In this document: positions 1 to 64,000 of the stretch, one piece after another
Position numbering within the stretch: position 1 is the first letter of the stretch
How the letters are laid out: every line of letters begins with the position of its first letter
DNA from: Paraflavitalea soli
GTDB taxonomy: Bacteria > Bacteroidota > Bacteroidia > Chitinophagales > Chitinophagaceae
Direction of reading: 5' to 3'
Length of the DNA stretch: 64,000 nucleotides
Assembly (NCBI RefSeq): GCF_003555545.1
Contig: NZ_CP032157.1
Coordinates: 5,026,546-5,090,545 of the forward strand
Notes under the pieces: model-generated
The model's database searches: none
What the model saw: only the letters and a program-made list of their open reading frames with translations
Told to the model about the DNA's origin: nothing
Position numbers and translations under genes: made by a program

Positions 1-472
1 TGCCGTATACCAGGGGGTGGCCAGGCATTTTCTCATTGCGGCCTGTGATGACAATGAGTTCTTTTTCCAGTAATTTCTGGATGGCATAATCACTGCTCAC
101 ACCACGAATGGCTTCTATTTCAGCTTTTGTAACGGGCTGTTTGTAAGCTACAATGGAAAGGGCTTCGAGGGCAGCCGTGGATAAGCGTTTGAGGAACTTA
201 TCGCCATTGAGCTGGGCTACTGTTTTATGGTAATCTCTTTTGGTAAGGAATTGCCAGCCGCCGCCGCTTTCGCGCACTTCAAAGGGATAAAACTCTGACC
301 TGTATTTTTCTACGATACCTTCCAAAGCAGACTCCACCTGGTCCAATACGATCTTATCTTCCATGAAACCAAAGGCATTGTTGATGAGCTCTGTAAGCTC
401 CAACCCTGTCAATGGCTTCTCACTGGCAAAAATGAGGGCCTCAATGTGTGGTATAAGATGTCCGATTTCCAT
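1..472 (-). CDS. scpB: Segregation and condensation protein B (partial, 3' end outside window)
   Basis: ScpB is the winged-helix partner of ScpA and SMC in the condensin-like complex that organises and segregates the chromosome. About 157 codons are visible from the start (ATG on the minus strand at 472); the C-terminus lies beyond base 1. The translation begins MEIGHLIPHIEALIFASEKP, the usual ScpB opening, and later contains LSTAALEALSIVAYKQPVTK followed by EIEAIRGVSSDYAIQKLLE, the core of the second winged helix. It lies 86 bases downstream of atpG on the same strand and could be cotranscribed. Family assignment is firm; only the truncation by the window edge limits it. Confidence 0.93.
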   Translation of the reverse strand, partial: MEIGHLIPHIEALIFASEKPLTGLELTELINNAFGFMEDKIVLDQVESALEGIVEKYRSEFYPFEVRESGGGWQFLTKRDYHKTVAQLNGDKFLKRLSTAALEALSIVAYKQPVTKAEIEAIRGVSSDYAIQKLLEKELIVITGRNEKMPGHPLVYG

Positions 473-558
473 ACTGGCAGTTTATGTTTTTTGCTTTATG
501 GTTACTGGTTGCTGTAATCTGGTATAACCACAAACTACATTCAATAAACAATAAACTA

Positions 559-1440
559 TTATCCCTGCAAGGCGGCAGCTCCACTCACGATTTCTGTGAG
601 CTCGGTAGTGATAGCAGCCTGGCGGGCACGGTTGTAAGAGATCTTGAGGCTCTTTAATAACTCATTGGCATTTTCGGTAGCCTTATCCATGGCTGTCATG
701 CGGGCGCCATGTTCGGAAGCATGCGCATCCAACACTGCTTTGAACAGCTGGGTATTGAGGATCTTGGGCATCAATTCTGCAATGAGCTCCTGTTGGGAAG
801 GTTCGAATATGAAGTCGCTTTTTTTAGCGCCTTCTTTCTGCTGCACTTTGGGGATGGGCAGGAAACGCTCGAGGGTAAAATGCTGGGTAGCAGCATTTTT
901 AAACTCGCTGTATACCAATTCCACCACGTCAAACTGTCCACTTTCAAAAGCTTTTACAGCGGCCTGGGCGCAGGCTTGTACATTTTCGAAAGTGAGGTGG
1001 AGGAAAATATCTTTGTATGTTTCATCAGCATTGAACTTGTTCTTGGAGAAATGTTCAAAGCCTTTTTTACCAATGTTCCAGATGTGCACATTGCCTTTGG
1101 CAGCCTGGGCAGCATATTTTTCAGCGATGGTCGCTTTGGCCAGCTTGATCACATTGGCGTTGTAAGCACCACTTAAACCACGGTCGCTGGTGATCACGAT
1201 CAGCAATACTTTTTCAACAGGCCTTTCTACTGCGAGGTTGATACCTACTTCACCATCTGCACTGCTCACGATATTGCTCAGCACTTCCTGCAATTTGCGT
1301 GCATAGGGACGCATTTGGATGATGGCATCCTGTGCTTTACGCAATTTGGCAGCACTCACCATTTTCATGGCTTTTGTGATCTGCTGGGTATTCTGTACCG
1401 ACTTGATCCTGTTTCGAACTTCTTTTAATTGGCCTGCCAT
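559..1440 (-). CDS. atpG: F1F0 ATP synthase gamma subunit
   Basis: The gamma subunit is the central rotor stalk of F1, coupling proton flow through F0 to ATP synthesis at the cytoplasmic face of the membrane. The 293 residues match the usual family length. The N-terminal helix (KEVRNRIKSVQNTQQITKAM) and the C-terminal helix (RARQAAITTELTEIVSGAAA), which form the coiled-coil axle, are both intact. No other ATP synthase gene is in the window: the expected upstream neighbour atpA is absent, and the region before the start holds a candidate promoter box and a pseudogene. The gene therefore appears to be detached from the rest of the atp operon and transcribed with scpB. Confidence 0.97.
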   Translation of the reverse strand: MAGQLKEVRNRIKSVQNTQQITKAMKMVSAAKLRKAQDAIIQMRPYARKLQEVLSNIVSSADGEVGINLAVERPVEKVLLIVITSDRGLSGAYNANVIKLAKATIAEKYAAQAAKGNVHIWNIGKKGFEHFSKNKFNADETYKDIFLHLTFENVQACAQAAVKAFESGQFDVVELVYSEFKNAATQHFTLERFLPIPKVQQKEGAKKSDFIFEPSQQELIAELMPKILNTQLFKAVLDAHASEHGARMTAMDKATENANELLKSLKISYNRARQAAITTELTEIVSGAAALQG

Positions 1441-1515
1441 GTATGGAGGGTTGAAAAGTTTGCTTTAAAAAAAACGTTGTTTTAAGGACAACATTGACCC
1501 TTTTTTAATCGGCGG

Positions 1516-1523
1516 CAAAGGTA
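1516..1523 (-). promoter_or_regulatory. Candidate -7 box of the atpG promoter
   Basis: On the minus strand the sequence is TACCTTTG, a full match to the Bacteroidota -7 consensus TAnnTTTG. It lies about 75 bases upstream of the atpG start. A clear -33 TTTG element at the usual distance was not seen, so this is a candidate only. It is consistent with atpG having its own promoter instead of being read from atpA. Confidence 0.45.
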
Positions 1524-1581
1524 GCGCATAGCGTCCGGATTTCCATCCCGCTGTGGAAAATTCCGGTATGGAATGGGATAA

Positions 1582-2022
1582 GAAACCGGCTATATTGGAA
1601 AACGGCTCATCAAAGCCCTGGCAAAAGGGGGTGATTATGAGATTAAAGCGTTGGTTCGCAAGCAGTCAGCTCATAAACTACCCCCAGGATGCGAACCTGT
1701 TATTGGCAATGCCCCGGATGCCAATAGTTACCTGGATAAGATACCGGCAGGAGCCTTATTTATGCACCTGGTGGGGGTACCCCATCCCTCTCCCCGAAAA
1801 AAGCAGGAATTCCGCGAAATTGATGGAGTATCGGTCCGGGAGGGGGCCATCGCTGCCGTACAGGCCCATGTACAACATTATATATATGAGTGTGAGCCAG
1901 TGTCCCAATTCTATTACGCTGGTATATACCACACCCGCCATGCGTCCCCCACCTCCATGGTGTATAGCGTGCCAGAGATCAGGCAAGTTGGTCAGCACCC
2001 GCTAGTGCTTCAACCTGCCTGA
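1582..2022 (+). pseudogene. Decayed NAD(P)-binding epimerase/NmrA-like oxidoreductase
   Basis: Frame 1 is open from just after the stop at 1579-1581 and starts mid-domain: it reads ETGYIGKRLIKALAKGG, the glycine-rich Rossmann loop of an NAD(P)-dependent epimerase-like protein, then EIKALVRKQSAHKLPPGC and LDKIPAGALFMHLVGVPHPS, as in atypical short-chain reductases acting on sugars or quinones. There is no start codon before the Rossmann loop. Near 1885-1895 (a TATATATATG run) homology moves to frame 2, which reads YMSVSQCPNS where the family has a YVSVSQ strand; further on, frame 1 again resembles the family (EIRQVGQ). The C-terminal half is missing. Lost start, at least one frameshift and truncation mark it as a pseudogene. 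The exact original function cannot be given. Confidence 0.7.
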
Positions 2023-2157
2023 GCATTTCCATAAAGTTTATCCCTGTCCGTAATTGATATATGTAGGTGTTTCCAACGGTTCCTGCTTGCGGTAGTTTTC
2101 TTTCTTTTTGCGCTGAATGAAATATTTAGCATTTTTGTTACTCGTTCAATATTCATT

Positions 2158-2943
2158 ATGGCCAAAGCGAAGCAAAAAGAACAACCTGTAATCCTGGTTA
2201 CCAACGATGATGGCGTTACTGCACCGGGTATCCGCAACCTGGTAGAAGCGGTAAAAGACCTTGGAAAGATAGTAGTGGTAGCGCCTGATAAACCGCAATC
2301 GGGCATGGGGCATGCCATCACTATCGGCCAACCTTTACGGCTCACTTCAGTTCAATATTTTGAAGGTGTAGAAGCCTACCAGTGTACAGGCACGCCTGTA
2401 GATTGTGTTAAACTGGCGGTAGACAAGGTATTGCACCGCAAACCGGATCTGTGTATCAGCGGTATCAACCACGGGGCCAACCATTCCATCAATGTTATTT
2501 ACTCTGGTACCATGTCGGCGGCCGTGGAAGCAGCCATCGAAAGCATTCCCTCCATCGGCTTTTCTCTCCTGGACCATAGCATCGAAGCTAATTTTGACGG
2601 GGCCCGCAAATATGCCCGCATCATCGTACAGCAGATGTTGAAGAAAAAGGTGGACAAACACACGGTACTGAACGTGAATATACCGGCGGTAGACGAATCG
2701 CTCATTAAAGGGATCCGTATCTGCCGGCAGGCTTATGCCAAATATGAGGAAGACTTTGTGGAGCGCAATGATCCGAATGGCCGGAAGTATTACTGGTTAA
2801 CGGGCGAATTCGTCAATTTTGACAAGGGAAGGGATACGGATGTATGGGCTTTGGAAAATAATTATGTGAGTCTGGTGCCTGTACAATTTGATCTGACGAA
2901 TTACGTTCTAAAAGACAAACTGCAAAAAATGTGGAAATTCTGA
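2158..2943 (+). CDS. surE: 5'/3'-nucleotidase SurE
   Basis: SurE is a metal-dependent phosphatase that removes phosphate from nucleoside 5'- and 3'-monophosphates and helps survival in stationary phase; it acts in the cytoplasm. The 261 residues fit the family. The metal-binding NDDG motif is at residues 16-19, the Ser-containing loop PDKPQSGMGHAIT begins at about residue 43, and the SGINHGANHS motif that supplies a metal-ligand Asn follows. The stop codon overlaps the ATG of the next gene by one base. In many Bacteroidota surE sits next to lpxB; here a small gene and an oppositely oriented ABC permease separate them. Confidence 0.96.
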   Translation: MAKAKQKEQPVILVTNDDGVTAPGIRNLVEAVKDLGKIVVVAPDKPQSGMGHAITIGQPLRLTSVQYFEGVEAYQCTGTPVDCVKLAVDKVLHRKPDLCISGINHGANHSINVIYSGTMSAAVEAAIESIPSIGFSLLDHSIEANFDGARKYARIIVQQMLKKKVDKHTVLNVNIPAVDESLIKGIRICRQAYAKYEEDFVERNDPNGRKYYWLTGEFVNFDKGRDTDVWALENNYVSLVPVQFDLTNYVLKDKLQKMWKF

Positions 2944-3239
2944 TGTTCAAGAAAGATAACCTCCGCTTTGGTATGCTGATCGGCTTTATAGCTCCCCTGC
3001 TTAGCCTGGTCATTTATTATTTTGTTAAGTTTTACCCACTCTATTCAGTTAGTGACTTCTTCCGTTTTGTAGCGCAGAACAAGAACCAGGTTACTGCTAT
3101 CTCTGTTCCCTGCCTGATACTGAATATTGCCCTTTTTACCTTTTACATTAATACACACCGGGACAAGACAGCCAAGGGTGTTTTTGCCATCACGCTCATT
3201 TACGCTATTGGTGCATTGTTGCTGAAGTTTGCGTTGTAA
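2943..3239 (+). CDS. Small membrane protein of unknown function
   Basis: A 98-residue protein, starting MFKKDNLRFGML at the ATG that overlaps the surE stop (an in-frame ATG four codons earlier at 2931 is the alternative). Three hydrophobic segments are visible: GFIAPLLSLVIYYFV near the start, SVPCLILNIALFTFYI in the middle and GVFAITLIYAIGALLLKFAL at the end, so it should be an inner-membrane protein with three helices. Overlap with surE indicates translational coupling. I do not recognise a characterised family. Tandem 8-bp repeats begin three bases after its stop. Confidence 0.75.
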   Translation: MFKKDNLRFGMLIGFIAPLLSLVIYYFVKFYPLYSVSDFFRFVAQNKNQVTAISVPCLILNIALFTFYINTHRDKTAKGVFAITLIYAIGALLLKFAL

Positions 3240-3242
3240 AAA

Positions 3243-3277
3243 GGCAACGAGGCAGCAAGGCATTGAGGCAACGAGGC
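3243..3277. repeat. Tandem 8-bp repeat (GGCNNNNN, four to five units)
   Basis: Directly after the stop of the small membrane gene the sequence repeats with an 8-base period: GGCAACGA, GGCAGCAA, GGCATTGA, GGCAACGA, then GGC. It is non-coding and lies between the surE operon and the 3' end of the convergent ABC permease gene. Confidence 0.7.
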
Positions 3278-3453
3278 GGCTCTCGGGCTGTGACACGCTT
3301 CTTTTCGTTCGGGTAGCCCCCATGGGGCAAAAGAACTTGCCTGGATTCATTTCTACAAAGCGTGGTCTCTAAAGGGGCAAGAATACCTTTTTCATGACCC
3401 TACCAAGCGATACCCTGAAGGAGCAAGAACAGCTCTCCGACCAGCCAACATCA

Positions 3454-5862
3454 TTATTCTGTTCGTAAACTCTTAACGGGATTAACCAAGGCGGCCTTGA
3501 TGGTTTGTATTAAAATAAGCGCTCCGGTAAGGCAAGCCAGGGCTACGATGGCCAGGGTAAACGGGGCTGCGGTTATATCGACACGATAAGCGTAATCGCT
3601 GAGCCATTGCTTCATGAGCAGCCATGCAACGGGACAAGCTACCAGCGCTGCGATCAGCATAAGGGGCGCAAAATCTTTGAGGAAAAGCATGATGATATTT
3701 TGTATGGAGGAACCCAACACCTTCCTGATTCCTATCTCTTTGGTGCGCTTTTGTATGCTGAGTGAAACAAGTCCTAATATGCCCAATAATACGATAATGA
3801 TAGCCAACACGGTAGCGGTATAGGATGCCTGCTTCAGCTGAATTTCCGAACGATACACAAACTGTAAGGTTTCATCCATGAACTTGTATTCGAAGGGAGC
3901 GCCGGGCATGGCGGCTGCCCATTGCTTTTGCAAGGCGGCCAGGACATCGGCCATATTCCCGGGCCTGAGCCGGAACGACATATAGCGATACCTGTTGGTA
4001 GTCGTTACATGTAAAAAGGCCATCGGAGAAATAGCTGTCTGCATGGAGCCAAAATGGTAATCCTTCACTACGCCGGCGATTGTATAAGCAAATCCCCCGC
4101 CGTCCTGTAATGCGGCCTGCTTGCCTACTGCCTGTTTCGCATCGGACCATCCCAATGCCAGGGCAAGGGTTTCGTTGATCACTATTTTGGTGGAATCGGT
4201 ATAGTTGCCTGGCAGGCTATAAAACTCCCCTGCCACAACGGGTATATTGTAAGCACCGGCATAATATTCATCGGTGGTAAGCACCAGTGAAGAAATTGAG
4301 GCGGCTGCATTGGCGTCTGGCTTGTGAAAAGTAATATTGCCAATATTGGCCCCATCGGGAATTTCATATGAGAGGGTAGCATTTGCCACCTGTGGCAACG
4401 CAGTGAAATCGCGGCGCACTGTTTCCATCCTGCGAACTCCTTCGGGAGACCAGTTGCGGGGAAGTTGGGCAGATACCACATAATCTTTGTTGTAGCCCAA
4501 CTCGCGACTGAAGAAGTAATTGACCTGCCGGGCAATGATCGTGGCTCCGCTAAATACGATTATGGCGGTAGCAAACTGGAAGGCCACGAGGGATCTACGG
4601 AACCAGCTATTCTCTTTTACAGATTGGAGCTTGCCCTTTAAGGAATCAACAGAGGGAAGGGATGATAACCGGAAAGCAGGATAGACGCCTGCCAACAGAC
4701 CAACAAACAATATCAATACAAGCATCACTCCAATAAAATACAAGGGGAATTCATGCAATGCCGGCAATTCCTTACCCAGGATATGGGTGAAGAGATCGGC
4801 GGTCAGCGCATACAGGAATAAGGCCAGTATGGTGGACAAGGATACGAGTAGGATGGATTCTGCCAGGAACTGGATAGTTAATTGCCCTTTCAGGCTGCCC
4901 AAAACCTTACGCACGCCTATTTCCCGCATCCTGGCCGATGACCGGCTGACGGACATATTAATAAAGTTGATAATAGCCATGAGCAGGATAAAACAAGCTA
5001 TTCCGGATAACGCATAGAGCATTTTTTTGATCAGCCCATTATTAAACGAAAAGTAAAAGTTGTTCAAAGTGGTAAGGTAAGGAGTTACACCCTGGGCCAA
5101 TTGGGGCGAGACATTCTGTTTGAGCAGGTGCGCCATAGGCTGTAACAGCTGGGCTGGTTGTATGCCCGGCTGCAATTCTACCATTCCCACTATAAAAGGA
5201 TTGTTCCAATCCATATTGCGCCCAAAGAAAGGGAGGGCGGTAAGAGGTAAGAACACCTGGTTGTTGCCATCATCGGTGAGGCGGGTAACGGTATTCCTGC
5301 CATATTTATTCAATACGCCCTTCACTATAAAGTCATGTTTGGACCCGGCAAAATTCTCAATAGTGATGGTCTCTCCTACAACGGCTGTCTTGCCAAAATA
5401 CTTTTGGGCTATTTCGGTGGTGATGACTACAGAAAACGGATCGTGCAGGGCTGTTGCTTCATCACCGTGCAGTAATTGAAAGCCATACATGCTCAACAGG
5501 GTGCTATCGCCAATCTGCAATTTCTCCCGGAAGCTTTTATCCTGCCTCGATACGATGGTGGTAACGCCGTCAAACCGGTAATAATTGGCAACCAGGCCGG
5601 GATAGTTTTCCCGCAGGGCTTTTGCCAGGGGGCCAAAAGTAGCCAACTCAAAGCCCTGGTTGGCATCTTTCCACTTGCTTTGGATGATGTATTGGCGGGT
5701 TGAATTTTTCAGTTGGCTGTTTACCTGCCATTCATTCCACACAAAAGCCATTATTACCAACGTAAAGGCAATACCAACTGAGAGGCCAGCTATGCTCACC
5801 ATGGCATAAAAGGGATGCCTGATGATGTTGCGCCAACCGATCCTGCAAAAGTGTTTAAACAT
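3454..5862 (-). CDS. ABC transporter permease, FtsX/MacB type
   Basis: An 802-residue inner-membrane permease of the large Bacteroidota MacB-like family. The N-terminal helix (MVSIAGLSVGIAFTLVIMAF) leads into a periplasmic MacB_PCD domain, then a first FtsX core (INFINMSVSRSSARMREIGV with VLGSLKGQL), a second periplasmic domain and a second FtsX core near the C-terminus (QKRTKEIGIRKVLGSSIQNI). The motif EIGxRKVLG occurs in both halves, as in duplicated permeases. No ATPase gene lies next to it; such permeases often pair with a distantly encoded ATP-binding subunit and act in efflux or lipoprotein handling. Substrate is unknown. It is oriented against surE and lpxB and sits between them, so it may be a late insertion. 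Confidence 0.93.
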   Translation of the reverse strand: MFKHFCRIGWRNIIRHPFYAMVSIAGLSVGIAFTLVIMAFVWNEWQVNSQLKNSTRQYIIQSKWKDANQGFELATFGPLAKALRENYPGLVANYYRFDGVTTIVSRQDKSFREKLQIGDSTLLSMYGFQLLHGDEATALHDPFSVVITTEIAQKYFGKTAVVGETITIENFAGSKHDFIVKGVLNKYGRNTVTRLTDDGNNQVFLPLTALPFFGRNMDWNNPFIVGMVELQPGIQPAQLLQPMAHLLKQNVSPQLAQGVTPYLTTLNNFYFSFNNGLIKKMLYALSGIACFILLMAIINFINMSVSRSSARMREIGVRKVLGSLKGQLTIQFLAESILLVSLSTILALFLYALTADLFTHILGKELPALHEFPLYFIGVMLVLILFVGLLAGVYPAFRLSSLPSVDSLKGKLQSVKENSWFRRSLVAFQFATAIIVFSGATIIARQVNYFFSRELGYNKDYVVSAQLPRNWSPEGVRRMETVRRDFTALPQVANATLSYEIPDGANIGNITFHKPDANAAASISSLVLTTDEYYAGAYNIPVVAGEFYSLPGNYTDSTKIVINETLALALGWSDAKQAVGKQAALQDGGGFAYTIAGVVKDYHFGSMQTAISPMAFLHVTTTNRYRYMSFRLRPGNMADVLAALQKQWAAAMPGAPFEYKFMDETLQFVYRSEIQLKQASYTATVLAIIIVLLGILGLVSLSIQKRTKEIGIRKVLGSSIQNIIMLFLKDFAPLMLIAALVACPVAWLLMKQWLSDYAYRVDITAAPFTLAIVALACLTGALILIQTIKAALVNPVKSLRTE

Positions 5863-6079
5863 ACCTGGTGATTGAAGTGCTACAGGGAGTTAATGATGCC
5901 CGGTAAGCTGCTTTTTGAACCAGAATCGTACCTCTTCTATAGGAAATTGATTATCAATTTTTTGTTATTTCACCTGACTGCTTAAGCTGTCCGGTTTCGA
6001 TACAAGGACTGTCCGGAGGAGACCCTCTCGCCGGCTGGCTTCTTTTAGTTACTTTGCAGGCCGAAATGTAAAGAACTGT

Positions 6080-7210
6080 ATGCGTTATTATATGATAGCC
6101 GGAGAAGCTTCGGGCGACCTGCACGGAAGCAATCTCATCAAGGAATTGAAAAAACTGGACGAGGCGGCCACCATCCGTTGCTGGGGTGGCGACCTGATGG
6201 AAGCAGCCGGCGCTGAACTGGTAAAACATTACCGTGACCTGGCCTTCATGGGATTTTTGGAGGTAGTCAAAAACCTGGGCACCATCCTGCGCAACCTGAA
6301 ACTGTGCAAGGAAGACATCTTACAATACAAACCAGATACACTGATCCTGATCGATTATCCCGGTTTCAACCTGCGTATTGCAGAATGGGCCAAAGAACAG
6401 GGCATCCCGGTGATCTATTATATTTCCCCGCAGGTATGGGCCTGGAAAGAGAACCGTGTGAAGAAGATGAAGACATGCATTGACAAAATGCTGGTGATCC
6501 TGCCTTTTGAAAAAGACTATTACCGGGATAAATGGAACTGGGAAGTGGAATATGTAGGGCATCCGTTGGTGGAGGTGGTGGAGGAATACCAGAATACAGA
6601 ATATAGAATACAGAATACAGAAGGAGGAAAACAGGAAAAGCCCATTGTGGCCTTGCTGCCTGGCAGCAGAAAACAGGAGATCTTGAAGAAATTGCCCATT
6701 ATGCTGGCTATCACTAAGGACTTCCCTGATCTGCAGTTTGTGGTTGCGAAAGCACCGGGTCAGGATGCTGCTTTTTATGATACTTTGCTGCAGGGTTATC
6801 CCAATGTCTCTTCGGTGAGTGGCAAGACGTATACGTTGCTGCTGCAATCGAAAGCAGCCCTGGTAACCTCCGGAACAGCTACGCTGGAAACGGCCCTCTT
6901 TGGTGTGCCGGAAGTGGTTTGCTACAAAGGGAGTGCTATTTCGTACCAGATAGCCAGGCGGCTGGTTAAGGTCAAGTATATCTCTTTGGTCAATCTCATT
7001 ATGGATAAGTTGGTAGTGAAGGAGTTGATACAGGATGCACTTACTCCCGACAACCTGCGGCAGGAGCTCAATGAGCTGCTGCACAACCCAGCCAGGCAGC
7101 AACAATTGCAAACGGATTATGCGGCTTTAAAAGAACTATTAGGAAAAGGCGGCCATGCTTCGGCCAAGGCAGCGGCGAGTATTGTAAAGTTCCTGAAGGG
7201 AGGCGCCTGA
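6080..7210 (+). CDS. lpxB: Lipid-A-disaccharide synthase
   Basis: LpxB (GT19) joins UDP-2,3-diacylglucosamine and lipid X to give the lipid A disaccharide at the inner face of the inner membrane. The 376 residues are of normal length. Visible motifs are GEASGD at residues 8-13, YYISPQVWAWKE, EYVGHP, LLPGSRKQEI and the donor-site motif SGTATLETALFGVPEVVCYK. Between EYVGHPLVEVV and KPIVALLPGSR, in the linker between the two Rossmann-like domains, residues of about 170-182 (QNTEYRIQNTE) are encoded by a short tandem DNA repeat that looks like an inserted dispersed repeat and keeps the frame. Transcription probably ends at the hairpin at 7277-7320. Confidence 0.96.
   Translation: MRYYMIAGEASGDLHGSNLIKELKKLDEAATIRCWGGDLMEAAGAELVKHYRDLAFMGFLEVVKNLGTILRNLKLCKEDILQYKPDTLILIDYPGFNLRIAEWAKEQGIPVIYYISPQVWAWKENRVKKMKTCIDKMLVILPFEKDYYRDKWNWEVEYVGHPLVEVVEEYQNTEYRIQNTEGGKQEKPIVALLPGSRKQEILKKLPIMLAITKDFPDLQFVVAKAPGQDAAFYDTLLQGYPNVSSVSGKTYTLLLQSKAALVTSGTATLETALFGVPEVVCYKGSAISYQIARRLVKVKYISLVNLIMDKLVVKELIQDALTPDNLRQELNELLHNPARQQQLQTDYAALKELLGKGGHASAKAAASIVKFLKGGA
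6593..6620 (+). repeat. Four 7-bp tandem repeats (AATACAG) inside lpxB
   Basis: The units read AATACAG, AATATAG, AATACAG, AATACAG. Because the unit is seven bases, gain or loss of one copy would shift the lpxB frame, while three copies make seven residues. Closely related AGAATACAG runs occur between genes at about 58091-58122, so this looks like a dispersed repeat that landed in a coding region. Confidence 0.8.
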
Positions 7211-7276
7211 GAATTATTAATTATTGATTACTGGCCTACATCCGGCTATAACGATATTTTTAAATTACTTATTAAT

Positions 7277-7320
7277 AAAAAAGGGTGGGCTGCTTTTAAT
7301 AGCGGCCCACCCTTTTTATT
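7277..7320. terminator. Bidirectional hairpin terminator between lpxB and the sugar dehydrogenase gene
   Basis: GGGTGGGCTGC (7283-7293) pairs with GCGGCCCACCC (7302-7312) around a short TTTTAATA loop, flanked by A-runs on the left and T-runs on the right. It lies between the convergent 3' ends of two genes. Its core resembles the GGGTGAGCCGCC hairpins at 20703-20733 and 51865-51895. Confidence 0.85.
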
Positions 7321-7331
7321 AATGCTACTAC

Positions 7332-10289
7332 TTATTGTACTAACAATTTCTTCACCAGTACACTTCGTCCCTGGATCACTTTGATATAATAGGTACCAGC
7401 CGGAATACCTTTCAGGGGTAACTCCAGGGTTTGACCGGTTGAAGTAACCCGGCGGCGGGACATTGTTTTGCCTTCGGGCGAGATCAGCAGGATCTCTGCC
7501 TGGCCAATGGCCTGGGTAAAAATCAGTTGCACCTGCCGGTTCACATCTGCCGGATTGGGTACGATCACATAATCGAAATCGGCTTGTGCGCTTAGCCTGC
7601 CCATCCTAATGGAAGAATACACGGCTCTGCCATCCAGATCCACCTGCCTGATGCGGTATTCATACAAAGTATTTGTTTTCACGGCCGCATCGCCAAAGGT
7701 GTAGGTATTGCTGCCAGTGGTATTGATGAACGCAATGGTCTCGAAAGTTGCAGCGCCGGATTTGCGTTTTTCAACAGCATACCCCTTTACATTGCCCAGG
7801 TCTTCCACTTTCCAGGTAAGCTGCAATGCTTCATTGCGGGGTTTGACGACAAACTCTGTAAAGCGCACGGGCAGGGCAGCATCGGCATAGAGAGAGGACA
7901 TTGGTATCACCTGTTTAAATACGCGGGGTCCGCTCCATTTTAAATTAATGGTGGAGGTGGCTCCAAAATTGGCCCAGTATTCCAGGCGGATCTTGTATTT
8001 GTTACCTGCTATTAAAGGGGTGTCTTTGGCAGTGCCGCCAACGACACCACCATTGCTTCTGTCAATAAACTTCCTGTTGTCCAGGTACAGCACAGCAGTA
8101 CTGATAGCATTATCAAGGTAGAAGGTGTACATACCCGTTGTTCTGGGCTGTACATATCCTTCCCAGAGCACCGAGAAATTCTGGGTACCTACACCGGGCG
8201 CCGGCTCTCCCGTCCAGGAGAAATCAATGACTGGATCTATACGGGTTACTGTGGCAGTACCTGTAAACACACTGGAATTCTTACGGTATTCTCCCCTGAG
8301 CCCTTCACCCACAAAGATGGCCGTTTTATCATACACAGCGGTGATGGTGGTATCCGTATTGGGTGTTGTAATAGAGAGTGAAGGATTGGTATTGCCATTA
8401 CCCCAGCCCAGGAAGGTAAATAAGGTATCATTTATTGTATAGGAAGTCTGGGCTACAATATTACGTATCACACCTTTTACACTTAGCTTGTCAACAGGCG
8501 CGCCGGTGATCGTGCCATCAAGGTTGAGCGGAATGGCGGCTATCCTGCCAGCTACGAGTGATCTGATGTGCAGGGTCACTTTTTGAGGAAATACTTCATG
8601 GTACACAGTGGATTTAAGACCCAGACTGTTCTCTGCAGTCAGGTAAATACGGTACCATACGGTATCAGACACTTCAATATTGGGCGCCAGGAAAAAGGAC
8701 CCGGTGACTGCATTGCCCGGGGTAGCATCCAGACCGGGATGGTAATGCTCATCGTGGTGAAAGTCGATCTTCCAGGTGAGTTTGTTGGGAGCCAGCACGC
8801 CATCAACCTGGTCTGTGGCCGAGCCACTGAAGGCCAGGAATGAATTGGCAACATAGGTTGAACCGTCCGCCGGTTGAGCGATCACAGGCACAGGAGGCAG
8901 TCTTGAAGTGACACGCAGGATGGCCGCATTACTGGTAGCGGTACCGAAGCTATTGGTTACCCGGACGGTTATTGCAGTGCCACTATCGGCCAATAATACA
9001 TTAGACAAAACGAGGGTTGAAGAATCGGTATCGGGGATATCCACCCCATTCCGCATCCACTGGTAGGTAATTCCCAGACCATTGGCCAACACGGAAAAAG
9101 AAGCAGTTCCGCCAACAGAAGTGATCATGGTTTGTGGCTGGGCGCCTATTACAGGAGCGAGTGAGCCGGTATATTCCACTTTCCAGAGAATGCCGTCCAG
9201 GTCTTCCTCTCCATGTTGGGGCAAACCACCCCTGTCGAGATAGTAAAATTCGCCTGAAGGTTTTACTGCAAAAGCTACAGGTCGCTTCAGGTTGGACCCA
9301 AATACACCAAGATCCTGGTAAGAATCAGGATCCATATACCGGATGGTCTGGTTACAATAATCGCTGTAGAAAAATTTATCGAGGTATTGTACGGGGAAGG
9401 TTGGTTGAGCCGGTGCATAAAATGCTGCTCCTACAATAGCGCACCCGTCATCATGGGAATAATATAGTATAGGATTTTGGTAATTATCGGGTGGAGTGGT
9501 GCCGGATTGTATAGGGCCTTCCACGGTAGCCCAGCCGTAATTGCCGCCTGCTATTACTTCATTAATTTCCTCGTAAGTATTTTGACCTACATCACAAATA
9601 AAATAGCGACCTGTTACGGGATGCACATCTGCCGCAAAGGGATTGCGAAAGCCCAGGGCGTAGATATACCGTAAACTATCGGTCAATACATTATAGAAAG
9701 GATTGTCGGTTGGGATGGAACCATCCTTATTCATGCGCAACACTTTACCCAGCTGGTTGTAAATGTCCTGTGCCCATTCAGGATGGCTGGATTCGCCGGT
9801 AGCGATATACAGCTTTCCGTCTTTGCCAAAGTTCATGGCCCCGCCGGTGTGGATATCACCAGTCATTGGATATAGGTTGGCCAGGATATATTCTGATCCC
9901 AAAGTTTTAGCAACGGGATCAAAAGTAAACCGGCTGACCCTGTTCCTTCGATTGGGCATGGTATAATACACATACAGGTGGCGATTGGTAGCAAAATCCG
10001 GATCAAGGCAAAGATGGGTTAGTCCCATTTCGCCATCGGTCATGATAGCTGCTGAAATATCCATCAGGGGTGTGGCCAACAACACATCATTCTCCACTAA
10101 AAAGACCTTGCCGGTCTTATCGGCAATAAAGAGGTATTGTCCGTCGGAGGAGAATTCCATATCGGTGGGATTCAATCCTTCTGCCACTTTAGTGGCCTGG
10201 AAACCGGCAGGAAATGTTTGAGCAGTTAGCTGGGCGTAGGTGCATAGCAATGCTATTGCAACAAATAATAATTTGTACAAAGTCTTCAT
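7332..10289 (-). CDS. Secreted PQQ-type sugar dehydrogenase with Ig-like, PA14 and T9SS domains
   Basis: About 985 residues starting MKTLYKLLFVAIALL, a good signal peptide (an upstream in-frame start at 10328 would add 13 residues before it). Next comes a beta-propeller of the glucose/sorbosone dehydrogenase family (LNPTDMEFSSDGQYLFIADK, GEMGLTHLCLDPDFATN, ALGFRNPFAADVHP, DVGQNTYEEINEV, GGNYGWATVEG). An Ig-like domain follows (PQTMITSVGGTASFSVLANG), then a linker domain, a PA14 carbohydrate-binding domain (GLRGEYRKNSS to KWSGPRVFKQV), an FnIII-like stretch, and a C-terminal T9SS sorting domain (VPNPADVNRQVQLIF, ending KKLLVQ). It should be exported and anchored at the surface and oxidise sugars using PQQ; the substrate is not deducible. 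Confidence 0.9.
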   Translation of the reverse strand: MKTLYKLLFVAIALLCTYAQLTAQTFPAGFQATKVAEGLNPTDMEFSSDGQYLFIADKTGKVFLVENDVLLATPLMDISAAIMTDGEMGLTHLCLDPDFATNRHLYVYYTMPNRRNRVSRFTFDPVAKTLGSEYILANLYPMTGDIHTGGAMNFGKDGKLYIATGESSHPEWAQDIYNQLGKVLRMNKDGSIPTDNPFYNVLTDSLRYIYALGFRNPFAADVHPVTGRYFICDVGQNTYEEINEVIAGGNYGWATVEGPIQSGTTPPDNYQNPILYYSHDDGCAIVGAAFYAPAQPTFPVQYLDKFFYSDYCNQTIRYMDPDSYQDLGVFGSNLKRPVAFAVKPSGEFYYLDRGGLPQHGEEDLDGILWKVEYTGSLAPVIGAQPQTMITSVGGTASFSVLANGLGITYQWMRNGVDIPDTDSSTLVLSNVLLADSGTAITVRVTNSFGTATSNAAILRVTSRLPPVPVIAQPADGSTYVANSFLAFSGSATDQVDGVLAPNKLTWKIDFHHDEHYHPGLDATPGNAVTGSFFLAPNIEVSDTVWYRIYLTAENSLGLKSTVYHEVFPQKVTLHIRSLVAGRIAAIPLNLDGTITGAPVDKLSVKGVIRNIVAQTSYTINDTLFTFLGWGNGNTNPSLSITTPNTDTTITAVYDKTAIFVGEGLRGEYRKNSSVFTGTATVTRIDPVIDFSWTGEPAPGVGTQNFSVLWEGYVQPRTTGMYTFYLDNAISTAVLYLDNRKFIDRSNGGVVGGTAKDTPLIAGNKYKIRLEYWANFGATSTINLKWSGPRVFKQVIPMSSLYADAALPVRFTEFVVKPRNEALQLTWKVEDLGNVKGYAVEKRKSGAATFETIAFINTTGSNTYTFGDAAVKTNTLYEYRIRQVDLDGRAVYSSIRMGRLSAQADFDYVIVPNPADVNRQVQLIFTQAIGQAEILLISPEGKTMSRRRVTSTGQTLELPLKGIPAGTYYIKVIQGRSVLVKKLLVQ

Positions 10290-10561
10290 CTGGAATACAT
10301 TTAATTGTGCCTTAATGGCTGTAGCCAAAAGCGGAGATGTGGATTTTTAATCGGAGGATTTCAGTTGGACTTAGATTGTAAGTAGCCAGTATAATACAAG
10401 GGATATCAGGATGAAAGAGTTGACTTAAAGGGGGTGGGGGCAAAAGTAATAAATAAAATGAAACAAAGATGCTTTCGTCTATATTAAAATGTTAGACATC
10501 AAAACGAATGCCATCGACATTAATAAGTAATTAAAAACAGATTAATATATTGAGTGAGGAT

Positions 10562-10735
10562 TTAATGCTTTCTGAAAACAAACAATTTAAGTATGATAAT
10601 GATAAGCCCTACGAGGAACATGAAGAGGGAAATGCGGTTGATGCCATGCATGTATTGCATCCATTTGGTATGAGGAGCATTGGGATCTCTTTTCTTTATG
10701 TAGAAGTATTCGGCCAATTGTCGCAGTACGCCCAT
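10562..10735 (-). CDS. 57-residue single-span membrane protein (DUF6728-like)
   Basis: The minus strand holds an ATG-to-TAA frame of 57 codons starting MGVLRQLAEYFYIKKRDPNA. It continues with KWMQYMHGINRISLFMFL and one hydrophobic segment (LFMFLVGLIIIILKLFVF) near the C-terminus, ending RKH. I recognise the pattern 'basic helix, MHGxNRIS, one membrane span' as a small conserved Bacteroidota family, probably DUF6728; the family number is from memory. Function unknown; the N-terminus should face the cytoplasm. It lies upstream of the sugar dehydrogenase on the same strand, 272 bases away. A 96-residue frame on the opposite strand covers the same bases but has no family-like sequence. Confidence 0.72.
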   Translation of the reverse strand: MGVLRQLAEYFYIKKRDPNAPHTKWMQYMHGINRISLFMFLVGLIIIILKLFVFRKH

Positions 10736-10951
10736 AATTCAAAATTATCTAGTACACAAAATTACGACAATATATGCACCGCCCTGCAAAACTCCTTCTA
10801 TAGCAACACAAGGCCAGGCGAGGAACATAGTCAGCTATAAGTGAGCAATGAGATATTCGTTACTATAGGTTAACGCAATAGAAGGTCTGGCTGCTTGCGA
10901 GCGCAGTATAAATAAAGGGATGCAACCAATTGAAGAGGATCGTTTCATACA

Positions 10952-11233
10952 TTATTCCACAGCCATGGTGTGGATCTTCCATCTTTCCAGTTTGTGCAGG
11001 TTGCGGGTAAAAAAGCTGGCTACAAAACCCGGGAAGCCAACGGCTTTTAATTTGCCCCTTACCTGCACCTTCATATCCTCAACTGTAATGTTGCGTACGG
11101 TGAATCGGCCATCCTGGTAACAATGGCTACAGTACATCACATTCCTGCTGCCATCGGCATTGGTGCCTCCACCGTGGTCATCCCGCTTCATCGGCATTCC
11201 GCAGGATTGACAGTTTTTGTACACTCGTTCCAT
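10952..11233 (-). CDS. Zinc-ribbon domain protein
   Basis: A 93-residue protein with a zinc ribbon of the type CQSCGMPM ... YCSHCYQDG (four Cys in two CxxC pairs), followed by a basic helical tail that contains VEDMKVQVRGKLKA. This is the arrangement of the putative zinc ribbon family Zn_ribbon_2, often annotated only as 'zinc ribbon domain-containing protein'. It is probably cytoplasmic. Some relatives are fused to or placed next to transcription regulators, but nothing here shows its role. The start at 11233 (MERVYKNCQSCG) fits the domain boundary. Confidence 0.85.
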   Translation of the reverse strand: MERVYKNCQSCGMPMKRDDHGGGTNADGSRNVMYCSHCYQDGRFTVRNITVEDMKVQVRGKLKAVGFPGFVASFFTRNLHKLERWKIHTMAVE

Positions 11234-11451
11234 GCAGTTGAATTTGAATACTTACAAGATAATAAATTCCGCTGGAAATCGCTCCGGATGCGGGTTTTGT
11301 TTTTATTCACACCTGCATTTCCTCATACAGTCTTCCATCCTAATCCTTATCGCCTTGAAACCCATTGCCTAAGAACAATGTGGTAAAAAATATACATCCT
11401 GCTCTTTTGCTGATTGTCACCTGGCTGACAGTCTTTAGCCATCGTGGCCAA

Positions 11452-11459
11452 TACCTTTG
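11452..11459 (+). promoter_or_regulatory. Candidate -7 box for the peroxiredoxin gene
   Basis: TACCTTTG matches the Bacteroidota -7 consensus TAnnTTTG and lies 14 bases before the ATG at 11474. It overlaps the sequence that an earlier in-frame start (11444) would require to be translated, which supports the later start with its signal peptide. Confidence 0.55.
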
Positions 11460-11473
11460 TAAAAAATCACACC

Positions 11474-12058
11474 ATGCGTACGCTATTATCCTTCTTACTG
11501 GTATTCCTTATCGCTCAGGGTTCTTATAGCCAGGATAAGCCAACCGGCTTATCAGCCGGCGATGCCGCTCCCTTGTTTACCGGCAAAGACCAGGCTGGCA
11601 AAACTGTTTCTTTAAAAGATCAATTAACAAAGGGGCCGGTTGTACTGGTCTTTTATCGTGGGTACTGGTGCCCCTATTGCAACCGTTACTTAAAAAAGCT
11701 GGAAGACTCGCTGTCACTGATCACCGGCAAAGGCGCCAGCCTGGTGACCATCACGCCCGAAAAGCCGGAGAATATCGCCCGGACTATTGATAAAACAAAA
11801 GCTACTTACGCAGTAGTGCATGACGAAGGTTTGAAGATCATGAAACAGTACGGGGTGAACTATGCCGTAGACGAAAAAACAATTGAACAATACAAGCAAT
11901 ACAAAATAGACTTCAACGAAGTCAATGGCAGCAACGGCACAAATCTGCCTGTTCCTGCAGTATACGTGATCAGCAAGAAAGGGAAGATCATATACCGTTT
12001 CTTTAATAGCGACTATACCAAGCGCCCGGCTGTGGCAGAGATACTGGCGCAATTGTAA
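11474..12058 (+). CDS. Exported thioredoxin-fold peroxiredoxin (AhpC/TSA family)
   Basis: A 194-residue protein beginning MRTLLSFLLVFLIAQGSYSQ, a clear signal peptide, so it should act in the periplasm. The AhpC/TSA domain is marked by SAGDAAPLFTGKDQAGKTVS and by VVLVFYRGYWCPYCNRYLKK, which holds a CxxC pair (WCPYC). Members of this group reduce peroxides or act as thiol oxidoreductases. The downstream part ends with PAVYVISKKGKIIYRFFNSD, as in peroxiredoxin-like proteins. The gene is followed after 36 bases by rpiA on the same strand, possibly with its own promoter. Peroxidase activity is inferred from the family. Confidence 0.9.
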   Translation: MRTLLSFLLVFLIAQGSYSQDKPTGLSAGDAAPLFTGKDQAGKTVSLKDQLTKGPVVLVFYRGYWCPYCNRYLKKLEDSLSLITGKGASLVTITPEKPENIARTIDKTKATYAVVHDEGLKIMKQYGVNYAVDEKTIEQYKQYKIDFNEVNGSNGTNLPVPAVYVISKKGKIIYRFFNSDYTKRPAVAEILAQL

Positions 12059-12094
12059 ATAAGCTTACTACCTTTAGTTCCTAAATCATCAGGC

Positions 12095-12781
12095 ATGTTA
12101 ACGGCTAATGAGATCAAAAGAAAGGTAGGAGAACAGGCGGCTGAACTGGTACAACCGGGTATGACAGTGGGGATAGGCACAGGCTCTACAGCTTATTGGC
12201 TGGTGATGGCGCTGGGTGAAAAAGTGCGCCAGGGACTGGATATCCGTTGTGTACCTACTTCCCGGGAAACAGCCAAGCTGGCCAGCGAACAGCAAATTCC
12301 CCTTATAGCACTCAATGATGCAGCTGTTATTGATATTACCATTGACGGGGCCGATGAGATCGATCCGCAAGGACAACTCATCAAGGGCGGCGGTGGAGCA
12401 CTGCTACAGGAAAAGATGGTAGCTGCCGCCTCCCGACAACTGGTGATCATTGCCGATCATACCAAGCTGGTAAAACAACTGGGCGTCTTCCCCCTGCCCG
12501 TAGAAGTCATTCCTTTCGGATGGAAGCAAGTACAACGGCATATTGAAGCCTTGTATTCCATCAAAAGCATCTTACGTACAAAGGACGATCAACCCCTGGT
12601 TACAGACCATGGTCACTATATCCTCGACTGCCATTTTAACCAGATAGCAGATGCCCCCGCTCTCAATATTGCCCTCAACACCATACCCGGTGTAGTAGAT
12701 AATGGCCTGTTTATCAAGATGGCTACCTGTACGATCATAGGTTATCCCGATGGGTCGGTGAAGGAGTCTGGAGTAGATTAG
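12095..12781 (+). CDS. rpiA: Ribose-5-phosphate isomerase A
   Basis: RpiA interconverts ribose 5-phosphate and ribulose 5-phosphate in the pentose phosphate pathway (cytoplasm). At 228 residues it has the family length. Diagnostic segments are GMTVGIGTGSTAYWLVMALG (phosphate loop), DITIDGADEIDPQGQLIKGG (catalytic Asp and Glu), GGGALLQEKMVA with the active-site Lys region, and IADHTKLVKQLG. A TACCTTTA box at 12069-12076 is a possible promoter. The gene is followed by a MocR-type regulator 41 bases downstream. Confidence 0.97.
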   Translation: MLTANEIKRKVGEQAAELVQPGMTVGIGTGSTAYWLVMALGEKVRQGLDIRCVPTSRETAKLASEQQIPLIALNDAAVIDITIDGADEIDPQGQLIKGGGGALLQEKMVAAASRQLVIIADHTKLVKQLGVFPLPVEVIPFGWKQVQRHIEALYSIKSILRTKDDQPLVTDHGHYILDCHFNQIADAPALNIALNTIPGVVDNGLFIKMATCTIIGYPDGSVKESGVD

Positions 12782-12822
12782 ATTTTATTTTGTTAAATTT
12801 GACTATATCAGATTATACGGGT

Positions 12823-14262
12823 ATGGGCAAAGCAAAATTTACATCAGAAGATCATATCTACCTGCAGGTGGCCGGTGGCATTGAACAGATGATCGCAGAA
12901 GAGGTATTGAGGATTGGCGACAAGCTCCCCTCTGTACGGGTGCTGAGTGAAGAATACGGCATCAGCATGGGCACTGCTTTCCAGGCTTATTATCACCTGG
13001 AAGGAAAGGGATTGATAGAAGCAAGGCCCAAATCGGGTTACTATGTTCGTTTCAATCATCGCCGTTTTCCGGCAGTACCCAATGTAATACAGCCGGAACC
13101 GGTAACGAGTGAGGTGACGGTGCAGGAAATGATCATGCGGATTTTGAGGGATATCGACGCCCATGATATGGTCAATTTTACGCTGGCTGCGCCAGCGCTG
13201 GAATTATTGCCGGCTGCCAAGCTGAATAAGTCGGTAGTATATGCCCTGCGCAATGGAAAAGACCATTGTATCGGTTATGAGAACACACAAGGCAATGCGG
13301 ACCTGCGCAAGCAGATCGCCCGGCTTGCTTTTAACTGGGGCGGCAAGGTCAGACCTGAAGAAGTGGTGATCACCTCGGGCTGTATGGAAGCGATCGTATT
13401 GTGTTTGCGGGCAGTCACGCAACCCGGTGATACGGTAGCGGTAGAAGCACCTGCTTATTTTGGCATTTACCAGGTTATTGAAAACCTGGGACTTAAAGTA
13501 GTGGAAATACCTTCTGATCCCACTACAGGCGCCGATCTTGACTGCCTGCAGCAGGTGATCAACGATATGCCTATAAAGGCCTGCCTGCTGGTGCCCAACT
13601 TCAATAACCCTTCCGGCAGTTGTATGCCGGATGAACACAAGAAAAAACTGGTAGAGATGATCACCAGGCTCAATATCCCACTGATCGAGGATGATATCTA
13701 CGGTGAATTGTATTTTGGCAGGCACCGTCCCAAAACCTGTAAATATTATGATACCAAAGGATTGGTGATGCACTGCTCCTCCCTTTCCAAATCGCTGGCG
13801 CCCGGCTACCGGGTAGGCTGGATATTACCGGGTAAATTCCTGGAGCAGGTAAGTGCGCTTAAAATGATGCATACGATCAGCAGCCCCACCCTTACGCAGG
13901 TGGCCATCGCCCATTTCCTCAGCATCGGCCGGTATGAGTACCACCTGAAGAACCTTCGCAAAGCCCTGCATACACAATGTCTGCGTTATATACAAGGGGT
14001 GATGCAATACTTTCCGGAAGATACCAAGATATCGCGCCCGCAGGGAGGCTTTGTATTGTGGATCGAACTGAATAAGAAAGTGGATACTTATAAATTATGC
14101 CTGGAAGCGCTGAAACACCAGGTATCGGTAGCGCCGGGGCGTATCTTCTCCAACAGTTGTAATTATTCCAATTACCTGCGCATTGGATATGGAAGTCCCT
14201 GGGATGATAAAGTAGAGAAAGGATTAAAAACGCTGGGCAATCTGGTGAAGAAAATGATGTAA
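12823..14262 (+). CDS. MocR-type regulator: GntR HTH fused to aminotransferase fold
   Basis: A 479-residue protein. Residues about 1-75 are a GntR winged helix (IGDKLPSVRVLSEEYGISMG, then GLIEARPKSGYYV). The rest is a class I aminotransferase fold with VVITSGCMEAIVLCLRAVTQ, VPNFNNPSGSCMPDEHKK, and the PLP-binding Lys in CSSLSKSLAPGYRVGW. MocR proteins bind PLP or an amino compound and regulate nearby genes such as vitamin B6 or GABA metabolism; others are real aminotransferases. No such target gene is adjacent. The ATG at 12823 (MGKAKFTSEDHIYLQ) is preferred over an upstream TTG at 12790. Its 3' end converges on the XRE gene. Confidence 0.93.
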   Translation: MGKAKFTSEDHIYLQVAGGIEQMIAEEVLRIGDKLPSVRVLSEEYGISMGTAFQAYYHLEGKGLIEARPKSGYYVRFNHRRFPAVPNVIQPEPVTSEVTVQEMIMRILRDIDAHDMVNFTLAAPALELLPAAKLNKSVVYALRNGKDHCIGYENTQGNADLRKQIARLAFNWGGKVRPEEVVITSGCMEAIVLCLRAVTQPGDTVAVEAPAYFGIYQVIENLGLKVVEIPSDPTTGADLDCLQQVINDMPIKACLLVPNFNNPSGSCMPDEHKKKLVEMITRLNIPLIEDDIYGELYFGRHRPKTCKYYDTKGLVMHCSSLSKSLAPGYRVGWILPGKFLEQVSALKMMHTISSPTLTQVAIAHFLSIGRYEYHLKNLRKALHTQCLRYIQGVMQYFPEDTKISRPQGGFVLWIELNKKVDTYKLCLEALKHQVSVAPGRIFSNSCNYSNYLRIGYGSPWDDKVEKGLKTLGNLVKKMM

Positions 14263-14275
14263 GGGGGTAAGTCAG

Positions 14276-14521
14276 CTATTCAAAATCATAATCCAGCAGT
14301 TCCCTGGGATGTACACCCAGGCCTTTGGCCAGTTCTACAATAGTAGACAATTGAATATCAAATTTCCCGTGCTCGATCTTTGATATGTTGCTGTTGTCCA
14401 GACTGCACAGCTCTGCCATTTCCCGGAGGCTAAGCTCTTTGGCCTTACGAAGGGCATGCAGGTGCTCGCCAAAGCGAACATTCATTTTACTGGTTACTTT
14501 TTTTTGTGTTTGTGTAGCCAT
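14276..14521 (-). CDS. XRE-family transcriptional regulator
   Basis: An 81-residue protein from MATQTQKKVTSKMNV. It is almost only a Cro/C1-type helix-turn-helix: FGEHLHALRKAKELSLREMA, then SLDNSNISKIEHGKFDIQ and ELAKGLGVHPRELLDYDFE. The single-domain layout fits a DNA-binding repressor. It faces the MocR gene tail-to-tail and is divergent from the sigma-factor remnant. The 440-base region upstream holds paired ATATACGG sequences that could be its operator. A -7-like TATCTTTA with an upstream TTTTG element is present close to its start. Confidence 0.92.
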   Translation of the reverse strand: MATQTQKKVTSKMNVRFGEHLHALRKAKELSLREMAELCSLDNSNISKIEHGKFDIQLSTIVELAKGLGVHPRELLDYDFE

Positions 14522-14972
14522 AACTTTTAATATCCCTCTAAAGATAAGGTACATTTTCGTTCAAAAGCCAGGAATACCGGCCTTCCCTAGCTGCCATATA
14601 CCATATATACGGTATGCCTGCCTGTTAAGATGCTCCTGGAAGAGGGGTTATTTGGCCAGGCAAGGGTTTTTTCCTAAAAAAATTGCGGTTGTTTGATACC
14701 GCTTAGTGATATATGCCGTATATTTGATCCAGTTATATTCTGCAGAAGGATTCAATATTCAGAGCACCCAACCAATTCACAAATCATAATTTGATTTTTC
14801 TCATCAATTTGCTGTTGATAGTATGTCCATGGCCGGGCCATTTATTGCAGCAATATAATATTTCGGGCTTTTTATCGCGCTTTTCTTTTATCACTACCTG
14901 GTAAGGCTCTGGGGGCTCATCTTACAGTAAGAGGTGGGTGGGCCCTTTTTTTACCACTTAATGATTCGTATC
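14522..14972. other. Non-coding divergent region with paired ATATACGG elements
   Basis: No convincing gene lies here. An imperfect palindrome, ATACC (14598-14602) and GGTAT (14611-14615) around ATATATAC, is followed about 100 bases later by the same element in opposite orientation: ATATACGGTAT at 14605-14615 and ATGCCGTATAT at 14713-14723. These could be binding sites for the adjacent XRE protein; that is inference. The remainder is AT-rich with no other feature that I can support. Confidence 0.4.
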
Positions 14973-15398
14973 ATGGACTATCAAACATTTACGGCTAATG
15001 ATGCGATTGCCTTACAACTGCGGGCAGACAATATTCATGCCTACCAGTTTATCCTTGATCAGTTTTCGCCGGCACTCTGCTTTTTTGCTACGCGGCTTAC
15101 CGGCGATGAATGGGCAGCAGCCCATATTACAGAACAGGTAGCATTGAAGTTATGGGATGAGCGGAAAAGATTCTATAGCGTAGCTGCCATCCGGGATTTT
15201 CTGTATGCCAGTGCAAGGGACGGCTGTTTCCGGTTTGTAAAAAAGCATCAGTCACACCTAAAAGATGACCTCACCTGGTTGGCCATATGGCAGAAAACGG
15301 AAGGCTATATACAATGTGAGATCATCCGTGCCGAAGTGTTGAGGCAGGTATCCAATAATATAGAGCATTTACCGTGCTTGCGGATAAAATTAATTTAA
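14973..15398 (+). pseudogene. ECF-type sigma-70 factor lacking region 4
   Basis: The translation from MDYQTFTANDAIALQLRADN matches Bacteroidota ECF sigma factors through region 2: FILDQFSPALCFFATRLTG, EQVALKLWDERKRF, then AAIRDFLYASARDGCFRFVK and EIIRAEVLRQVSNNIEHLP. Full-length proteins continue with a region 4 helix-turn-helix of about 50 residues after the LP of IEHLP; here the frame reads only CLRIKLI and stops. The following bases do not restore region 4 in any frame. Without region 4 it cannot recognise a -35/-33 element, so it is probably dead, though a shortened product could still bind core polymerase. In-frame starts at 14934 and 14961 are alternatives. Confidence 0.72.
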
Positions 15399-15425
15399 AC
15401 GGTACCCTCTCTTAAATCTTTGTCC

Positions 15426-15758
15426 ATGCAAAAAAGTAATAAGCGTATTACAAAACCCACCAAAGAAAGGTTGAAAGAAGAAGAAAAGTTACAACCTTTA
15501 CCGGTGCTGTCAGATTTCTGTGATTCCTATCACCTGCATGAAGTAAAACAAATATTATGGGACTGGCTGGTTACTGCCCTTGGAAAAAGCCATAGCATTT
15601 ATGATGAAGGGAAAGAACGTAGCAACCTGTTCTTCTTCTATGAAAAAGTGGAAACATTGATAGAAGCGGTCTATGTGATCCATGAGCAGGAGGAAAAAGC
15701 CAGTCAAAGTAAACAAGCAGGTCCCAAAGGCAAGCCGCCTAAGCAATCCCCATCCTGA
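15426..15758 (+). CDS. Hypothetical protein, charged, 110 residues
   Basis: Starts MQKSNKRITKPTKERLKEEE and ends in a basic, proline-rich tail (SKQAGPKGKPPKQSPS). The centre contains FCDSYHLHEVKQILWDWLVT and SNLFFFYEKVETLIEAVYVI, two probable helices. There is no signal peptide or membrane span, so it should be cytoplasmic. I do not recognise a family. It follows the sigma-factor remnant by 27 bases and ends 15 bases before the 3' end of the convergent GH31 gene. Confidence 0.65.
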   Translation: MQKSNKRITKPTKERLKEEEKLQPLPVLSDFCDSYHLHEVKQILWDWLVTALGKSHSIYDEGKERSNLFFFYEKVETLIEAVYVIHEQEEKASQSKQAGPKGKPPKQSPS

Positions 15759-15773
15759 CCGACAGCCGCTGCC

Positions 15774-18251
15774 TTATAAAAATACTTTCACTTCTGTAGC
15801 ATTCAAATGCTGGCCCTGTGTCCCGGCCTTATTTTTAGGGATGAGGAACCGGCATCTCTTTGTAGCAGGATCAAAATAATAACTGGTTTGATCCAACACT
15901 TCATCCGGATGACCGATCATCAGTTCCTTGCCATTTACAGTAATTTTTGAAGGCTGCTTATGCAAGTGAAAGGCAAGCAAGTATTCGCTGACGCTGGAAG
16001 TATAAGTACCTGCAGCCGCCGCAATGGTCAGCTTTATTTCCTTGCCCGTAGCGGTCACCTGCATATTCGTAAGGGCATTTTCTCCCTGTTGGTAATCCAG
16101 GCTCTTCCCATCATCTTCATACAAGGTAAAGTTTCCCTTGCCAGGATATATATCCAGTGTTAGTCGATCCACTTCTTTTTCACCGGTATAGTTCATCACC
16201 GGCTGTGAAGGAATGATGCTGCCTGCCTTTACAAATAGCGGCATGGTATCGAGGGGCGTTACTACATGAATGTATTGTTTGCCGGTGTAAGTTTTACCTG
16301 TCCAGTAATCGTACCAATCGCCTTGCGGCAGGTACACGGTCCTTGTTTGAGCACCCTTGGTGGTCACGGGACATACCATGATGCTTTCACCCAGCAAGTA
16401 CTGGTCGCCAATATCGTATACATTCCTATCGTCCTGATAATGCAGCACCAGCGCCCGCATCAGCGGCATACCGGTTTTGTATTGTGTCCAGGTGGTACTG
16501 TATAAATAAGGCTGCAGGTGGTAGCGCAGGGAATCATACTTTTTGAAATTGCGCAGACCATCAGCGCCATAATTCCAGGGCTCTTTATAACCGGGATGGT
16601 CCATGCCGAATACGGTAGCTATCGGACTCAGTAGTCCAAACTGGCACCAGCGTATGTACAATTCAGGATCGGCATTGTGTTCAAAACCTCCCATACAATG
16701 GGCCCAATAACCCACACCGGAAAGACCAATGTTCAATCCGGCTTTGATCACAGCCGGGAAATACTGCCACTCACTGGGCCAGTCGCCGGCAAAGATGTAA
16801 GGATAACGTTGGATACCGGCATAACCCTCACGGGTCTGGTTCAAACCGCGCACACCATTGTATTGCTGGAACTTTTCAAAAGGGGCTTTGGCGTAAGCGA
16901 TGGGAAATACATTGTGCAATTTTTGTACGGCTTTCCCGGTTGGTCCTACTTTATCGCTTTCATTGGCCAGTGCGCCAAAGGCGCTGCCTTCATCTGTCTT
17001 TAAGAATTTAGCTCCTATAGATGCTACCCGCATTACGCCATGCTGCCACCACCAGTTCACGGCATTGGAATCGAAGTAATTGACAAACTCGCCGGCATAG
17101 TCGCCTTCTTTATAGGTATAACCCAGTTGCTGGGCTGTATCGAGTAAACGTATCTGGTTGCCATTGTCGAAGCGGGGCCGCAGGTGCAGGCCTGCCATCT
17201 GGTAACCCATGGCATACAGGCTATCAAACATGGCTTTGGGATTGGTGAAGGTTTCGCGCCATTCAAAAGAGGTGGCGCCTTTGCCGCCTTTTTTTCCAAA
17301 GATGCGCCAGGTCGAATCCAGCCAAAGCAAGTCTACGGGTATGCCCATCTCTCTTAATTTCCTGGCCAGTGCTATTACATACCTGTCGGAGCTCATTTGC
17401 TCATATCCCCAGGTACCACCGGAATAAGTACCCACATGCAATCCTAAGGCAAAGCGGGGCAATAAGGGTGAGCGGCCGGTGAGGGCTGTATATTGATCCA
17501 GGATAGTGGGGAACTGGGGGCCATAGATAAAATAATAATCCATTTCACCGCCCGGTGCAGCAAACCGGTATTCGTCGTCGTGCGTGGCGCCCATGTCCCA
17601 GGAAGTGGCAAAGGAGTTATGGAAAAAGATAGCATACCCCTGTGTGCTCAGGAAGAAAGGTATGGGCGAATAATTTGCTTCCAGGATATTGTAAGCACCC
17701 ACAGCATGGGGCAGTCCTTTGCCACGCCCTACATTAAGGTTGAGTTTTTTACTGCGCTGGTTCAGAAAATCCATGCGTTCACCAAAACCAAAGAACTGCT
17801 CATCGGGCAGGCATTGTTTGGTACAGCTTACTGTATCAGCCTGGCTTTGCATGCCTCCCTGGCCTGTGGTTACTTTTTCTGAAGACAAGAGTTTCCCTGC
17901 AGCAGAATAGATATCTATACGGCCAGCTGTTTTATAAAGTCTTACCTGCAATTGAGTCGTGGTCAATAAGAAATACGCCGGCAATATTTTTACCTGCACG
18001 CTGACGGCAGGCCATTGGTATTGCACCACCATCCAGGGTTCACTGGCTTCGAAGGTCCTTGTCCAGCTACTACGGATGCGTACCATGCCCGGTGTACAAA
18101 ATTCCAGTTGCACATCTGCATTAGAAGCGGTAAAGTGGAAAGTGTTGTCTTTACGTTTAAAGCTGCCTTTGATATCGCCGATACCGGTATTGGCTGCCAG
18201 AGAGAGGGTAATACACTGAATGACCAACAATAACAAAATTCTGTTATACAT
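15774..18251 (-). CDS. Glycoside hydrolase family 31 (alpha-xylosidase/alpha-glucosidase type)
   Basis: An 825-residue exported enzyme (signal MYNRILLLLVIQCITLSLAA). The N-terminal beta-sandwich precedes a GH31 TIM barrel: GIPVDLLWLDSTWRIFGKKG, then the nucleophile segment FLKTDEGSAFG (Asp), FAGDWPSEWQYFP with the probable acid/base Asp, and GLSGVGYWAHCMGGF. A C-terminal beta domain follows (YLPQGDWYDYWTGKTYTG). GH31 enzymes remove alpha-linked glucose, xylose or galactose from chain ends. In a pectin locus the target is probably a side chain or contaminating xyloglucan; the exact sugar cannot be read. It is divergent from the DUF6250 gene across a palindromic site, suggesting shared control. 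Confidence 0.93.
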   Translation of the reverse strand: MYNRILLLLVIQCITLSLAANTGIGDIKGSFKRKDNTFHFTASNADVQLEFCTPGMVRIRSSWTRTFEASEPWMVVQYQWPAVSVQVKILPAYFLLTTTQLQVRLYKTAGRIDIYSAAGKLLSSEKVTTGQGGMQSQADTVSCTKQCLPDEQFFGFGERMDFLNQRSKKLNLNVGRGKGLPHAVGAYNILEANYSPIPFFLSTQGYAIFFHNSFATSWDMGATHDDEYRFAAPGGEMDYYFIYGPQFPTILDQYTALTGRSPLLPRFALGLHVGTYSGGTWGYEQMSSDRYVIALARKLREMGIPVDLLWLDSTWRIFGKKGGKGATSFEWRETFTNPKAMFDSLYAMGYQMAGLHLRPRFDNGNQIRLLDTAQQLGYTYKEGDYAGEFVNYFDSNAVNWWWQHGVMRVASIGAKFLKTDEGSAFGALANESDKVGPTGKAVQKLHNVFPIAYAKAPFEKFQQYNGVRGLNQTREGYAGIQRYPYIFAGDWPSEWQYFPAVIKAGLNIGLSGVGYWAHCMGGFEHNADPELYIRWCQFGLLSPIATVFGMDHPGYKEPWNYGADGLRNFKKYDSLRYHLQPYLYSTTWTQYKTGMPLMRALVLHYQDDRNVYDIGDQYLLGESIMVCPVTTKGAQTRTVYLPQGDWYDYWTGKTYTGKQYIHVVTPLDTMPLFVKAGSIIPSQPVMNYTGEKEVDRLTLDIYPGKGNFTLYEDDGKSLDYQQGENALTNMQVTATGKEIKLTIAAAAGTYTSSVSEYLLAFHLHKQPSKITVNGKELMIGHPDEVLDQTSYYFDPATKRCRFLIPKNKAGTQGQHLNATEVKVFL

Positions 18252-18316
18252 GCAATCGTTACTTTAATGAAGATACCTTAATTGGTGGTTTGCAATGTAA
18301 AAGAAGCTGAGGGTAC

Positions 18317-18342
18317 AACCATCCTGTAGCTACAGGATAGTT
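18317..18342. promoter_or_regulatory. Palindromic candidate activator site between GH31 and DUF6250 genes
   Basis: ATCCTGTAGCTACAGGAT (18321-18338) is a perfect 18-bp palindrome, and four more bases on each side pair with one mismatch. It lies about 70 bases from the GH31 start and 41 bases from the DUF6250 start. The ATCCTG half is the same word found upstream of four other pectin operons in this window. Weak -7-like boxes occur at about the same distance on each side (TACATTGC at 18292-18299 on the minus strand, TAACTTAC at 18359-18366 on the plus strand). Confidence 0.6.
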
Positions 18343-18382
18343 GACAACACAGATATGGTAACTTACCCTACTTGTATCCTGT

Positions 18383-19105
18383 ATGAAACGATCCTTTCTT
18401 TTTTGTTGTTTGCTATGGAGTTTGCTGCCCGTTCTTGCGCAGGAGGCCACAGGTGGCATGCAGGTGCAGCATCTCCTTACCTTCAAAAAGAAAACATTAC
18501 TCTTTCAGGATGATTTCAGCAAAGGACTGGATACGACTGCCTGGAGATCGGAAATAGATACCCAGGGTACTTCTTCCGTTTATGTACGGCAGGGGCAACT
18601 GGTGCTGGATATCAAAGGAGGTGTAACCACCTGGCTGAACAAGCCCTTACAAGGGAATATCTTAATAGAATATAATCGTACGGTATTGCTGGATGGCGGG
18701 ATGCATGACCGGGTATCTGACCTGAACCAATTCTGGATGGCAACAGATCCACGGAATGCTAACCTGTTTACGCGGACGGGTGTATTTGAATCCTATGATT
18801 CGTTGCAGCTGTATTATGCAGGTGTGGGCGGCAATACAAACACCACCACCCGTTTTCGCAAATATCATGGTGACGGGCAAAAACCATTGGTACAGGAGTA
18901 CCTGGACAAAGCGCACTTGCTACAGCCCAACAAAACCTACCATATACAAACCATTGTATACAATGGCATCACGCAGTTTATAGTAGACGGTATTCCTTAC
19001 TTCACCTACAAAGATGCCGCGCCATTGACCAGCGGATATTTTGGTTTTCGCTCCACGGGGTCGAGGCAGGTGATTAATGAGGTTAAAGTGTATAGGATTG
19101 AATGA
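18383..19105 (+). CDS. Exported DUF6250-type protein (concanavalin-like fold expected)
   Basis: A 240-residue protein with signal peptide MKRSFLFCCLLWSLLPVLAQ. The body reads TLLFQDDFSKGLDTTAWRSE, then VLLDGGMHDRVSDLNQFWMA, GVFESYDSLQLYYAGVGGN and SGYFGFRSTGSRQVINEVKV, a pattern I associate with DUF6250, a jelly-roll domain common next to rhamnogalacturonan-degrading enzymes in Bacteroidota. The family number is recalled, not searched. Conserved Asp, His and Tyr residues in the middle could form an active site, but no activity can be claimed. It is the only plus-strand gene in the pectin region and shares a palindromic control site with GH31. Confidence 0.75.
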   Translation: MKRSFLFCCLLWSLLPVLAQEATGGMQVQHLLTFKKKTLLFQDDFSKGLDTTAWRSEIDTQGTSSVYVRQGQLVLDIKGGVTTWLNKPLQGNILIEYNRTVLLDGGMHDRVSDLNQFWMATDPRNANLFTRTGVFESYDSLQLYYAGVGGNTNTTTRFRKYHGDGQKPLVQEYLDKAHLLQPNKTYHIQTIVYNGITQFIVDGIPYFTYKDAAPLTSGYFGFRSTGSRQVINEVKVYRIE

Positions 19106-19113
19106 TTTTTTTC

Positions 19114-19167
19114 AGGGTGAGTCACCCTGCTGGGCGGCCTTTGCAGCGCTGCAGGGTGGTCCACCCT
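19114..19167. terminator. Large inverted repeat between convergent genes
   Basis: AGGGTGAGTCACCCTGC (19114-19130) pairs with GCAGGGTGGTCCACCCT (19151-19167) at 15 of 17 positions around a 20-base loop; each arm is itself a near-palindrome. It sits between the converging DUF6250 and sulfatase genes and probably stops transcription from both sides. Its words (GGGTGA, CCACCC) resemble the hairpins at 20703 and 51865. Confidence 0.75.
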
Positions 19168-19176
19168 TTACCACCT

Positions 19177-20604
19177 TTAGGGTTTTACTTCCCCCACCAG
19201 CACTGGCCAGTTGGGATCGGATACGTGAGCCTGCTGCATATAGGTAGCAATTTGCTTCACCACCTCCGGATGATCAGCAGCTATATTCTTCTGCTCGGCA
19301 GGATCATTTTTGAGGTCATATAATTCAATCGGGCCATCTTTTACAGTTGATACATTCAGTCTCACCCCTTTCCAGTCGCCCCAACGCACAGCCTGCTTTC
19401 CACCTTGTTCATGAAACTCCCAATAGAAGTATTCATGGGATGGCTGCGGCTGACCGGTTAGCGCAGGCACAATGGAAATGCCATCGATGTTTTTCCATAC
19501 CAGGATATTGGCCAGTTGCTGAAAAGTAGGGAAGAGGTCCCACCAGGCGGCAGGCTGATCATTGGTCACCCCTGCTTTGATGGTCCCTTTCCAGTTGGCA
19601 ATAAAGGGCACACGGATACCTCCTTCATACATATCGCGTTTGATACCGCGGAAGCCGCCATTGCCATTGAAGAATTTGGGATCGCCGCCGTCTTCGCGGT
19701 GCGGACCATTGTCACTGGTGAAGATAATAAGGGTATTATCGGCCAGGCCATTTTGCTGTACATAGTGGTATACTTCTCCCACATACCTGTCGAGCCTGCT
19801 GACCATGGCGGCAAAGGCTGCATGGGGATAAGGCTCAAAGCGTCCTTTGATGGGACCGGTTGGTACAGGTAAAGACTGTTCGTTGAACAATTTTACATAG
19901 CGCTGGTATACGCTGTCGCGCGGTACATCCAGGTCGCCATGAGGCAAGGTATAAGGTAGGAAAAGAAAGAAAGGTTTACGCTTGTTCTGTTGCAGGAAGT
20001 CCATGGCAGCGGCATGTATCTTATCGCCGGAATACATCACATCGCCGGTGCGGTTGGCGGGAAATTCAACACGCCGGTCATTGTCCCACAGGTGATCCGG
20101 GTAATAGTTGTGTGCTTCGGACTGACAGTTGTAACCATAGAAACGATCGATACCCTGCTTCAGGGGTTCTCCGGTAGAACCGGGATAACCCATACCCCAT
20201 TTACCAAAGGCGCCGGTTACATATCCTGCCTTTTTCAATACCTCGGCTATTGTGAGGGAAGAGTCGGGCAAAGGAAACTGGCCTTCGGGTTGAAAACCCC
20301 GGTTACCACGAATGGGTGTATGACCGGTGTGCTGGCCTGTCATAAGGCTGGCGCGGGAAGGGGCGCATACGGTAGTGCCGGAATAAAATTGGGTGAACCG
20401 CATACCAGTAGCAGCCAGTTGATCAATATTGGGTGTGGTCGTTTTCTGTTGGCCATAACATCCTACATCGCCATGGCCCAGGTCATCTGCCACGATCAAA
20501 ATTATATTGGGCTGCCGGTTGCGGGTATTTTTTTGCTGAGCTTGTGTGATTCCGGAATTTGCGAGAAGTATGGGTAAAAGCAGCGCAGGAACAAGATGTT
20601 TCAT
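19177..20604 (-). CDS. Exported sulfatase (family S1)
   Basis: A 475-residue sulfatase with a signal peptide (MKHLVPALLLPILLANSGIT). Metal ligands are in NIILIVADDLGHGDVGCYG (Asp 40 and 41) and the formylglycine cysteine is Cys80 in CAPSRASLMTGQHTGH, the C-x-P-S-R signature. Later motifs include GAFGKWGMG, FTSDNGPHREDGGDPK and GIRVPFIANWKG. It hydrolyses sulfate esters, most likely on a sugar; it needs a formylglycine-generating enzyme, which is not in the window. Host glycans or algal polysaccharides are typical substrates; plant pectin is not usually sulfated, so its link to the pectin genes is uncertain. A terminator hairpin separates it from the upstream outer-membrane protein gene. Confidence 0.94.
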   Translation of the reverse strand: MKHLVPALLLPILLANSGITQAQQKNTRNRQPNIILIVADDLGHGDVGCYGQQKTTTPNIDQLAATGMRFTQFYSGTTVCAPSRASLMTGQHTGHTPIRGNRGFQPEGQFPLPDSSLTIAEVLKKAGYVTGAFGKWGMGYPGSTGEPLKQGIDRFYGYNCQSEAHNYYPDHLWDNDRRVEFPANRTGDVMYSGDKIHAAAMDFLQQNKRKPFFLFLPYTLPHGDLDVPRDSVYQRYVKLFNEQSLPVPTGPIKGRFEPYPHAAFAAMVSRLDRYVGEVYHYVQQNGLADNTLIIFTSDNGPHREDGGDPKFFNGNGGFRGIKRDMYEGGIRVPFIANWKGTIKAGVTNDQPAAWWDLFPTFQQLANILVWKNIDGISIVPALTGQPQPSHEYFYWEFHEQGGKQAVRWGDWKGVRLNVSTVKDGPIELYDLKNDPAEQKNIAADHPEVVKQIATYMQQAHVSDPNWPVLVGEVKP

Positions 20605-20637
20605 GAGTTTCAGTTAAACCATCTGCAATATAAAAGA

Positions 20638-20665
20638 AAACCTGGTAGCATCAGCCACCAGGTTT
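20638..20665 (-). terminator. Rho-independent terminator after the outer-membrane protein gene
   Basis: Perfect 9-bp stem AAACCTGGT (20638-20646) and ACCAGGTTT (20657-20665) with a 10-base loop. Read on the minus strand it is followed by TTTTCTTTT. It should end transcripts from the gene at 20740-23628. Confidence 0.85.
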
Positions 20666-20702
20666 GTCTTGTTATAATTCATGCACTTTAAAAACGTGTG
20701 TC

Positions 20703-20733
20703 GGGTGAGCCGCCTTTAGAAGGCGACCCACCC
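20703..20733. repeat. GGGTGAGCCGCC palindromic repeat, copy 1
   Basis: GGGTGAGCCGCCTT (20703-20716) pairs with AAGGCGACCCACCC (20720-20733) at 12 of 14 positions across a three-base loop. The same palindrome, with one extra base per arm, occurs at 51865-51895, so this is a dispersed element; here it lies seven bases after the outer-membrane protein gene and may add to termination. Confidence 0.75.
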
Positions 20734-20739
20734 TCCCTG

Positions 20740-23628
20740 TTAAAAACGTCGGTTGCCGCCTCCATTTCCACCACCACCCTGTCTTTGCATACCACCCCCA
20801 TTGCCCCTGTTCTGGCCTCCATTTTTCCTGCCGCCAAAACGGTTGAGGTTATACATAAAGGTAACCAGGAAATACCGGCGCAGGGTTTCTGTGAAAGTAT
20901 CCTCGATGTAATTGGGATCGATGGTGCGGTCAATATTCTTATTCTGGTTCATGATGTCTACTACACTAAAGCGCAGCTCACCATTCCGCTTTTTAAACAT
21001 TACCCAGGCTATGCTGGCATTCCACAAAGGAATGGGCTGGTTAAATCCATCTGCGCGCCCGCTGTTCACATAATAATCAAAATCACTGCTCAGCATAAAA
21101 CGCTTCAGGAAAGTATAGGTTATATCCAGTGAATAATTGTGGTTGAAATACCGGTTGTTGGCATTTTCCTGCAGATCAAATTTGGCGTCATTGTAATTGA
21201 AATTGGCGCTGGCGCCCACGTCGAGCTTATCGGGAATATTGTAATCGTACCGGATGCGCTGCCCCAGCCCGATGGTCTTGTTGAAACCAATAACTCCTTG
21301 CTGCTGGTTGATATCGCGGTTATAACGAACGCTGCTGGTAAGGTTCACATTCATGGGGCTGCGCTTACCGGTGGTTACTTTGACCAGGGGAATGCCTACT
21401 GTTCCGGAAAACGACATGTTCCAGGAGCCATTCAGGTTCACCGGACGGATCAATTGGGTAGTGCCACCTATCTTCTCCATGCTGTTCACGATCTTGTTGC
21501 TAATCACGGATGCATTGAGGTTCATGTTGAAGAACAGGAAATTGGAAACATTAAAGGTGTTATAACTGGCGTTGAAGTTATTGGTAAACTCCTGCTTCAG
21601 GTTGGGGTTACCGGTGCGGTATACCAGCTGGTTGCTTTGGTCTACCACATCCTGCAACTGGCTGATGCTGGGCGCACGGGTACTACCACGGTAACCAAAG
21701 CGGATACTTTTGCGGGTACCCAGGTTATAATTAAAGTTGGCATTGGGGAAGAAGTTGGTATACCGCTGGCTCATGGTACTGTCCTTGCCTGTCATAGCGC
21801 GGTGGCTCATGTTCTTCAGTGTGGCAAACTGTACAGCGCCGCCCAACTGGAAATCATATTTCAGCTTTTTCACCCGGAAGTTGGTCCCCACCCTGCTGGA
21901 GATAAAGGTGTTCTCGAAATAATTGGTCTGGTTCTTATTCACACTGTCGTAGGCCCCGGTATTCTGTGCATAATCAAACACTTTCCGGTCGCTGGTGCTT
22001 TCATTGACGGTATAAGCATAATTCAATTCCAGTATCTTGCCTTCCCCCAGCATTTCAGTGAGGGAAGAGCTCACCGTATTGTTGAAGGAATTGGTGAGCT
22101 GTTCATTGTGCTGCCGTTGATCCCTGGTACGGCTCAATGTACTATCGGGATTATAATAATTATAAGGAGAAGTATTGTAACCATCTCCTTCGCTGTCATT
22201 TACCGCAGTATTCCAGCCGATGGTAAAGGTCCTGCCTAATTTCTTAAACCGGTGACGGAACAATAGGTTATTGCTAAAGCTAACTCCATCACGCTGGTTG
22301 GTCCTTGAGCTGATTCCTTCAATCGCTTTGTAATTGTATTTGGGCGTGCGGGCAATAGTCAATATGGAATCAAAACTTTCGGACTCTGACTGCTGGATAG
22401 TGATATTGGGGGTAAGCAGGATAGAGTTCATGCTATCAATGGCATACTCCCAGCGAAAGCCAAACCGGTGATTGAGGTTATCATTCCTTTGGTAGGATTG
22501 TTCATCACTGAGGGAAGTGGAATCATTGCTAAACAGGTTCTGACGCAAGCTCTTGCTGCGATTGATAGTACTGGTTTTGGATACAAAGTAATTGGCATTG
22601 AACTCCATTTTTTTGCCCCAGTTGTCGCGGTAGTTCACCCCGGCATTCCAGGATTTGGTATTGCCATTGCCGGCACTGCCGCCGCCACCTCCGCCGCCAC
22701 CGCGGCCACCTCTTCCGCCACCTCCACCGCCGCCACTAAAGCCACCCATTCCTCCCATAGAGCTAACAACATCACTGGCGGAAAAGCCCAGCCGGTTAAG
22801 GTTGTTGGCTCCACCCACAATGGATATACGCTGATCTTCATTGAACATATTCATGGACAGGTTGCCGGTATAGCGATCACTACTGCCGCCGCCTACGGTG
22901 GTACGGCCAAACAAACCTTTGCGCCTGTCTTTCTTCAATTTAATATTAATGGTACGCTGGCGGCTGCCATCATCAATTTTTGTAAACTTGGCCTGATCGC
23001 TCATGTCGTCAAACACCTGTATACTTTCCACCATCTCGGCCGTAAGGTTCTTGGTGGCCAGCTTGGGGTCGTTGCCGAAGAATTCTTTACCGTCCACATA
23101 TATCTTGGGAATGTTCTCACCCTGAGAGGTTACGTTGCCATCTTTATCTACCTCTACGCCGGGCAGTTTTTTCAGGAGATCCTCCACCGTGGCATTGGGC
23201 TTTGTTTTGAAAGCGCTGGCCCTGAACTCTACGGTGTCTTTCTTGATGGTAATGGGTGGCGCCGTTACAAACACCGTAGTCATGAGGCTGGTATCGGTAC
23301 GCAGCTTTACCGTATCCAGGTTAATATCCGGTTTAGCAGCTGTAATATCAATAGAACGCATGAAGTTGCCATAGCCGGTAAAGCTGATACCAAGTAAGTA
23401 AGAACCTCCGGGAATGTTTTTGATCTCAAAAGCGCCTGTTTTATCGGCTACAGAAAAGCCAACAGCAGAAGAGTCTTCCTTGCTCATCACCGTGATAGTA
23501 GCATCGGGCAAGGGCAGGTTATTCAACACATCCACTACTTTACCTTTAATACTGCCAGCTACTTTTTGTTGGGCAAAAAGGCTATGACCTGTCAGTAATA
23601 CCAATAGGGCCAGGGTAAATAATTTCAT
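20740..23628 (-). CDS. TonB-dependent-receptor-like outer-membrane beta-barrel protein
   Basis: A 962-residue outer-membrane protein with signal peptide MKLFTLALLVLLTGHSLFAQ. A carboxypeptidase-regulatory-like domain (GSIKGKVVDVLNNLPLPDAT) is followed by a plug-like region (ATVEDLLKKLPGVEVDKDGN, IPKIYVDGKEFFGNDPK) and a long barrel of the outer-membrane beta-barrel family 3 type. Two glycine-rich stretches are unusual: an internal one near residues 295-325 (DNA 22660-22750) and a C-terminal tail (GGQNRGNGGGMQRQGGGGNG). It has no SusD partner, so it is not a standard SusC. The ligand is unknown. Transcription seems to end at the hairpin at 20638-20665. Confidence 0.9.
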   Translation of the reverse strand: MKLFTLALLVLLTGHSLFAQQKVAGSIKGKVVDVLNNLPLPDATITVMSKEDSSAVGFSVADKTGAFEIKNIPGGSYLLGISFTGYGNFMRSIDITAAKPDINLDTVKLRTDTSLMTTVFVTAPPITIKKDTVEFRASAFKTKPNATVEDLLKKLPGVEVDKDGNVTSQGENIPKIYVDGKEFFGNDPKLATKNLTAEMVESIQVFDDMSDQAKFTKIDDGSRQRTINIKLKKDRRKGLFGRTTVGGGSSDRYTGNLSMNMFNEDQRISIVGGANNLNRLGFSASDVVSSMGGMGGFSGGGGGGGRGGRGGGGGGGGSAGNGNTKSWNAGVNYRDNWGKKMEFNANYFVSKTSTINRSKSLRQNLFSNDSTSLSDEQSYQRNDNLNHRFGFRWEYAIDSMNSILLTPNITIQQSESESFDSILTIARTPKYNYKAIEGISSRTNQRDGVSFSNNLLFRHRFKKLGRTFTIGWNTAVNDSEGDGYNTSPYNYYNPDSTLSRTRDQRQHNEQLTNSFNNTVSSSLTEMLGEGKILELNYAYTVNESTSDRKVFDYAQNTGAYDSVNKNQTNYFENTFISSRVGTNFRVKKLKYDFQLGGAVQFATLKNMSHRAMTGKDSTMSQRYTNFFPNANFNYNLGTRKSIRFGYRGSTRAPSISQLQDVVDQSNQLVYRTGNPNLKQEFTNNFNASYNTFNVSNFLFFNMNLNASVISNKIVNSMEKIGGTTQLIRPVNLNGSWNMSFSGTVGIPLVKVTTGKRSPMNVNLTSSVRYNRDINQQQGVIGFNKTIGLGQRIRYDYNIPDKLDVGASANFNYNDAKFDLQENANNRYFNHNYSLDITYTFLKRFMLSSDFDYYVNSGRADGFNQPIPLWNASIAWVMFKKRNGELRFSVVDIMNQNKNIDRTIDPNYIEDTFTETLRRYFLVTFMYNLNRFGGRKNGGQNRGNGGGMQRQGGGGNGGGNRRF

Positions 23629-23839
23629 GCGTTGATTTTGGGATGTGTGTCATTCATTGGACGACACCCCTTTTCAAAACCAGCAGGGGGAAGCTGATTT
23701 TTTTGCGCATGGGCATTTTAAAGCCAATACTCTTTCAGGGCATCTTTCCTGCCACCCGGTAAGACTGGCTAATTGGCCACAGGTTTAATAAGATGGTAAA
23801 TAATCAACCATATGGGCCCTAGGCACTGATAATCACCGT

Positions 23840-26773
23840 TTATTGATAGATCTCTACTTCTATTATACTGAGGGTACCGGTAGCAGTGGCATCATTGCGG
23901 GCCACCCCATCATCCAGCTTTTTGCCCGATACCTCTACACTATTGTTATCTTGAGTGGTAACATTGCCCAGTAATTCTATTTTCACCTTCTTCCCTTTGT
24001 GTGGTAAACACACAGCTGTAAAGTAGCCCAGTGAACGTTCGGTATTCCCTTTAAACACTTCCTGGCCATCTACGGAGATACGGATGGGGTACGACCTGCT
24101 CCGGAAATTATTCAGCTTCATCGTTACTTCTTTCACTATTGCATCCTTACCCAATTCATATTCTATCCAGGCATTGGCCAATTGCCTGCCGTTATTCCAT
24201 TCGGTTAGTTCGTTGTCATCATAACTTTCAAAAGCACTATCGGCATGAGCGCCCGCATTGACCTTTACAATGGCCAATGCTTCCCGCTTGCGGGTGAAGG
24301 AGGGCGTTAAAGGTGTTGGTCCTCTATCGAGGCTAACAGGCAGGTCATTGCCGGGCAATGCAGTGCCCAATCCTCCATTCACCATTACGGGTAAGGTGGT
24401 CAATGTAAGTGTAGCAGTTTTCAATCCTTCTGCCCGGGCAGTGAGCACGATCTTGCCTGCGTTGGTTGTGCTGCGCAACAATGCCCTGTTCACCCCACAT
24501 TCTACCGGCAGGTCTTTGGATAGAATATAATTATCCGGCCCCTGTGCCATACCTCCCCGCCATTCGGCTGCACCTTCCAGGGAAAAGTGGATCAGATCCA
24601 GGGCAGTAGGGCAACGCTGTCCGGCAGCATCGGTCACCTCCACTTCTACCAGGGCCAGATCATGACCATTGGCCTTAAAGCCTGCGGGATGTGTAAGGGA
24701 CTTTAGCTTAATGGCATAGGGTACTCCCGCAGTTGTCTTTTGGGTAGTACAAATTTTTTTACCCTGTTCATCGTATCCCACAGCAGTGATAACACCTTGC
24801 TGCCAATGGATATTTTTGAAGGTGTAGAGGAAGCGGTTGCTTTGTTCTCCAAAACCCAGCGACTTTTCATTCACCAATAATTCTACTTTATTGGCTGATG
24901 ATATTACATAGATATCTTTCGTAACTGCCGGCGTATAATTCCAATGTCCGATAATATGGATGCGTGGTTTTTCTATATCTACCCAGCCATCCCACATTAC
25001 CTGGTTGGCAAAGTAGTTCTCCTTATATATACGAAGCGCATCCACTTCCCCACTCCTGCGGTAATTCTCTGCCCCACGGTGGTGGGTATTGGATTCGGAA
25101 AAGATAATGTTCACGCCACCTGAGCTAACCCGCTTTCCTGTGCCGGGTCTTTCTTTCCAGAACTCGTACCAGCGGGCAATATTTTCTTTGGCGTGTGATT
25201 CCTGGTTGCGATTGTATTCTGCTGCCGATTGACCTTTGTATGCCGGACCGTCACCATCTTTGTGATAGGGTGGAGAGTAATCATCCCAATACTTACGCAG
25301 GCCCTCATCCCTCGAATACTCCATGGCCCACATGGGGATATGGGCGCTTTTGTTGGTGTATAACATTTCGCCGCCGTATTCAGCTACTTTACTGTTCAGC
25401 ATTTCCCGGCTGCCAATGGCCCTTCCACCATAGGGATCATACTGATCACGGATTGCTTTCATGGTCTCCATATGTTGTTCGCTGATAGATTCATTGCCGC
25501 ATTCATAAAAGACAATACTGGGATTGTTCCTGTTGTAGATAATGGCATCACGCATTACTTGTGTGCGTTGGGTCCAGCGTGTTCCTTCTACATCTCTTTC
25601 CGCATCACCGGCCGGCATGGCCTGCATCAGCCCTACCCTGTCGCAGCTTTCTACATCCTGCTTCCAGGGGGTGATGTGCATCCAGCGCACCAAGTTGGCA
25701 TTGCTTTCCACCATGAGTTTATTGCTGTAATCGCTCAACCAGGCAGGCACACTCAGGCCAATAGTGGGCCATTCGTTGGAGGTGCGCTGGGCATATCCAT
25801 GCACCATGATCGCCCGGTCGTTGAGGTAGATCATACCGTCCTTAAAAGCTGTTTTGCGAAAACCGGTAGTGGTGGTCACCCGGTCTACTGCCTTGCCGTT
25901 TACCTTCAGGATGGTTTCGATGGTATACAGGTAGCCATATCCCCAGCTCCAGAACTCCAGGCCTTGTACAGGCGCTGAAGCTTTCAGCACACGGGTAGCT
26001 CCGGGTGCCAGGGTGATGCGCTCACCGGAAAAAGTTTTCACGGGTTTGCCTTGCCTGGTTTTGATCACTATTTCATATTGGACAGTGGAGGGTTGTCCAC
26101 TTTCATTTTTCACTTCCGACTCTGCATGTACCACAGCACTTTTACCGCGGATATTAAAACTGTCGGCATAGATATACACTCCGGTTGTGCCCAGGTTGGA
26201 AAAGAGCGGCAAGGTCTGGTACACTTTGCCCATTATATGGAGGAAGACGTTTTTAGGGATACCTCCGTAGTTGGCATTGAAATTCTTATCGCTCCATTGG
26301 TATTTGGTATTGGTCGCTTTTTCGCGATATTCCCAGCTATTGTCGGTACGCACTGCCACGATATTGTCTGCACCAGTCTTTACCAGGTCAGTAATATCAA
26401 AACCAAAGCCGGTCACGCCATTCTCGTGCAATCCTACATGAACGCCATTTACATAGATATCTGCTGCCTGCCGCACGCCTTCAAATTCGAGGAATACTTT
26501 TTGTCCCTTGTGTATGGCAGGAATGGTAAAATGCTTGCGGTACCAGGCAATGCCGGTAGACAGGTCAACAATATCCTTTTTAAAGGCATCATCTTCATTC
26601 CAGGCGCGGGGCAGGGTAATGTTTTTCCAGGAGGCGTCATCATAGCCGGAGGCCTCCGCACCGGTAATGTCCCCAACATTCAATTTCCAGCCGCTATTGA
26701 AATTGTATTTAACTCTCTGCGCTGCAGCAATGGTAATACCCAGCAGCAAAAACGATGTAAGGATGTATTTCAT
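23840..26773 (-). CDS. Glycoside hydrolase family 2 (beta-galactosidase type) with DUF4982 and a discoidin-like C-terminus
   Basis: A 977-residue exported enzyme (signal MKYILTSFLLLGITIAAAQ). N-terminal sugar-binding and Ig-like domains (GIAWYRKHFTIPAIHKGQKV, FWSWGYGYLYTIETIL) precede the TIM barrel; the acid/base Glu is in FYECGNESIS and the nucleophile Glu is probably in IFSESNTHHRG. A DUF4982-like domain (VELLVNEKSLGFGEQSNRF) and a C-terminal galactose-binding-like domain (EVTMKLNNFRSRSYPIRISV) follow. It is the last gene of the PL11-CE12-GH105-GH2 operon, 14 bases from GH105. In RG-I loci such enzymes usually remove beta-linked galactose; activity is inferred. Confidence 0.92.
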   Translation of the reverse strand: MKYILTSFLLLGITIAAAQRVKYNFNSGWKLNVGDITGAEASGYDDASWKNITLPRAWNEDDAFKKDIVDLSTGIAWYRKHFTIPAIHKGQKVFLEFEGVRQAADIYVNGVHVGLHENGVTGFGFDITDLVKTGADNIVAVRTDNSWEYREKATNTKYQWSDKNFNANYGGIPKNVFLHIMGKVYQTLPLFSNLGTTGVYIYADSFNIRGKSAVVHAESEVKNESGQPSTVQYEIVIKTRQGKPVKTFSGERITLAPGATRVLKASAPVQGLEFWSWGYGYLYTIETILKVNGKAVDRVTTTTGFRKTAFKDGMIYLNDRAIMVHGYAQRTSNEWPTIGLSVPAWLSDYSNKLMVESNANLVRWMHITPWKQDVESCDRVGLMQAMPAGDAERDVEGTRWTQRTQVMRDAIIYNRNNPSIVFYECGNESISEQHMETMKAIRDQYDPYGGRAIGSREMLNSKVAEYGGEMLYTNKSAHIPMWAMEYSRDEGLRKYWDDYSPPYHKDGDGPAYKGQSAAEYNRNQESHAKENIARWYEFWKERPGTGKRVSSGGVNIIFSESNTHHRGAENYRRSGEVDALRIYKENYFANQVMWDGWVDIEKPRIHIIGHWNYTPAVTKDIYVISSANKVELLVNEKSLGFGEQSNRFLYTFKNIHWQQGVITAVGYDEQGKKICTTQKTTAGVPYAIKLKSLTHPAGFKANGHDLALVEVEVTDAAGQRCPTALDLIHFSLEGAAEWRGGMAQGPDNYILSKDLPVECGVNRALLRSTTNAGKIVLTARAEGLKTATLTLTTLPVMVNGGLGTALPGNDLPVSLDRGPTPLTPSFTRKREALAIVKVNAGAHADSAFESYDDNELTEWNNGRQLANAWIEYELGKDAIVKEVTMKLNNFRSRSYPIRISVDGQEVFKGNTERSLGYFTAVCLPHKGKKVKIELLGNVTTQDNNSVEVSGKKLDDGVARNDATATGTLSIIEVEIYQ

Positions 26774-26787
26774 AAATGATGGGAGCG

Positions 26788-27915
26788 CTATTTCTTCAGC
26801 TTGTATACTTCAGATCCGGCCAGGAGAAAACAGCCGAGACCATAATCTTCAAAATCAGGAATATTGGTATAACTAACAGGTTGGCCATCTTTGGGCTCTT
26901 TACCTGTGCCCTGCACAAAGCCCAGCATACCATCCTCATGCAGGCAATCCTTCACCATGGCGTTCCATGCTTTGAGGAGCACAGGCAAATAAGTTTGTTT
27001 ATCAATGATGCCATTGTTGACGCCCCAGGCCATGCCATAGATGAACAAGGCTGTACCGGACAATTCCTTTCCACCAAAATGGGTTGAATCGTGCAGGCTC
27101 ACATTCCAAAAACCATCAGCCCGCTGAATGGGCAATAAGGCTTTCAGCATGGATTTATAATCCTGGAGGTATTCGGTATAATGCGGATCATTTTTCGGCA
27201 GCCATTGCATAGTACGGGCCAGCGCCGCCACCACCCAGCCATTACCACGGCTCCAGTAACAATCCTCGCCGTTCGGTTCTTTATAAGGAGGCACAAAATC
27301 CTTGTCGCGCCACCACAAGCCTTCTGCGGCATTGTAGAGCCCGTTGGTGCCGTGTTTGTATTTGGCAAAGCTGTACAGGTCATACATCTTCCTGAAATAA
27401 GCCGTATCCTTATAGATTACTCCCAGCCGGGTAAATACCGGCATGGCCATTTGCAGGGCATCGATCCAGTTCCAGTCATCTTGTTTGTCACTTTGCACCA
27501 TCAGGTCAATGGAAGCTTTGACATCGTGGATATGGGTGGAATCTTTGCTGTGCAGGAATAGTTCAATATAGGTTTGTCCGCAGCATTGGTTGTCTGCATT
27601 GCGGGTACCGATGCCATCCCTCAATCCCCATTTGTGTTTGTTGCCCCATTCGTAGGCATAATCAATATAGGCTTTCTTTTTGTCCGTACGGTACAGCTCC
27701 ATCAATCCTTCATAATATACGGCGCGGGTCCAGATATTGCTGGGGCGCTCCCGATTGGTGATGATGGACTTGCCCGGGTCGGGCCATTTCTGCATAAAAT
27801 ATTTATTGGCCAGGGTCATGGCCTTCAATACTTCTTTTTTCTTTGGTACGGTTTGCGCATGTACCGCAACAGCCATTACCAATATCCATACGGCAACAAC
27901 AAGCTTTCTTTTCAT
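26788..27915 (-). CDS. GH105 unsaturated rhamnogalacturonyl hydrolase
   Basis: From MKRKLVVAVWILVMAVAVHA (signal peptide) the protein has 375 residues. GH105 enzymes remove the 4,5-unsaturated galacturonic acid that lyases leave at the non-reducing end. The six-hairpin fold is marked by RPSNIWTRAVYYEGLMELYR, YEWGNKHKWGLRDGIGTRNA, QDDWNWIDALQMAMPVFTRL (catalytic Asp expected here) and CYWSRGNGWVVAALARTMQW. An upstream in-frame ATG at 27966 would add residues unlike a signal peptide. It lies between CE12 and GH2 in one operon and should act on products of PL11 in the periplasm. Confidence 0.93.
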   Translation of the reverse strand: MKRKLVVAVWILVMAVAVHAQTVPKKKEVLKAMTLANKYFMQKWPDPGKSIITNRERPSNIWTRAVYYEGLMELYRTDKKKAYIDYAYEWGNKHKWGLRDGIGTRNADNQCCGQTYIELFLHSKDSTHIHDVKASIDLMVQSDKQDDWNWIDALQMAMPVFTRLGVIYKDTAYFRKMYDLYSFAKYKHGTNGLYNAAEGLWWRDKDFVPPYKEPNGEDCYWSRGNGWVVAALARTMQWLPKNDPHYTEYLQDYKSMLKALLPIQRADGFWNVSLHDSTHFGGKELSGTALFIYGMAWGVNNGIIDKQTYLPVLLKAWNAMVKDCLHEDGMLGFVQGTGKEPKDGQPVSYTNIPDFEDYGLGCFLLAGSEVYKLKK

Positions 27916-27956
27916 AATGATCCATTGAACTATTAACCAAACACTTTCAAAGGCAT

Positions 27957-27979
27957 CCTTCGACAAGCTCAGGATGACA
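27957..27979. repeat. Short dispersed repeat CTTCGACAAGCTCAGGATGA
   Basis: CCTTCGACAAGCTCAGGATG (start of the element) is a word seen repeatedly between genes in Bacteroidota genomes. A variant, GGCTTCGACAGGCTCAGCCT, occurs at 51903-51922. Here it sits in the 67-base gap between the CE12 and GH105 genes, inside the operon. Confidence 0.55.
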
Positions 27980-27982
27980 AGA

Positions 27983-28780
27983 TTACTTCTTCAAATATTT
28001 ATTCAGTCTGCAGTCTTTAAGTCCCTGTATGCCTTTGATCACGATCTCTGCATTCAGCTGCGCGCCAGCCAGATTGGTATGGGTGTGATCAGCGGGAAAG
28101 AAGGTATTTACTTTATCGGCACCCAGCTTCTCGTATTCTTCACCAATGGCATTATTGAGGTCGATGAACCAGGCGCCGGTAGTGGTGGCCGTTTCCCGCG
28201 CCCATTTGCCATAGCTATCATCTGCCCGGCTTACTTTACCATCCTTGAAATTGTTGCGGGGTACCGGTGAGCAGATAATAGCGGTAGCGCCTTTGGCTTT
28301 GGCCTCATTCACATACTTGCGCATGTACCAGCCGTAGGTATACACTACTTCCTGCTTTTTAGTGATGGGATTGTATATCTCTTTGCTTTCATCGCCTGTA
28401 CCCCGGATGGTACCCCGCGCGCGGGCAGTATCATCGAGCGGACTGGCATCATTGTGCCCAAACTGCATGATCACAAAGTCTCCCGGCTTCAGCTCTTCGA
28501 GTATCCGCTGCCAGCGTCCGTCATTGATAAAGGTGCGACTGCTTCTGCCACCAATAGCATGGTTGCGTACGCTGATAGCACTGGTATCAAAGAAAGGCGC
28601 TATCAGGCTGCCCCAGCCCCATTGCTGGTTGCTGCCACTGCCATCGCCATTGCGCACGGTTGAATCGCCAATGATGTATAAGGTAGGCTTTTGTTGTTGC
28701 CATATAATAAATGACATGGTGGCCGCTACTGTAAAAAGCAGGACAGACAGCTTGAGGTATTTGCTAAGTTTCGTGTTCAT
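27983..28780 (-). CDS. Rhamnogalacturonan acetylesterase (CE12, SGNH hydrolase)
   Basis: CE12 enzymes remove acetyl groups from galacturonic acid in the RG-I backbone so that lyases can cut. The 265-residue protein has an N-terminal hydrophobic segment (LKLSVLLFTVAATMSFIIW) for export, then SGNH blocks: block I LYIIGDSTVRNGDG (Ser40), block II AIGGRSSRTFINDGR, block III VIMQFGHNDASP, and block V DHTHTNLAGAQLNAE with Asp and His. All catalytic residues are present. It is in the tight operon between PL11 (11 bases upstream) and GH105. A second, larger CE12 is at 51939-53261. Confidence 0.93.
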   Translation of the reverse strand: MNTKLSKYLKLSVLLFTVAATMSFIIWQQQKPTLYIIGDSTVRNGDGSGSNQQWGWGSLIAPFFDTSAISVRNHAIGGRSSRTFINDGRWQRILEELKPGDFVIMQFGHNDASPLDDTARARGTIRGTGDESKEIYNPITKKQEVVYTYGWYMRKYVNEAKAKGATAIICSPVPRNNFKDGKVSRADDSYGKWARETATTTGAWFIDLNNAIGEEYEKLGADKVNTFFPADHTHTNLAGAQLNAEIVIKGIQGLKDCRLNKYLKK

Positions 28781-28791
28781 ATGATTATATC

Positions 28792-30669
28792 TTACTTCAG
28801 TTGAGACATTTTAATATTCGGTTTCGGTGGAGGCTTCATGCCTTCTCCCATAAAGAAACCGGTATGGGGCGGTTGGTTGTACGCTACGTTTTGCCAGGCG
28901 ATGCTGAGCCGGTATTGCGGATCATGCATCAGTGTATAAAAACGGTGTGTTGTAGGAATGGTGGTAGAAAAGATGCGCAATTCATTGTTGTCTGCCGTGC
29001 GATAGATCACTTCCTCGCGCCAGTCGCCCCAAATATCAGCACTCAACACGGGATTGGACTTGGTGCCATTGTTGCGCACGCAATTGTACTGCGAAGCTTC
29101 CAGCAATCGGCTGGTCTTACTGTTCTGATAATCCCATTTATCAATGGAGGTACCATTCAGTATTTCACTCAGCACATCGCCATCCCAGTAGATGCCCATA
29201 TTGCAGGCCGGTGTATTGTCGGCTATCTTGTTTCCTTTGCAATCAAACATACCGGTAATGCCGGCACCGGCCACCCAACATTCGTACCCTGGATAGCGGG
29301 GATCAATGTCCAGTGCCAGTCCCCTGCCCGGTCCTTCCCCATCCTCTCCCGCCTTTACAGATGCTTTCTTCCAAAGCACTTCTCCTGTGCGCGCATCGCG
29401 GAAGTTAGCCCCTGCATCATCAAATCGCTCCTGGATATCGAACACTTCCAAACCCGGGCGGGAAGGATCGAGATCGGTTACATGCAACGCATCACCATGC
29501 CCCAGGCCGGTGGAGTACAACCCTGTTCCATCATCATTGATCGTCATGGCGCCGTAGACGATCTCATCTTTTCCATCGCCATCTACATCAGCTACGGTTA
29601 AATTGTGGTTGCCCTGACCAGCATAGGTGGGATTTCCATTGTTGGTATCAAATACCCAGCGGGAAGTAAGTTGCCCGTTTTTCCAATCCCAGGCTGTCAA
29701 TGCAGTGCGGGTATAATAACCACGGCACATGACCAGGCTGGGATGCACGCCATCGAGGTAAGCAATACAAGCCAGGAAACGGTCCATGCGGTTGCCGTAT
29801 CCATCGCCCCAAATAGATTTCAGTTCTTCGGTAGTGGGCGTAAGGGAAGATGGATGCCTGGCAGGTATATAGGCGGTAGTAGCCATGACTGCGCCGGTAA
29901 GTCCATTAAATATGCTGAGGTATTCGGGGCCAGCTAATATATAACCACGTTCATTACGCCAGTCTTTGGAAGAATCGCCAATTATTTTTCCTTTGGCATC
30001 CATGCTGCCGTCAGCCGTTTTCATAGCGATCTCGGCCCTGCCATCACCATCCAGGTCATACACCATGAACTGGGTATAGTGGGCGCCTTCACGAATATTC
30101 TTCCCGAGGTTAATGGTCCATAGTAAAGTGCCGTCCATTTTATAAGCCTGAAAGATGGGCGGATCGGTAATACCCGCCTGGGAGTTATCCTTGGCGCGGC
30201 TGGTCTGGTGCAAGATGATCTCGTATTCGCCATCCCCATCGAGATCACCTACCGAAGCATCGTTGGGTGCATAACCGGCTGGTGTTTGTAAAGGCAATGA
30301 AACATAGGGCAGTGTACCAGGTTTCAGTACAAATGGTTGGCTGGCGGCTCCTTCTTTTCCTTTAATAATGGACTTTACAAAATACGTATAGCTTTTGGTA
30401 GTATCGGGATTGGTATCCTGAAAAGAGGTGGAACTGGTAATGGGTTGTTTATTGAGCTTAACAGGCTTACCGGCTTGCGCTGTGCGGTACACATTAAAAG
30501 CGATCGTATCGGGATCATCGCCCAGCAGGCGCCAGCTTACAAAAATACGTCCATCGGGTTGGGTGGCAGCATGTACACCGCGACCAAGCCATTCCATTTG
30601 ACGCTGTGCGGTAAGCGGTTCAAAGGTATAGAGTAACAGGAGACAAAGCAAGAGGTGATTCTTTTTCAT
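28792..30669 (-). CDS. Rhamnogalacturonan lyase, PL11 (without T9SS domain)
   Basis: A 625-residue lyase from MKKNHLLLCLLLLYTFEPLT (signal peptide); an earlier start at 30747 adds a non-signal leader and lies upstream of the candidate promoter. PL11 cleaves the rhamnose-galacturonic acid backbone by beta-elimination. An FnIII-like N-domain (RQMEWLGRGVHAATQPDGRI) is followed by an eight-bladed propeller with calcium-binding loops VGDLDGDGEYEI, VYDLDGDGRAEIAMKTADG, VADVDGDGKDEIVYGAM, then MGHGDALHVTDLDPSRPGLE, WGDWREEVIYRT and YTLMHDPQYRLSIAWQN. No CBM or sorting domain follows, unlike its paralogue upstream, so it is probably periplasmic. First gene of the PL11-CE12-GH105-GH2 operon. Confidence 0.95.
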   Translation of the reverse strand: MKKNHLLLCLLLLYTFEPLTAQRQMEWLGRGVHAATQPDGRIFVSWRLLGDDPDTIAFNVYRTAQAGKPVKLNKQPITSSTSFQDTNPDTTKSYTYFVKSIIKGKEGAASQPFVLKPGTLPYVSLPLQTPAGYAPNDASVGDLDGDGEYEIILHQTSRAKDNSQAGITDPPIFQAYKMDGTLLWTINLGKNIREGAHYTQFMVYDLDGDGRAEIAMKTADGSMDAKGKIIGDSSKDWRNERGYILAGPEYLSIFNGLTGAVMATTAYIPARHPSSLTPTTEELKSIWGDGYGNRMDRFLACIAYLDGVHPSLVMCRGYYTRTALTAWDWKNGQLTSRWVFDTNNGNPTYAGQGNHNLTVADVDGDGKDEIVYGAMTINDDGTGLYSTGLGHGDALHVTDLDPSRPGLEVFDIQERFDDAGANFRDARTGEVLWKKASVKAGEDGEGPGRGLALDIDPRYPGYECWVAGAGITGMFDCKGNKIADNTPACNMGIYWDGDVLSEILNGTSIDKWDYQNSKTSRLLEASQYNCVRNNGTKSNPVLSADIWGDWREEVIYRTADNNELRIFSTTIPTTHRFYTLMHDPQYRLSIAWQNVAYNQPPHTGFFMGEGMKPPPKPNIKMSQLK

Positions 30670-30679
30670 ATAGCGGTTG

Positions 30680-30724
30680 AAAAGGTAGCATGCTATCAAG
30701 TTTTCTCCATCCTGTACTGTTCTG
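30680..30724 (-). promoter_or_regulatory. Candidate promoter and activator site of the PL11-CE12-GH105-GH2 operon
   Basis: On the plus strand, ATCCTG (30709-30714), TACT, then GTTCTG (30719-30724). Exactly 21 bases separate ATCCTG from TACCTTTT (minus strand, 30680-30687), which fits a Bacteroidota -7 box. Only 10 bases lie between the box and the PL11 start codon, so the transcript should have a very short leader. Confidence 0.6.
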
Positions 30725-30748
30725 AAGTTAAAGAAGCTGCGAGCCATG

Positions 30749-30814
30749 AGCCACGAGCTGCGAGCCTGATATTTGGGCTCATTGCTCTAAACTCGTTGCT
30801 CGCAGCTCGAGGCT
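30749..30814. terminator. Long hairpin of AGCTGCGAGC type after the second PL11 gene
   Basis: AGCCACGAGCTGCGAGC (30749-30765) pairs with GCTCGCAGCTCGAGGCT (30798-30814) at 16 of 17 positions with a 32-base loop. It lies between the 3' end of the T9SS PL11 and the promoter of the next PL11 operon and likely isolates the two transcription units. It looks like a dispersed intergenic element. Confidence 0.65.
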
Positions 30815-30832
30815 AGAATCTCATAGCTTTTC

Positions 30833-33418
30833 CTATTGCTTCGTCACTTTCGTCGTAATCGTTTCGTCATTGTATTTGATCTTCACCAGGTACCATCCTG
30901 CAGTCCAGGAAGCACCCAATTGTTTCCTGCTTTGTGCTGTACCTTTTTCAATCAGGCGTCCTGCTGCATCATAGGCTTCGTATTCAAAAGCACCCGGGGC
31001 TGTTAACTGGAAGCTGCTGGCGGAAGGATTGGGAAATACGGCTACTTTAATACGTTCCTCAGTTGTTGGGATTGTATTGGTTGCTATCCTGGCACTGGCG
31101 CAAGCGACCGCCACCGGATTGCTGCCTGTGATGGTGATATTATCAATATTGGCCGGACCTGTAGCATTGACTGCTTCGAGCCGCAGGTTGACGGTACCTG
31201 CCGGCAAGGAAACATTTACAGAAGCGGTAGTCCAGGTGGTCCAGTCGGCAGTAGCCGGGAAACTGATACTGGCCACAGCAGTGCTGCTATTCACCAATAA
31301 CCTGGATGGCCTGTCGGCGCCACCGCCATTAGAATAACGCCAGCTAAGGGTATAAGATCCGGCAGCAGGTGTTGTGATGCGCCAGTTGACTCCGCTATTG
31401 GCCACATTATTGGCATTGGCAAAACCCGTTCCGGTAAACCCTGCATTGTTATTGTCTACCGTTCCATCCACACTACAGAAGCCGGTGGTATTTTCTTCAA
31501 TGGTGATACCGTTGCCAGTGGGCGGCGGCGGAGCGCCTACCATCACAATGTTGGGCGTGGGCGGCGTATTCATATCTGTACCGAGATAAAATCCCGGATG
31601 CGGCGGTTGGTTGTAGGCTCCGTTTTGCCAGGCAATGGCCATGCGGTATTGCGGATCATGCATTAAGGTGTAAATGCGGTTGGTGGCCAGGATGGTAGTA
31701 GTATATATCCTTAGTGCACTGTTGTCAGAAGCGCGGAGGATCACTTCTTCCCGCCAGTCGCCCAATACATCGGCGCTCAGGGCCGGTGTGGCTTTGGTGC
31801 TGTTGTTGGATGCTGTACCACTGGCCGATAATAAAGTACTGACAGTAGAAGAAGTATAATTCCATTTGCTGATGGTGGTACCGTCGAGCAATTCGCGGGA
31901 AAGATCAGCATCCCACCACACGGCAAAATTGATAGAGGGTTTGGTGGTCGTGATCTGTACACCCTTTACGGTATACAGGCCGCCGCGGGAAGCCCAGCAT
32001 TCGTATCCTTTGTAACGCGGATCAATATCTGCTGCCAGGCCACGACCTACATCGGCACTAGGTTCGGCCACTGTCCACAGGCGTGCGCCGGTAGCGGCGT
32101 TTACGAGGGCGGCGCCTACCTGTCCATTACTACCCGGGCTTTCATAAGGCTGCCATATTTCCAGACCTGCCCTGTCGGGGTCCATATCACTTACATGCAG
32201 AGCGTCGCCATGGCCCATACCATTGGCCCAGGAGCCGATACCATTGTCGTTGACGGCGCTGGAACCGTTGATGGTTTCCTGTTTGCCATCGCCATCAATA
32301 TCGGCTACACTCATCTGGTGGTTACCCTGGCCTGCATAGGCGCTGTTGCCTGAGTTGTTGCTGTCAAAGTTCCAGCGTTGAGTGAGTGATCCGTTGCGCC
32401 AATCCCAGGCTACGCGCACGAGGCGGGTATAATATCCACGTCCGAATACCATGCTGGGGCGTTGTCCATCGAGGTAGGCCATACAGGCTATGAAGCGGTC
32501 TACCCGGTTTCCATAGTTATCACCCCATGATGAAACTGTTCCCCTGGCAGGCAGGTAATTGGTAGTAGCCATGGCTGCACCTGTTTGCCCATTGAATACG
32601 GTGAGAAATTCCGGGCCTGTGAGTACATAACCACTGGTATTGCGGTAATCAGCAGAAGAGCTGCCGATATAAGTTCCTACTCCATCGCGGGTGGCATCGG
32701 CTGTCTTGCAAGCCATTTCCGCTTTGCCATCGCCATCAAAATCATACACCAGGAACTGCGTGTAGTGTGCGCCCGCCCTGATGTTGCGGCCCAGGTCAAT
32801 GCGCCACAGGCGGGTGCCATTGAGCTTGTAGGCATCGATGTACACATTGCCGGTATAGCCGGATTGTGAATTGTCTTTTGCATTGGTGGGGTCCCATTTC
32901 AGGATGATCTCATACTCTCCATCACCATCAAGATCGCCTACGGATGCATCATTGGCGGTGTAGGTATAAGCTTCACCGCTGGGTGTGGTACCACCTGCTG
33001 GTATTTGCAGCGGCACATTGAGGTAGGCCTGCGTGGTAACGCCTGCGCCTGTTGAGGCAGCTTGTTCTACACCACCGATCACCGGGCGTACGGTATAGGT
33101 ATTATTGGTGGTGATATTGTCTACCACGTTGGTAGAAGCTGTGATGGGGCTGGCATTGATCTTAGTGGTACCGCGGTATACATTAAAACTGATACCCGCA
33201 GGATCGGTGCCCAGTAAACGCCAGCCAACGTATACCTCGCTGCTGCTGGTGCGTACGGCCACTACACCCCGGCCCAGGTATTCCATCTGGTATTGGGCCT
33301 GCATGGTGCTACTGATCAATAAAAAGGAAAGGAGAAAAGATAACTTGCGGCTGGTAAAGCGGTTCCGTTGGGGGCGCAGGCAGGCACCCTCTACAGAATA
33401 AGGTAGAGAACATTTCAT
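30833..33418 (-). CDS. Rhamnogalacturonan lyase, PL11 with CBM and T9SS sorting domain
   Basis: An 861-residue PL11 lyase. The signal segment RKLSFLLSFLLISSTMQAQ is preceded by a 24-residue leader; no closer ATG exists. The catalytic part matches the downstream paralogue (YQMEYLGRGVVAVRT, VGDLDGDGEYEIILKWD, VYDFDGDGKAEMACKTAD, LGDWREEVILRA, YTLMHDPQYRMAIAWQNGAY). After PPPTGNG a CBM35-like domain follows (ITIEENTTGFCSVDGTVDN to NIDNITITGS), then a T9SS C-terminal domain (VAVFPNPSASSFQLTAPG, WYLVKIKYNDETITTK). It should be exported by the type IX system and act outside the cell, giving fragments for SusCD uptake. Single-gene unit with its own candidate promoter. Confidence 0.94.
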   Translation of the reverse strand: MKCSLPYSVEGACLRPQRNRFTSRKLSFLLSFLLISSTMQAQYQMEYLGRGVVAVRTSSSEVYVGWRLLGTDPAGISFNVYRGTTKINASPITASTNVVDNITTNNTYTVRPVIGGVEQAASTGAGVTTQAYLNVPLQIPAGGTTPSGEAYTYTANDASVGDLDGDGEYEIILKWDPTNAKDNSQSGYTGNVYIDAYKLNGTRLWRIDLGRNIRAGAHYTQFLVYDFDGDGKAEMACKTADATRDGVGTYIGSSSADYRNTSGYVLTGPEFLTVFNGQTGAAMATTNYLPARGTVSSWGDNYGNRVDRFIACMAYLDGQRPSMVFGRGYYTRLVRVAWDWRNGSLTQRWNFDSNNSGNSAYAGQGNHQMSVADIDGDGKQETINGSSAVNDNGIGSWANGMGHGDALHVSDMDPDRAGLEIWQPYESPGSNGQVGAALVNAATGARLWTVAEPSADVGRGLAADIDPRYKGYECWASRGGLYTVKGVQITTTKPSINFAVWWDADLSRELLDGTTISKWNYTSSTVSTLLSASGTASNNSTKATPALSADVLGDWREEVILRASDNSALRIYTTTILATNRIYTLMHDPQYRMAIAWQNGAYNQPPHPGFYLGTDMNTPPTPNIVMVGAPPPPTGNGITIEENTTGFCSVDGTVDNNNAGFTGTGFANANNVANSGVNWRITTPAAGSYTLSWRYSNGGGADRPSRLLVNSSTAVASISFPATADWTTWTTASVNVSLPAGTVNLRLEAVNATGPANIDNITITGSNPVAVACASARIATNTIPTTEERIKVAVFPNPSASSFQLTAPGAFEYEAYDAAGRLIEKGTAQSRKQLGASWTAGWYLVKIKYNDETITTKVTKQ

Positions 33419-33585
33419 ATGGCATATGTTTGGTTAAGGAAAACGAGGCCGGGCGTGAGGGGGTCTTCTCACGATTTACGTTTACTATAACAAGCTGATA
33501 ATGCCCCAGGGGAGAGTTGAAAGCCGGGGAGTGTACCTGCATGTTGTATGCAGTCTTAATAATTAGTGTAGATCAAGCAAGTATT

Positions 33586-33630
33586 TAAATTTAGCGTATC
33601 CTTCACAGTTGGCTATCCTGTACTGTCATG
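33586..33630 (-). promoter_or_regulatory. Candidate promoter and activator site of the T9SS PL11 gene
   Basis: Plus strand: ATCCTG (33615-33620), TACT, GTCATG (33625-33630). Exactly 21 bases separate it from TAAATTTA (minus strand, 33586-33593), a -7-like box. The leader to the start codon would be about 160 bases. The TACT spacer is the same as upstream of the other PL11 operon. The outer half overlaps the stop codon of the SRPBCC-like remnant. Confidence 0.55.
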
Positions 33631-33769
33631 GGATTTCTTCAGCCCGTTTCTTTTCCACTTGCAATATATTATTCTGGATATCTTTCATGATCCATTTGGC
33701 CCACCAGCCGGCATAGAAGTTGAAAGTGGTGGTCAACTTAAAATGACTGTAGAGGTGGACCTCACTTTT
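33626..33769 (-). pseudogene. 3' remnant of an SRPBCC/START-like gene
   Basis: The minus strand encodes about 46 codons without a start: EVHLYSHFKLTTTFNFYAGW, then WAKWIMKDIQNNILQVEKKR and AEEIP, followed by TGA. This reads like the last strand and the long C-terminal helix of SRPBCC (polyketide-cyclase-like) proteins. The frame is closed by a TGA just upstream, and its beginning overlaps the 3' end of the unrelated secreted-protein gene at 33762. The missing 5' part was not found in the next kilobase. It therefore marks a recombination or insertion junction. Confidence 0.6.
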
Positions 33770-34298
33770 TCAAAGCAAAATGTCCCCCATTAGGGTGTAG
33801 CCCCTGGCAGTCACAGGTTGTGAAATCATTGCTGACCACCCATATTAAGTTTTGTTTATTCCTGTTGTACCAACTCCTGACAGCCGCCTGGAACCGTATC
33901 CTGTTTTGCCTGCTTCTCCGCAAATGGTTCCAATAGGAGCAATAGCCGCAGCCAGCCTGGTCAAACTTAACACCCAGCAGTTCAAAAGTGGGAATATCCT
34001 GTATGATCTCCTGCAAGGCGCTATAGGCGATATCGCCAACAGTCCATTGTCCGCCGAAATTAGGGACTACTGCCCTGGTCGTAGAGACATCGGATAGTTT
34101 ATCTATCAGCAGCGGAATGATGGCTTGCTTTTGTTGCACTACCCGCCAGAAAATTTTGTCGCCACAACCATCTGCTACTTCACAGATATAAGGCATATCT
34201 GCCACCAACTTCAGGCTATCTACCAGTTTTTGGTGACTGGTTGATTGAGCAACCGTCAGTAATGGAAAGAGTGCAAATAAAATGGTCCAGTGCTTCAT
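33762..34298 (-). CDS. Exported hypothetical protein, cysteine-rich
   Basis: A 178-residue protein with signal peptide MKHWTILFALFPLLTVAQST. It has seven cysteines after the signal, including YICEVADGCGDKIFW, DQAGCGYCSYWNHL and DFTTCDCQGLHPNGG, which could form disulfides in the periplasm. The central part (KQAIIPLLIDKLSD, VGDIAYSALQEIIQDIP) looks like HEAT-type helices. I do not recognise the family. It ends on the junction with the SRPBCC-like remnant and is 9 bases downstream of another exported unknown protein, so the two may form an operon. Confidence 0.75.
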   Translation of the reverse strand: MKHWTILFALFPLLTVAQSTSHQKLVDSLKLVADMPYICEVADGCGDKIFWRVVQQKQAIIPLLIDKLSDVSTTRAVVPNFGGQWTVGDIAYSALQEIIQDIPTFELLGVKFDQAGCGYCSYWNHLRRSRQNRIRFQAAVRSWYNRNKQNLIWVVSNDFTTCDCQGLHPNGGHFALKK

Positions 34299-34307
34299 GG
34301 GGTCAAA

Positions 34308-34994
34308 TTAATTATCGACCAATATTTTTGTCGAATACTCAGTGATGAAATCCTTTAAGAAGGAATCAATAAATGCGTTCGTGCTGCCATCCTTTTTCAG
34401 GCTTTCTTTTAGCTTCTTATACTCGTCGGTTTCTTTAAATGCCTGGAATTGCTGCGCTTTAAATTTTTCATATTCCTTGTGTCCGAGCTTCTTTTCCCGG
34501 GTCAGTTTTCCCTGGCCAATTTCAAGCAGGATATAGTTTTCATAGGTTGACCCATAACCCATGTGCACATAATTGATCCGCTTGCCGCAAGGCAATACCA
34601 GCAATCCTGTAAACCAGTCGATGTTGATCACACGCTGATCGGGAAAAACCTCGTTGAGTACACTCATCCACTTATAGCTATGTTCCCTGGCTGTATCAAC
34701 AATTTGAATTTCAATATCCTTCAGCAACAATTGATTGTCTTTTATTTCAAAAGTGGCCACATAGCCCCTCCACAAAGCGGTTGACTGAACACCATCTTTG
34801 GGTTTTCTGCCGGGGTTCTTTTCGAAAAAGACTTCCAGCGGATTGGTGTGCATGGCATATTCCTTCCCGTTGTACCATACCTTATCGGGGTATTGGGCGG
34901 TAGCCGATGCCTGCAAAGAGAAAGCAACCGAGAGTATGACCAATGTGACTGCCTTCAAGACCATTTTTGCCGAATGCCGTGTAGATTGTTTCAT
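34308..34994 (-). CDS. Exported hypothetical protein, 228 residues
   Basis: Signal peptide MVLKAVTLVILSVAFSLQAS with a short basic leader before it (start at 34994; Met at 34964 is the alternative). The mature protein reads YPDKVWYNGKEYAMHTNPLE, YVATFEIKDNQLLLKDIEIQ, VNVDWFTG-like (INIDWFTGLLVLPCGKRI) and a charged C-terminal helical part rich in Lys and Glu (EKKLGHKEYEKFKAQQFQ). It probably acts in the periplasm. No family recognised. Same strand and close spacing as the cysteine-rich gene downstream suggest joint transcription. Confidence 0.75.
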   Translation of the reverse strand: MKQSTRHSAKMVLKAVTLVILSVAFSLQASATAQYPDKVWYNGKEYAMHTNPLEVFFEKNPGRKPKDGVQSTALWRGYVATFEIKDNQLLLKDIEIQIVDTAREHSYKWMSVLNEVFPDQRVINIDWFTGLLVLPCGKRINYVHMGYGSTYENYILLEIGQGKLTREKKLGHKEYEKFKAQQFQAFKETDEYKKLKESLKKDGSTNAFIDSFLKDFITEYSTKILVDN

Positions 34995-35304
34995 GCGCGC
35001 TTTTTAGCATGATGCTGAAAACAGAAGGATTCCATAAACCAAATGCAAACACAGTCCTAAAAGATCCGTAATGCATTTAAAGGGCACTGTAATGAGGAGC
35101 AGTTCATACAGCCTATAAACCCGGCAGCTATACGCTGGTCTTGTAATAAAGTTCAGGCAAGTTAACACCTGATTGTGTTTCCTGGCACCCTAAGTAATTA
35201 ATTTACAGCGAAATGTAAACAACCCAGCCATTTACCGGGCCTGGGAACCAGGTCTACCGATTTGATTATCAATCAACACAAGTACGAAAGTTATGCAAAC
35301 CAGG
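34995..35304. other. Intergenic stretch before the IS3 element
   Basis: About 310 bases between the exported unknown protein and the left end of the insertion sequence. No convincing gene, hairpin or promoter was seen on either strand; short open frames here do not resemble proteins. Confidence 0.5.
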
Positions 35305-35403
35305 TGTGAACCATGTGTCAAACATGTACCGTTCATTGTCTCGTTCCTGAAATCTCCTTACATAAATGGGTAGTAAGTATACAGAAACCTAAATTTACCC
35401 ATT

Positions 35404-35778
35404 ATGAGTTCAAACAACAAGGGCGGTCGGGATCCTGTCCATGACAACATCCTCAAGATCGCAGTAGCCCGTGAGTATCTAAGTAGTGATCTGGGCTATA
35501 TGAAATTGGCTATCAAGTATGGTCTTCCTGGTCCAAGTACAGTCCGGCATTTTGTAAAATGGTATAAGGCAAACTATCCCACGGGAGAAATACCACCTGT
35601 CCAGCCGACACAACAATCGCAGCAGCCTGCCACAACCAGTGAAGTAGAAGAACTCAGAAAGCAATTACAACAGGCCAATCTCAAAGTAGCAGCCTGGGAA
35701 ATGTTACTTGAAAATGCCGGTAAGGAGCTGGGAGTGGACATTGTAAAAAAGTTTGGTACCAAACAGTCCGGCAAGTGA
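35404..35778 (+). CDS. IS3-family transposase OrfA
   Basis: A 124-residue protein, the DNA-binding helix-turn-helix subunit: KIAVAREYLSSDLGYMKLAI, GLPGPSTVRHFVKWYK, then a helical leucine-zipper-like part (EVEELRKQLQQANLKVAAWE). Near its end the A AAA AAG heptamer at 35745-35751 is in the correct phase for -1 frameshifting; the shifted frame reads on into OrfB without a stop. The stop TGA overlaps the GTG of OrfB. Confidence 0.92.
   Translation: MSSNNKGGRDPVHDNILKIAVAREYLSSDLGYMKLAIKYGLPGPSTVRHFVKWYKANYPTGEIPPVQPTQQSQQPATTSEVEELRKQLQQANLKVAAWEMLLENAGKELGVDIVKKFGTKQSGK
35745..35751 (+). promoter_or_regulatory. Programmed -1 frameshift heptamer A AAA AAG
   Basis: The heptamer is read GTA AAA AAG TTT in OrfA. 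Slipping back one base gives AAG then GTT TGG TAC, leading through TVRQVKQHYPQ into OrfB with no stop. This is the classic IS3 arrangement for making the OrfAB transposase. Confidence 0.75.
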
Positions 35779-36686
35779 AACAGCACTATCCTCAGGCAGC
35801 GATAGGCACACTTTGCGCATTGTTTGGTAAAACAAGGCAGGCTTATTATGAACATGGATGGCAGGCGGCCAACGGGCAGTTGCGGGAAGAACTTGTATTG
35901 GACCTGGCAACACAAGCACGCAAAGTCTTAAAGAAAGAAGGCGCTGTGAAATTGCTGGGCTCTCTGCGACCAGCGCTGCAGGCGCATAACATCAGGATGG
36001 GCAGGGACCGTTTTTTTAAGTTACTCAAAAAGCATAACATGTTGCAAAAGCGCAAAAGGAGCCATGCACGTACCACCTGGTCCGACCACCCTTATAGAAA
36101 ATGGCCCAATCTGATCAAAGGACTGGAAGTACTAAAGCCTCAGCAACATTGGGTGAGCGACATTACCTATCTGCGGACAGAAAAGGGATTTATGTACCTG
36201 TCGTTGATAACGGATGCCTATTCCAGAAAAATAGTCGGTTATCATGTAAGCCAGAACCTGCGGGTCCAGGGATGTCTGATAGCCCTGAACAAAGCTATCA
36301 GGTCCTTAAAAGACTATGTACCCCAAAGTCTTATCCACCACTCAGATAGAGGGATACAATACTGCTGTGACCAGTATGTAAGTGTATTACAAACAAATCA
36401 GATCCGCATCAGTATGACCCAGACAGGGAGTCCGTATGAAAATCCGGTTGCAGAAAGGGTAAACGGCATCCTTAAAACAGAACTGGATTTGGATAGGGTT
36501 TTTGAAGGCTATAGCCAGGCAACAAGCGTTACCCATAACGCCATTGACCTGTATAACCGGCTGCGCCAACACATGAGCTGTGATAACCTTACACCTGATC
36601 AGGCTCACCTTAGAGAGGGAAAATTGAAAAAAAGATGGAAGCCCAGGAAACGTAAAAACAATCCGGGTGACCAACAAAGTTCCTAA
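35775..36686 (+). CDS. IS3-family transposase OrfB (DDE integrase core)
   Basis: A 303-residue catalytic subunit starting at a GTG that overlaps the OrfA stop. The retroviral-integrase-like core has all three acidic residues: Asp129 (HWVSDITYL), Asp191 (LIHHSDRGIQY) and Glu227 (NPVAERVNG), with 35 residues between the last two, the DD(35)E spacing of IS3. The N-terminal HTH_21-like part includes LFGKTRQAYYEHGW. No internal stop, so the element could be active. It is more likely made as an OrfAB fusion by frameshifting than alone. Confidence 0.94.
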   Translation: MKQHYPQAAIGTLCALFGKTRQAYYEHGWQAANGQLREELVLDLATQARKVLKKEGAVKLLGSLRPALQAHNIRMGRDRFFKLLKKHNMLQKRKRSHARTTWSDHPYRKWPNLIKGLEVLKPQQHWVSDITYLRTEKGFMYLSLITDAYSRKIVGYHVSQNLRVQGCLIALNKAIRSLKDYVPQSLIHHSDRGIQYCCDQYVSVLQTNQIRISMTQTGSPYENPVAERVNGILKTELDLDRVFEGYSQATSVTHNAIDLYNRLRQHMSCDNLTPDQAHLREGKLKKRWKPRKRKNNPGDQQSS

Positions 36687-37103
36687 CCTGTAAAGCGATA
36701 TCCGTATTATTGCCTAAGCATGTAAAGTAAAAACCGTATTGACCTGCCCAACTGTAAGGTTTTTTCAGTACAAGACACATTGGAGAACACCCCCATTTGA
36801 CACATGGATGGTACATGGATGAGGCCAGGTTGGTAGGTGGTTGGGGCAGTGGCAACAAATACACATGAGCATTAAGGGGCCCTGCCGTTTTAAGTAAAAA
36901 TGGCTGTTTTAATGATAAACGCTATTAGCACCCTATTACTACGCTTCGACTACCCTATGACTACCCTACAGCTTCCCTTGCAATTACCTTCATTAATTCC
37001 CAACAAACGTACTTAGGAATTAAAGGAGACCCTAATCTATAGGGTAGGTATTGACCAGAATCCACTAAGATTACCTGATTCGACTATATACGACTACTAT
37101 AGG

Positions 37104-38039
37104 TTATGGGAGGGCCATGTATCGCTCCAGTTCTTCTTTGGTGATGGTAAATACAGTTCCATGCCGCAGCCCCTTGGGGAAAGAAACCTTGTCGGAGATA
37201 TCTGTCCAGGTTTTTAGATCAGTAGAACTGATAGCGCCGTACTTATGCTCTGTGTACTTGTCGAAGTAAACGATCCAGTTGCCTTTGATCTTAATAACTG
37301 TAGGACCTTCGGCCCAGTATTTTCCGGTGATGGGTGCTGAAGGAGCGGAATAGCCTGTTGCCAAACTGTTGCTGGTCGCTATGCGCAGGTTCTTCTGCGG
37401 TGGTTTCTTTGTCTCATCTTTCAGGAACATCACATACTGTTTGCCATTTTGCTGAATGGTAGCATCGATGACATTGAACCCTTTATCATACAGAAGCTTC
37501 GTGGGACTGAAGTTCACAAAATCTTCGGTGGTCACATAATATATGCGGTGGTTGTATTTGTCATCGCCTGCGGTATCGCCCTGGGCAAACCTACCGGGAA
37601 TGGTAGTGGCCCAATAGATCATGTATTGCTTTTTGCCGGCATCATAAAACATCTCCGGAGCCCAGCAGTTGCGGGCACCTGCCTCGTGTTCCATTACAGG
37701 CAGGTATTGCTGATCGCTCCAGTGCACCAGGTCTTTGGAGCTGGCATAACCAATGCCTTTCTCATTCCAGCTTACGGTCCACACCATGTGGAATGTGCCA
37801 TCGGGGCCACGCACAATACAGGGATCGCGCATCAGTTTGTCTTTACCGGCCGTGGGTCTCAGGAAGGAACTATCGTGGCGCAGCGCATTCCAGGTATAGC
37901 CATCCTGGCTATAAGCCAGGTGCAATCCATCTTCACCATTACCTTTGAAGTAGGAGAAAATATAAACAAGCTCTTTAGATTGAGCAATCAATAAAACAGA
38001 TTGGACAAGTAAGCAAAAGGTGATAAAGAACTTTTTCAT
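37104..38039 (-). CDS. Glycoside hydrolase family 43-like protein
   Basis: From MKKFFITFCLLVQSVLLIAQ (signal peptide) the protein has 311 residues and forms a five-bladed propeller: LVYIFSYFKGNGEDGLHLAY, KLMRDPCIVRGPDGTFHMVW, ASSKDLVHWSDQQYLPVM, ARNCWAPEMFYDAGKKQYMI and YWAEGPTVIKIKGNWIVYFD. RDPCI holds a conserved acid near the active site and AEGP supplies the expected general acid Glu. GH43 enzymes release arabinose, xylose or galactose; in an RG-I locus arabinan or arabinogalactan side chains are likely. An earlier in-frame start at 38105 lacks a signal-like sequence. It is isolated between the IS element and the Abi gene. Confidence 0.85.
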   Translation of the reverse strand: MKKFFITFCLLVQSVLLIAQSKELVYIFSYFKGNGEDGLHLAYSQDGYTWNALRHDSSFLRPTAGKDKLMRDPCIVRGPDGTFHMVWTVSWNEKGIGYASSKDLVHWSDQQYLPVMEHEAGARNCWAPEMFYDAGKKQYMIYWATTIPGRFAQGDTAGDDKYNHRIYYVTTEDFVNFSPTKLLYDKGFNVIDATIQQNGKQYVMFLKDETKKPPQKNLRIATSNSLATGYSAPSAPITGKYWAEGPTVIKIKGNWIVYFDKYTEHKYGAISSTDLKTWTDISDKVSFPKGLRHGTVFTITKEELERYMALP

Positions 38040-38126
38040 ATAGGTTTGCCTGATTGACGCGGCAGGTAGGCAAGATATATAAAGCGTAGGATTTATAGTT
38101 ATCAATTTTTACCAACAGAAAGCCTT

Positions 38127-39020
38127 CTATTTCCAAATACTCTCCTGTGTCCAGTTACTGGTAAAGCCCAGGGCATCTGCCTTAATTACCGGATTGCCGG
38201 ACACTAAGTTGATTATATTTTCCTTAAACCCGGAGTTTGATTTTAAAGTAAGCAATAAATATTGAATGCAACATAGGACCGAATATATTTTGGACACATC
38301 CAGTTCATCGACATCCAGTAAAAAACGGTTTTTCTTTCGGGCAGGCATGGTAGGTTTAATGGTCAGGTTTCTATCCAGAATTTTTGCATGATGAGCACAT
38401 AGGTTGCGGACGTAGGTAAATGAATGCAACCAGGAGGAGAGGATATTGTCATGTGTTTTTAAATAGGCCGAAACACTAACCCGGTCATCGGTATTCAAGA
38501 TACCATCATAAACCATTGATACTTTTCCAAATGACAACACTTCCATGATCATCCAGGAGGGAGGTAAAACAGGGTCGCTATAAGTTTGTTTATATTTTTT
38601 TATAAAGTGTTCATCCGGATTATTTTTGCAATACTCCGTTATCTCGGTTAATAACGATTGATGATAGTAGGAAAAACCAGGTTTGAAGATCTCAGCAATT
38701 TCCAACCAATGTGAGCCATACTTACATGCCAGGGTATTATTGATCAACGCTTTTATAGCGACTTCGATATCAGCGATAGCGTCGAATAAGTTTATACGCA
38801 GTACCTTATCAAACTCATACAAACCCTGAATGTCTTTGATAATAGTTCCATTCCTGAATTTATTGTCCTTTTTGAAGTATTTCATGTAGTTGTTCAACCG
38901 GAAGTAACCGACCGACGTCAAAACTCCTCTGACAGTATCTACATTGTCTATTGTAAGATTATTGTGTTGAAGCAGGGCAAGCTGTTCCCCTATGTTAAGC
39001 GGAGGATCTGTGTATTTCAT
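38127..39020 (-). CDS. Abi_2-family abortive-infection protein (HEPN RNase fold)
   Basis: A 297-residue cytoplasmic protein of the AbiD/AbiF-like group. N-terminal LNIGEQLALLQHNNLTIDN and VGYFRLNNYMKYF are the family opening (GYxRLxxY); FDKVLRINLFDAIADIEVAI follows, then PPSWMIMEVLSFGKVSMVYD. The HEPN motif R-N-x3-H is complete: Arg205, Asn206, His210 in FTYVRNLCAHHAKILDRN. Such proteins stop phage growth, probably by cleaving RNA. The gene is more AT-rich than its neighbours and stands alone between carbohydrate genes, which suggests it arrived by transfer. No partner toxin/antitoxin gene is visible. Confidence 0.88.
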   Translation of the reverse strand: MKYTDPPLNIGEQLALLQHNNLTIDNVDTVRGVLTSVGYFRLNNYMKYFKKDNKFRNGTIIKDIQGLYEFDKVLRINLFDAIADIEVAIKALINNTLACKYGSHWLEIAEIFKPGFSYYHQSLLTEITEYCKNNPDEHFIKKYKQTYSDPVLPPSWMIMEVLSFGKVSMVYDGILNTDDRVSVSAYLKTHDNILSSWLHSFTYVRNLCAHHAKILDRNLTIKPTMPARKKNRFLLDVDELDVSKIYSVLCCIQYLLLTLKSNSGFKENIINLVSGNPVIKADALGFTSNWTQESIWK

Positions 39021-39075
39021 GGATATTAAAAAAGAAACCCGCCAAAGTGCGCTTGAATCAGAGGCGTGGCAGGTG

Positions 39076-39114
39076 TTGTTGAATCAAATATACATATTTT
39101 ATTTAATTCAACAA
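39076..39114. terminator. Hairpin after the DUF4450 gene
   Basis: TTGTTGAAT (39076-39084) pairs perfectly with ATTCAACAA (39106-39114) around a 21-base AT-rich loop. It lies just downstream of the DUF4450 gene and upstream of the Abi start; it may terminate the former. The long loop makes it a weak terminator. Confidence 0.4.
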
Positions 39115-39121
39115 ATCTTTT

Positions 39122-42100
39122 TTAATTTCTCACCAGCGTTACACTCATCAATCCGATCACCACATCATTAGCCAGGGCATGTACACTGATCGACTTCAGG
39201 TCTTTGTCGTTGTTGAGGGGCATATCGAGGATGGTAGCGGCGCCCCCTTCAATAGCCCGGTTACTGAAGCCTTTGAGGGTGGTGTATTCCCGTGATGCCG
39301 TTCCGATACGACCGGTCTTTAAATACAGCCGCAGGGGCGCTGTGGCATTGGTGGCAAACGCATATCCATCGATATAATAGTCCTGCTCAATAGGCCACCA
39401 GTTTTCGGGATTGCGCAGCACCAGGGTATCGACCGATCCATCGGTGTATTGTACGCGCACTTCACCATTCACCAACCGGCTTTGCATAGGATTGGTACTG
39501 CCAGCCATCACGAGGTAAGCATGGGAAGCCCGGCCGGTCAAGGGAATGGTGGCGGCCTTCGGGTAATTATCCCATTGGGAAGTAAACACCATATTGTTGG
39601 TATTGGTATCGCCGGTAATACCAAAAGGAATATGTTGATCGAGGTTGATCTCATTATTGCCACCAGCCAGTTGCCGTAAGCCGCTGTCATCAATAACAGG
39701 CTGCACCAGGGGATAACACCAATTACCAATACCCTGTGTAGGCAATTGCAAAGTAGGCGATGCCGGACGGGGTGACAGATAGCTCTGCTGAAACAGGTTA
39801 TTGATCTTCCCATTCATCTGGGCCGACAGATCGATCTTTTCAAAAGCAATACCAATAGAAGGAATATCCCAATTGAGCATCGTCGTTTGTGCGCTGTTCA
39901 CACTATCCCATTGAAACTGTACCAGGTTACTGCCGGTGATGAGGTAAGGAGCAGGGATGTGCACCGTGGGTGATACTTTCTTCGCTGCCACCTGCAAGGG
40001 CATGCGAATTACGCGCGGGCCGGGATTGATCACCAGGGTACCCTGCACTGCAGCCGCATAGTTTCGCACGGTAAAGTAAATGCCGCTCGAATCGGCCCTT
40101 GAACCAATGATCTCAACGGGCGGTTTTATGGTAAAAGCAAGCGGCTGCCACCAGCTGCAACTGCCTTGTTGCAGCCGAACAAAAACAGTCTTATCGCCAA
40201 AAGCCGGCAATACCTTTGCCTGCAACCTGTTATTATTGGTTACCGGTTTTTCCAATACCTGCTGTGGATCGTATACTTCCTGTATCATGGCTGCGCCGCC
40301 GGTAATAGATAAAGATGAACCAGCTGCATAGATACTATCATACAATATTTTGGCTGGCGCAACTCCTTTCCAGGTAATGACAATACTATAACGGGCCTGC
40401 TTGGGGACGGTTATTTCCAACAAGGGATCACCCACTGCTTCTTTGATGGCCTTCCAGGCCACTGCTTTTCCATTGACTGTTACAGCTGCTACACTGGTCT
40501 TATGGGCCTTTACCTGCAACTTCAGGTGCATGCTGTGGGAATAAGATGGCAGGATGGTGTATTGATCTTTGACTGGATCGCGTTTGAAATCAAATTGTAT
40601 ATCGGGCACCTGCAGGGATGCATAATTCCAGCTGGCGGGCAAACCCGGTTTGATGGTGAGGGTATCGCGCAGGGCATCAGGTTGTATGCCAAACAAGCCT
40701 TCTACGAGGGTGCGCGATGCCATGCCGATAGGATCGGCAAAGTCGCGGTACAGTTCACCCCGTATGGCATCATAAAAAGGCAGCTGCTGAAAATTACCGG
40801 GACTGGCGCCAATGTACATGCTTTCAAGCAAAGCACTCTTCCATAATGTATAAGCCGCTTCTGACCGATTACCCTGCCAGTAGGCCAGGGCAGTATGCAG
40901 GTTTTCGGCCAGGGCCACATTGTTGATAGACCAGGTATAGGGCTGCCAGTTGGTGGTAGACAACAGGTAATAATCTTTACCCGTCACTCCCTTTGCCTGT
41001 ACAGGGATATGGGGAATTTTTGTATCGATGTAATGCAAGGATTGCCAGGCCTGAAAAGCATCGGGCACTTTGGAATCAATAGCATGGTAAATGGTCCACA
41101 GCCCGGCAGCCGGATGTGTTAATTTGTTTCCCAATAAGTCTTTGTATTCTGCATACCAGCCATCTCCGGGCAACCATAGCTGGCGTTGAATGGCCTGCGC
41201 GATCTTTGCCGCTTCCTGTTGATAAGGCGCAGCATCTTTACCTGCTACAGCTGCGAGCGCTGCCGCCATCTTATTAGCACGGTAGTTATAGGCGGAAGAA
41301 TGGGTAACACCGCCGCCACTGTATTGCAAGGCATCGCTGGCCCATATGCAACAATATGCATCATACAAACCATCGCCATCGGTGTCAAAATTCCTTTTCT
41401 CCCAGGCCAGGTGCCGTTCTATCACGGGCCACATTTGTTGAATAAAGGCGGTATCGCCGGTATAACAAAAATGGGTGAACAACTGATCGATGAACACGAG
41501 GTTCATATCATAATGATGGGGGCGTATATCGCCATTGGGATTGCGGCAGATATAACCGCTGCTGAAAAGGACGTTGCCAATTTTTTCCTGTTGACGGGCA
41601 AAGTGCAGCGCGGTATCCGGCACCACGGGACCGGTGAGGGGTGTAGTGATCTGAGACTGGGCATAACTGCTGAAGTGTGTACGGGCACGGTCATGCCAAC
41701 CCAATGGATCGGCTGTATAAGCACCCCGCCAGGCAGGCAGGCGCATACGCCAGGCAATAGCACCGTGCATATAAGTAGGATCATCCCAGATGGCATCCGC
41801 TGCGATACTCAAAGCACCACCCAGGGTATTGATATAGGCATCGGGGGTATTGACCTGCACACGGGCAGCGAGGTCTTTGCGCGTTGTCTCCGCTGCGCGG
41901 AAAATGGCAGGCAGTTCATCATAACTCATGGCTGTTGCGGTGGCAGCAGGCTGCCGGATAGCGAGGTAAAGGGTGTCGGTCTTCTTCAACAATACCTTTC
42001 CGCTGATCAGTGATGAAGTATCGGTAGCCGCAGATTGATCTAATACCAATGGGGATTGTTGTTTACCCGGATGGCTGGTATGCAACAGCATGCCGGCAGG

Positions 42101-42742
42101 AAAAATGCCTTCCAGTTTTTTAGCCCCCGCTTCACCATAATGAAGGGTGAAGGTATTGGCATTTATATCATATACATTATTAACGCAATAAGCAGACTGC
42201 AAATAGAAGGAAGATTCGGGATCGGCGCCAATATCTCCATCACGGGAGAATTTCTTTCCGGTCACGCCGCCATAAGCTGCAAACAGCTGCACAGCCGTTG
42301 TAATGCCTTTGGGAATAATCCGGATGATCATGGCTTCCTGTGTATAGGTGGCCATTACGGTCATCTGCAACAGGCCTGTTCCCAATAAGGGATCGCTGAT
42401 CTCATACAACATGGAGCCGGGCCGGTAAATAGCCTTGATGGATCTGGCTTCAGTAAGCCATTTGCTGTTGTTACCAACGATGATACCCAGCTTACAATTT
42501 CCCCCCATACCAGGCAGGTACAAAGCAAATTCTGGCAGGTCGCCCGCTTCTACCCTGAATGCGGTATTACCACCATACAAAGCCCGGTTGAACCGTAATG
42601 CACCATTGGTGGTCACAAAATCTTTTCCTTCCGGCCGGTAATGGATACTACGTTCCTTACCATGCCAGGGGCCGGGCAATTGGCTATTGGTAGAGCAAGG
42701 GATTACTACCAGTGTCAGAGCGATATATAGATAACGTATCAT
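39122..42742 (-). CDS. Large DUF4450-type protein with six-hairpin glycosidase core
   Basis: A 1206-residue exported protein (MIRYLYIALTLVVIPCSTNS). After an N-terminal beta-sandwich (PWHGKERSIHYRPEGKDFVT, NTAFRVEAGDLPEFALYLPG), the middle is an (alpha/alpha)6 domain: IAADAIWDDPTYMHGAIAWR, AYTADPLGWHDRARTHFSSY, HLAWEKRNFDTDGDGLYDAY, AYNYRANKMAAALAAVAG, SINNVALAENLHTALAYWQG. Beta domains follow to the C-terminus. The layout fits DUF4450 (family name recalled), common in Bacteroidota pectin loci but without an activity that I can name. Candidate catalytic acids lie in DDPTYMHG and DTDGDGLYD. Probable glycosidase of the periplasm or outer membrane. Confidence 0.75.
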   Translation of the reverse strand: MIRYLYIALTLVVIPCSTNSQLPGPWHGKERSIHYRPEGKDFVTTNGALRFNRALYGGNTAFRVEAGDLPEFALYLPGMGGNCKLGIIVGNNSKWLTEARSIKAIYRPGSMLYEISDPLLGTGLLQMTVMATYTQEAMIIRIIPKGITTAVQLFAAYGGVTGKKFSRDGDIGADPESSFYLQSAYCVNNVYDINANTFTLHYGEAGAKKLEGIFPAGMLLHTSHPGKQQSPLVLDQSAATDTSSLISGKVLLKKTDTLYLAIRQPAATATAMSYDELPAIFRAAETTRKDLAARVQVNTPDAYINTLGGALSIAADAIWDDPTYMHGAIAWRMRLPAWRGAYTADPLGWHDRARTHFSSYAQSQITTPLTGPVVPDTALHFARQQEKIGNVLFSSGYICRNPNGDIRPHHYDMNLVFIDQLFTHFCYTGDTAFIQQMWPVIERHLAWEKRNFDTDGDGLYDAYCCIWASDALQYSGGGVTHSSAYNYRANKMAAALAAVAGKDAAPYQQEAAKIAQAIQRQLWLPGDGWYAEYKDLLGNKLTHPAAGLWTIYHAIDSKVPDAFQAWQSLHYIDTKIPHIPVQAKGVTGKDYYLLSTTNWQPYTWSINNVALAENLHTALAYWQGNRSEAAYTLWKSALLESMYIGASPGNFQQLPFYDAIRGELYRDFADPIGMASRTLVEGLFGIQPDALRDTLTIKPGLPASWNYASLQVPDIQFDFKRDPVKDQYTILPSYSHSMHLKLQVKAHKTSVAAVTVNGKAVAWKAIKEAVGDPLLEITVPKQARYSIVITWKGVAPAKILYDSIYAAGSSLSITGGAAMIQEVYDPQQVLEKPVTNNNRLQAKVLPAFGDKTVFVRLQQGSCSWWQPLAFTIKPPVEIIGSRADSSGIYFTVRNYAAAVQGTLVINPGPRVIRMPLQVAAKKVSPTVHIPAPYLITGSNLVQFQWDSVNSAQTTMLNWDIPSIGIAFEKIDLSAQMNGKINNLFQQSYLSPRPASPTLQLPTQGIGNWCYPLVQPVIDDSGLRQLAGGNNEINLDQHIPFGITGDTNTNNMVFTSQWDNYPKAATIPLTGRASHAYLVMAGSTNPMQSRLVNGEVRVQYTDGSVDTLVLRNPENWWPIEQDYYIDGYAFATNATAPLRLYLKTGRIGTASREYTTLKGFSNRAIEGGAATILDMPLNNDKDLKSISVHALANDVVIGLMSVTLVRN

Positions 42743-42820
42743 GGGGGTTACGTGAATCTTCCATCGTGCATCGGCAGTCGGCCATCTTCCCAGCTCAGCA
42801 CTCCTGACTACAGACTTTTT

Positions 42821-44980
42821 TTAAGGCATCTTTCGCAACCCCTCCCACTTAACGGTCCAGGTAGTTGCAGGGAAACCCGGATTAGGGGTTTTATCGGCAT
42901 CGGATCCGGCACACATCAAGGCAATGGCACTCAACAAGCCACCGTTGCCCGGCAGGTAAATCGTTAGTCTTTCATCCTGAAAATTGTGGCCATTGACAAG
43001 GTAAGTATTGGTTCGAACCGGTAGGAATAAGGCATCTATGGCTTTTTCCGGCAAATGCAACCGCGTGGCAGCCATGGCGGTGAGTGGAAAATCCCACCCC
43101 CAGGTATCTTCCCATTTCCACACCTTCCACACAAGATCAAAGGTACTCTTCATGACAACGGTATCCAACTGATTGCTGCCTGGAATGGAAGCATAAGTAG
43201 CCAATACAGCCGGATGATCGGTCTTATAGCGATCAGTCGTATAACAATCCGGTGTACTTTCAGTAGCAAGATACACTCCATTGGCCTGAGGTAAAGGGGC
43301 CAGGCCATTAATAATTTTATCCCAAGCCTCCTTGCGGGGTAATCCCAGGCGTATCCGCCACCGCTGGGCCACATTCAATGCCCAATGCCAGTAAGCCAGT
43401 TCATAAGTGGGATTAAACGTAGTTACTGCATCGAAGCATTCCTGGGCGGGGATCAACCCTTTGCCCAGGTTGTATTTTTTCTTCACCGGGTCCCAGGATG
43501 GAAAGGAAGCCATGAAATCGGCGGTAGCAAATACGAGGTCCTTGTATTTATCCAATACCTTCCTGGTTTTCTTTTCCCGGTAACAGAGTTCCGCCATATA
43601 AATAAAATGCGGCTGTTGCCAGATGAGAAAGGAGCCTACGGAAGATGGCGCTTCATGACCGGCATGGTCTGTCATCTTCTGCCAGCGCAGGCCATCAAAG
43701 CCCTGGCGTTTGGCAATTGCCTTCGCACCATCGGCAACTGTTGCATACCAGTCAAGGCTATTTTCCATCAATTCTATCCTGCCCCATAAAGCAAAATGTA
43801 CGGCATGCCACCAATGCATTTCCAGGTGAGGCTTGCCATACCAACTGTTGTAGGTAAGGCCGGTTTCCTGTGGCGGAAAATTGGATGCACATTGTATTTT
43901 GGTAAGGTATTGGGATAAGATCATCCTCCTTTCCAGCTCAGGTGCGCGGCTGTCTTTACTGCCGGCAAAGTCAACAGCACCACCGCTACGCCAGAATTGG
44001 GCCCAGCCAGACTGACTGTTGCGGGTCGTTTCTTCAAAAGACGGTAGCTTCTTTTTGGAAGCGTTTGCTGTAAACAGAAAACTGGCTTCAAAAGTATTGG
44101 CCCCGGCTTCAGGTGTGATTATAAAATGATGTGCAACGCTTTTTTGTATGGAGGCTTTTTGTTTCCAACTGGCCTGTACTTCGTATTGAGTAGTATCAAG
44201 CTGGTGACGAATAGCGACCACTTCACCGGCAGGCACGGGCAGACCGCTCATCGGGGGCAAACTGGTTTTTAAAACCGTTGTATGCTTATTGGCATTATTA
44301 TCATTCACCCCCACATCTTTAAACTCGCCATTGGGATACGGGAAATGAATGGTAAGGACCAGCTTCTTTTGCTTTATCAGTGGCGATACGATCTTCACAG
44401 CCACCACGTCTAATTGCTGGTGTGCATACGTGATCACCTGCACAGGCTGGCCTTCCACGGTGAACCGGCTATTGATCTCACCCGTCCACATATCCAATTG
44501 CTGATCAATATTCTCAATATCGGTAATGCCGGCCGGTTGACCATTCTTTTTAATGATCTCCAATCCAACATTGCCCAATTGCAGGCGATGGGGATTGACA
44601 CGGAAATAATCCGCCGCTTTTTTATTGCGCTCCGGCTCTTTCACCTGCACGGGATAAGGTATCTTTTTACCTTCCAACTCATAGGTGCGCAGGGTTTCTT
44701 CAAATTTGTAGTTGTCCGTATTGGGAAAGCTATGCCAACCCCATTCGGATTGTGTGCCCAATGGAACACCTCCTTTGTAGAAATTGGGAAAACTTTGCAG
44801 ACCGGTAACATCTACGGTAAAAGCAAAGCCGCCATTACCTATAGAAAGGGAGGATAAGGAGTCCGCTTTGTTGATGTGAATGGTGTGACGGCGTACCACG
44901 GCCTGGCGATCGATGGTTGATTGTTGTGCATGCGCTACATAACAAGTAAGCGATAATATACCTATTGCTATACATTTCAT
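42821..44980 (-). CDS. GH65/GH95-like six-hairpin glycosidase, unassigned
   Basis: A 719-residue exported protein from MKCIAIGILSLTCYVAHAQQ. (A start at 45043 would place the dispersed repeat in the coding region and is rejected.) The N-terminal beta-sandwich reads LSIGNGGFAFTVDVTGLQSF, GVPLGTQSEWGWHSFPNTDN; the helical barrel has ETGLTYNSWYGKPHLEMHWW, where the Glu of HLEMHWW is at the position of the general acid in related clan-GH-L/GH-M-like enzymes, then IWQQPHFIYMAELCYREKK, and WKWEDTWGWDFPLTAMAATR. I cannot assign a CAZy family. Context suggests an exo-acting enzyme on RG-I fragments. Confidence 0.72.
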   Translation of the reverse strand: MKCIAIGILSLTCYVAHAQQSTIDRQAVVRRHTIHINKADSLSSLSIGNGGFAFTVDVTGLQSFPNFYKGGVPLGTQSEWGWHSFPNTDNYKFEETLRTYELEGKKIPYPVQVKEPERNKKAADYFRVNPHRLQLGNVGLEIIKKNGQPAGITDIENIDQQLDMWTGEINSRFTVEGQPVQVITYAHQQLDVVAVKIVSPLIKQKKLVLTIHFPYPNGEFKDVGVNDNNANKHTTVLKTSLPPMSGLPVPAGEVVAIRHQLDTTQYEVQASWKQKASIQKSVAHHFIITPEAGANTFEASFLFTANASKKKLPSFEETTRNSQSGWAQFWRSGGAVDFAGSKDSRAPELERRMILSQYLTKIQCASNFPPQETGLTYNSWYGKPHLEMHWWHAVHFALWGRIELMENSLDWYATVADGAKAIAKRQGFDGLRWQKMTDHAGHEAPSSVGSFLIWQQPHFIYMAELCYREKKTRKVLDKYKDLVFATADFMASFPSWDPVKKKYNLGKGLIPAQECFDAVTTFNPTYELAYWHWALNVAQRWRIRLGLPRKEAWDKIINGLAPLPQANGVYLATESTPDCYTTDRYKTDHPAVLATYASIPGSNQLDTVVMKSTFDLVWKVWKWEDTWGWDFPLTAMAATRLHLPEKAIDALFLPVRTNTYLVNGHNFQDERLTIYLPGNGGLLSAIALMCAGSDADKTPNPGFPATTWTVKWEGLRKMP

Positions 44981-45013
44981 ATATGGGTATTCACAGTTAA
45001 AAGGCATTACTTT

Positions 45014-45183
45014 CTTCTTTGTCATTTCGCCCTTCTTTGTCATTTCAACCCCTTCTTTGTCATTTCGACCCCTTCTCTGTCATTTCGACCGCAGGGAGAA
45101 ATCCGCTATCGAAGCAAACAGATTTCTCACTCCGCTGCGCTCCGTTCGAAATGACAAAGAGGGAAAGTCGAAATGACAAACCA
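45014..45183. repeat. Tandem 20-bp repeats joined to a palindromic GTCATTTCGACC element
   Basis: Four units of CTTCTTTGTCATTTCGACCC (period 20) occupy 45014-45090; the last runs into GCAGGGAGAAATC, a spacer, GATTTCTCACTCCGCTGCGC and TTCGAAATGACAAAGA, which is the inverted counterpart. This is the 'GTCATTTCGACCG...GAGAAATC' type of dispersed intergenic repeat in Bacteroidota. A partial copy is at 48209-48241. It occupies the space before the GH65-like gene, so any promoter of that gene lies in or next to it. Confidence 0.85.
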
Positions 45184-45224
45184 GGGTGTGTTTTCTTACT
45201 CAACTCACATGTCGTCAATCCACA

Positions 45225-48074
45225 TTAAAACAAATCATTCACAGACGGCATAGTAAATTGTTTGCGCTGGTCTTCTGGCTTTGGTAATCCGAAATAAAAC
45301 CAAAGGGTACGTTTTACCGGGCCATTGAATTTGGTGAACTCACCAGCCGGTCCCAGGTTGCTGGTATTGGTACTGATGTTCAAAGCCAGCTTGGTGCCAA
45401 TGGGCGGAATGGCATCGAGAAAAGAAATATCACCCACCGGCAGGGCCGGATGTGGTGTAACGCCCGACAATCCATAAAAGTTAAAGAGCCTTACGTACAA
45501 TCCGGTGTCCTGACTGGCCATCAGGAATTTACCTTCCACGGTATTCATTTCCATCCAGGTAATATCGGCATAATAACCTTTGAATTCCGGATAGTTCCAT
45601 GGATAGCTGCCGGTCTGGGTATTGTTGTACATGTTCTCCCATACATTGTTGCCCACGCCCTGCAGGCGATTCTTCCAAACGCGGTAAGGTCCCTTGCCCA
45701 GCCACCTGGCGCCCAATACAAAGTTCTCGGGGTAACTGAAACTGATACCTGCCAGGGCATAGCTGCCCTGCAGGCTGTATTCATAGTCAAGGCTTACCCA
45801 TCCACCGGGATGCATGGTCCAACGGGCATATTTCAAATCACCGGTATAGGAAACTTCTACCACCCGGTTACTGCCATCGGCAAATTGTTTGATAGTACTG
45901 AATTCAGCCTGGCCGCTTACCAATACGGGGCCATTGCGAAACATCAATGCATTGCTGCTGGCATTGGTAACGCCGGTGAGTTGTCCATTCTTTTTACTAA
46001 AGGAAAGGGTGATACCCGCCGACCGGAGTGCCAGGGTAGAATCTGTTTCTGCCACCCATACAGAATCAGTATTGGTGGTGATCACGCTGTTCAACAACTG
46101 CTCATTGCTTTTGATATTCCAGGTGCGGCGGTACACTTCTTTGCCGGAAGGATCAACAACGATCACCATTAAGGCATCGTGGTTTTTCCAATCGGCAGGC
46201 AGGTTCAACAACAGGGTGCCGGATTGAGTAGCAGCCACCGCAGGGCTACTGGCCACTCCTTTCTGTAAGACGGTAACACCCGATTGTCCGCTGAAAGGTT
46301 TGGTATAATTCACCAGTTGCCAGCTAAAGCGGCATTGGCTCAGGTTGGTAAAGTGATAACGGTTCTCTACAGGCAGGCTGCCATTGAAAGCGGCAGGTAA
46401 AGCTGCTACCTGTATCTTGACCGGAGAGAAGATTTCCCGGATAGCATAAAAACTGCCTTCCTTCTCCCGGTGCGGTCCTACCACCCCATCGGGCGCATTC
46501 ACCCCATTCACGTCAATGCGTCCGTTGAAATCGGTACGTGCAATGCCTTCATCCACCAGGGCCCAGAGAAATCCGCCGCCCGACTTCTTAGCACCCCAAT
46601 GCAGTTCCCAAAAATCATTGAGGGCAGCACCACCTCCCCCATCATCCTGGCAATGCAGGAATTCGGTAGGCATGTAAATATCTGGTCCGTTGAGGATATT
46701 CTTGCTGCTGTAATAATCTTCATAGTGGTTGCAGTCAATGCCGTTAAAAGTATTACCGGGACGGTGATGGGCATGGATCACGGGACGGTTGGAGAGATCA
46801 TACATGCCATAATCATCATCCAGTTCTTTGTTATGACCGCCTTCATTGCCATTGCTCCAGAAAATAATGGAAGGATGGTTGGCATCGCGGGTTACCATTT
46901 CTTTTACCAGGGGAGCACCTGCTTTAGTGCTGTAAGCCTTTTGCCAGCCAGCCAGTTCATCCAGTACATACAGGCCCAGGGAATCACACAACTCCAGGAA
47001 ACGTTGATCGGGTGGATAGTGCGAACAACGTACGGCATTCATGTTCATCTCTTTCATGAGCTGTACATCGGCCAGGTCAATAGTCGGACTGACGGTACGC
47101 CCTGTTTCAGGCCAGAATACATGACGGTTGATGCCTTTCATCTTTACCTGCACACCATTGATGTAGATGCCATCTCCCTTGCGTATTTCAATGGTGCGAA
47201 ACCCAAAGCGCTCATGCGTACGGGCAATAGGATCGGGCCCTTGCCGCAGTGTTAATGCTACGGAATACAGATTAGGTGTTTCAGCCGTCCACAGTTGAGG
47301 ATTGTTAACTTTTGTGGTGAGTAGTACGATGGAATCATTGGCCTTCACTCCCTGAGACATGGAAGCGACCTGCTTGCCGGCAGCATCTACGATAACGGCA
47401 GTGAGTTGCCGGGGGCCACTGATATTTTGAAGGGCCACCCTGATCGCGAAACTGCCATCGGCTTTGGCATCAATGGCGGTATGCTCAATATGCTCTTTAG
47501 GAACAGCCTCCAGGTACACGGGGCGGAAGATGCCGCCGAATACCCAATAGTCTGCCAGGCGCTCTGCATTGTTGACGGATTCATCGGCCGACATTTTACT
47601 GACGGTCACTTCCAGTTTGTTGGGCTTGCCTGGTAATAGCTTATCGGTGATATTGTATTTGAAACGATAGAAAGCACCCTGGTGTACCGGACCTGCCAGC
47701 TGACCGTTGATCTTTACTTCGGCATCGGTCATGGCGCCTTCAAATACGATGAACACTTCTTTCTTCTTCCAATTGGCAGGAATGGTGAAGGAATGCCTGT
47801 ACATGCCTTTCTCATCAGCAAAGCGGAAATTACGTCCGTAGGTCTTGTAGTCGCGTCCATAATTGTAAGCGCCAAAACCCTGTTGCTCCCAACAGGAAGG
47901 CACTTGTATACTGGTCCAGGTGCCGCTCTTACGCCCACCGGTACAATAAAAATCCCAGCTGATGGTATTGTCTTTATCAGTGCCGGAGAGGTATCTGATC
48001 TCTTTTTCCTGGCCGCTCGCTGTAGCAAACAAGGCCATCAATAGCATTGCGCTTATCGTACGATGAAAATTCAT
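45225..48074 (-). CDS. Glycoside hydrolase family 2 (beta-galactosidase type), second copy
   Basis: A 949-residue exported enzyme (MNFHRTISAMLLMALFATAS). Domains in order: sugar-binding (GMYRHSFTIPANWKKKEVFI, ADYWVFGGIFRPVYLEAVP), Ig-like (NPQLWTAETPNLYSVALTLR, FGFRTIEIRKGDGIYINGVQ), TIM barrel (KMKGINRHVFWPETGRTVS, MNMNAVRCSHYPPDQRFLEL) with acid/base Glu in FWSNGNEGGHN and nucleophile Glu in YMPTEFLHCQDD, and a C-terminal beta domain. Motifs are those of LacZ-like exo-beta-galactosidases; galactan side chains of RG-I are a reasonable substrate. It differs clearly from the GH2 at 23840 in domain layout. Confidence 0.93.
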   Translation of the reverse strand: MNFHRTISAMLLMALFATASGQEKEIRYLSGTDKDNTISWDFYCTGGRKSGTWTSIQVPSCWEQQGFGAYNYGRDYKTYGRNFRFADEKGMYRHSFTIPANWKKKEVFIVFEGAMTDAEVKINGQLAGPVHQGAFYRFKYNITDKLLPGKPNKLEVTVSKMSADESVNNAERLADYWVFGGIFRPVYLEAVPKEHIEHTAIDAKADGSFAIRVALQNISGPRQLTAVIVDAAGKQVASMSQGVKANDSIVLLTTKVNNPQLWTAETPNLYSVALTLRQGPDPIARTHERFGFRTIEIRKGDGIYINGVQVKMKGINRHVFWPETGRTVSPTIDLADVQLMKEMNMNAVRCSHYPPDQRFLELCDSLGLYVLDELAGWQKAYSTKAGAPLVKEMVTRDANHPSIIFWSNGNEGGHNKELDDDYGMYDLSNRPVIHAHHRPGNTFNGIDCNHYEDYYSSKNILNGPDIYMPTEFLHCQDDGGGGAALNDFWELHWGAKKSGGGFLWALVDEGIARTDFNGRIDVNGVNAPDGVVGPHREKEGSFYAIREIFSPVKIQVAALPAAFNGSLPVENRYHFTNLSQCRFSWQLVNYTKPFSGQSGVTVLQKGVASSPAVAATQSGTLLLNLPADWKNHDALMVIVVDPSGKEVYRRTWNIKSNEQLLNSVITTNTDSVWVAETDSTLALRSAGITLSFSKKNGQLTGVTNASSNALMFRNGPVLVSGQAEFSTIKQFADGSNRVVEVSYTGDLKYARWTMHPGGWVSLDYEYSLQGSYALAGISFSYPENFVLGARWLGKGPYRVWKNRLQGVGNNVWENMYNNTQTGSYPWNYPEFKGYYADITWMEMNTVEGKFLMASQDTGLYVRLFNFYGLSGVTPHPALPVGDISFLDAIPPIGTKLALNISTNTSNLGPAGEFTKFNGPVKRTLWFYFGLPKPEDQRKQFTMPSVNDLF

Positions 48075-48208
48075 ATCAGGTATTCCAAAGGCCCCTGTGC
48101 TATCACTTGCTCATTGGTCGCAGCTTATCAACTACCGGCTTATTGCGGTCGCAGGTAAGCTCCCCATTGTTGTATTCAGGCGCCCTTGCTATCGGCAATG
48201 CCTTTGCT

Positions 48209-48241
48209 TCGATAACAGATTTCTCCCTGCGGTCGAAATGA
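48209..48241. repeat. Partial copy of the GTCATTTCGACCG repeat
   Basis: CGATAACAGATTTCTCCCTG followed by CGGTCGAAATGA matches one arm of the palindromic element at 45081-45160 in complementary orientation. It lies between the NTF2-like gene and GH2. Confidence 0.7.
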
Positions 48242-48278
48242 ACAAAAAATGGGTGAAACGTCAATACCTGGTTCACAG

Positions 48279-48713
48279 TTAGACAATCTTCACTGCCTGA
48301 CGGGCTAATAGTTTCCACTCTTTGCCTTGTTTCTTCCATACGGTAAGGATGGCCAGGTTTACTGTACCGGGCTTACCGCCATCATTGGTGGTAGCAGCTA
48401 ACTTATGGCGCACAATGGCCACATCGCCCGATACGGTGATGGTTTGCTCTGTGAGATCAATGGTCACAAAATCAGATTTGCCACTGGCAATCGCTTCTAC
48501 GAAAGCAGCTTTGTCTTCCAGCTTGCCGCTGGAATGGCCATAGGTCAGTTCGGCAGCGGCTATTTTCTCCAGTGCTGTCCTATCACCATCCACCATGGCT
48601 TTGCGGAGTGTTTCCACAGCGGCCCCTACTGCGGCTTCGTCTTTGGATTGTGCCACGACTGCAACATAGGTAAGGTTGGCGATCAATAACAGGCCCATTA
48701 ATTTGATACGCAT
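48279..48713 (-). CDS. Exported NTF2-like protein (DUF4440/SnoaL type)
   Basis: A 144-residue protein with signal peptide MRIKLMGLLLIANLTYVAVV. The cone-shaped NTF2 fold is recognisable from AAVGAAVETLRKAMVDGDRT, EKIAAAELTYGHSSGKLEDK, AFVEAIASGKSDFVTIDLTE, VAIVRHKLAATTNDGGKPG and ILTVWKKQGKEWKLLARQAV. Such proteins bind small ligands or are minor enzymes; many exported Bacteroidota copies have no known role. It sits between GH106 (46 bases upstream) and GH2 and probably shares their transcript. Confidence 0.88.
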   Translation of the reverse strand: MRIKLMGLLLIANLTYVAVVAQSKDEAAVGAAVETLRKAMVDGDRTALEKIAAAELTYGHSSGKLEDKAAFVEAIASGKSDFVTIDLTEQTITVSGDVAIVRHKLAATTNDGGKPGTVNLAILTVWKKQGKEWKLLARQAVKIV

Positions 48714-48759
48714 ACAGTATATATTTTTTGCGGGTTAAGAATGAACCCAATATTAAGTT

Positions 48760-51627
48760 TTATTGTATTACCCGCGATGGGTCGGGCTGCTTAATTCGTA
48801 CTTTATCCATATATACTATTGGCGTAATAGTAACCTCACTTGTCAACCCGGCAGGTTTGGGTGTCCAGTTAACCGCTGTGAACAGTCCATCGGCCCCACG
48901 ATTAGCTGGCAGCCTCGACGGGAAATTGGTATTGTAAAATTTCTTCCAGTGTACTCCCTTCTTATCCATATCTGCAATGCGGTTAGCCATGCCATTGGTC
49001 ACTTTTATTTCCAGCTGGTTATTGTCTTTCAATGATCCTGCCGGAAGCACTACCTGGAATACCGGGCCGATAAGGGTAGTCACGCGTTTCCCATTCAGGA
49101 ATACCTCTGCTGTCTCCTGCACATTGCCCAGGTCGAGCAGGAAATCCTGCACCTTGCCTGCCGGCTTTGCAAAGCTGGTAGTATAAGAAGCTGTGCCGGA
49201 GAACTCCTTCAGACCGTCTCCTGCCCAGGTGGTCCAGGAAGTCAGTTGTGTAGTAGTGGTGGCAGCAGGCAGCGCAGGGCCACCGCTCAGAAAGGATATC
49301 TTCCAGGTGCCCCCGATCTTCACTGGATTGCCGGCAACCGCATAATAATTATAGGGACTGCTGGCATCTGCTGTGGGTGTACTTTGCAGCACACAACTTT
49401 CGCCCTGGTTGAGCTGCAGATACACGGCTGTTTGCCCGCCTTCCTTCCTCACCATTGTTTTCCCGGCCTTCCCCGTCATTGGATCGAATACCGTGATATG
49501 CTCTGCAGTAGTAGCGAGGTTTACCCAGGCATCCACCCGTTGATTACCGGTATTGGTAATGAAATAATATTTGCCGGCCGGTATGGCCCGGCGTATACAT
49601 TGTAATCCTTGTACGGCCATGGTTTCCTGCGGCACTTTGGCGGCAGACAATAATTGCTGCATGTCATCGGCCATCACAAAACGGCCTTTCCCCACAAGTG
49701 CCTGTTGCACGTCATTAGCAGTGCTGAATGATAACCGGGCCAACAATTGCTTAAACGCAGCCTGGCGATTGACCAGGTCGGAATAACCCGGTACATCACC
49801 GGGCAAAGACTTATGCACCAGGATGGTGGCGCCATTTTGCGCCAGCGTAACCAGTTTTTGCAGGGTTTCCAGTGGCAGGTACTTTGTTTCTGCCAACAGG
49901 ATGGTCTGATAGGCATTGCCGCCTGATAACAACCCCGCACCCTTATTGCTTACTAATTGCAATTGCTTATCAGAAAACAGGTCGAATGCATAACCATGTT
50001 CCAGCATCCAGCTGGCGCTGCTCTTAAAATCAGTATTGTCAAACCCTTCCATTCCATCAAAATGATGCAGCAGGTCGCGCCCCGGCTCTGCAAAGCGGTC
50101 ATAGATGGGGAAATACATTAACACATCATTGTCGGGTTTACCGGCTTGCAGGAATGACTGACAGCGGGCCACATATTGATTGAGGGTAGGGAAATCTTTC
50201 CAGAAAGGATTGTTGGGATGAAAATGTACAGCGGCATAAAACAACCAGCCTGGCCAGGGATCGTTCTTGGGTGTATAATTGGTACCATGATAGAAGATAT
50301 GGTTCACACCCCCAATGAAATATTTATCCAGCGCCACTTTCACATCACCCAGGCTGGATTGAAAATGCTCATTGAGCCAGGTGGCTGCTTCTGCTGATGC
50401 CAGCGGTTTGCCCAACACATGGGTGGTGGAAGTAGCAAACTTAAAACGTAAGATATCGGTACCCTCTGTTTCTGGAATATCGATAGCCCCATACAGGTCG
50501 AGGATATTGGCAGGTGATCCATGCGATTGGTTGCGGACCAGCGAGCCTTTTGCTTTTGCCCAGCTATGCCAGGGGGTAGTGAATTTTTCCAGCAGCAATT
50601 CGGAAATGGTTTGCCGGTAATCGCTCAATACACGGGTATTCTTCTCTTTGGTATCCTTGCCATACAAGGCTGGTAATTCCTTGCGCAGGTCATAGCCACG
50701 CCTTTGTTGAAATACCTGCAGCATATCGGGTGTCCAGTTGGCTTGCCCACGTGCATCATCTACCTCGTACGAGTCGTTGAAGAAAGAGCGGATGCCTTTG
50801 AGGTTCTTACCGGCAAAGGCTTTATCAAAATATTGCAGGTAATGCTGCAGAGCAGGTAAGGAAAAGTGGTCTATCACATCACCCTCTCCACCGGGTGCTG
50901 CCCGCTCTACCATTTTACCATGCCAGCCCTGGAACAGGGCATACAATGTCCAGTTGCCCGAGGGGGCTATCCAATTAAGTGTTCCATCGGTGCCTACTTT
51001 AGCAGTAATGTCCTGACTGTTTCCTTTCTCATCATAAGCCATCAGTAAGCTGAGGGGCAATTGCTTTTCATAACGCACCTGGTCAAAAGCGTATTCCTGC
51101 AGGTTCTTATTGGTGGCAACGGGATAAGACAATGTTTTTATATCTACAGGTTTACCACTCACTGTGCGTACCATGGGTTGCTGGGTAAAAGTGATCTTCT
51201 CCGTGAGTTGCTCACCTTCCTTCAGTGTCCAGGTCTTCAGGTTTACATTTTTGCAGGCATCGGTGGGCGTAACCCAGGGACCACCAAAGGGCCAGCCAGT
51301 ACCCGTGGCCAGGTCAATACCCAGGTTAAAGCTTTTGGCTTGCTGTAAGGTGTATTCCAGCATACTCACCCATTGGGTAGAGAGGAAAGGAATGAACTGT
51401 TGTTCGGCTCCCCGCACTCCATAAATAGGCGTTATTTCCAGTCCGCCAAGGCCCGCCTGCTGGTATTGCTGCATGGACCATTGCAGGTCTGTTTTATTGA
51501 CGGCGCTGCCTTCCCACCACCAGCGTGTCCAGGGTTTGGCAGTTTGGGTGATAACGGGCCATTTAGCCTGTGGGTAAGCCTCTATAATTGCAAAAAGTAA
51601 GCAAGCAATGAAAAACAACTTTTTCAT
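48760..51627 (-). CDS. GH106-type alpha-L-rhamnosidase
   Basis: A 955-residue exported protein from MKKLFFIACLLFAIIEAYPQ. The N-terminal barrel of GH106 is clear: PWTRWWWEGSAVNKTDLQWS, MQQYQQAGLGGLEITPIYGV, FNLGIDLATGTGWPFGGPWV, then KGIRSFFNDSYEVDDARGQA, where the acidic residues DSYEVDD lie at the expected active-site strand, and DILRFKFATSTTHVLGKPLA. C-terminal galactose-binding-like domains follow (FLLDLGNVQETAEVFLNGKR). GH106 removes terminal rhamnose from pectin fragments. Its upstream region carries the shared ATCCTG site, so it is probably the first gene of a unit with the NTF2-like gene, GH2 and perhaps the GH65-like and DUF4450 genes. Confidence 0.9.
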   Translation of the reverse strand: MKKLFFIACLLFAIIEAYPQAKWPVITQTAKPWTRWWWEGSAVNKTDLQWSMQQYQQAGLGGLEITPIYGVRGAEQQFIPFLSTQWVSMLEYTLQQAKSFNLGIDLATGTGWPFGGPWVTPTDACKNVNLKTWTLKEGEQLTEKITFTQQPMVRTVSGKPVDIKTLSYPVATNKNLQEYAFDQVRYEKQLPLSLLMAYDEKGNSQDITAKVGTDGTLNWIAPSGNWTLYALFQGWHGKMVERAAPGGEGDVIDHFSLPALQHYLQYFDKAFAGKNLKGIRSFFNDSYEVDDARGQANWTPDMLQVFQQRRGYDLRKELPALYGKDTKEKNTRVLSDYRQTISELLLEKFTTPWHSWAKAKGSLVRNQSHGSPANILDLYGAIDIPETEGTDILRFKFATSTTHVLGKPLASAEAATWLNEHFQSSLGDVKVALDKYFIGGVNHIFYHGTNYTPKNDPWPGWLFYAAVHFHPNNPFWKDFPTLNQYVARCQSFLQAGKPDNDVLMYFPIYDRFAEPGRDLLHHFDGMEGFDNTDFKSSASWMLEHGYAFDLFSDKQLQLVSNKGAGLLSGGNAYQTILLAETKYLPLETLQKLVTLAQNGATILVHKSLPGDVPGYSDLVNRQAAFKQLLARLSFSTANDVQQALVGKGRFVMADDMQQLLSAAKVPQETMAVQGLQCIRRAIPAGKYYFITNTGNQRVDAWVNLATTAEHITVFDPMTGKAGKTMVRKEGGQTAVYLQLNQGESCVLQSTPTADASSPYNYYAVAGNPVKIGGTWKISFLSGGPALPAATTTTQLTSWTTWAGDGLKEFSGTASYTTSFAKPAGKVQDFLLDLGNVQETAEVFLNGKRVTTLIGPVFQVVLPAGSLKDNNQLEIKVTNGMANRIADMDKKGVHWKKFYNTNFPSRLPANRGADGLFTAVNWTPKPAGLTSEVTITPIVYMDKVRIKQPDPSRVIQ

Positions 51628-51762
51628 GGGTAACAACTTAACACCAGGTGTAATTTAAAACAACAGGAGAATAAATGAAGGATAATATAGGGCAACACCC
51701 TATTACGGGCCTGCCTGGAGCAGATGGTTTCATATAGCAATAATTTAGTGTTAACCTAATGT

Positions 51763-51807
51763 CTAAAGTAGGCCCCTAAGGCTATTGAATCATCCTGACC
51801 TATCCTG
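51763..51807 (-). promoter_or_regulatory. Candidate promoter and activator site of the GH106 unit
   Basis: Plus strand: ATCCTG (51792-51797), ACCT, ATCCTG (51802-51807), a perfect direct repeat with a 10-base period. Exactly 21 bases separate it from TACTTTAG (minus strand, 51763-51770), a -7-like box differing from TAnnTTTG at one position. The leader would be about 130 bases. Confidence 0.6.
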
Positions 51808-51819
51808 TAAGTATTATAC

Positions 51820-51925
51820 ATTGCCACCCTGAGTTTCGCAGAGCGGAACAAGCTCTTTAGACCAGGGTGAGCCGCCCTTCAAGGGCGCCCCACCCTTTAG
51901 ACGGCTTCGACAGGCTCAGCCTGAC
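51820..51925. repeat. Composite of dispersed repeats, including the GGGTGAGCCGCC palindrome, copy 2
   Basis: GGGTGAGCCGCCCTT (51865-51879) pairs with AAGGGCGCCCCACCC (51881-51895) at 13 of 15 positions; the same palindrome is at 20703-20733. It is preceded by CACCCTGAGTTTCGCAGAGC and followed by GGCTTCGACAGGCTCAGCCT, both typical of short dispersed intergenic repeats. The block separates the SusCD-CE12 operon from the GH106 promoter and probably acts as a terminator. Confidence 0.7.
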
Positions 51926-51938
51926 ATTTACATCTTTT

Positions 51939-53261
51939 TCAATTCCCATCGGGTTTTACCATATTCATACGTGGGCTCAGCGACCAATGCCACTTTTTAA
52001 TGTCATCAGGATGGGCCGGATTAAAAGTGCGCACCTCTTTTTTAATGTACTGCGCCAGGCCCAGCTTATTATCCCGGATGCCCTGTACTATACAGCGGGC
52101 TATTTCATAAGCGCCATAAGGATTAAAATGGGTATTGTCTTTTAGCTCTTTCTCCTGACCGGGAAATGTATTGGCAGGATAGATCACGAAAGCCAGCTGA
52201 CTTTTATCGGGTCCCCAGGCTTCATATAGGGTCTTGCTCATATTGTTGAGGTCAATGAGCGCTACTTTCTCTTCTGCAGCTGTTTGCCGTACGGCAGCAG
52301 GATAATCACCCAGGGTATTGACCACTTTGCCGGTGCTGTCGAAATTGCGGCGGTGCATGGAAGTAACCAGTACAGGTATACCACCTTTCTTACGGGCTTC
52401 GTCAATGAAGAATTTCAGATCGCGCTTATAGGATGTGAACGGACCGATACCTTCTCCTTTTTGCTTTTGGTCATTGTGTCCAAACTCGATGAAGAGGTAA
52501 TCACCCCCTTTCATCAGGCTCAATACTTTCTCCAGGCGGCGGGCAGAGATAAAACTGTTCAGTGCTTCGCCCGATTCTGCATAGTTGGCAATAGCCACCT
52601 TGCCTGGTTGAAAAAAGGAAGGCAGCATTTGACCCCAGGCGGCATAAGGCTCTTCTGCCTGATCCACTACGGTGGAGTTGCCCGCCAGGAATACCGTGAT
52701 GGCATCCTGCACCGGCGTGACCTCCACAGCACAAACTTTGGGGTGGGCATCATTGAACTCCAGGGTCAGTTTATTATCCCAGTGCAGGTAATTGATCTCC
52801 CTTGGTTTCAGGCGTACTTTTTTATTGGTACCCTTTATCAATGAATCGCGCACATGAACGGTAAAGGATACAGTAGCAAATTTGCCTTTCTTCGTATTCA
52901 CCTGCTGTACCATCATACGGCGGCATTCGGCCCGGATGGTGGCTACAGTGACGCTGTCTGCATCACCAAGGGTTACCGTCACATTATAATTCCCTTCCGG
53001 CACTTTCACCGAGAACTGAAAGGGAAGGCTGCTGGTAATAAAATCACTGCGCAAGGCGTCTTTACCTCCCCTGTCTGTAGCGATCAAAACAGACCCCGGT
53101 TCAAAACCATAGCCGGTTTGTTCGTTGTAAAAAGTGGAGGGGCCTACAGCTGTATAGCCCGCAGCGGTAGTCCCTGTACCAAAATCAAAACGCCAGGCAT
53201 TGGTTTGAGCCTGAGTCAGCAAAGCAATAAAGCAAGCAAGCAGGGCAATACAATGTTTCAT
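51939..53261 (-). CDS. Rhamnogalacturonan acetylesterase (CE12) with N-terminal galactose-binding-like domain
   Basis: A 440-residue exported protein from MKHCIALLACFIALLTQAQT; the start one base after the SusD stop is preferred over 53372, which would overlap SusD. An N-terminal beta domain (AWRFDFGTGTTAAGYTAVGP, GNYNVTVTLGDADSVTVATI) precedes the SGNH domain: block I VFLAGNSTVVDQ (catalytic Ser, with Asn where many have Asp), ANYAESGEALNSFISARRLE, LFIEFGHNDQKQKGEG and DNTHFNPYGAYEIAR with Asp and His. It deacetylates RG-I. Third gene of the SusC-SusD-CE12 operon, so it probably acts near the import complex. Confidence 0.92.
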   Translation of the reverse strand: MKHCIALLACFIALLTQAQTNAWRFDFGTGTTAAGYTAVGPSTFYNEQTGYGFEPGSVLIATDRGGKDALRSDFITSSLPFQFSVKVPEGNYNVTVTLGDADSVTVATIRAECRRMMVQQVNTKKGKFATVSFTVHVRDSLIKGTNKKVRLKPREINYLHWDNKLTLEFNDAHPKVCAVEVTPVQDAITVFLAGNSTVVDQAEEPYAAWGQMLPSFFQPGKVAIANYAESGEALNSFISARRLEKVLSLMKGGDYLFIEFGHNDQKQKGEGIGPFTSYKRDLKFFIDEARKKGGIPVLVTSMHRRNFDSTGKVVNTLGDYPAAVRQTAAEEKVALIDLNNMSKTLYEAWGPDKSQLAFVIYPANTFPGQEKELKDNTHFNPYGAYEIARCIVQGIRDNKLGLAQYIKKEVRTFNPAHPDDIKKWHWSLSPRMNMVKPDGN

Positions 53262-53262
53262 A

Positions 53263-54756
53263 CTAATATCCCTTATTCTGCAGGTACAAACCTGGTTTTG
53301 TATCCAGTTCTGATTGAGGAACCGGATAGATGATATAATCTTTCTGGAAAGGCTGCATGGTATGCTGCACATCTTCGGCGCTGATCCAGGCAGGGATAAT
53401 GGTTTCTATCAGGCCGCTTCTTACCAGATCGTGCCAGCGGGAACCTTCAGCAGCAAACTCCCTTCTTCTTTCACCCATCAACTGTGCCAGGGTCACATTG
53501 GTGGCCGTGGCAGACAGGGAAGCCCTTCCCCTCACCTGGTTTACTACGCTGTCTACAAAACTCTGCGTACCCGGCGCTCCATGCAATATACATTCTGCTT
53601 TCATGAACAGGACATCTGTAAAGCGATACACAATAAAATTGATGGGCCAGTCTACACGGTTGGAAGGCACTTTGGTAAGATCAACATACTTCTTAAAGAA
53701 AGAACGTGTTTCCGTTACGCCATTATAGGTATACCCTGATTGTATAGAAAACGCTTTGCGGGTATCACCCACCTCATACGAATTGAGCAGATCATTGGAA
53801 ACAGGCCGTATGGTCAACCCTCCCTGGGTGGCCTTACCCTGCGACTGAAACCAGGTATCGGGCACCAGCACCCAGGCAAAGGTAGAACCCAATACAGGAT
53901 TGGCCCCCGTGATGTACTGCACATCAAAAACCACTTCTGCATTGTTTTCATTGGTAAAGGAAAATATGTCCGTGTACTTCGGCAGGAAACTGTATTTATT
54001 GCTACTGATCACTTCCTCCAGCAATTGGGCCGCTTTGTCCCATTCATTCACACCGAGGCCCGGCCCTTCAATACCATAGGAAATACCGGAGCGCGTCATA
54101 TACACCAGCGCCAACAATGTTTTGGCGGCATAACGGGTAGCCCTTCCTTTATCGGCAGCAGGATAAACTTCCGGCAAATTGGTACCTGCAAACTGCAGAT
54201 CGGCCATGATGAGGTTGTACACATCTCCCACTGCGGCCCTGGGAATTTGCAAGGCTTCTTCCGGCGAGACCGGGTGATCGATAACAGGTACCTTTCCAAA
54301 CCACCTTACGAGATCAAAATAAAAGAAGGCCCGCAGGAATTTCGCTTCTGCTTCAAGCCGCGTACGCAGACTGGCATCGGGGATCACCGTACCATTTTTC
54401 TTCAGCTGATCCAACAGGATATTGGCCCGGAAGATGCCATTGAAGTTTACATTCCATGCTTCTGTAACATAGGGATTGGCAGCAATGGTCTTGTGAAAGC
54501 TGTTGATCCCTTCCCAATCACGCACACCACCATCGGACACAGCATACAAGTTATCCGATCTTGTTTCGGATAAGTTCAATTGCCTGTCGGGATAACCGCG
54601 CAGGCTGTTATAGGTGGCATTGGTAGCCTGCAGGAAATCATTTTGTGAGGAATAAAATGCATCAGCAGGTGATGCAGAGATGGGCAATTGTTCCAGTTTC
54701 TTTTCGCAGGAAGCAAGCAGGATGATCGCCGCGAAGAGGTAACAAATATTTTTCAT
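53263..54756 (-). CDS. SusD/RagB-type surface glycan-binding lipoprotein
   Basis: A 497-residue lipoprotein: MKNICYLFAAIILLASCEKK, with the lipidated Cys17. SusD proteins cap the SusC transporter and bind oligosaccharides at the outer membrane. Family segments are DAFYSSQNDFLQATNATYNS, LEAEAKFLRAFFYFDLVRWF, GKVPVIDHPVSPEEALQIPR and the C-terminal MGERRREFAAEGSRWHDLVR, followed by LYLQNKGY at the end. It follows SusC by 20 bases and is followed by the CE12 start after one base. Ligand is likely an RG-I oligosaccharide. Confidence 0.96.
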   Translation of the reverse strand: MKNICYLFAAIILLASCEKKLEQLPISASPADAFYSSQNDFLQATNATYNSLRGYPDRQLNLSETRSDNLYAVSDGGVRDWEGINSFHKTIAANPYVTEAWNVNFNGIFRANILLDQLKKNGTVIPDASLRTRLEAEAKFLRAFFYFDLVRWFGKVPVIDHPVSPEEALQIPRAAVGDVYNLIMADLQFAGTNLPEVYPAADKGRATRYAAKTLLALVYMTRSGISYGIEGPGLGVNEWDKAAQLLEEVISSNKYSFLPKYTDIFSFTNENNAEVVFDVQYITGANPVLGSTFAWVLVPDTWFQSQGKATQGGLTIRPVSNDLLNSYEVGDTRKAFSIQSGYTYNGVTETRSFFKKYVDLTKVPSNRVDWPINFIVYRFTDVLFMKAECILHGAPGTQSFVDSVVNQVRGRASLSATATNVTLAQLMGERRREFAAEGSRWHDLVRSGLIETIIPAWISAEDVQHTMQPFQKDYIIYPVPQSELDTKPGLYLQNKGY

Positions 54757-54776
54757 ACTGATCGATTAACAGATGA

Positions 54777-57700
54777 TTAAAAAGTAATGTTCACACCAAT
54801 GATGAGCGACCGGGGTAAAGGAAGTCCGCCATAGTCACCCGCTTCGGGGAATGCTGTACTTCCGCTCAGATCGGTATTGGTGGCTTCGGGATTGAAGCCT
54901 CCTTTGTAGCGGTCATGACCAAAGAAATTTTCGGCAGTGATATAGATGCGGGCAGCCTGCAATACATGCTTTGCTTTGATCAAGCGGCCGGCGTCATACC
55001 CCAGAGTGATATTACGCACACGAACATAATCGGATGGGTACAGCCAGTCGGTATTAATGATACGGCCAAAAGTAGAATAGGCTTTGCCGATCTGTCCGGC
55101 ACCCGGATCGGATGGAGAACGCCAGCGGTCGCGGAAGGTACCCAGTGCATTGTCTGTAAACCCTTGTCCTGTTCTCCCCAGCGCACGACCCAGCAGTGAA
55201 TAAATGGAACCACCCCACTGGCCCTGCACCAATACCGTAAGGTCAAATCCTTTGTACCGGAAATTATTGGTGATGCCCCAGATATAATCTGGATTGGGAT
55301 GCCCAACGATCATACGGTCATTGGCATCTATGACACCATCATTTGAATAATCGAAATATTTGGGATCACCCACTGTCTGAGAACCAAAGAGTGCAGCGCC
55401 CTTGTTGATATCATCCTGGGTGAGGATACCATCCTGGCGCACGGCATATATGGCGTACATAGGCTGGCCTACTTTCAGGATAGCGTGGGAAATATCAAAA
55501 GAAGAAGGGATCAGTATCTGATCCTGCCCACCTGCCAATGCCACTACCTTATTCGTATTATGACTCAGGTTGGCGGAGGTAGTCCACTGAAAAGCACCGG
55601 TCATATTGCGGGTGGTCAGTTCTATTTCCCAGCCTTTATTCCTGGCTTCGCCTGCATTGCGGAGATAGTTGGAAAAACCGGTAGCACCGAGCACGGGTAC
55701 ATTCAGCAGGAGATCGGTGTTGAGTTTATTGTAATAATCAAAGGAAGCGGTGATGCGGTTGCTCAACACACCAATATCAAATCCTACATCGATGGTCTCG
55801 GATTTTTCCCAGCTCAGCGCAGGGCTAGTGATACCGGTGGGCGACTGGCCTACCACCTGTGTACCGTTGAAGTTATAGTTATTGAAACCCAATACAGCAA
55901 TAGAACTGTAATCACCAATATTGTAATTACCGGAAGTACCCCAACTGCCCCGCAGCTTCAGATCACTGATGAAAGTTACATTACGCATAAATGATTCTTC
56001 CGAGATCCTCCAGCCAATGGAAGCTGAAGGAAACCAACCCCAACGGGTGTCCTCCCCAAAGCGGGATGATCCATCGCGTCGTAAACTGGCGGATAGCAGG
56101 TACTTACCATCATATCCATATTGTACTCTTCCAAAATAAGAGATCAACACATTCCTCGCTTCGCCGGTATTGCCGGTAATGGCAGCTGCGGCGTTCAAGG
56201 TAGTAATGTAATCGTTGGTAAATCCATTGGAAGAGTTGATGCGCACATTGTCGATCTTATCGGAATTATAAGAGATGCCACCCAGGGCAGAGATATCATG
56301 CACGCCCCCAATGGTCTTGTTGTAGGAAAGTGTATTCTCATTCACAAATGTCTGCCGGCGAAAGCTGGTATAGGAACCCGATGTCAGCGCTGTTTGCTGT
56401 GCTATGCGGGTAGGCAATGTACTGGCAATAATATAGGGAACATAACCCTTGGTATTGTTATCGGTATTGTCCAGGTTGAGGGTTGTTTTAAAGGTAAGTC
56501 CTTTGATGATCTGGTATTCACCAAACAGAGAAGTGAGGGTGCGAAAACGTTTGGTTTGCCCAACAGTATATTTCAATTTGGCAATAGGACTATTGGGTGA
56601 TACGCTCCAGCGGTATTGACCATCCTGGTCTACATTGGGATAAATGCCCATGGTATCTTCCTGCACGGGTGTAAAACTTACCAGTTGGTGCAGGATATTG
56701 TCCTTGCCTTCCACACCGGGATCGTTGGTAATAGAATAGGTAGGCGACAGGTTGATACCGAATTTGAGCTTCTTACTGGCATTGATCTCTACATTGGCGC
56801 GGGCCGAATAGCTGGTATAATCCATATAATGGACCATACCTTCCTGCCGGGCAAAATTACCGGAGACATAATAACGCACATACTCATTACCACCGCTGGC
56901 AGCTATCTGGTGATTTTGGGTGAGCCCTTTGCGGAAACCTTCATCCTGCCAATCTATATAGCGCAACCCCGGGTGGCCTGGCTGGGTCCACCGGTCATCG
57001 GTCATATAACTGGTGTTTACAGCGCCGGGCGCCAGGCCGAGCATCACACGACGCTGTTCATTGGTTTGTGCGGCGGTCCTTCCTGATCCGGAAGCCACCC
57101 ATTGCGCATTGATCATTTCCGTAGCCCTGTCTACCCACTCATCCGCACTCAGCATATCGAGCTTGCGGCTACGTTCTGAATAACCAACATAGGTGTTAAA
57201 AGAGACTTTCGGTTTACCCGTCTGTCCCCGCCGGGTAGTGATGAGTACAACCCCATTGGCTGCGCGGGAACCATAGATGGCAGCCGCTGCTGCATCTTTC
57301 AATACCTGGATGGACTCAATATCATTGGGGTTGATATTATCAAGGGGATTACCCAACGCATAATTGCCGGAACCATTAGGAGCAGCGCCTGATAAGGGGA
57401 AACCATCAATGACATACAGCGGTTCATTACCTGCCGTAATAGAACCAGTACCTCTTACCTGTATGCTCAGTCCTTTACCCAGCGCTCCGGTAGTCTGCTT
57501 CACTGCTACACCTGCCATCTGACCTACCAATGCCTGGTCTACCCGCGTAACAGGGCGTTCATTCAGGGTTTTGGCATCAAAGGTGGATACCGCGCCTGTT
57601 ACATTTCTTTTCTTTTGGGTACCATATCCAATGACCACCACATCATCCAATGTTTTATTCGCAGCATGAAGTGTTACTGTCAGGGCAGACTGATTATTCA

Positions 57701-57992
57701 ACGGCACTTCCTGCAATTCATATTCTATATGCGTAAAGATCAGCACCGCATTCCCGGAAGGTGCTGTTAGCTTAAAGGTGCCGTCGTCTTTGGTAAGCGT
57801 GCTGCTATTGCTTCCTTTCACCTGAATGCTTACGCCAGCCACCGGTTTGCCGGCTTCATCGGTTACTTTGCCCGAAATACCAATACCGTTCGCATTGGTA
57901 TCACCCTGGGCATGAGATTGCTTTGGAAGGAGGGGACCTATAAGACATAGCAATAACAGAACAGATCGTAGCAGGAACGATTGTAGTTTCAT
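54777..57992 (-). CDS. SusC/RagA-type TonB-linked outer-membrane transporter
   Basis: A 1071-residue TonB-dependent transporter with signal peptide (LLRSVLLLLCLIGPLLPKQS). Order: carboxypeptidase-regulatory-like domain (GISGKVTDEAGKPVAGVSIQ), TonB-box region DDVVVIGYGTQKKRNVTGAV, plug (QALVGQMAGVAVKQTTGALG, IRVRGTGS-like QVRGTGSITAGNEPLYVIDG, IESIQVLKDAAAAAIYGSRA) and the 22-strand barrel ending LPRSLIIGVNITF. It imports oligosaccharides into the periplasm with the SusD partner downstream. First gene of SusC-SusD-CE12; the promoter carries the ATCCTG direct repeat, so it is probably induced by pectin fragments. Confidence 0.97.
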   Translation of the reverse strand: MKLQSFLLRSVLLLLCLIGPLLPKQSHAQGDTNANGIGISGKVTDEAGKPVAGVSIQVKGSNSSTLTKDDGTFKLTAPSGNAVLIFTHIEYELQEVPLNNQSALTVTLHAANKTLDDVVVIGYGTQKKRNVTGAVSTFDAKTLNERPVTRVDQALVGQMAGVAVKQTTGALGKGLSIQVRGTGSITAGNEPLYVIDGFPLSGAAPNGSGNYALGNPLDNINPNDIESIQVLKDAAAAAIYGSRAANGVVLITTRRGQTGKPKVSFNTYVGYSERSRKLDMLSADEWVDRATEMINAQWVASGSGRTAAQTNEQRRVMLGLAPGAVNTSYMTDDRWTQPGHPGLRYIDWQDEGFRKGLTQNHQIAASGGNEYVRYYVSGNFARQEGMVHYMDYTSYSARANVEINASKKLKFGINLSPTYSITNDPGVEGKDNILHQLVSFTPVQEDTMGIYPNVDQDGQYRWSVSPNSPIAKLKYTVGQTKRFRTLTSLFGEYQIIKGLTFKTTLNLDNTDNNTKGYVPYIIASTLPTRIAQQTALTSGSYTSFRRQTFVNENTLSYNKTIGGVHDISALGGISYNSDKIDNVRINSSNGFTNDYITTLNAAAAITGNTGEARNVLISYFGRVQYGYDGKYLLSASLRRDGSSRFGEDTRWGWFPSASIGWRISEESFMRNVTFISDLKLRGSWGTSGNYNIGDYSSIAVLGFNNYNFNGTQVVGQSPTGITSPALSWEKSETIDVGFDIGVLSNRITASFDYYNKLNTDLLLNVPVLGATGFSNYLRNAGEARNKGWEIELTTRNMTGAFQWTTSANLSHNTNKVVALAGGQDQILIPSSFDISHAILKVGQPMYAIYAVRQDGILTQDDINKGAALFGSQTVGDPKYFDYSNDGVIDANDRMIVGHPNPDYIWGITNNFRYKGFDLTVLVQGQWGGSIYSLLGRALGRTGQGFTDNALGTFRDRWRSPSDPGAGQIGKAYSTFGRIINTDWLYPSDYVRVRNITLGYDAGRLIKAKHVLQAARIYITAENFFGHDRYKGGFNPEATNTDLSGSTAFPEAGDYGGLPLPRSLIIGVNITF

Positions 57993-58039
57993 ACAGCTTT
58001 TTTTATTTCAGCAATCTTAGTATTCTGAACTATGAGTAC

Positions 58040-58085
58040 TAAAATTAGATAAGCTGTCACTAGTATTCATCCTGAACCATCCTGA
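58040..58085 (-). promoter_or_regulatory. Candidate promoter and activator site of the SusC-SusD-CE12 operon
   Basis: Plus strand: ATCCTG (58069-58074), AACC, ATCCTG (58079-58084), a perfect direct repeat with a 10-base period. Exactly 21 bases separate it from TAATTTTA (minus strand, 58040-58047), a -7-like box 47 bases before the SusC start codon. The 10-base spacing puts both halves on one face of the helix, as for AraC-type regulators. Confidence 0.65.
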
Positions 58086-58088
58086 TAA

Positions 58089-58122
58089 GGAGAATACAGA
58101 AGTCAGAATACAGGATACAGAA
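58089..58122. repeat. AGAATACAG dispersed repeat, intergenic copy
   Basis: GGAGAATACAGAAGTCAGAA then TACAGGATACAGAAT: three to four AATACAG-like words, related to the repeat embedded in lpxB at 6593-6620. It lies between the GH105 3' end and the SusC control site. Confidence 0.65.
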
Positions 58123-58172
58123 TCGTTTGCTTCGACAAGTAATACTGGCTGCTGTAAACTGCATTCTATATG

Positions 58173-59519
58173 TTACTTCTCATAATATTGCAAGGCACTA
58201 TCGTTGATCTTATATTTATTTTTTTGCAGCAGATCATATATAGCGGCGCCCGCCAATAATACGGGACCATAACCGTGAGCAGCATATACGTTCACGGGAC
58301 GATAATAGTAAAATGCCGGTTCGAAACCCATACCCGTTCCTACACAAGTACCTTCTATCTGTCCCTTGTCATTTACTTTGGTTGATACAGCATTCCAGGC
58401 CAGCAATGCCATGGGGCCATAAGCTACCGCATCGATCCATCCTTTTTGAATAGCATGGGCAATGCAATAGGTATAGATCGCTGTAGCAGAAGTTTCCAAA
58501 TAGGAATCATTGCGATCCAACAACTGGTGCCAGAATCCTGAACCGGATTGATAAGCAGCTAATCCTTTGATGTGTGCTTTCAACAATTCCAGCACCTTGG
58601 GCCGACCGGGGTGATTTTCAGGCAATACATCCAGCAGTTCCACTTTCGTCATGATAGCCCAGCCATTGGCCCTGGCCCAATGGAATTGCGGATGCTCTTC
58701 CATGCCCTGCACCCAACCATGCATGTATACGTTCTTCTGTTTATTGAACATGCGTTCGGAGAATTGGATCACCTGCTTCACCGCATCATCAAAGTATTTT
58801 TGATCGCCGGTGAGCTTGCCCATCTGCGCCAGGGCCGGTACTGCCATATAAAGATCATCGAGCCAGATGGTATTGGGATGTGGCCGGTTGCGGGCCAGGG
58901 TGCCATCGCTCAACCGGAACTCTTTGGTAGAGATGTATTGCATGAAATTGTCAATGACGGGCCGTAGCTTATTGACAGTGCCCGACCGTTCCGCTTTGAT
59001 CATAGCAGCACACATAGCACCGGCATCATCCAGGGCGTGGGGATCAATAACAGAACGCAGGGGATTGGAACGGTTCCTGTATTTTTCGAACAAAGGTTTA
59101 AAAACAGGAACAGCATCTGCGATCAGCTGCATCCGCCGGGTAGTATAATCAGTATATTTCTTATCGCCGGTAGCCGCACCTACCTGCAGCATACCGCTAT
59201 AGGTAACACCCCATTCATAGCTGGTGAGCCGGAAATCACCGGGTTTGAAGATCGTATTGGTATCTGCAGCACTCACATTGGCCAATACAGCGCCGGAGCC
59301 ACGGTTGATAAACTCAGCCGGAGTGGCTGCATCGAGGTAGTTAAATACCCTGTCCAGCACTTGTTTAACCGCTACTGTAGTGGGCGGATTGTAAGGCACC
59401 GGGTAATCGGGCTGCAAGGCATGCAGCGGAGCCGTTACATCGTTGCCTTTCTGAGCTGCTGCCGAAAGCCCTGCACAAACAAAGCAGGAAAAAAATACAG
59501 GTTTCATTGAATACTTCAT
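58173..59519 (-). CDS. GH88/GH105-type unsaturated glucuronyl/galacturonyl hydrolase
   Basis: About 448 residues from MKYSMKPVFFSCFVCAGLSA (signal peptide; ATGs at 59528 and 59507 are equally possible). The six-hairpin fold shows LTSYEWGVTYSGMLQVGAAT, PNTIWLDDLYMAVPALAQMG (catalytic Asp expected in WLDD), FHWARANGWAIMTKVELLDV, and YLETSATAIYTYCIAHAIQK. It should remove the unsaturated uronic acid from lyase products. It is 38% longer-looking than the GH105 at 26788 mainly through its N-terminal part and clearly not a recent duplicate. Single gene between two SusCD units; a terminator precedes it upstream. Confidence 0.88.
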   Translation of the reverse strand: MKYSMKPVFFSCFVCAGLSAAAQKGNDVTAPLHALQPDYPVPYNPPTTVAVKQVLDRVFNYLDAATPAEFINRGSGAVLANVSAADTNTIFKPGDFRLTSYEWGVTYSGMLQVGAATGDKKYTDYTTRRMQLIADAVPVFKPLFEKYRNRSNPLRSVIDPHALDDAGAMCAAMIKAERSGTVNKLRPVIDNFMQYISTKEFRLSDGTLARNRPHPNTIWLDDLYMAVPALAQMGKLTGDQKYFDDAVKQVIQFSERMFNKQKNVYMHGWVQGMEEHPQFHWARANGWAIMTKVELLDVLPENHPGRPKVLELLKAHIKGLAAYQSGSGFWHQLLDRNDSYLETSATAIYTYCIAHAIQKGWIDAVAYGPMALLAWNAVSTKVNDKGQIEGTCVGTGMGFEPAFYYYRPVNVYAAHGYGPVLLAGAAIYDLLQKNKYKINDSALQYYEK

Positions 59520-59563
59520 ATAGTACAATTTCTATTTTCTAATCGACCTAAACAAAAACAAAA

Positions 59564-59591
59564 GGACGGTCAATAAAAATTGACACGTCCG
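59564..59591 (-). terminator. Rho-independent terminator after the second SusD
   Basis: On the minus strand GGACGTGTCAAT pairs with ATTGACCGTCC (one bulged base) around TTTTT, followed by TTTTGTTTTTG. It ends the second SusC-SusD transcript and separates it from the GH105 gene. Confidence 0.85.
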
Positions 59592-59670
59592 TGCTTGCTA
59601 TTCTACTAACTAAGACTGCTTCTTAAATCTTGTTGAATTCATTTAACAACCAGGAACCAAACATTGATTA

Positions 59671-61617
59671 TTAGTAACCCGGGTTTTGGTAATTCTTCTT
59701 TTGCGTTGCATCCATCAACTGGCCGTTCTGCGTAGTCAGATCTATCTGCTGCTGCGGAATGGGCCTTAGTTTATGATAAGGCATAATGCTGGTGGCATCT
59801 TTATTGAAAAGTTTTGTACGACTATACAGTAACTCTGTACGCACCAGGTCTTCCCAGCGACAAAACTCACCCAATAATTCGCGTGTACGCTCATTCAGCA
59901 TAAAATGAATAAAGCGCTCTTCGGTTGATCCAACACCAGGAGGATAATTCTCACTCGGAGCATTGGTCGTAAATAAAACGTCTGTAGCCATCAGGTTCGC
60001 ATAGGTATCTGTAACATCACCTTTAGTACTGCCATCATACATCCAGGTAGCAGGATTGCGGAACTCATTGGCATGATAGGCAGCCCGTTGTCTTATCTTA
60101 TTGATATATTCCAAGGCCTTGACGTAATTACCTTTGCGGCCATATGCTTCTGCAGCGATCAGGTAAGTTTCGGCCAGGCGTGCCAGGATGCCATTGCGCA
60201 CACCACGCTCCTCATTGAAGGCGCTGGTAAGCCGGATAGGATCAAAATGCTTTACGAGCGACAGGTATTTGTTGTTGTTGAAACCCTGCTGCAGGTTGTT
60301 GCTGGCATCCCGGTAGTAACGGGCATAGGTAATATACCGGGCGCCGGCTACCTGGGCAGCGGTCAATGTGGTGTTTTTATCATTAACGATAAACTGGGCA
60401 ATCGTATCTCCCACCGGTGTTTTGCCACCAGTAGTATTGGCATAAAAAGTAGTGCGAAAGCTCTTATAAAAGCGGGAATCATTTTTACGGTCAAAAAGAT
60501 CGATCGTATAATCAGAAGGTCCCATCCGGCGGAAAGGCCGGCCATTGAAGTTGTCCGAGTTACGTATCAATCCTGGTATACCTCCGTCATACTGACAGGT
60601 AAAGTATTCATGCGTACGGTTTCCGCCGGCAGTAGAACCCGAAGGAGAAGCCAATCCTATATTCGTACTGAACTGCGCAGCAAAAATGATCTCTTTGCTG
60701 TTGTTGGAAGCTGACAATTTGGAAGTTTCGCCTGAAGCAACACCACTCACCCCATCAAAGTTATAAGGAGGAGTACCAATGGTAACCGTGGTATTGGGAT
60801 ATCCCTTGGGGTACACAACAGCCCACAGGTTCATATAATCAGGTTCCAGGATAAATTTATTTGAACTGATGACCAGATCGGCATAATAGGCCGCGCTGTC
60901 CATATCAGTAGCTTTCTGGCCGCGCTGGTCTGTAACCGCACTGCCACGGGTCAGGTATACCTTGGCCAGAAAATGATCAGCAGAACCTTTCAACGCCCTG
61001 CCCACATCGGCAGCAGTATTCAGGTTGTCGGAAGCAAATTTCAGATCGGGTATGATGGCATTGTATACATCGGCAATGCTGGAGCGGGGAAAATCCGTCC
61101 GGATAGAATCGCTCGAATTAAGTACGAGGGGAACGCCGCCGAACTGCTGAACGAGCTGAAAATAATAGTAGCCTCGCAGAAAACGCAACTCACCCAACCG
61201 TTGGTTCTTCTGTGCATCGGTACCCAATATTTTTGAGGTGGGATTGTTGAACTCATTCAGCAACTGAATACCGAGGTTGCAGCGGTTAATGGCCCCGTAA
61301 TTATTCACCCAAAAACCATTGAGGAAGTTATCGGCCGCATTGAGCCGGGGTTCATAGGTATTGTAATAACTATAGTTGAACTGGTCGCCCAGGATGAACT
61401 CATCAATACCAAAATTCCACAGGCAATAGGCTTGTTCATTGTCAAATTTGTAGCGCAGTGGTGAATAGGCCGATCGTACCAGGTCTTCCAGGCCCAGATC
61501 GGTCTTAAAATATTCATAAGTAAGCGTGCTCACCTGGTCTTCCTCGATAAACTTTTTACAGGATAAACTGAACAACAGGGGTGAAACTGTTAACAGCAGA
61601 ATGACAAGCTTTTTCAT
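59671..61617 (-). CDS. SusD/RagB-type surface glycan-binding lipoprotein, second copy
   Basis: A 648-residue lipoprotein: MKKLVILLLTVSPLLFSLSC with lipidated Cys20. Family segments: TLTYEYFKTDLGLEDLVRSA, LGELRFLRGYYYFQLVQQFG, GVPLVLNSSDSIRTDFPRSS, YLIAAEAYGRKGNYVKALEY and HFMLNERTRELLGEFCRWED. It is about 150 residues longer than the first SusD and not closely related, so it should bind a different glycan. It follows the second SusC by 38 bases; a strong terminator lies after it. Confidence 0.95.
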   Translation of the reverse strand: MKKLVILLLTVSPLLFSLSCKKFIEEDQVSTLTYEYFKTDLGLEDLVRSAYSPLRYKFDNEQAYCLWNFGIDEFILGDQFNYSYYNTYEPRLNAADNFLNGFWVNNYGAINRCNLGIQLLNEFNNPTSKILGTDAQKNQRLGELRFLRGYYYFQLVQQFGGVPLVLNSSDSIRTDFPRSSIADVYNAIIPDLKFASDNLNTAADVGRALKGSADHFLAKVYLTRGSAVTDQRGQKATDMDSAAYYADLVISSNKFILEPDYMNLWAVVYPKGYPNTTVTIGTPPYNFDGVSGVASGETSKLSASNNSKEIIFAAQFSTNIGLASPSGSTAGGNRTHEYFTCQYDGGIPGLIRNSDNFNGRPFRRMGPSDYTIDLFDRKNDSRFYKSFRTTFYANTTGGKTPVGDTIAQFIVNDKNTTLTAAQVAGARYITYARYYRDASNNLQQGFNNNKYLSLVKHFDPIRLTSAFNEERGVRNGILARLAETYLIAAEAYGRKGNYVKALEYINKIRQRAAYHANEFRNPATWMYDGSTKGDVTDTYANLMATDVLFTTNAPSENYPPGVGSTEERFIHFMLNERTRELLGEFCRWEDLVRTELLYSRTKLFNKDATSIMPYHKLRPIPQQQIDLTTQNGQLMDATQKKNYQNPGY

Positions 61618-61655
61618 GTATAATAATTTACAAACAGTTTATAATAGTTAGTTGC

Positions 61656-64000
61656 TTATAATCCCAGACGTACACCAAAAACAAAACTCCTGTAGCTATA
61701 AGAGTTCACCGTAGGGCCGGAATTATCGCTGGTGGGATAGGATGATTTATAGGGGATGGTTTCTACATCAGCGGTTTTGTATTTACTAAACAGGAAGGGG
61801 TTTACCACATTGAAAGAGAGGGTCAGCCTGCTCAGTTTGGCCTTGCTGATAAAGCTTTCCGGCACATGGTAAGCGAGGGCAATGCTGCGTACCCTTACGA
61901 AATCGCCGCTGCGGAAGCTCATGGCCTGGAAGTACTGTTGGATATCTACCGTATTATTAGCCTGGGCGTATTCATTGGAAGGATTGGTAGGCGTCCAGTA
62001 ATTCACTTTAAATGACTGGTACCGGGCATTGAGACTGGGCCTCATTTCGCGTATCAGGGAACCAAACTGCGCATACATGTAAACACTCAGGTCAAAATTC
62101 TTATAGGAAAGGTTGGTACTGAAACTGGCCGTCCATTTGGGGTTATGGGAACCCAGCACCAGTTTATCTGCATCTGTAATAAGGGTATCACCGTTAAGGT
62201 CTTTTACATATGCACGGCCGGGTTGGAAGTTGACATTGGTTTTGTTGCCTGCTTTCTGCCAGAAATAATCAGCGAGGATACCACCTTTCACCGTATCTGA
62301 ATATTGGAACATGCCTACCAGTTTCCAATCATAATAAACCTGTGTAGGCTGACCCAGGAACCATTGATTACCGATATTGTCAGAACCCGTACCATTGATA
62401 TCTGTGATAGCTTGCTTATTGTACGAAACTACAAAGTCGGTAGTCCAGCGTAATCCATTGGGGCGATCTATATTCACCGTGCTCAGGCTCAGTTCCACGC
62501 CACGGTTCCTTACATTACCGAGGTTTACCAACACATTTTGAATACCGCCAGCGGCAGGTATGGACCTGTTTTGAATAGGGTTGGTATTGGATTCATAAAA
62601 ATCGAGGGTACCGGTAATCCTGTTCTTCAGGATACCGAAGTCGACGGCAATATTTTTGGTCTTTGTTTTTTCCCAGGTAAGCAGGGGTAATGGCAACGTA
62701 TTGGGGAAGTAACCGGTAGCAGCGACACCGCCCCAGTTATACAAACTACGATCGAGCGTACCGGAAGTAAGGTAAGGGTCGATAGCAGCATTACCCACCG
62801 AGCCATACCCTATTCGCAGCTTTAACTGATCAATAATGGTAGCACCCTTCATAAAATTCTCCCGGTCTATCCGCCACGCCAGGGCTGCCGAGGGGAATAA
62901 CTCACCTTTGTGCCCATCGGCCAGTACGGATGAATTATCATTCCGCAGACTGAGCGTGAGCAGGTATTTGTCATCAAAAGTATAGTTCAAACGGCCAAGA
63001 AAGGAAGAGAGTTGGTATTGGCTGAAAGTGCCACTGCCAATCACCGTGCCTGTACCATTTTGTTGCAGGGAATACCATTTCTGGCTTTCGAAGTTGAGGG
63101 CTTCCGCGCTCATGGTATTGAACTCGTAGCGGTTCTTTACCAGTTCCTGGGCTGCCAGCAGGGAAATAGCATGTTTATCAGCTACGCGTAAGTCGTAGGT
63201 GAGCATGTTTTGTAATGTCCAGTTGAACCGGTTACGGGTAGTATAACTGCCATTGGCCGGACTGCCGCCTCTTACAGAAGACTGGCTGCCATTGAAAGTA
63301 CCCTGGCGCTCATTGCGCAGGTCAATACCAAAAGCGCTTCTGAACTTAAGGCCTTTGTACAGCGTTACTTCGGCAAATACATTACCGAGCAGCCGGTTGA
63401 TCCTTATTTCATTGAATACCGTATTGGCGTCATTCAACGGATTTACGATATTACCGTCATTGCCCGGATTGAAGATCAGCTTGCCGGTAGAATCATAAGG
63501 CTGCGCAATCGGCAACTGGCTGGAAGCGCCGCCATACATACTGGGTCCTACATTCTGAATCGCATTGGAATAATTGATACCGCCACCTATATTGATGACC
63601 TTATTAGGCCTGAAATCATTACTGAGGCTAAAGGTGTAACGGGTATAATCCTGTCCGTATTCAATACCCTTCTGGTTAAAGTAGCCACCGGAAAAGGCAG
63701 TGCGGAAACGATCAGATCCGCCGGTGAGGGAAATATTATGATTCTGTGTAACGCCTGTTCTTAATGCGCCATCCTGCCAATCGTAATTAATCACTTTAGA
63801 AGGATCGTAAATAGCTATACTATCCAATACAGGCAGCTTCAGGTTTTGCAACAAAGCCCTCTCTTCGGCTGTGGTAGCTCTTTTAGCGGCAACCAGCGCA
63901 GCTTCATTGATCCAGCTATAACCATTGGCCACGGCACGCCAGGTATAGATATCTCCGCGTGTTTTGAATAAGTTGAAATCAGACACCGGGTCAGGAAAAT
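61656..64000 (-). CDS. SusC/RagA-type TonB-linked transporter, second copy (partial, N-terminus outside window)
   Basis: The reading frame is open through the window edge (about 781 codons visible; the first codons read FPDPVSDFNLFKTRGD). It contains the barrel part: ALRTGVTQNHNISLTGGSDR, AFSGGYFNQKGIEYGQDYTR, KYLLTLSLRNDNSSVLADGH, GELFPSAALAWRIDRENFMK, LRIGYGSVGNAAIDPYLTSG and the C-terminus YSYRSFVFGVRLGL. The signal peptide, regulatory-like domain and plug lie outside. It forms the transporter half of the second SusCD pair. Any promoter is beyond the window. Confidence 0.95.
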   Translation of the reverse strand, partial: FPDPVSDFNLFKTRGDIYTWRAVANGYSWINEAALVAAKRATTAEERALLQNLKLPVLDSIAIYDPSKVINYDWQDGALRTGVTQNHNISLTGGSDRFRTAFSGGYFNQKGIEYGQDYTRYTFSLSNDFRPNKVINIGGGINYSNAIQNVGPSMYGGASSQLPIAQPYDSTGKLIFNPGNDGNIVNPLNDANTVFNEIRINRLLGNVFAEVTLYKGLKFRSAFGIDLRNERQGTFNGSQSSVRGGSPANGSYTTRNRFNWTLQNMLTYDLRVADKHAISLLAAQELVKNRYEFNTMSAEALNFESQKWYSLQQNGTGTVIGSGTFSQYQLSSFLGRLNYTFDDKYLLTLSLRNDNSSVLADGHKGELFPSAALAWRIDRENFMKGATIIDQLKLRIGYGSVGNAAIDPYLTSGTLDRSLYNWGGVAATGYFPNTLPLPLLTWEKTKTKNIAVDFGILKNRITGTLDFYESNTNPIQNRSIPAAGGIQNVLVNLGNVRNRGVELSLSTVNIDRPNGLRWTTDFVVSYNKQAITDINGTGSDNIGNQWFLGQPTQVYYDWKLVGMFQYSDTVKGGILADYFWQKAGNKTNVNFQPGRAYVKDLNGDTLITDADKLVLGSHNPKWTASFSTNLSYKNFDLSVYMYAQFGSLIREMRPSLNARYQSFKVNYWTPTNPSNEYAQANNTVDIQQYFQAMSFRSGDFVRVRSIALAYHVPESFISKAKLSRLTLSFNVVNPFLFSKYKTADVETIPYKSSYPTSDNSGPTVNSYSYRSFVFGVRLGL

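Follow-up and report, generated by a model that had tools for sequence, protein, structure and literature searches.

Known regulators of rhamnogalacturonan and rhamnose loci

The regulation of PULs is known mainly from Bacteroides, where the best-described regulators are membrane hybrid sensors. According to the accessible passages of PMC3878776, AraC-type hybrid sensors act at RG-I loci of Bacteroides through motifs whose sites measure 12-16 bp and are spaced by about 21 bp. HTCS_Rgu-1 and HTCS_Rgu-2 of B. thetaiotaomicron, as far as the available text describes them, are membrane hybrid sensors that use direct repeats, with sites of 12-14 bp and spacers of 9 or 6 bp, to regulate RG-I loci containing SusC/D, PL and GH genes. 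The locus described here likewise combines direct repeats with RG-I genes, but its units are 10 bp long and its candidate sensor would be a cytoplasmic sugar sensor. For rhamnose, the available part of PMC3870299 describes a Bacteroides RhaR of the AraC type with a 21-bp periodicity, as well as DeoR-type RhaR motifs with direct repeats of 10-11 bp; the word GntR was not found in that part of the text. The Bacteroides RhaR (BT3768) governs rhamnose transport and catabolism, as the regulator proposed below would do, but it belongs to the AraC family, uses a 21-bp direct repeat and, in the passages available, has a single-operon regulon. The DeoR-type motifs match our element in their period, whereas the candidate reader here is a GntR protein.

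GntR operators are usually palindromes in the accessible descriptions, with direct-repeat exceptions for NanR (TGGTATAW), NagQ (TGGTATT), FarR and the MocR types. In these exceptions, as proposed here, a GntR winged HTH acts on head-to-tail repeats, and some MocR proteins activate; however, they belong to other subfamilies with other sensors, the MocR repeats lie far apart, and no description of a 21-bp placement relative to a -7 box was found for NanR, NagQ, FarR or MocR in the accessible passages. The AraR subfamily (Bacillus subtilis AraR) resembles our candidate in combining, by Pfam, a GntR winged HTH with a LacI/GalR sensor and in lying beside a sugar operon. The candidate differs from it in that its element is a head-to-tail 10-bp repeat rather than a palindrome, its regulon includes outer-membrane polysaccharide genes, and the position of its operator suggests activation. 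FucR (BT1272 of B. thetaiotaomicron) is another Bacteroidota regulator of the GntR family that acts on a 6-deoxyhexose operon but, in the accessible text, it governs a single operon. As for promoters, the passages available of PMC7366714 give a Bacteroides consensus of TTTG near -33 and TAnnTTTG at -7, and state that in Flavobacterium johnsoniae the -33 box was not found. We found no report of a GntR rhamnose regulon of the kind described below in the accessible portions of the literature (including PMC3878776, PMC3870299, PMC4494728, PMC5320631, PMC5507952, PMC7366714, PMC9296495 and PMC11253607).

Tandem elements upstream of the pectin operons

We analyzed a stretch of 64,000 nucleotides of the Paraflavitalea soli genome, here called the window (5026546-5090545 of the single 8.44-Mb contig). 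Its pectin block contains, by Pfam, two PL11 genes, two PF07470 (GH88/GH105) genes, and GH2, GH106, SusC/SusD, sulfatase and GH31 genes, and the GDSL esterases found by Pfam are those called CE12 in a preliminary description of this DNA. That description had reported ATCCTG direct repeats upstream of SusC, GH106, a T9SS PL11 gene and a PL11-CE12-GH105-GH2 operon, each 21 bases from a -7 box. The repeat was present at all four places, and the distance was 21 bases in 4 of 4. The elements and their target genes are as follows, in window coordinates.

58069-58084, minus strand: predicted tandem operator CAGGATGGTTCAGGAT, upstream of SusC (SusC1)
58041-58047, minus strand: -7 box TAATTTT, 21 bp downstream of the SusC tandem element
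54777-57992, minus strand: SusC-type TonB-dependent receptor, target gene
51792-51807, minus strand: predicted tandem operator CAGGATAGGTCAGGAT, upstream of GH106
51764-51770, minus strand: -7 box TACTTTA (one mismatch to TAnnTTT) of the GH106 promoter
48760-51636, minus strand: GH106 alpha-L-rhamnosidase (PF17132), target gene
33615-33630, minus strand: predicted tandem operator CATGACAGTACAGGAT, upstream of T9SS PL11
33587-33593, minus strand: -7 box TAAATTT of the T9SS PL11 promoter
30833-33418, minus strand: target gene for a PL11 rhamnogalacturonan lyase that matches CBM_6 and Por_Secre_tail
30709-30724, minus strand: predicted tandem operator CAGAACAGTACAGGAT, upstream of the PL11-CE12-GH105-GH2 operon
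30681-30687, minus strand: -7 box TACCTTT of the PL11-CE12-GH105-GH2 operon promoter
28792-30669, minus strand: second PL11 lyase, gene 1 of that operon, target gene

The first half-site reads CAGGAT at SusC and GH106, CATGAC at T9SS PL11 and CAGAAC at the PL11 operon. When an exact CAGGAT was required together with an upstream half at 10 bp (at most 2 mismatches) and TAnnTTT (at most 1 mismatch) at a gap of 21, four sites were observed in the window; 300 first-order Markov simulations gave 0.027 sites on average and never more than 1. Alternative gaps of 12-31 gave 0 or 1 site each (21 excluded), and alternative periods of 6-25 gave 0-2 sites each (10 excluded). A matrix built from 37 sites outside the genus also placed the four sites, all intergenic, at the top of the window (32.1, 27.8, 22.9 and 20.8 bits). 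Apart from these and a fifth site described below, nothing in the window exceeded 10 bits, the next match being intragenic at 9.9 bits. Mechanical ORF calling places the start of the second PL11 at 30747, upstream of its tandem site; its true start is likely the ATG at 30669. From the TA of the -7 box to this ATG (30669-30687) there are 18 nt, a distance that is the same in the congeners G002 and G004 and different in G001, and the mRNA may therefore be nearly leaderless.

Several other genes lie in or near the block. An insertion-sequence integrase gene is found within it at 35404-36686 (rve match 35775-36686), and an Abi_2-like gene at 38127-39020 lies between its GH43 and DUF4450 genes. A 740-aa protein without a Pfam match is encoded at 42821-45043 within the block, and the products of 33762-34298 and 34308-34994 likewise have no Pfam match. 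In the left part of the window, 12790-14262 encodes a MocR-type regulator (GntR HTH plus aminotransferase).

Conservation and promoter geometry

Within the genus, a search of four further genomes (G001-G004) found both PL11 genes in three; in G003 it gave no PL11 match across the lyase domain. At both PL11 promoters, the repeat and the 21-bp gap were unchanged in G001, G002 and G004. The GH106 repeat was retained in G001 (L131:1582) and was present as the variant CAGGACAGCGCAGGAT in G002 (L134:2839). Since SusC1 orthologue promoters were absent from the congener stretches examined, conservation within the genus extends to three of the four sites.

We then surveyed 79 PL11-bearing loci (1.505 Mb) for CAGGATR-N3-CAGGATR with at most one mismatch and with no -7 box demanded. 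Of 48 matches, 46 had the same strand as PL11 and 2 the opposite one; the gap to TAnnTT was 21 in 28 of them and 20 in 9, and any other gap occurred at most twice. Pairs of CAGGAY in these loci were most often 10 bp apart (42 pairs), followed by 9 bp (10 pairs), with at most 4 pairs at other distances and 2 at 21 bp. Sites for a matrix were picked with one -7 box mismatch allowed, a criterion under which 29 of the 79 loci had a site and 50 had none. Three scan matches (0, 14 and 42) were left out, two because they had no fitting downstream gene and one because it was judged a chance match despite a PL11 gene downstream.

The resulting 56-site matrix reads CAGGATRSNN CAGGATRS N19 TAnnTTT, with CATGAY, CAGAAC and CATAAC as half-site variants. 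A purine follows the two half-sites in 56/56 and 55/56 sites, in two columns that were not used for selection. The second half-site ends 21 (20-22) bp from the -7 box. This TAnnTTT-like box corresponds to the -7 element of sigma-ABfr promoters, and the final G of TAnnTTTG is present in 18/56. A -33 TTTG at a spacer of 17-23 was found in 0/56 sites, the region being mostly covered by the repeat. If the box is taken as -7, the tandem units lie at about -48 to -33, in agreement with the earlier view that the repeat stands in place of a normal -33 element.

Specificity in the genome and target genes

The preliminary description had offered CAGGAT-N21-TAnnTTT as a pattern for genome scans. This bare pattern gave 15 matches in 8.44 Mb, 3 of them in the window; therefore, a half-site with a -7 box is insufficiently specific. 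The full tandem element performed better. We used two sequence-only models, R1 from the 56 sites and R2 from the 37 sites outside the genus. The six best R1 matches in the genome lay before SusC2, SusC1, PL11, GH106, rhaT and the PL11 operon, a ranking that is circular on its own because all six are training sites. With R2, RG-I or pectin-related promoters took ranks 1 to 8, in support of a single regulon: SusC2, SusC1 and GH106 came first (E below 0.02), followed at E values of 0.022-0.145 by a pectinesterase, a fasciclin-lipoprotein/SusCD operon, a GH78 rhamnosidase, T9SS PL11 (rank 7, E 0.09) and GH31 (rank 8, E 0.145). The PL11 operon was weak (rank 14, E 1.25), and the genome's own rhaT site fell below the R2 threshold. 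Pfam bore out the pectinesterase, GH78 rhamnosidase and fasciclin genes at the R2 sites. The fasciclin-domain lipoprotein gene and its SusC/SusD-like neighbors lie to the right of the window (L016:2132-9169), divergent from SusC2, with an element of their own at 5091670 on the plus strand.

Elements were found in Chitinophagaceae, Sphingobacteriaceae, Flavobacterium, Chryseobacterium and Belliella. Genes behind the sites in the PL11 loci were relatives of SusC, PL11, GH105, GH106, GH2 and CE12 (BLAST against window proteins) and, by sequence reading, GH28, acetylesterase, GH95 and rhaE. Two further searches, described in the next section, yielded 56 match loci, in which genes were called by reading, with Pfam for ten class and six second-set loci. 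Among the 26 class-search loci (L184-L209), 14 have a rha, fasciclin, SusC-type or pectin-type GH gene downstream (rhaT/rhaE in 3, fasciclin lipoprotein in 3, SusC-type in 5, and one each of GH105, GH106 and GH31), two are followed by glycan genes of other kinds (GH141 and a BNR repeat gene), five have unrelated or unclear targets (phosphofructokinase, two oxidoreductases, a permease-like ORF and one unknown), and five have no called gene after the element. In the second set (L240-L269), 26 of 30 loci precede rhaT, fasciclin, SusC, PL11, GH2, GH28, GH105, CE12 or acetylesterase genes; the remainder comprises one beta-helix protein, one ambiguous 378-residue stretch, one locus with no called gene, and L255, whose site was not recovered. 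Fasciclin genes occur at 9/56 match loci, two sites sharing one gene. Judging by these targets, the element is a marker of both RG-I digestion and the uptake and catabolism of rhamnose, although some matches fall outside this pattern. The regulon is thus wider than pectin and includes L-rhamnose uptake and catabolism.

The elements before the phosphofructokinase gene (L190) and the GFO/IDH/MocA-type oxidoreductase genes (L192, and L200 by reading), in G035 and G206, are either chance matches or a sign that the regulon reaches into central metabolism.

A candidate regulator beside the rha operon

The only full regulator among 30 Pfam-scanned window proteins is the MocR-type one, and our candidate lies outside the window, where the regulator had been expected. 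A rha operon, rhaT-rhaE-rhaM-rhaI-rhaB, lies about 30 kb beyond the right end of the window, and divergent from rhaT is a gene for a 361-aa protein (genome positions 5120209-5121291) that we call RhaR. By Pfam, it combines a GntR winged HTH (PF00392, 40.5 bits) with a C-terminal LacI-type Peripla_BP_3 domain, the latter match being barely above the cut-off (27.3 versus 26.5 bits). The AraR DNA-binding domain (4egy) is its third-best PDB sequence match, and no DeoR model matched the rha-adjacent regulator at E<=0.001. This GntR-type regulator with a LacI-like domain is most likely the reader of the element. Because RhaR adjoins rhaT-rhaE-rhaM-rhaI-rhaB, we infer that L-rhamnose would be the effector of its C-terminal domain. 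Between SusC2 and the rha operon, Pfam also identifies a Reg_prop/Y_Y_Y sensor kinase and a LytTR response regulator (L016:18642 to L017:2800).

The GntR protein and the element occur in the same genomes. Among 247 genomes drawn evenly from the class (GntR at E<=1e-20; element by R1 at E<=0.01 with strict filters), 19 had the GntR protein, 12 had the element and 8 had both (Fisher p 1e-7). In 11 of the 19 GntR genomes, the element was absent at E<=0.01; in some of these, not in every case, the protein is a paralogue for another sugar or the rhaT promoter has diverged to CATAAC. The four element-only genomes (G113, G137, G175 and G202) have single matches, against a chance expectation of about 2.5 per 247 genomes, and no pectin or rhamnose gene was called downstream of the element in any of them. 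In a second set of 50 PL11-bearing genomes, of which 29 had a site near PL11 and 21 lacked one, 48 contained the GntR protein (E<=1e-30) and 46 the element. The exceptions were G275, G277 and G293, with the GntR protein and no element, G259, with the element and no GntR protein, and a genome titled Bacteroidales that had neither. Even among the 21 genomes that had contributed no training site, 20 had the GntR protein and 19 the element, three of these 19 by single, weak matches.

The regions upstream of rhaT followed the same distribution. In GntR genomes, 10 of 12 scored above 8 bits (the misses being L272 and L283), and in genomes without the GntR protein all 7 scored below 0 (Mann-Whitney p 9e-4); these seven had no element match anywhere in the genome. 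Three rows were excluded: L285 (genome G111), in which the GntR gene lies beside other genes and a distant rhaT scores -13.4; L291, a second paralogue in G207 (-11.8); and L290, a duplicate of L284. With L285 added as a GntR genome, p was 0.004. In 3-4 of the 7 GntR-less genomes (L286, L287, L288 and perhaps L289), rhaT lies directly behind rhaI, so that its promoter may lie elsewhere and this control is weaker than its count; with the GntR-less set restricted to genomes with an upstream gap (L271, L278, L279 and L289), p was 0.007.

Paralogues beside other sugar operons

Relatives of RhaR lie beside operons that we named by reading as galactose-type (mutarotase, galactokinase) or xylose-type. 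An analogous ACTGGTAGGT-type repeat was found 19-22 bp from TAnnTT in 4 of 8 galactose-type loci. These eight loci (L294-L301) hold the closest relatives of the galactose-type protein; four of them face ACTGGTAGGTACTGGTA or ACTAGTAGGTACTAGTA in the same 10-bp frame as ACAGGATAGTACAGGATAGT, and the distances to TAnnTT are 21, 21, 22 and 19 bp. A fifth locus, L298 (the same gene as L172), has a repeat with one change at 22 bp, and the remaining three showed no repeat at the threshold used. At the xylose-type locus L181, ACAGAACGGAACAGAACGG lies on the start codon of the GntR gene, and a related form occurs in L183. Among 57 GntR loci, an exact 7-mer repeat with period 10 was present in 12 and with period 12 in 8 (5 without low-complexity repeats).

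In an alignment of 11 of the proteins, the recognition helix keeps RDT and varies in the residues after it: AEKGY/VEKAY for rhamnose, VLLAY/VLQAY for galactose and VFKAY for xylose. The helix SRDTAEKGY of the rhamnose type would go with the repeat CAGGATAGT, and SRDTVLLAY of the galactose type with CTGGTAGGT. Repeat geometry thus tracks the protein family and repeat sequence tracks the sugar, and this pattern is, in our view, the strongest argument that the GntR proteins read the repeats.

Separately, the tandem 10-bp repeats of the xylose type (ACAGAACGGA; L181:1480-1510 and L183:2490-2540), which lie on the gene's own start codon, look like sites of auto-repression.

Mode of action and alternative explanations

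We consider it probable that the repeat serves as operator in an L-rhamnose regulon for RG-I digestion and rhamnose catabolism, read by the GntR-LacI-like RhaR as an activator. RG-I lyases and rhamnosidases would free rhamnose, and RhaT would import it. Rhamnose-loaded RhaR in the cytoplasm would bind both head-to-tail half-sites on one face of the helix and would contact and recruit RNA polymerase in place of a -33 element; SusC/D, PL11, GH105, GH106, GH78 and the rha genes would be induced together. The nearly rigid distance to the -7 box would fit an activator in direct contact with RNA polymerase. PhoB at its pho box works in a similar mode, with no membership implied. The same protein and regulon could instead work by repression, with RhaR blocking RNA polymerase until rhamnose releases it, although we think this rather unlikely. 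The molecule name in PDB entry 4egy calls B. subtilis AraR a repressor, the accessible part of PMC4918961 describes GntR proteins as a large family of repressors, and in the xylose-type paralogues L181 and L183 the repeat at the GntR gene's own start codon is in a repressor position. However, a repressor needs neither a constant gap of 20-22 bp across families nor the loss of the -33 element. Both fit a sigma-contacting activator, the -33 loss being largely forced because the repeat occupies that place.

The other explanations concern the reader itself. The preliminary description had assigned the repeat to an AraC-output hybrid two-component system, and a single AraC DNA-binding domain can indeed contact two grooves spaced by about 10 bp; its two HTH motifs differ from each other, however, whereas the halves here are nearly identical. 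The element is also found upstream of rhaT/rhaE, the factor that tracks it is the GntR protein next to the rha genes, and a single AraC query protein matched in 2 of 80 PL11 loci. AraC-type HTCS do control Bacteroides RG-I loci in the accessible literature, but both their motifs and those of the AraC-type RhaR are published there as repeats of about 21 bp, against the 10 bp found here. We therefore abandoned that assignment, which now seems very unlikely. More improbable still are the neighboring sensor kinase and LytTR response regulator, despite their place between the two parts of the regulon in this genome, the SusC block and the rha operon: their homologues occurred in 0 of 80 PL11 loci at E<=1e-6, though 29 of 79 scanned loci carry the element, and the GntR protein occurred in 5 of the 80. 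LytTR proteins do bind direct repeats. We give equally little credence to the idea that the repeat is no operator but an unusual kind of promoter element, recognized by an alternative (ECF) sigma factor. Its place at -33 and its nearly rigid spacing would suit such a factor, but two near-identical 10-bp units with a normal sigma-ABfr -7 box would not, nor would the repeats of different sequence in the promoters that face the GntR paralogues.

Returning to the activator RhaR, a broader proposal seems to us to have about even chances, namely, that GntR/LacI chimeras (for rhamnose, galactose, xylose and probably more) are class-II-like activators that read 10-bp head-to-tail operators and take the place of the -33 element, and that in many Bacteroidota beyond Bacteroidales entire rhamnogalacturonan PULs are controlled by the rhamnose member instead of a periplasmic hybrid sensor. 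The signal would then be a cytoplasmic monosaccharide, and pectin digestion would be switched on by its final product. If the rhamnose regulon itself is as proposed, Chitinophagaceae, Sphingobacteriaceae, Flavobacterium and their relatives would have a sequence-defined regulon with a candidate regulator, a likely signal and a promoter geometry. Pectin- or rhamnose-responsive genes would become predictable in many environmental genomes, including the fasciclin-lipoprotein operon, which has no obvious link to pectin, and a head-to-tail operator would be added to a regulator family known mostly for palindromes.

A fifth site and related weaker sites

The window contains one more element, which is weaker and has a single good half-site.

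18293-18338, minus strand: weaker fifth element, half-site CAGGATGG (CAGGAT 18321-18326) with TACATT at 21 bp, before GH31
15774-18251, minus strand: GH31 gene, downstream of the fifth element

With the outside-genus matrix, this site ranked fifth in the window, tied at 20.8 bits. A complete repeat is present upstream of a GH31 gene in G114 (L205). A perfect 18-bp palindrome, ATCCTGTAGCTACAGGAT, lies at 18321-18338 between the divergent genes for GH31 (minus strand) and DUF6250 (18383-19105, plus strand). The half-site of the fifth element is one arm of this palindrome, and two CAGGAT half-sites face each other; therefore, one site may serve both GH31 and DUF6250.

Weaker CAGGACAGTTCAGGATA-like sites, several of them without a -7 box, were found elsewhere in the genome (G000:C1:740294, 663263, 665103, 699172 and 1738163). 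They adjoin genes read as altronate dehydratase, fucose permease/dehydrogenase, esterase/GH29-like and oxidoreductase genes, and are possibly operators of related regulators.
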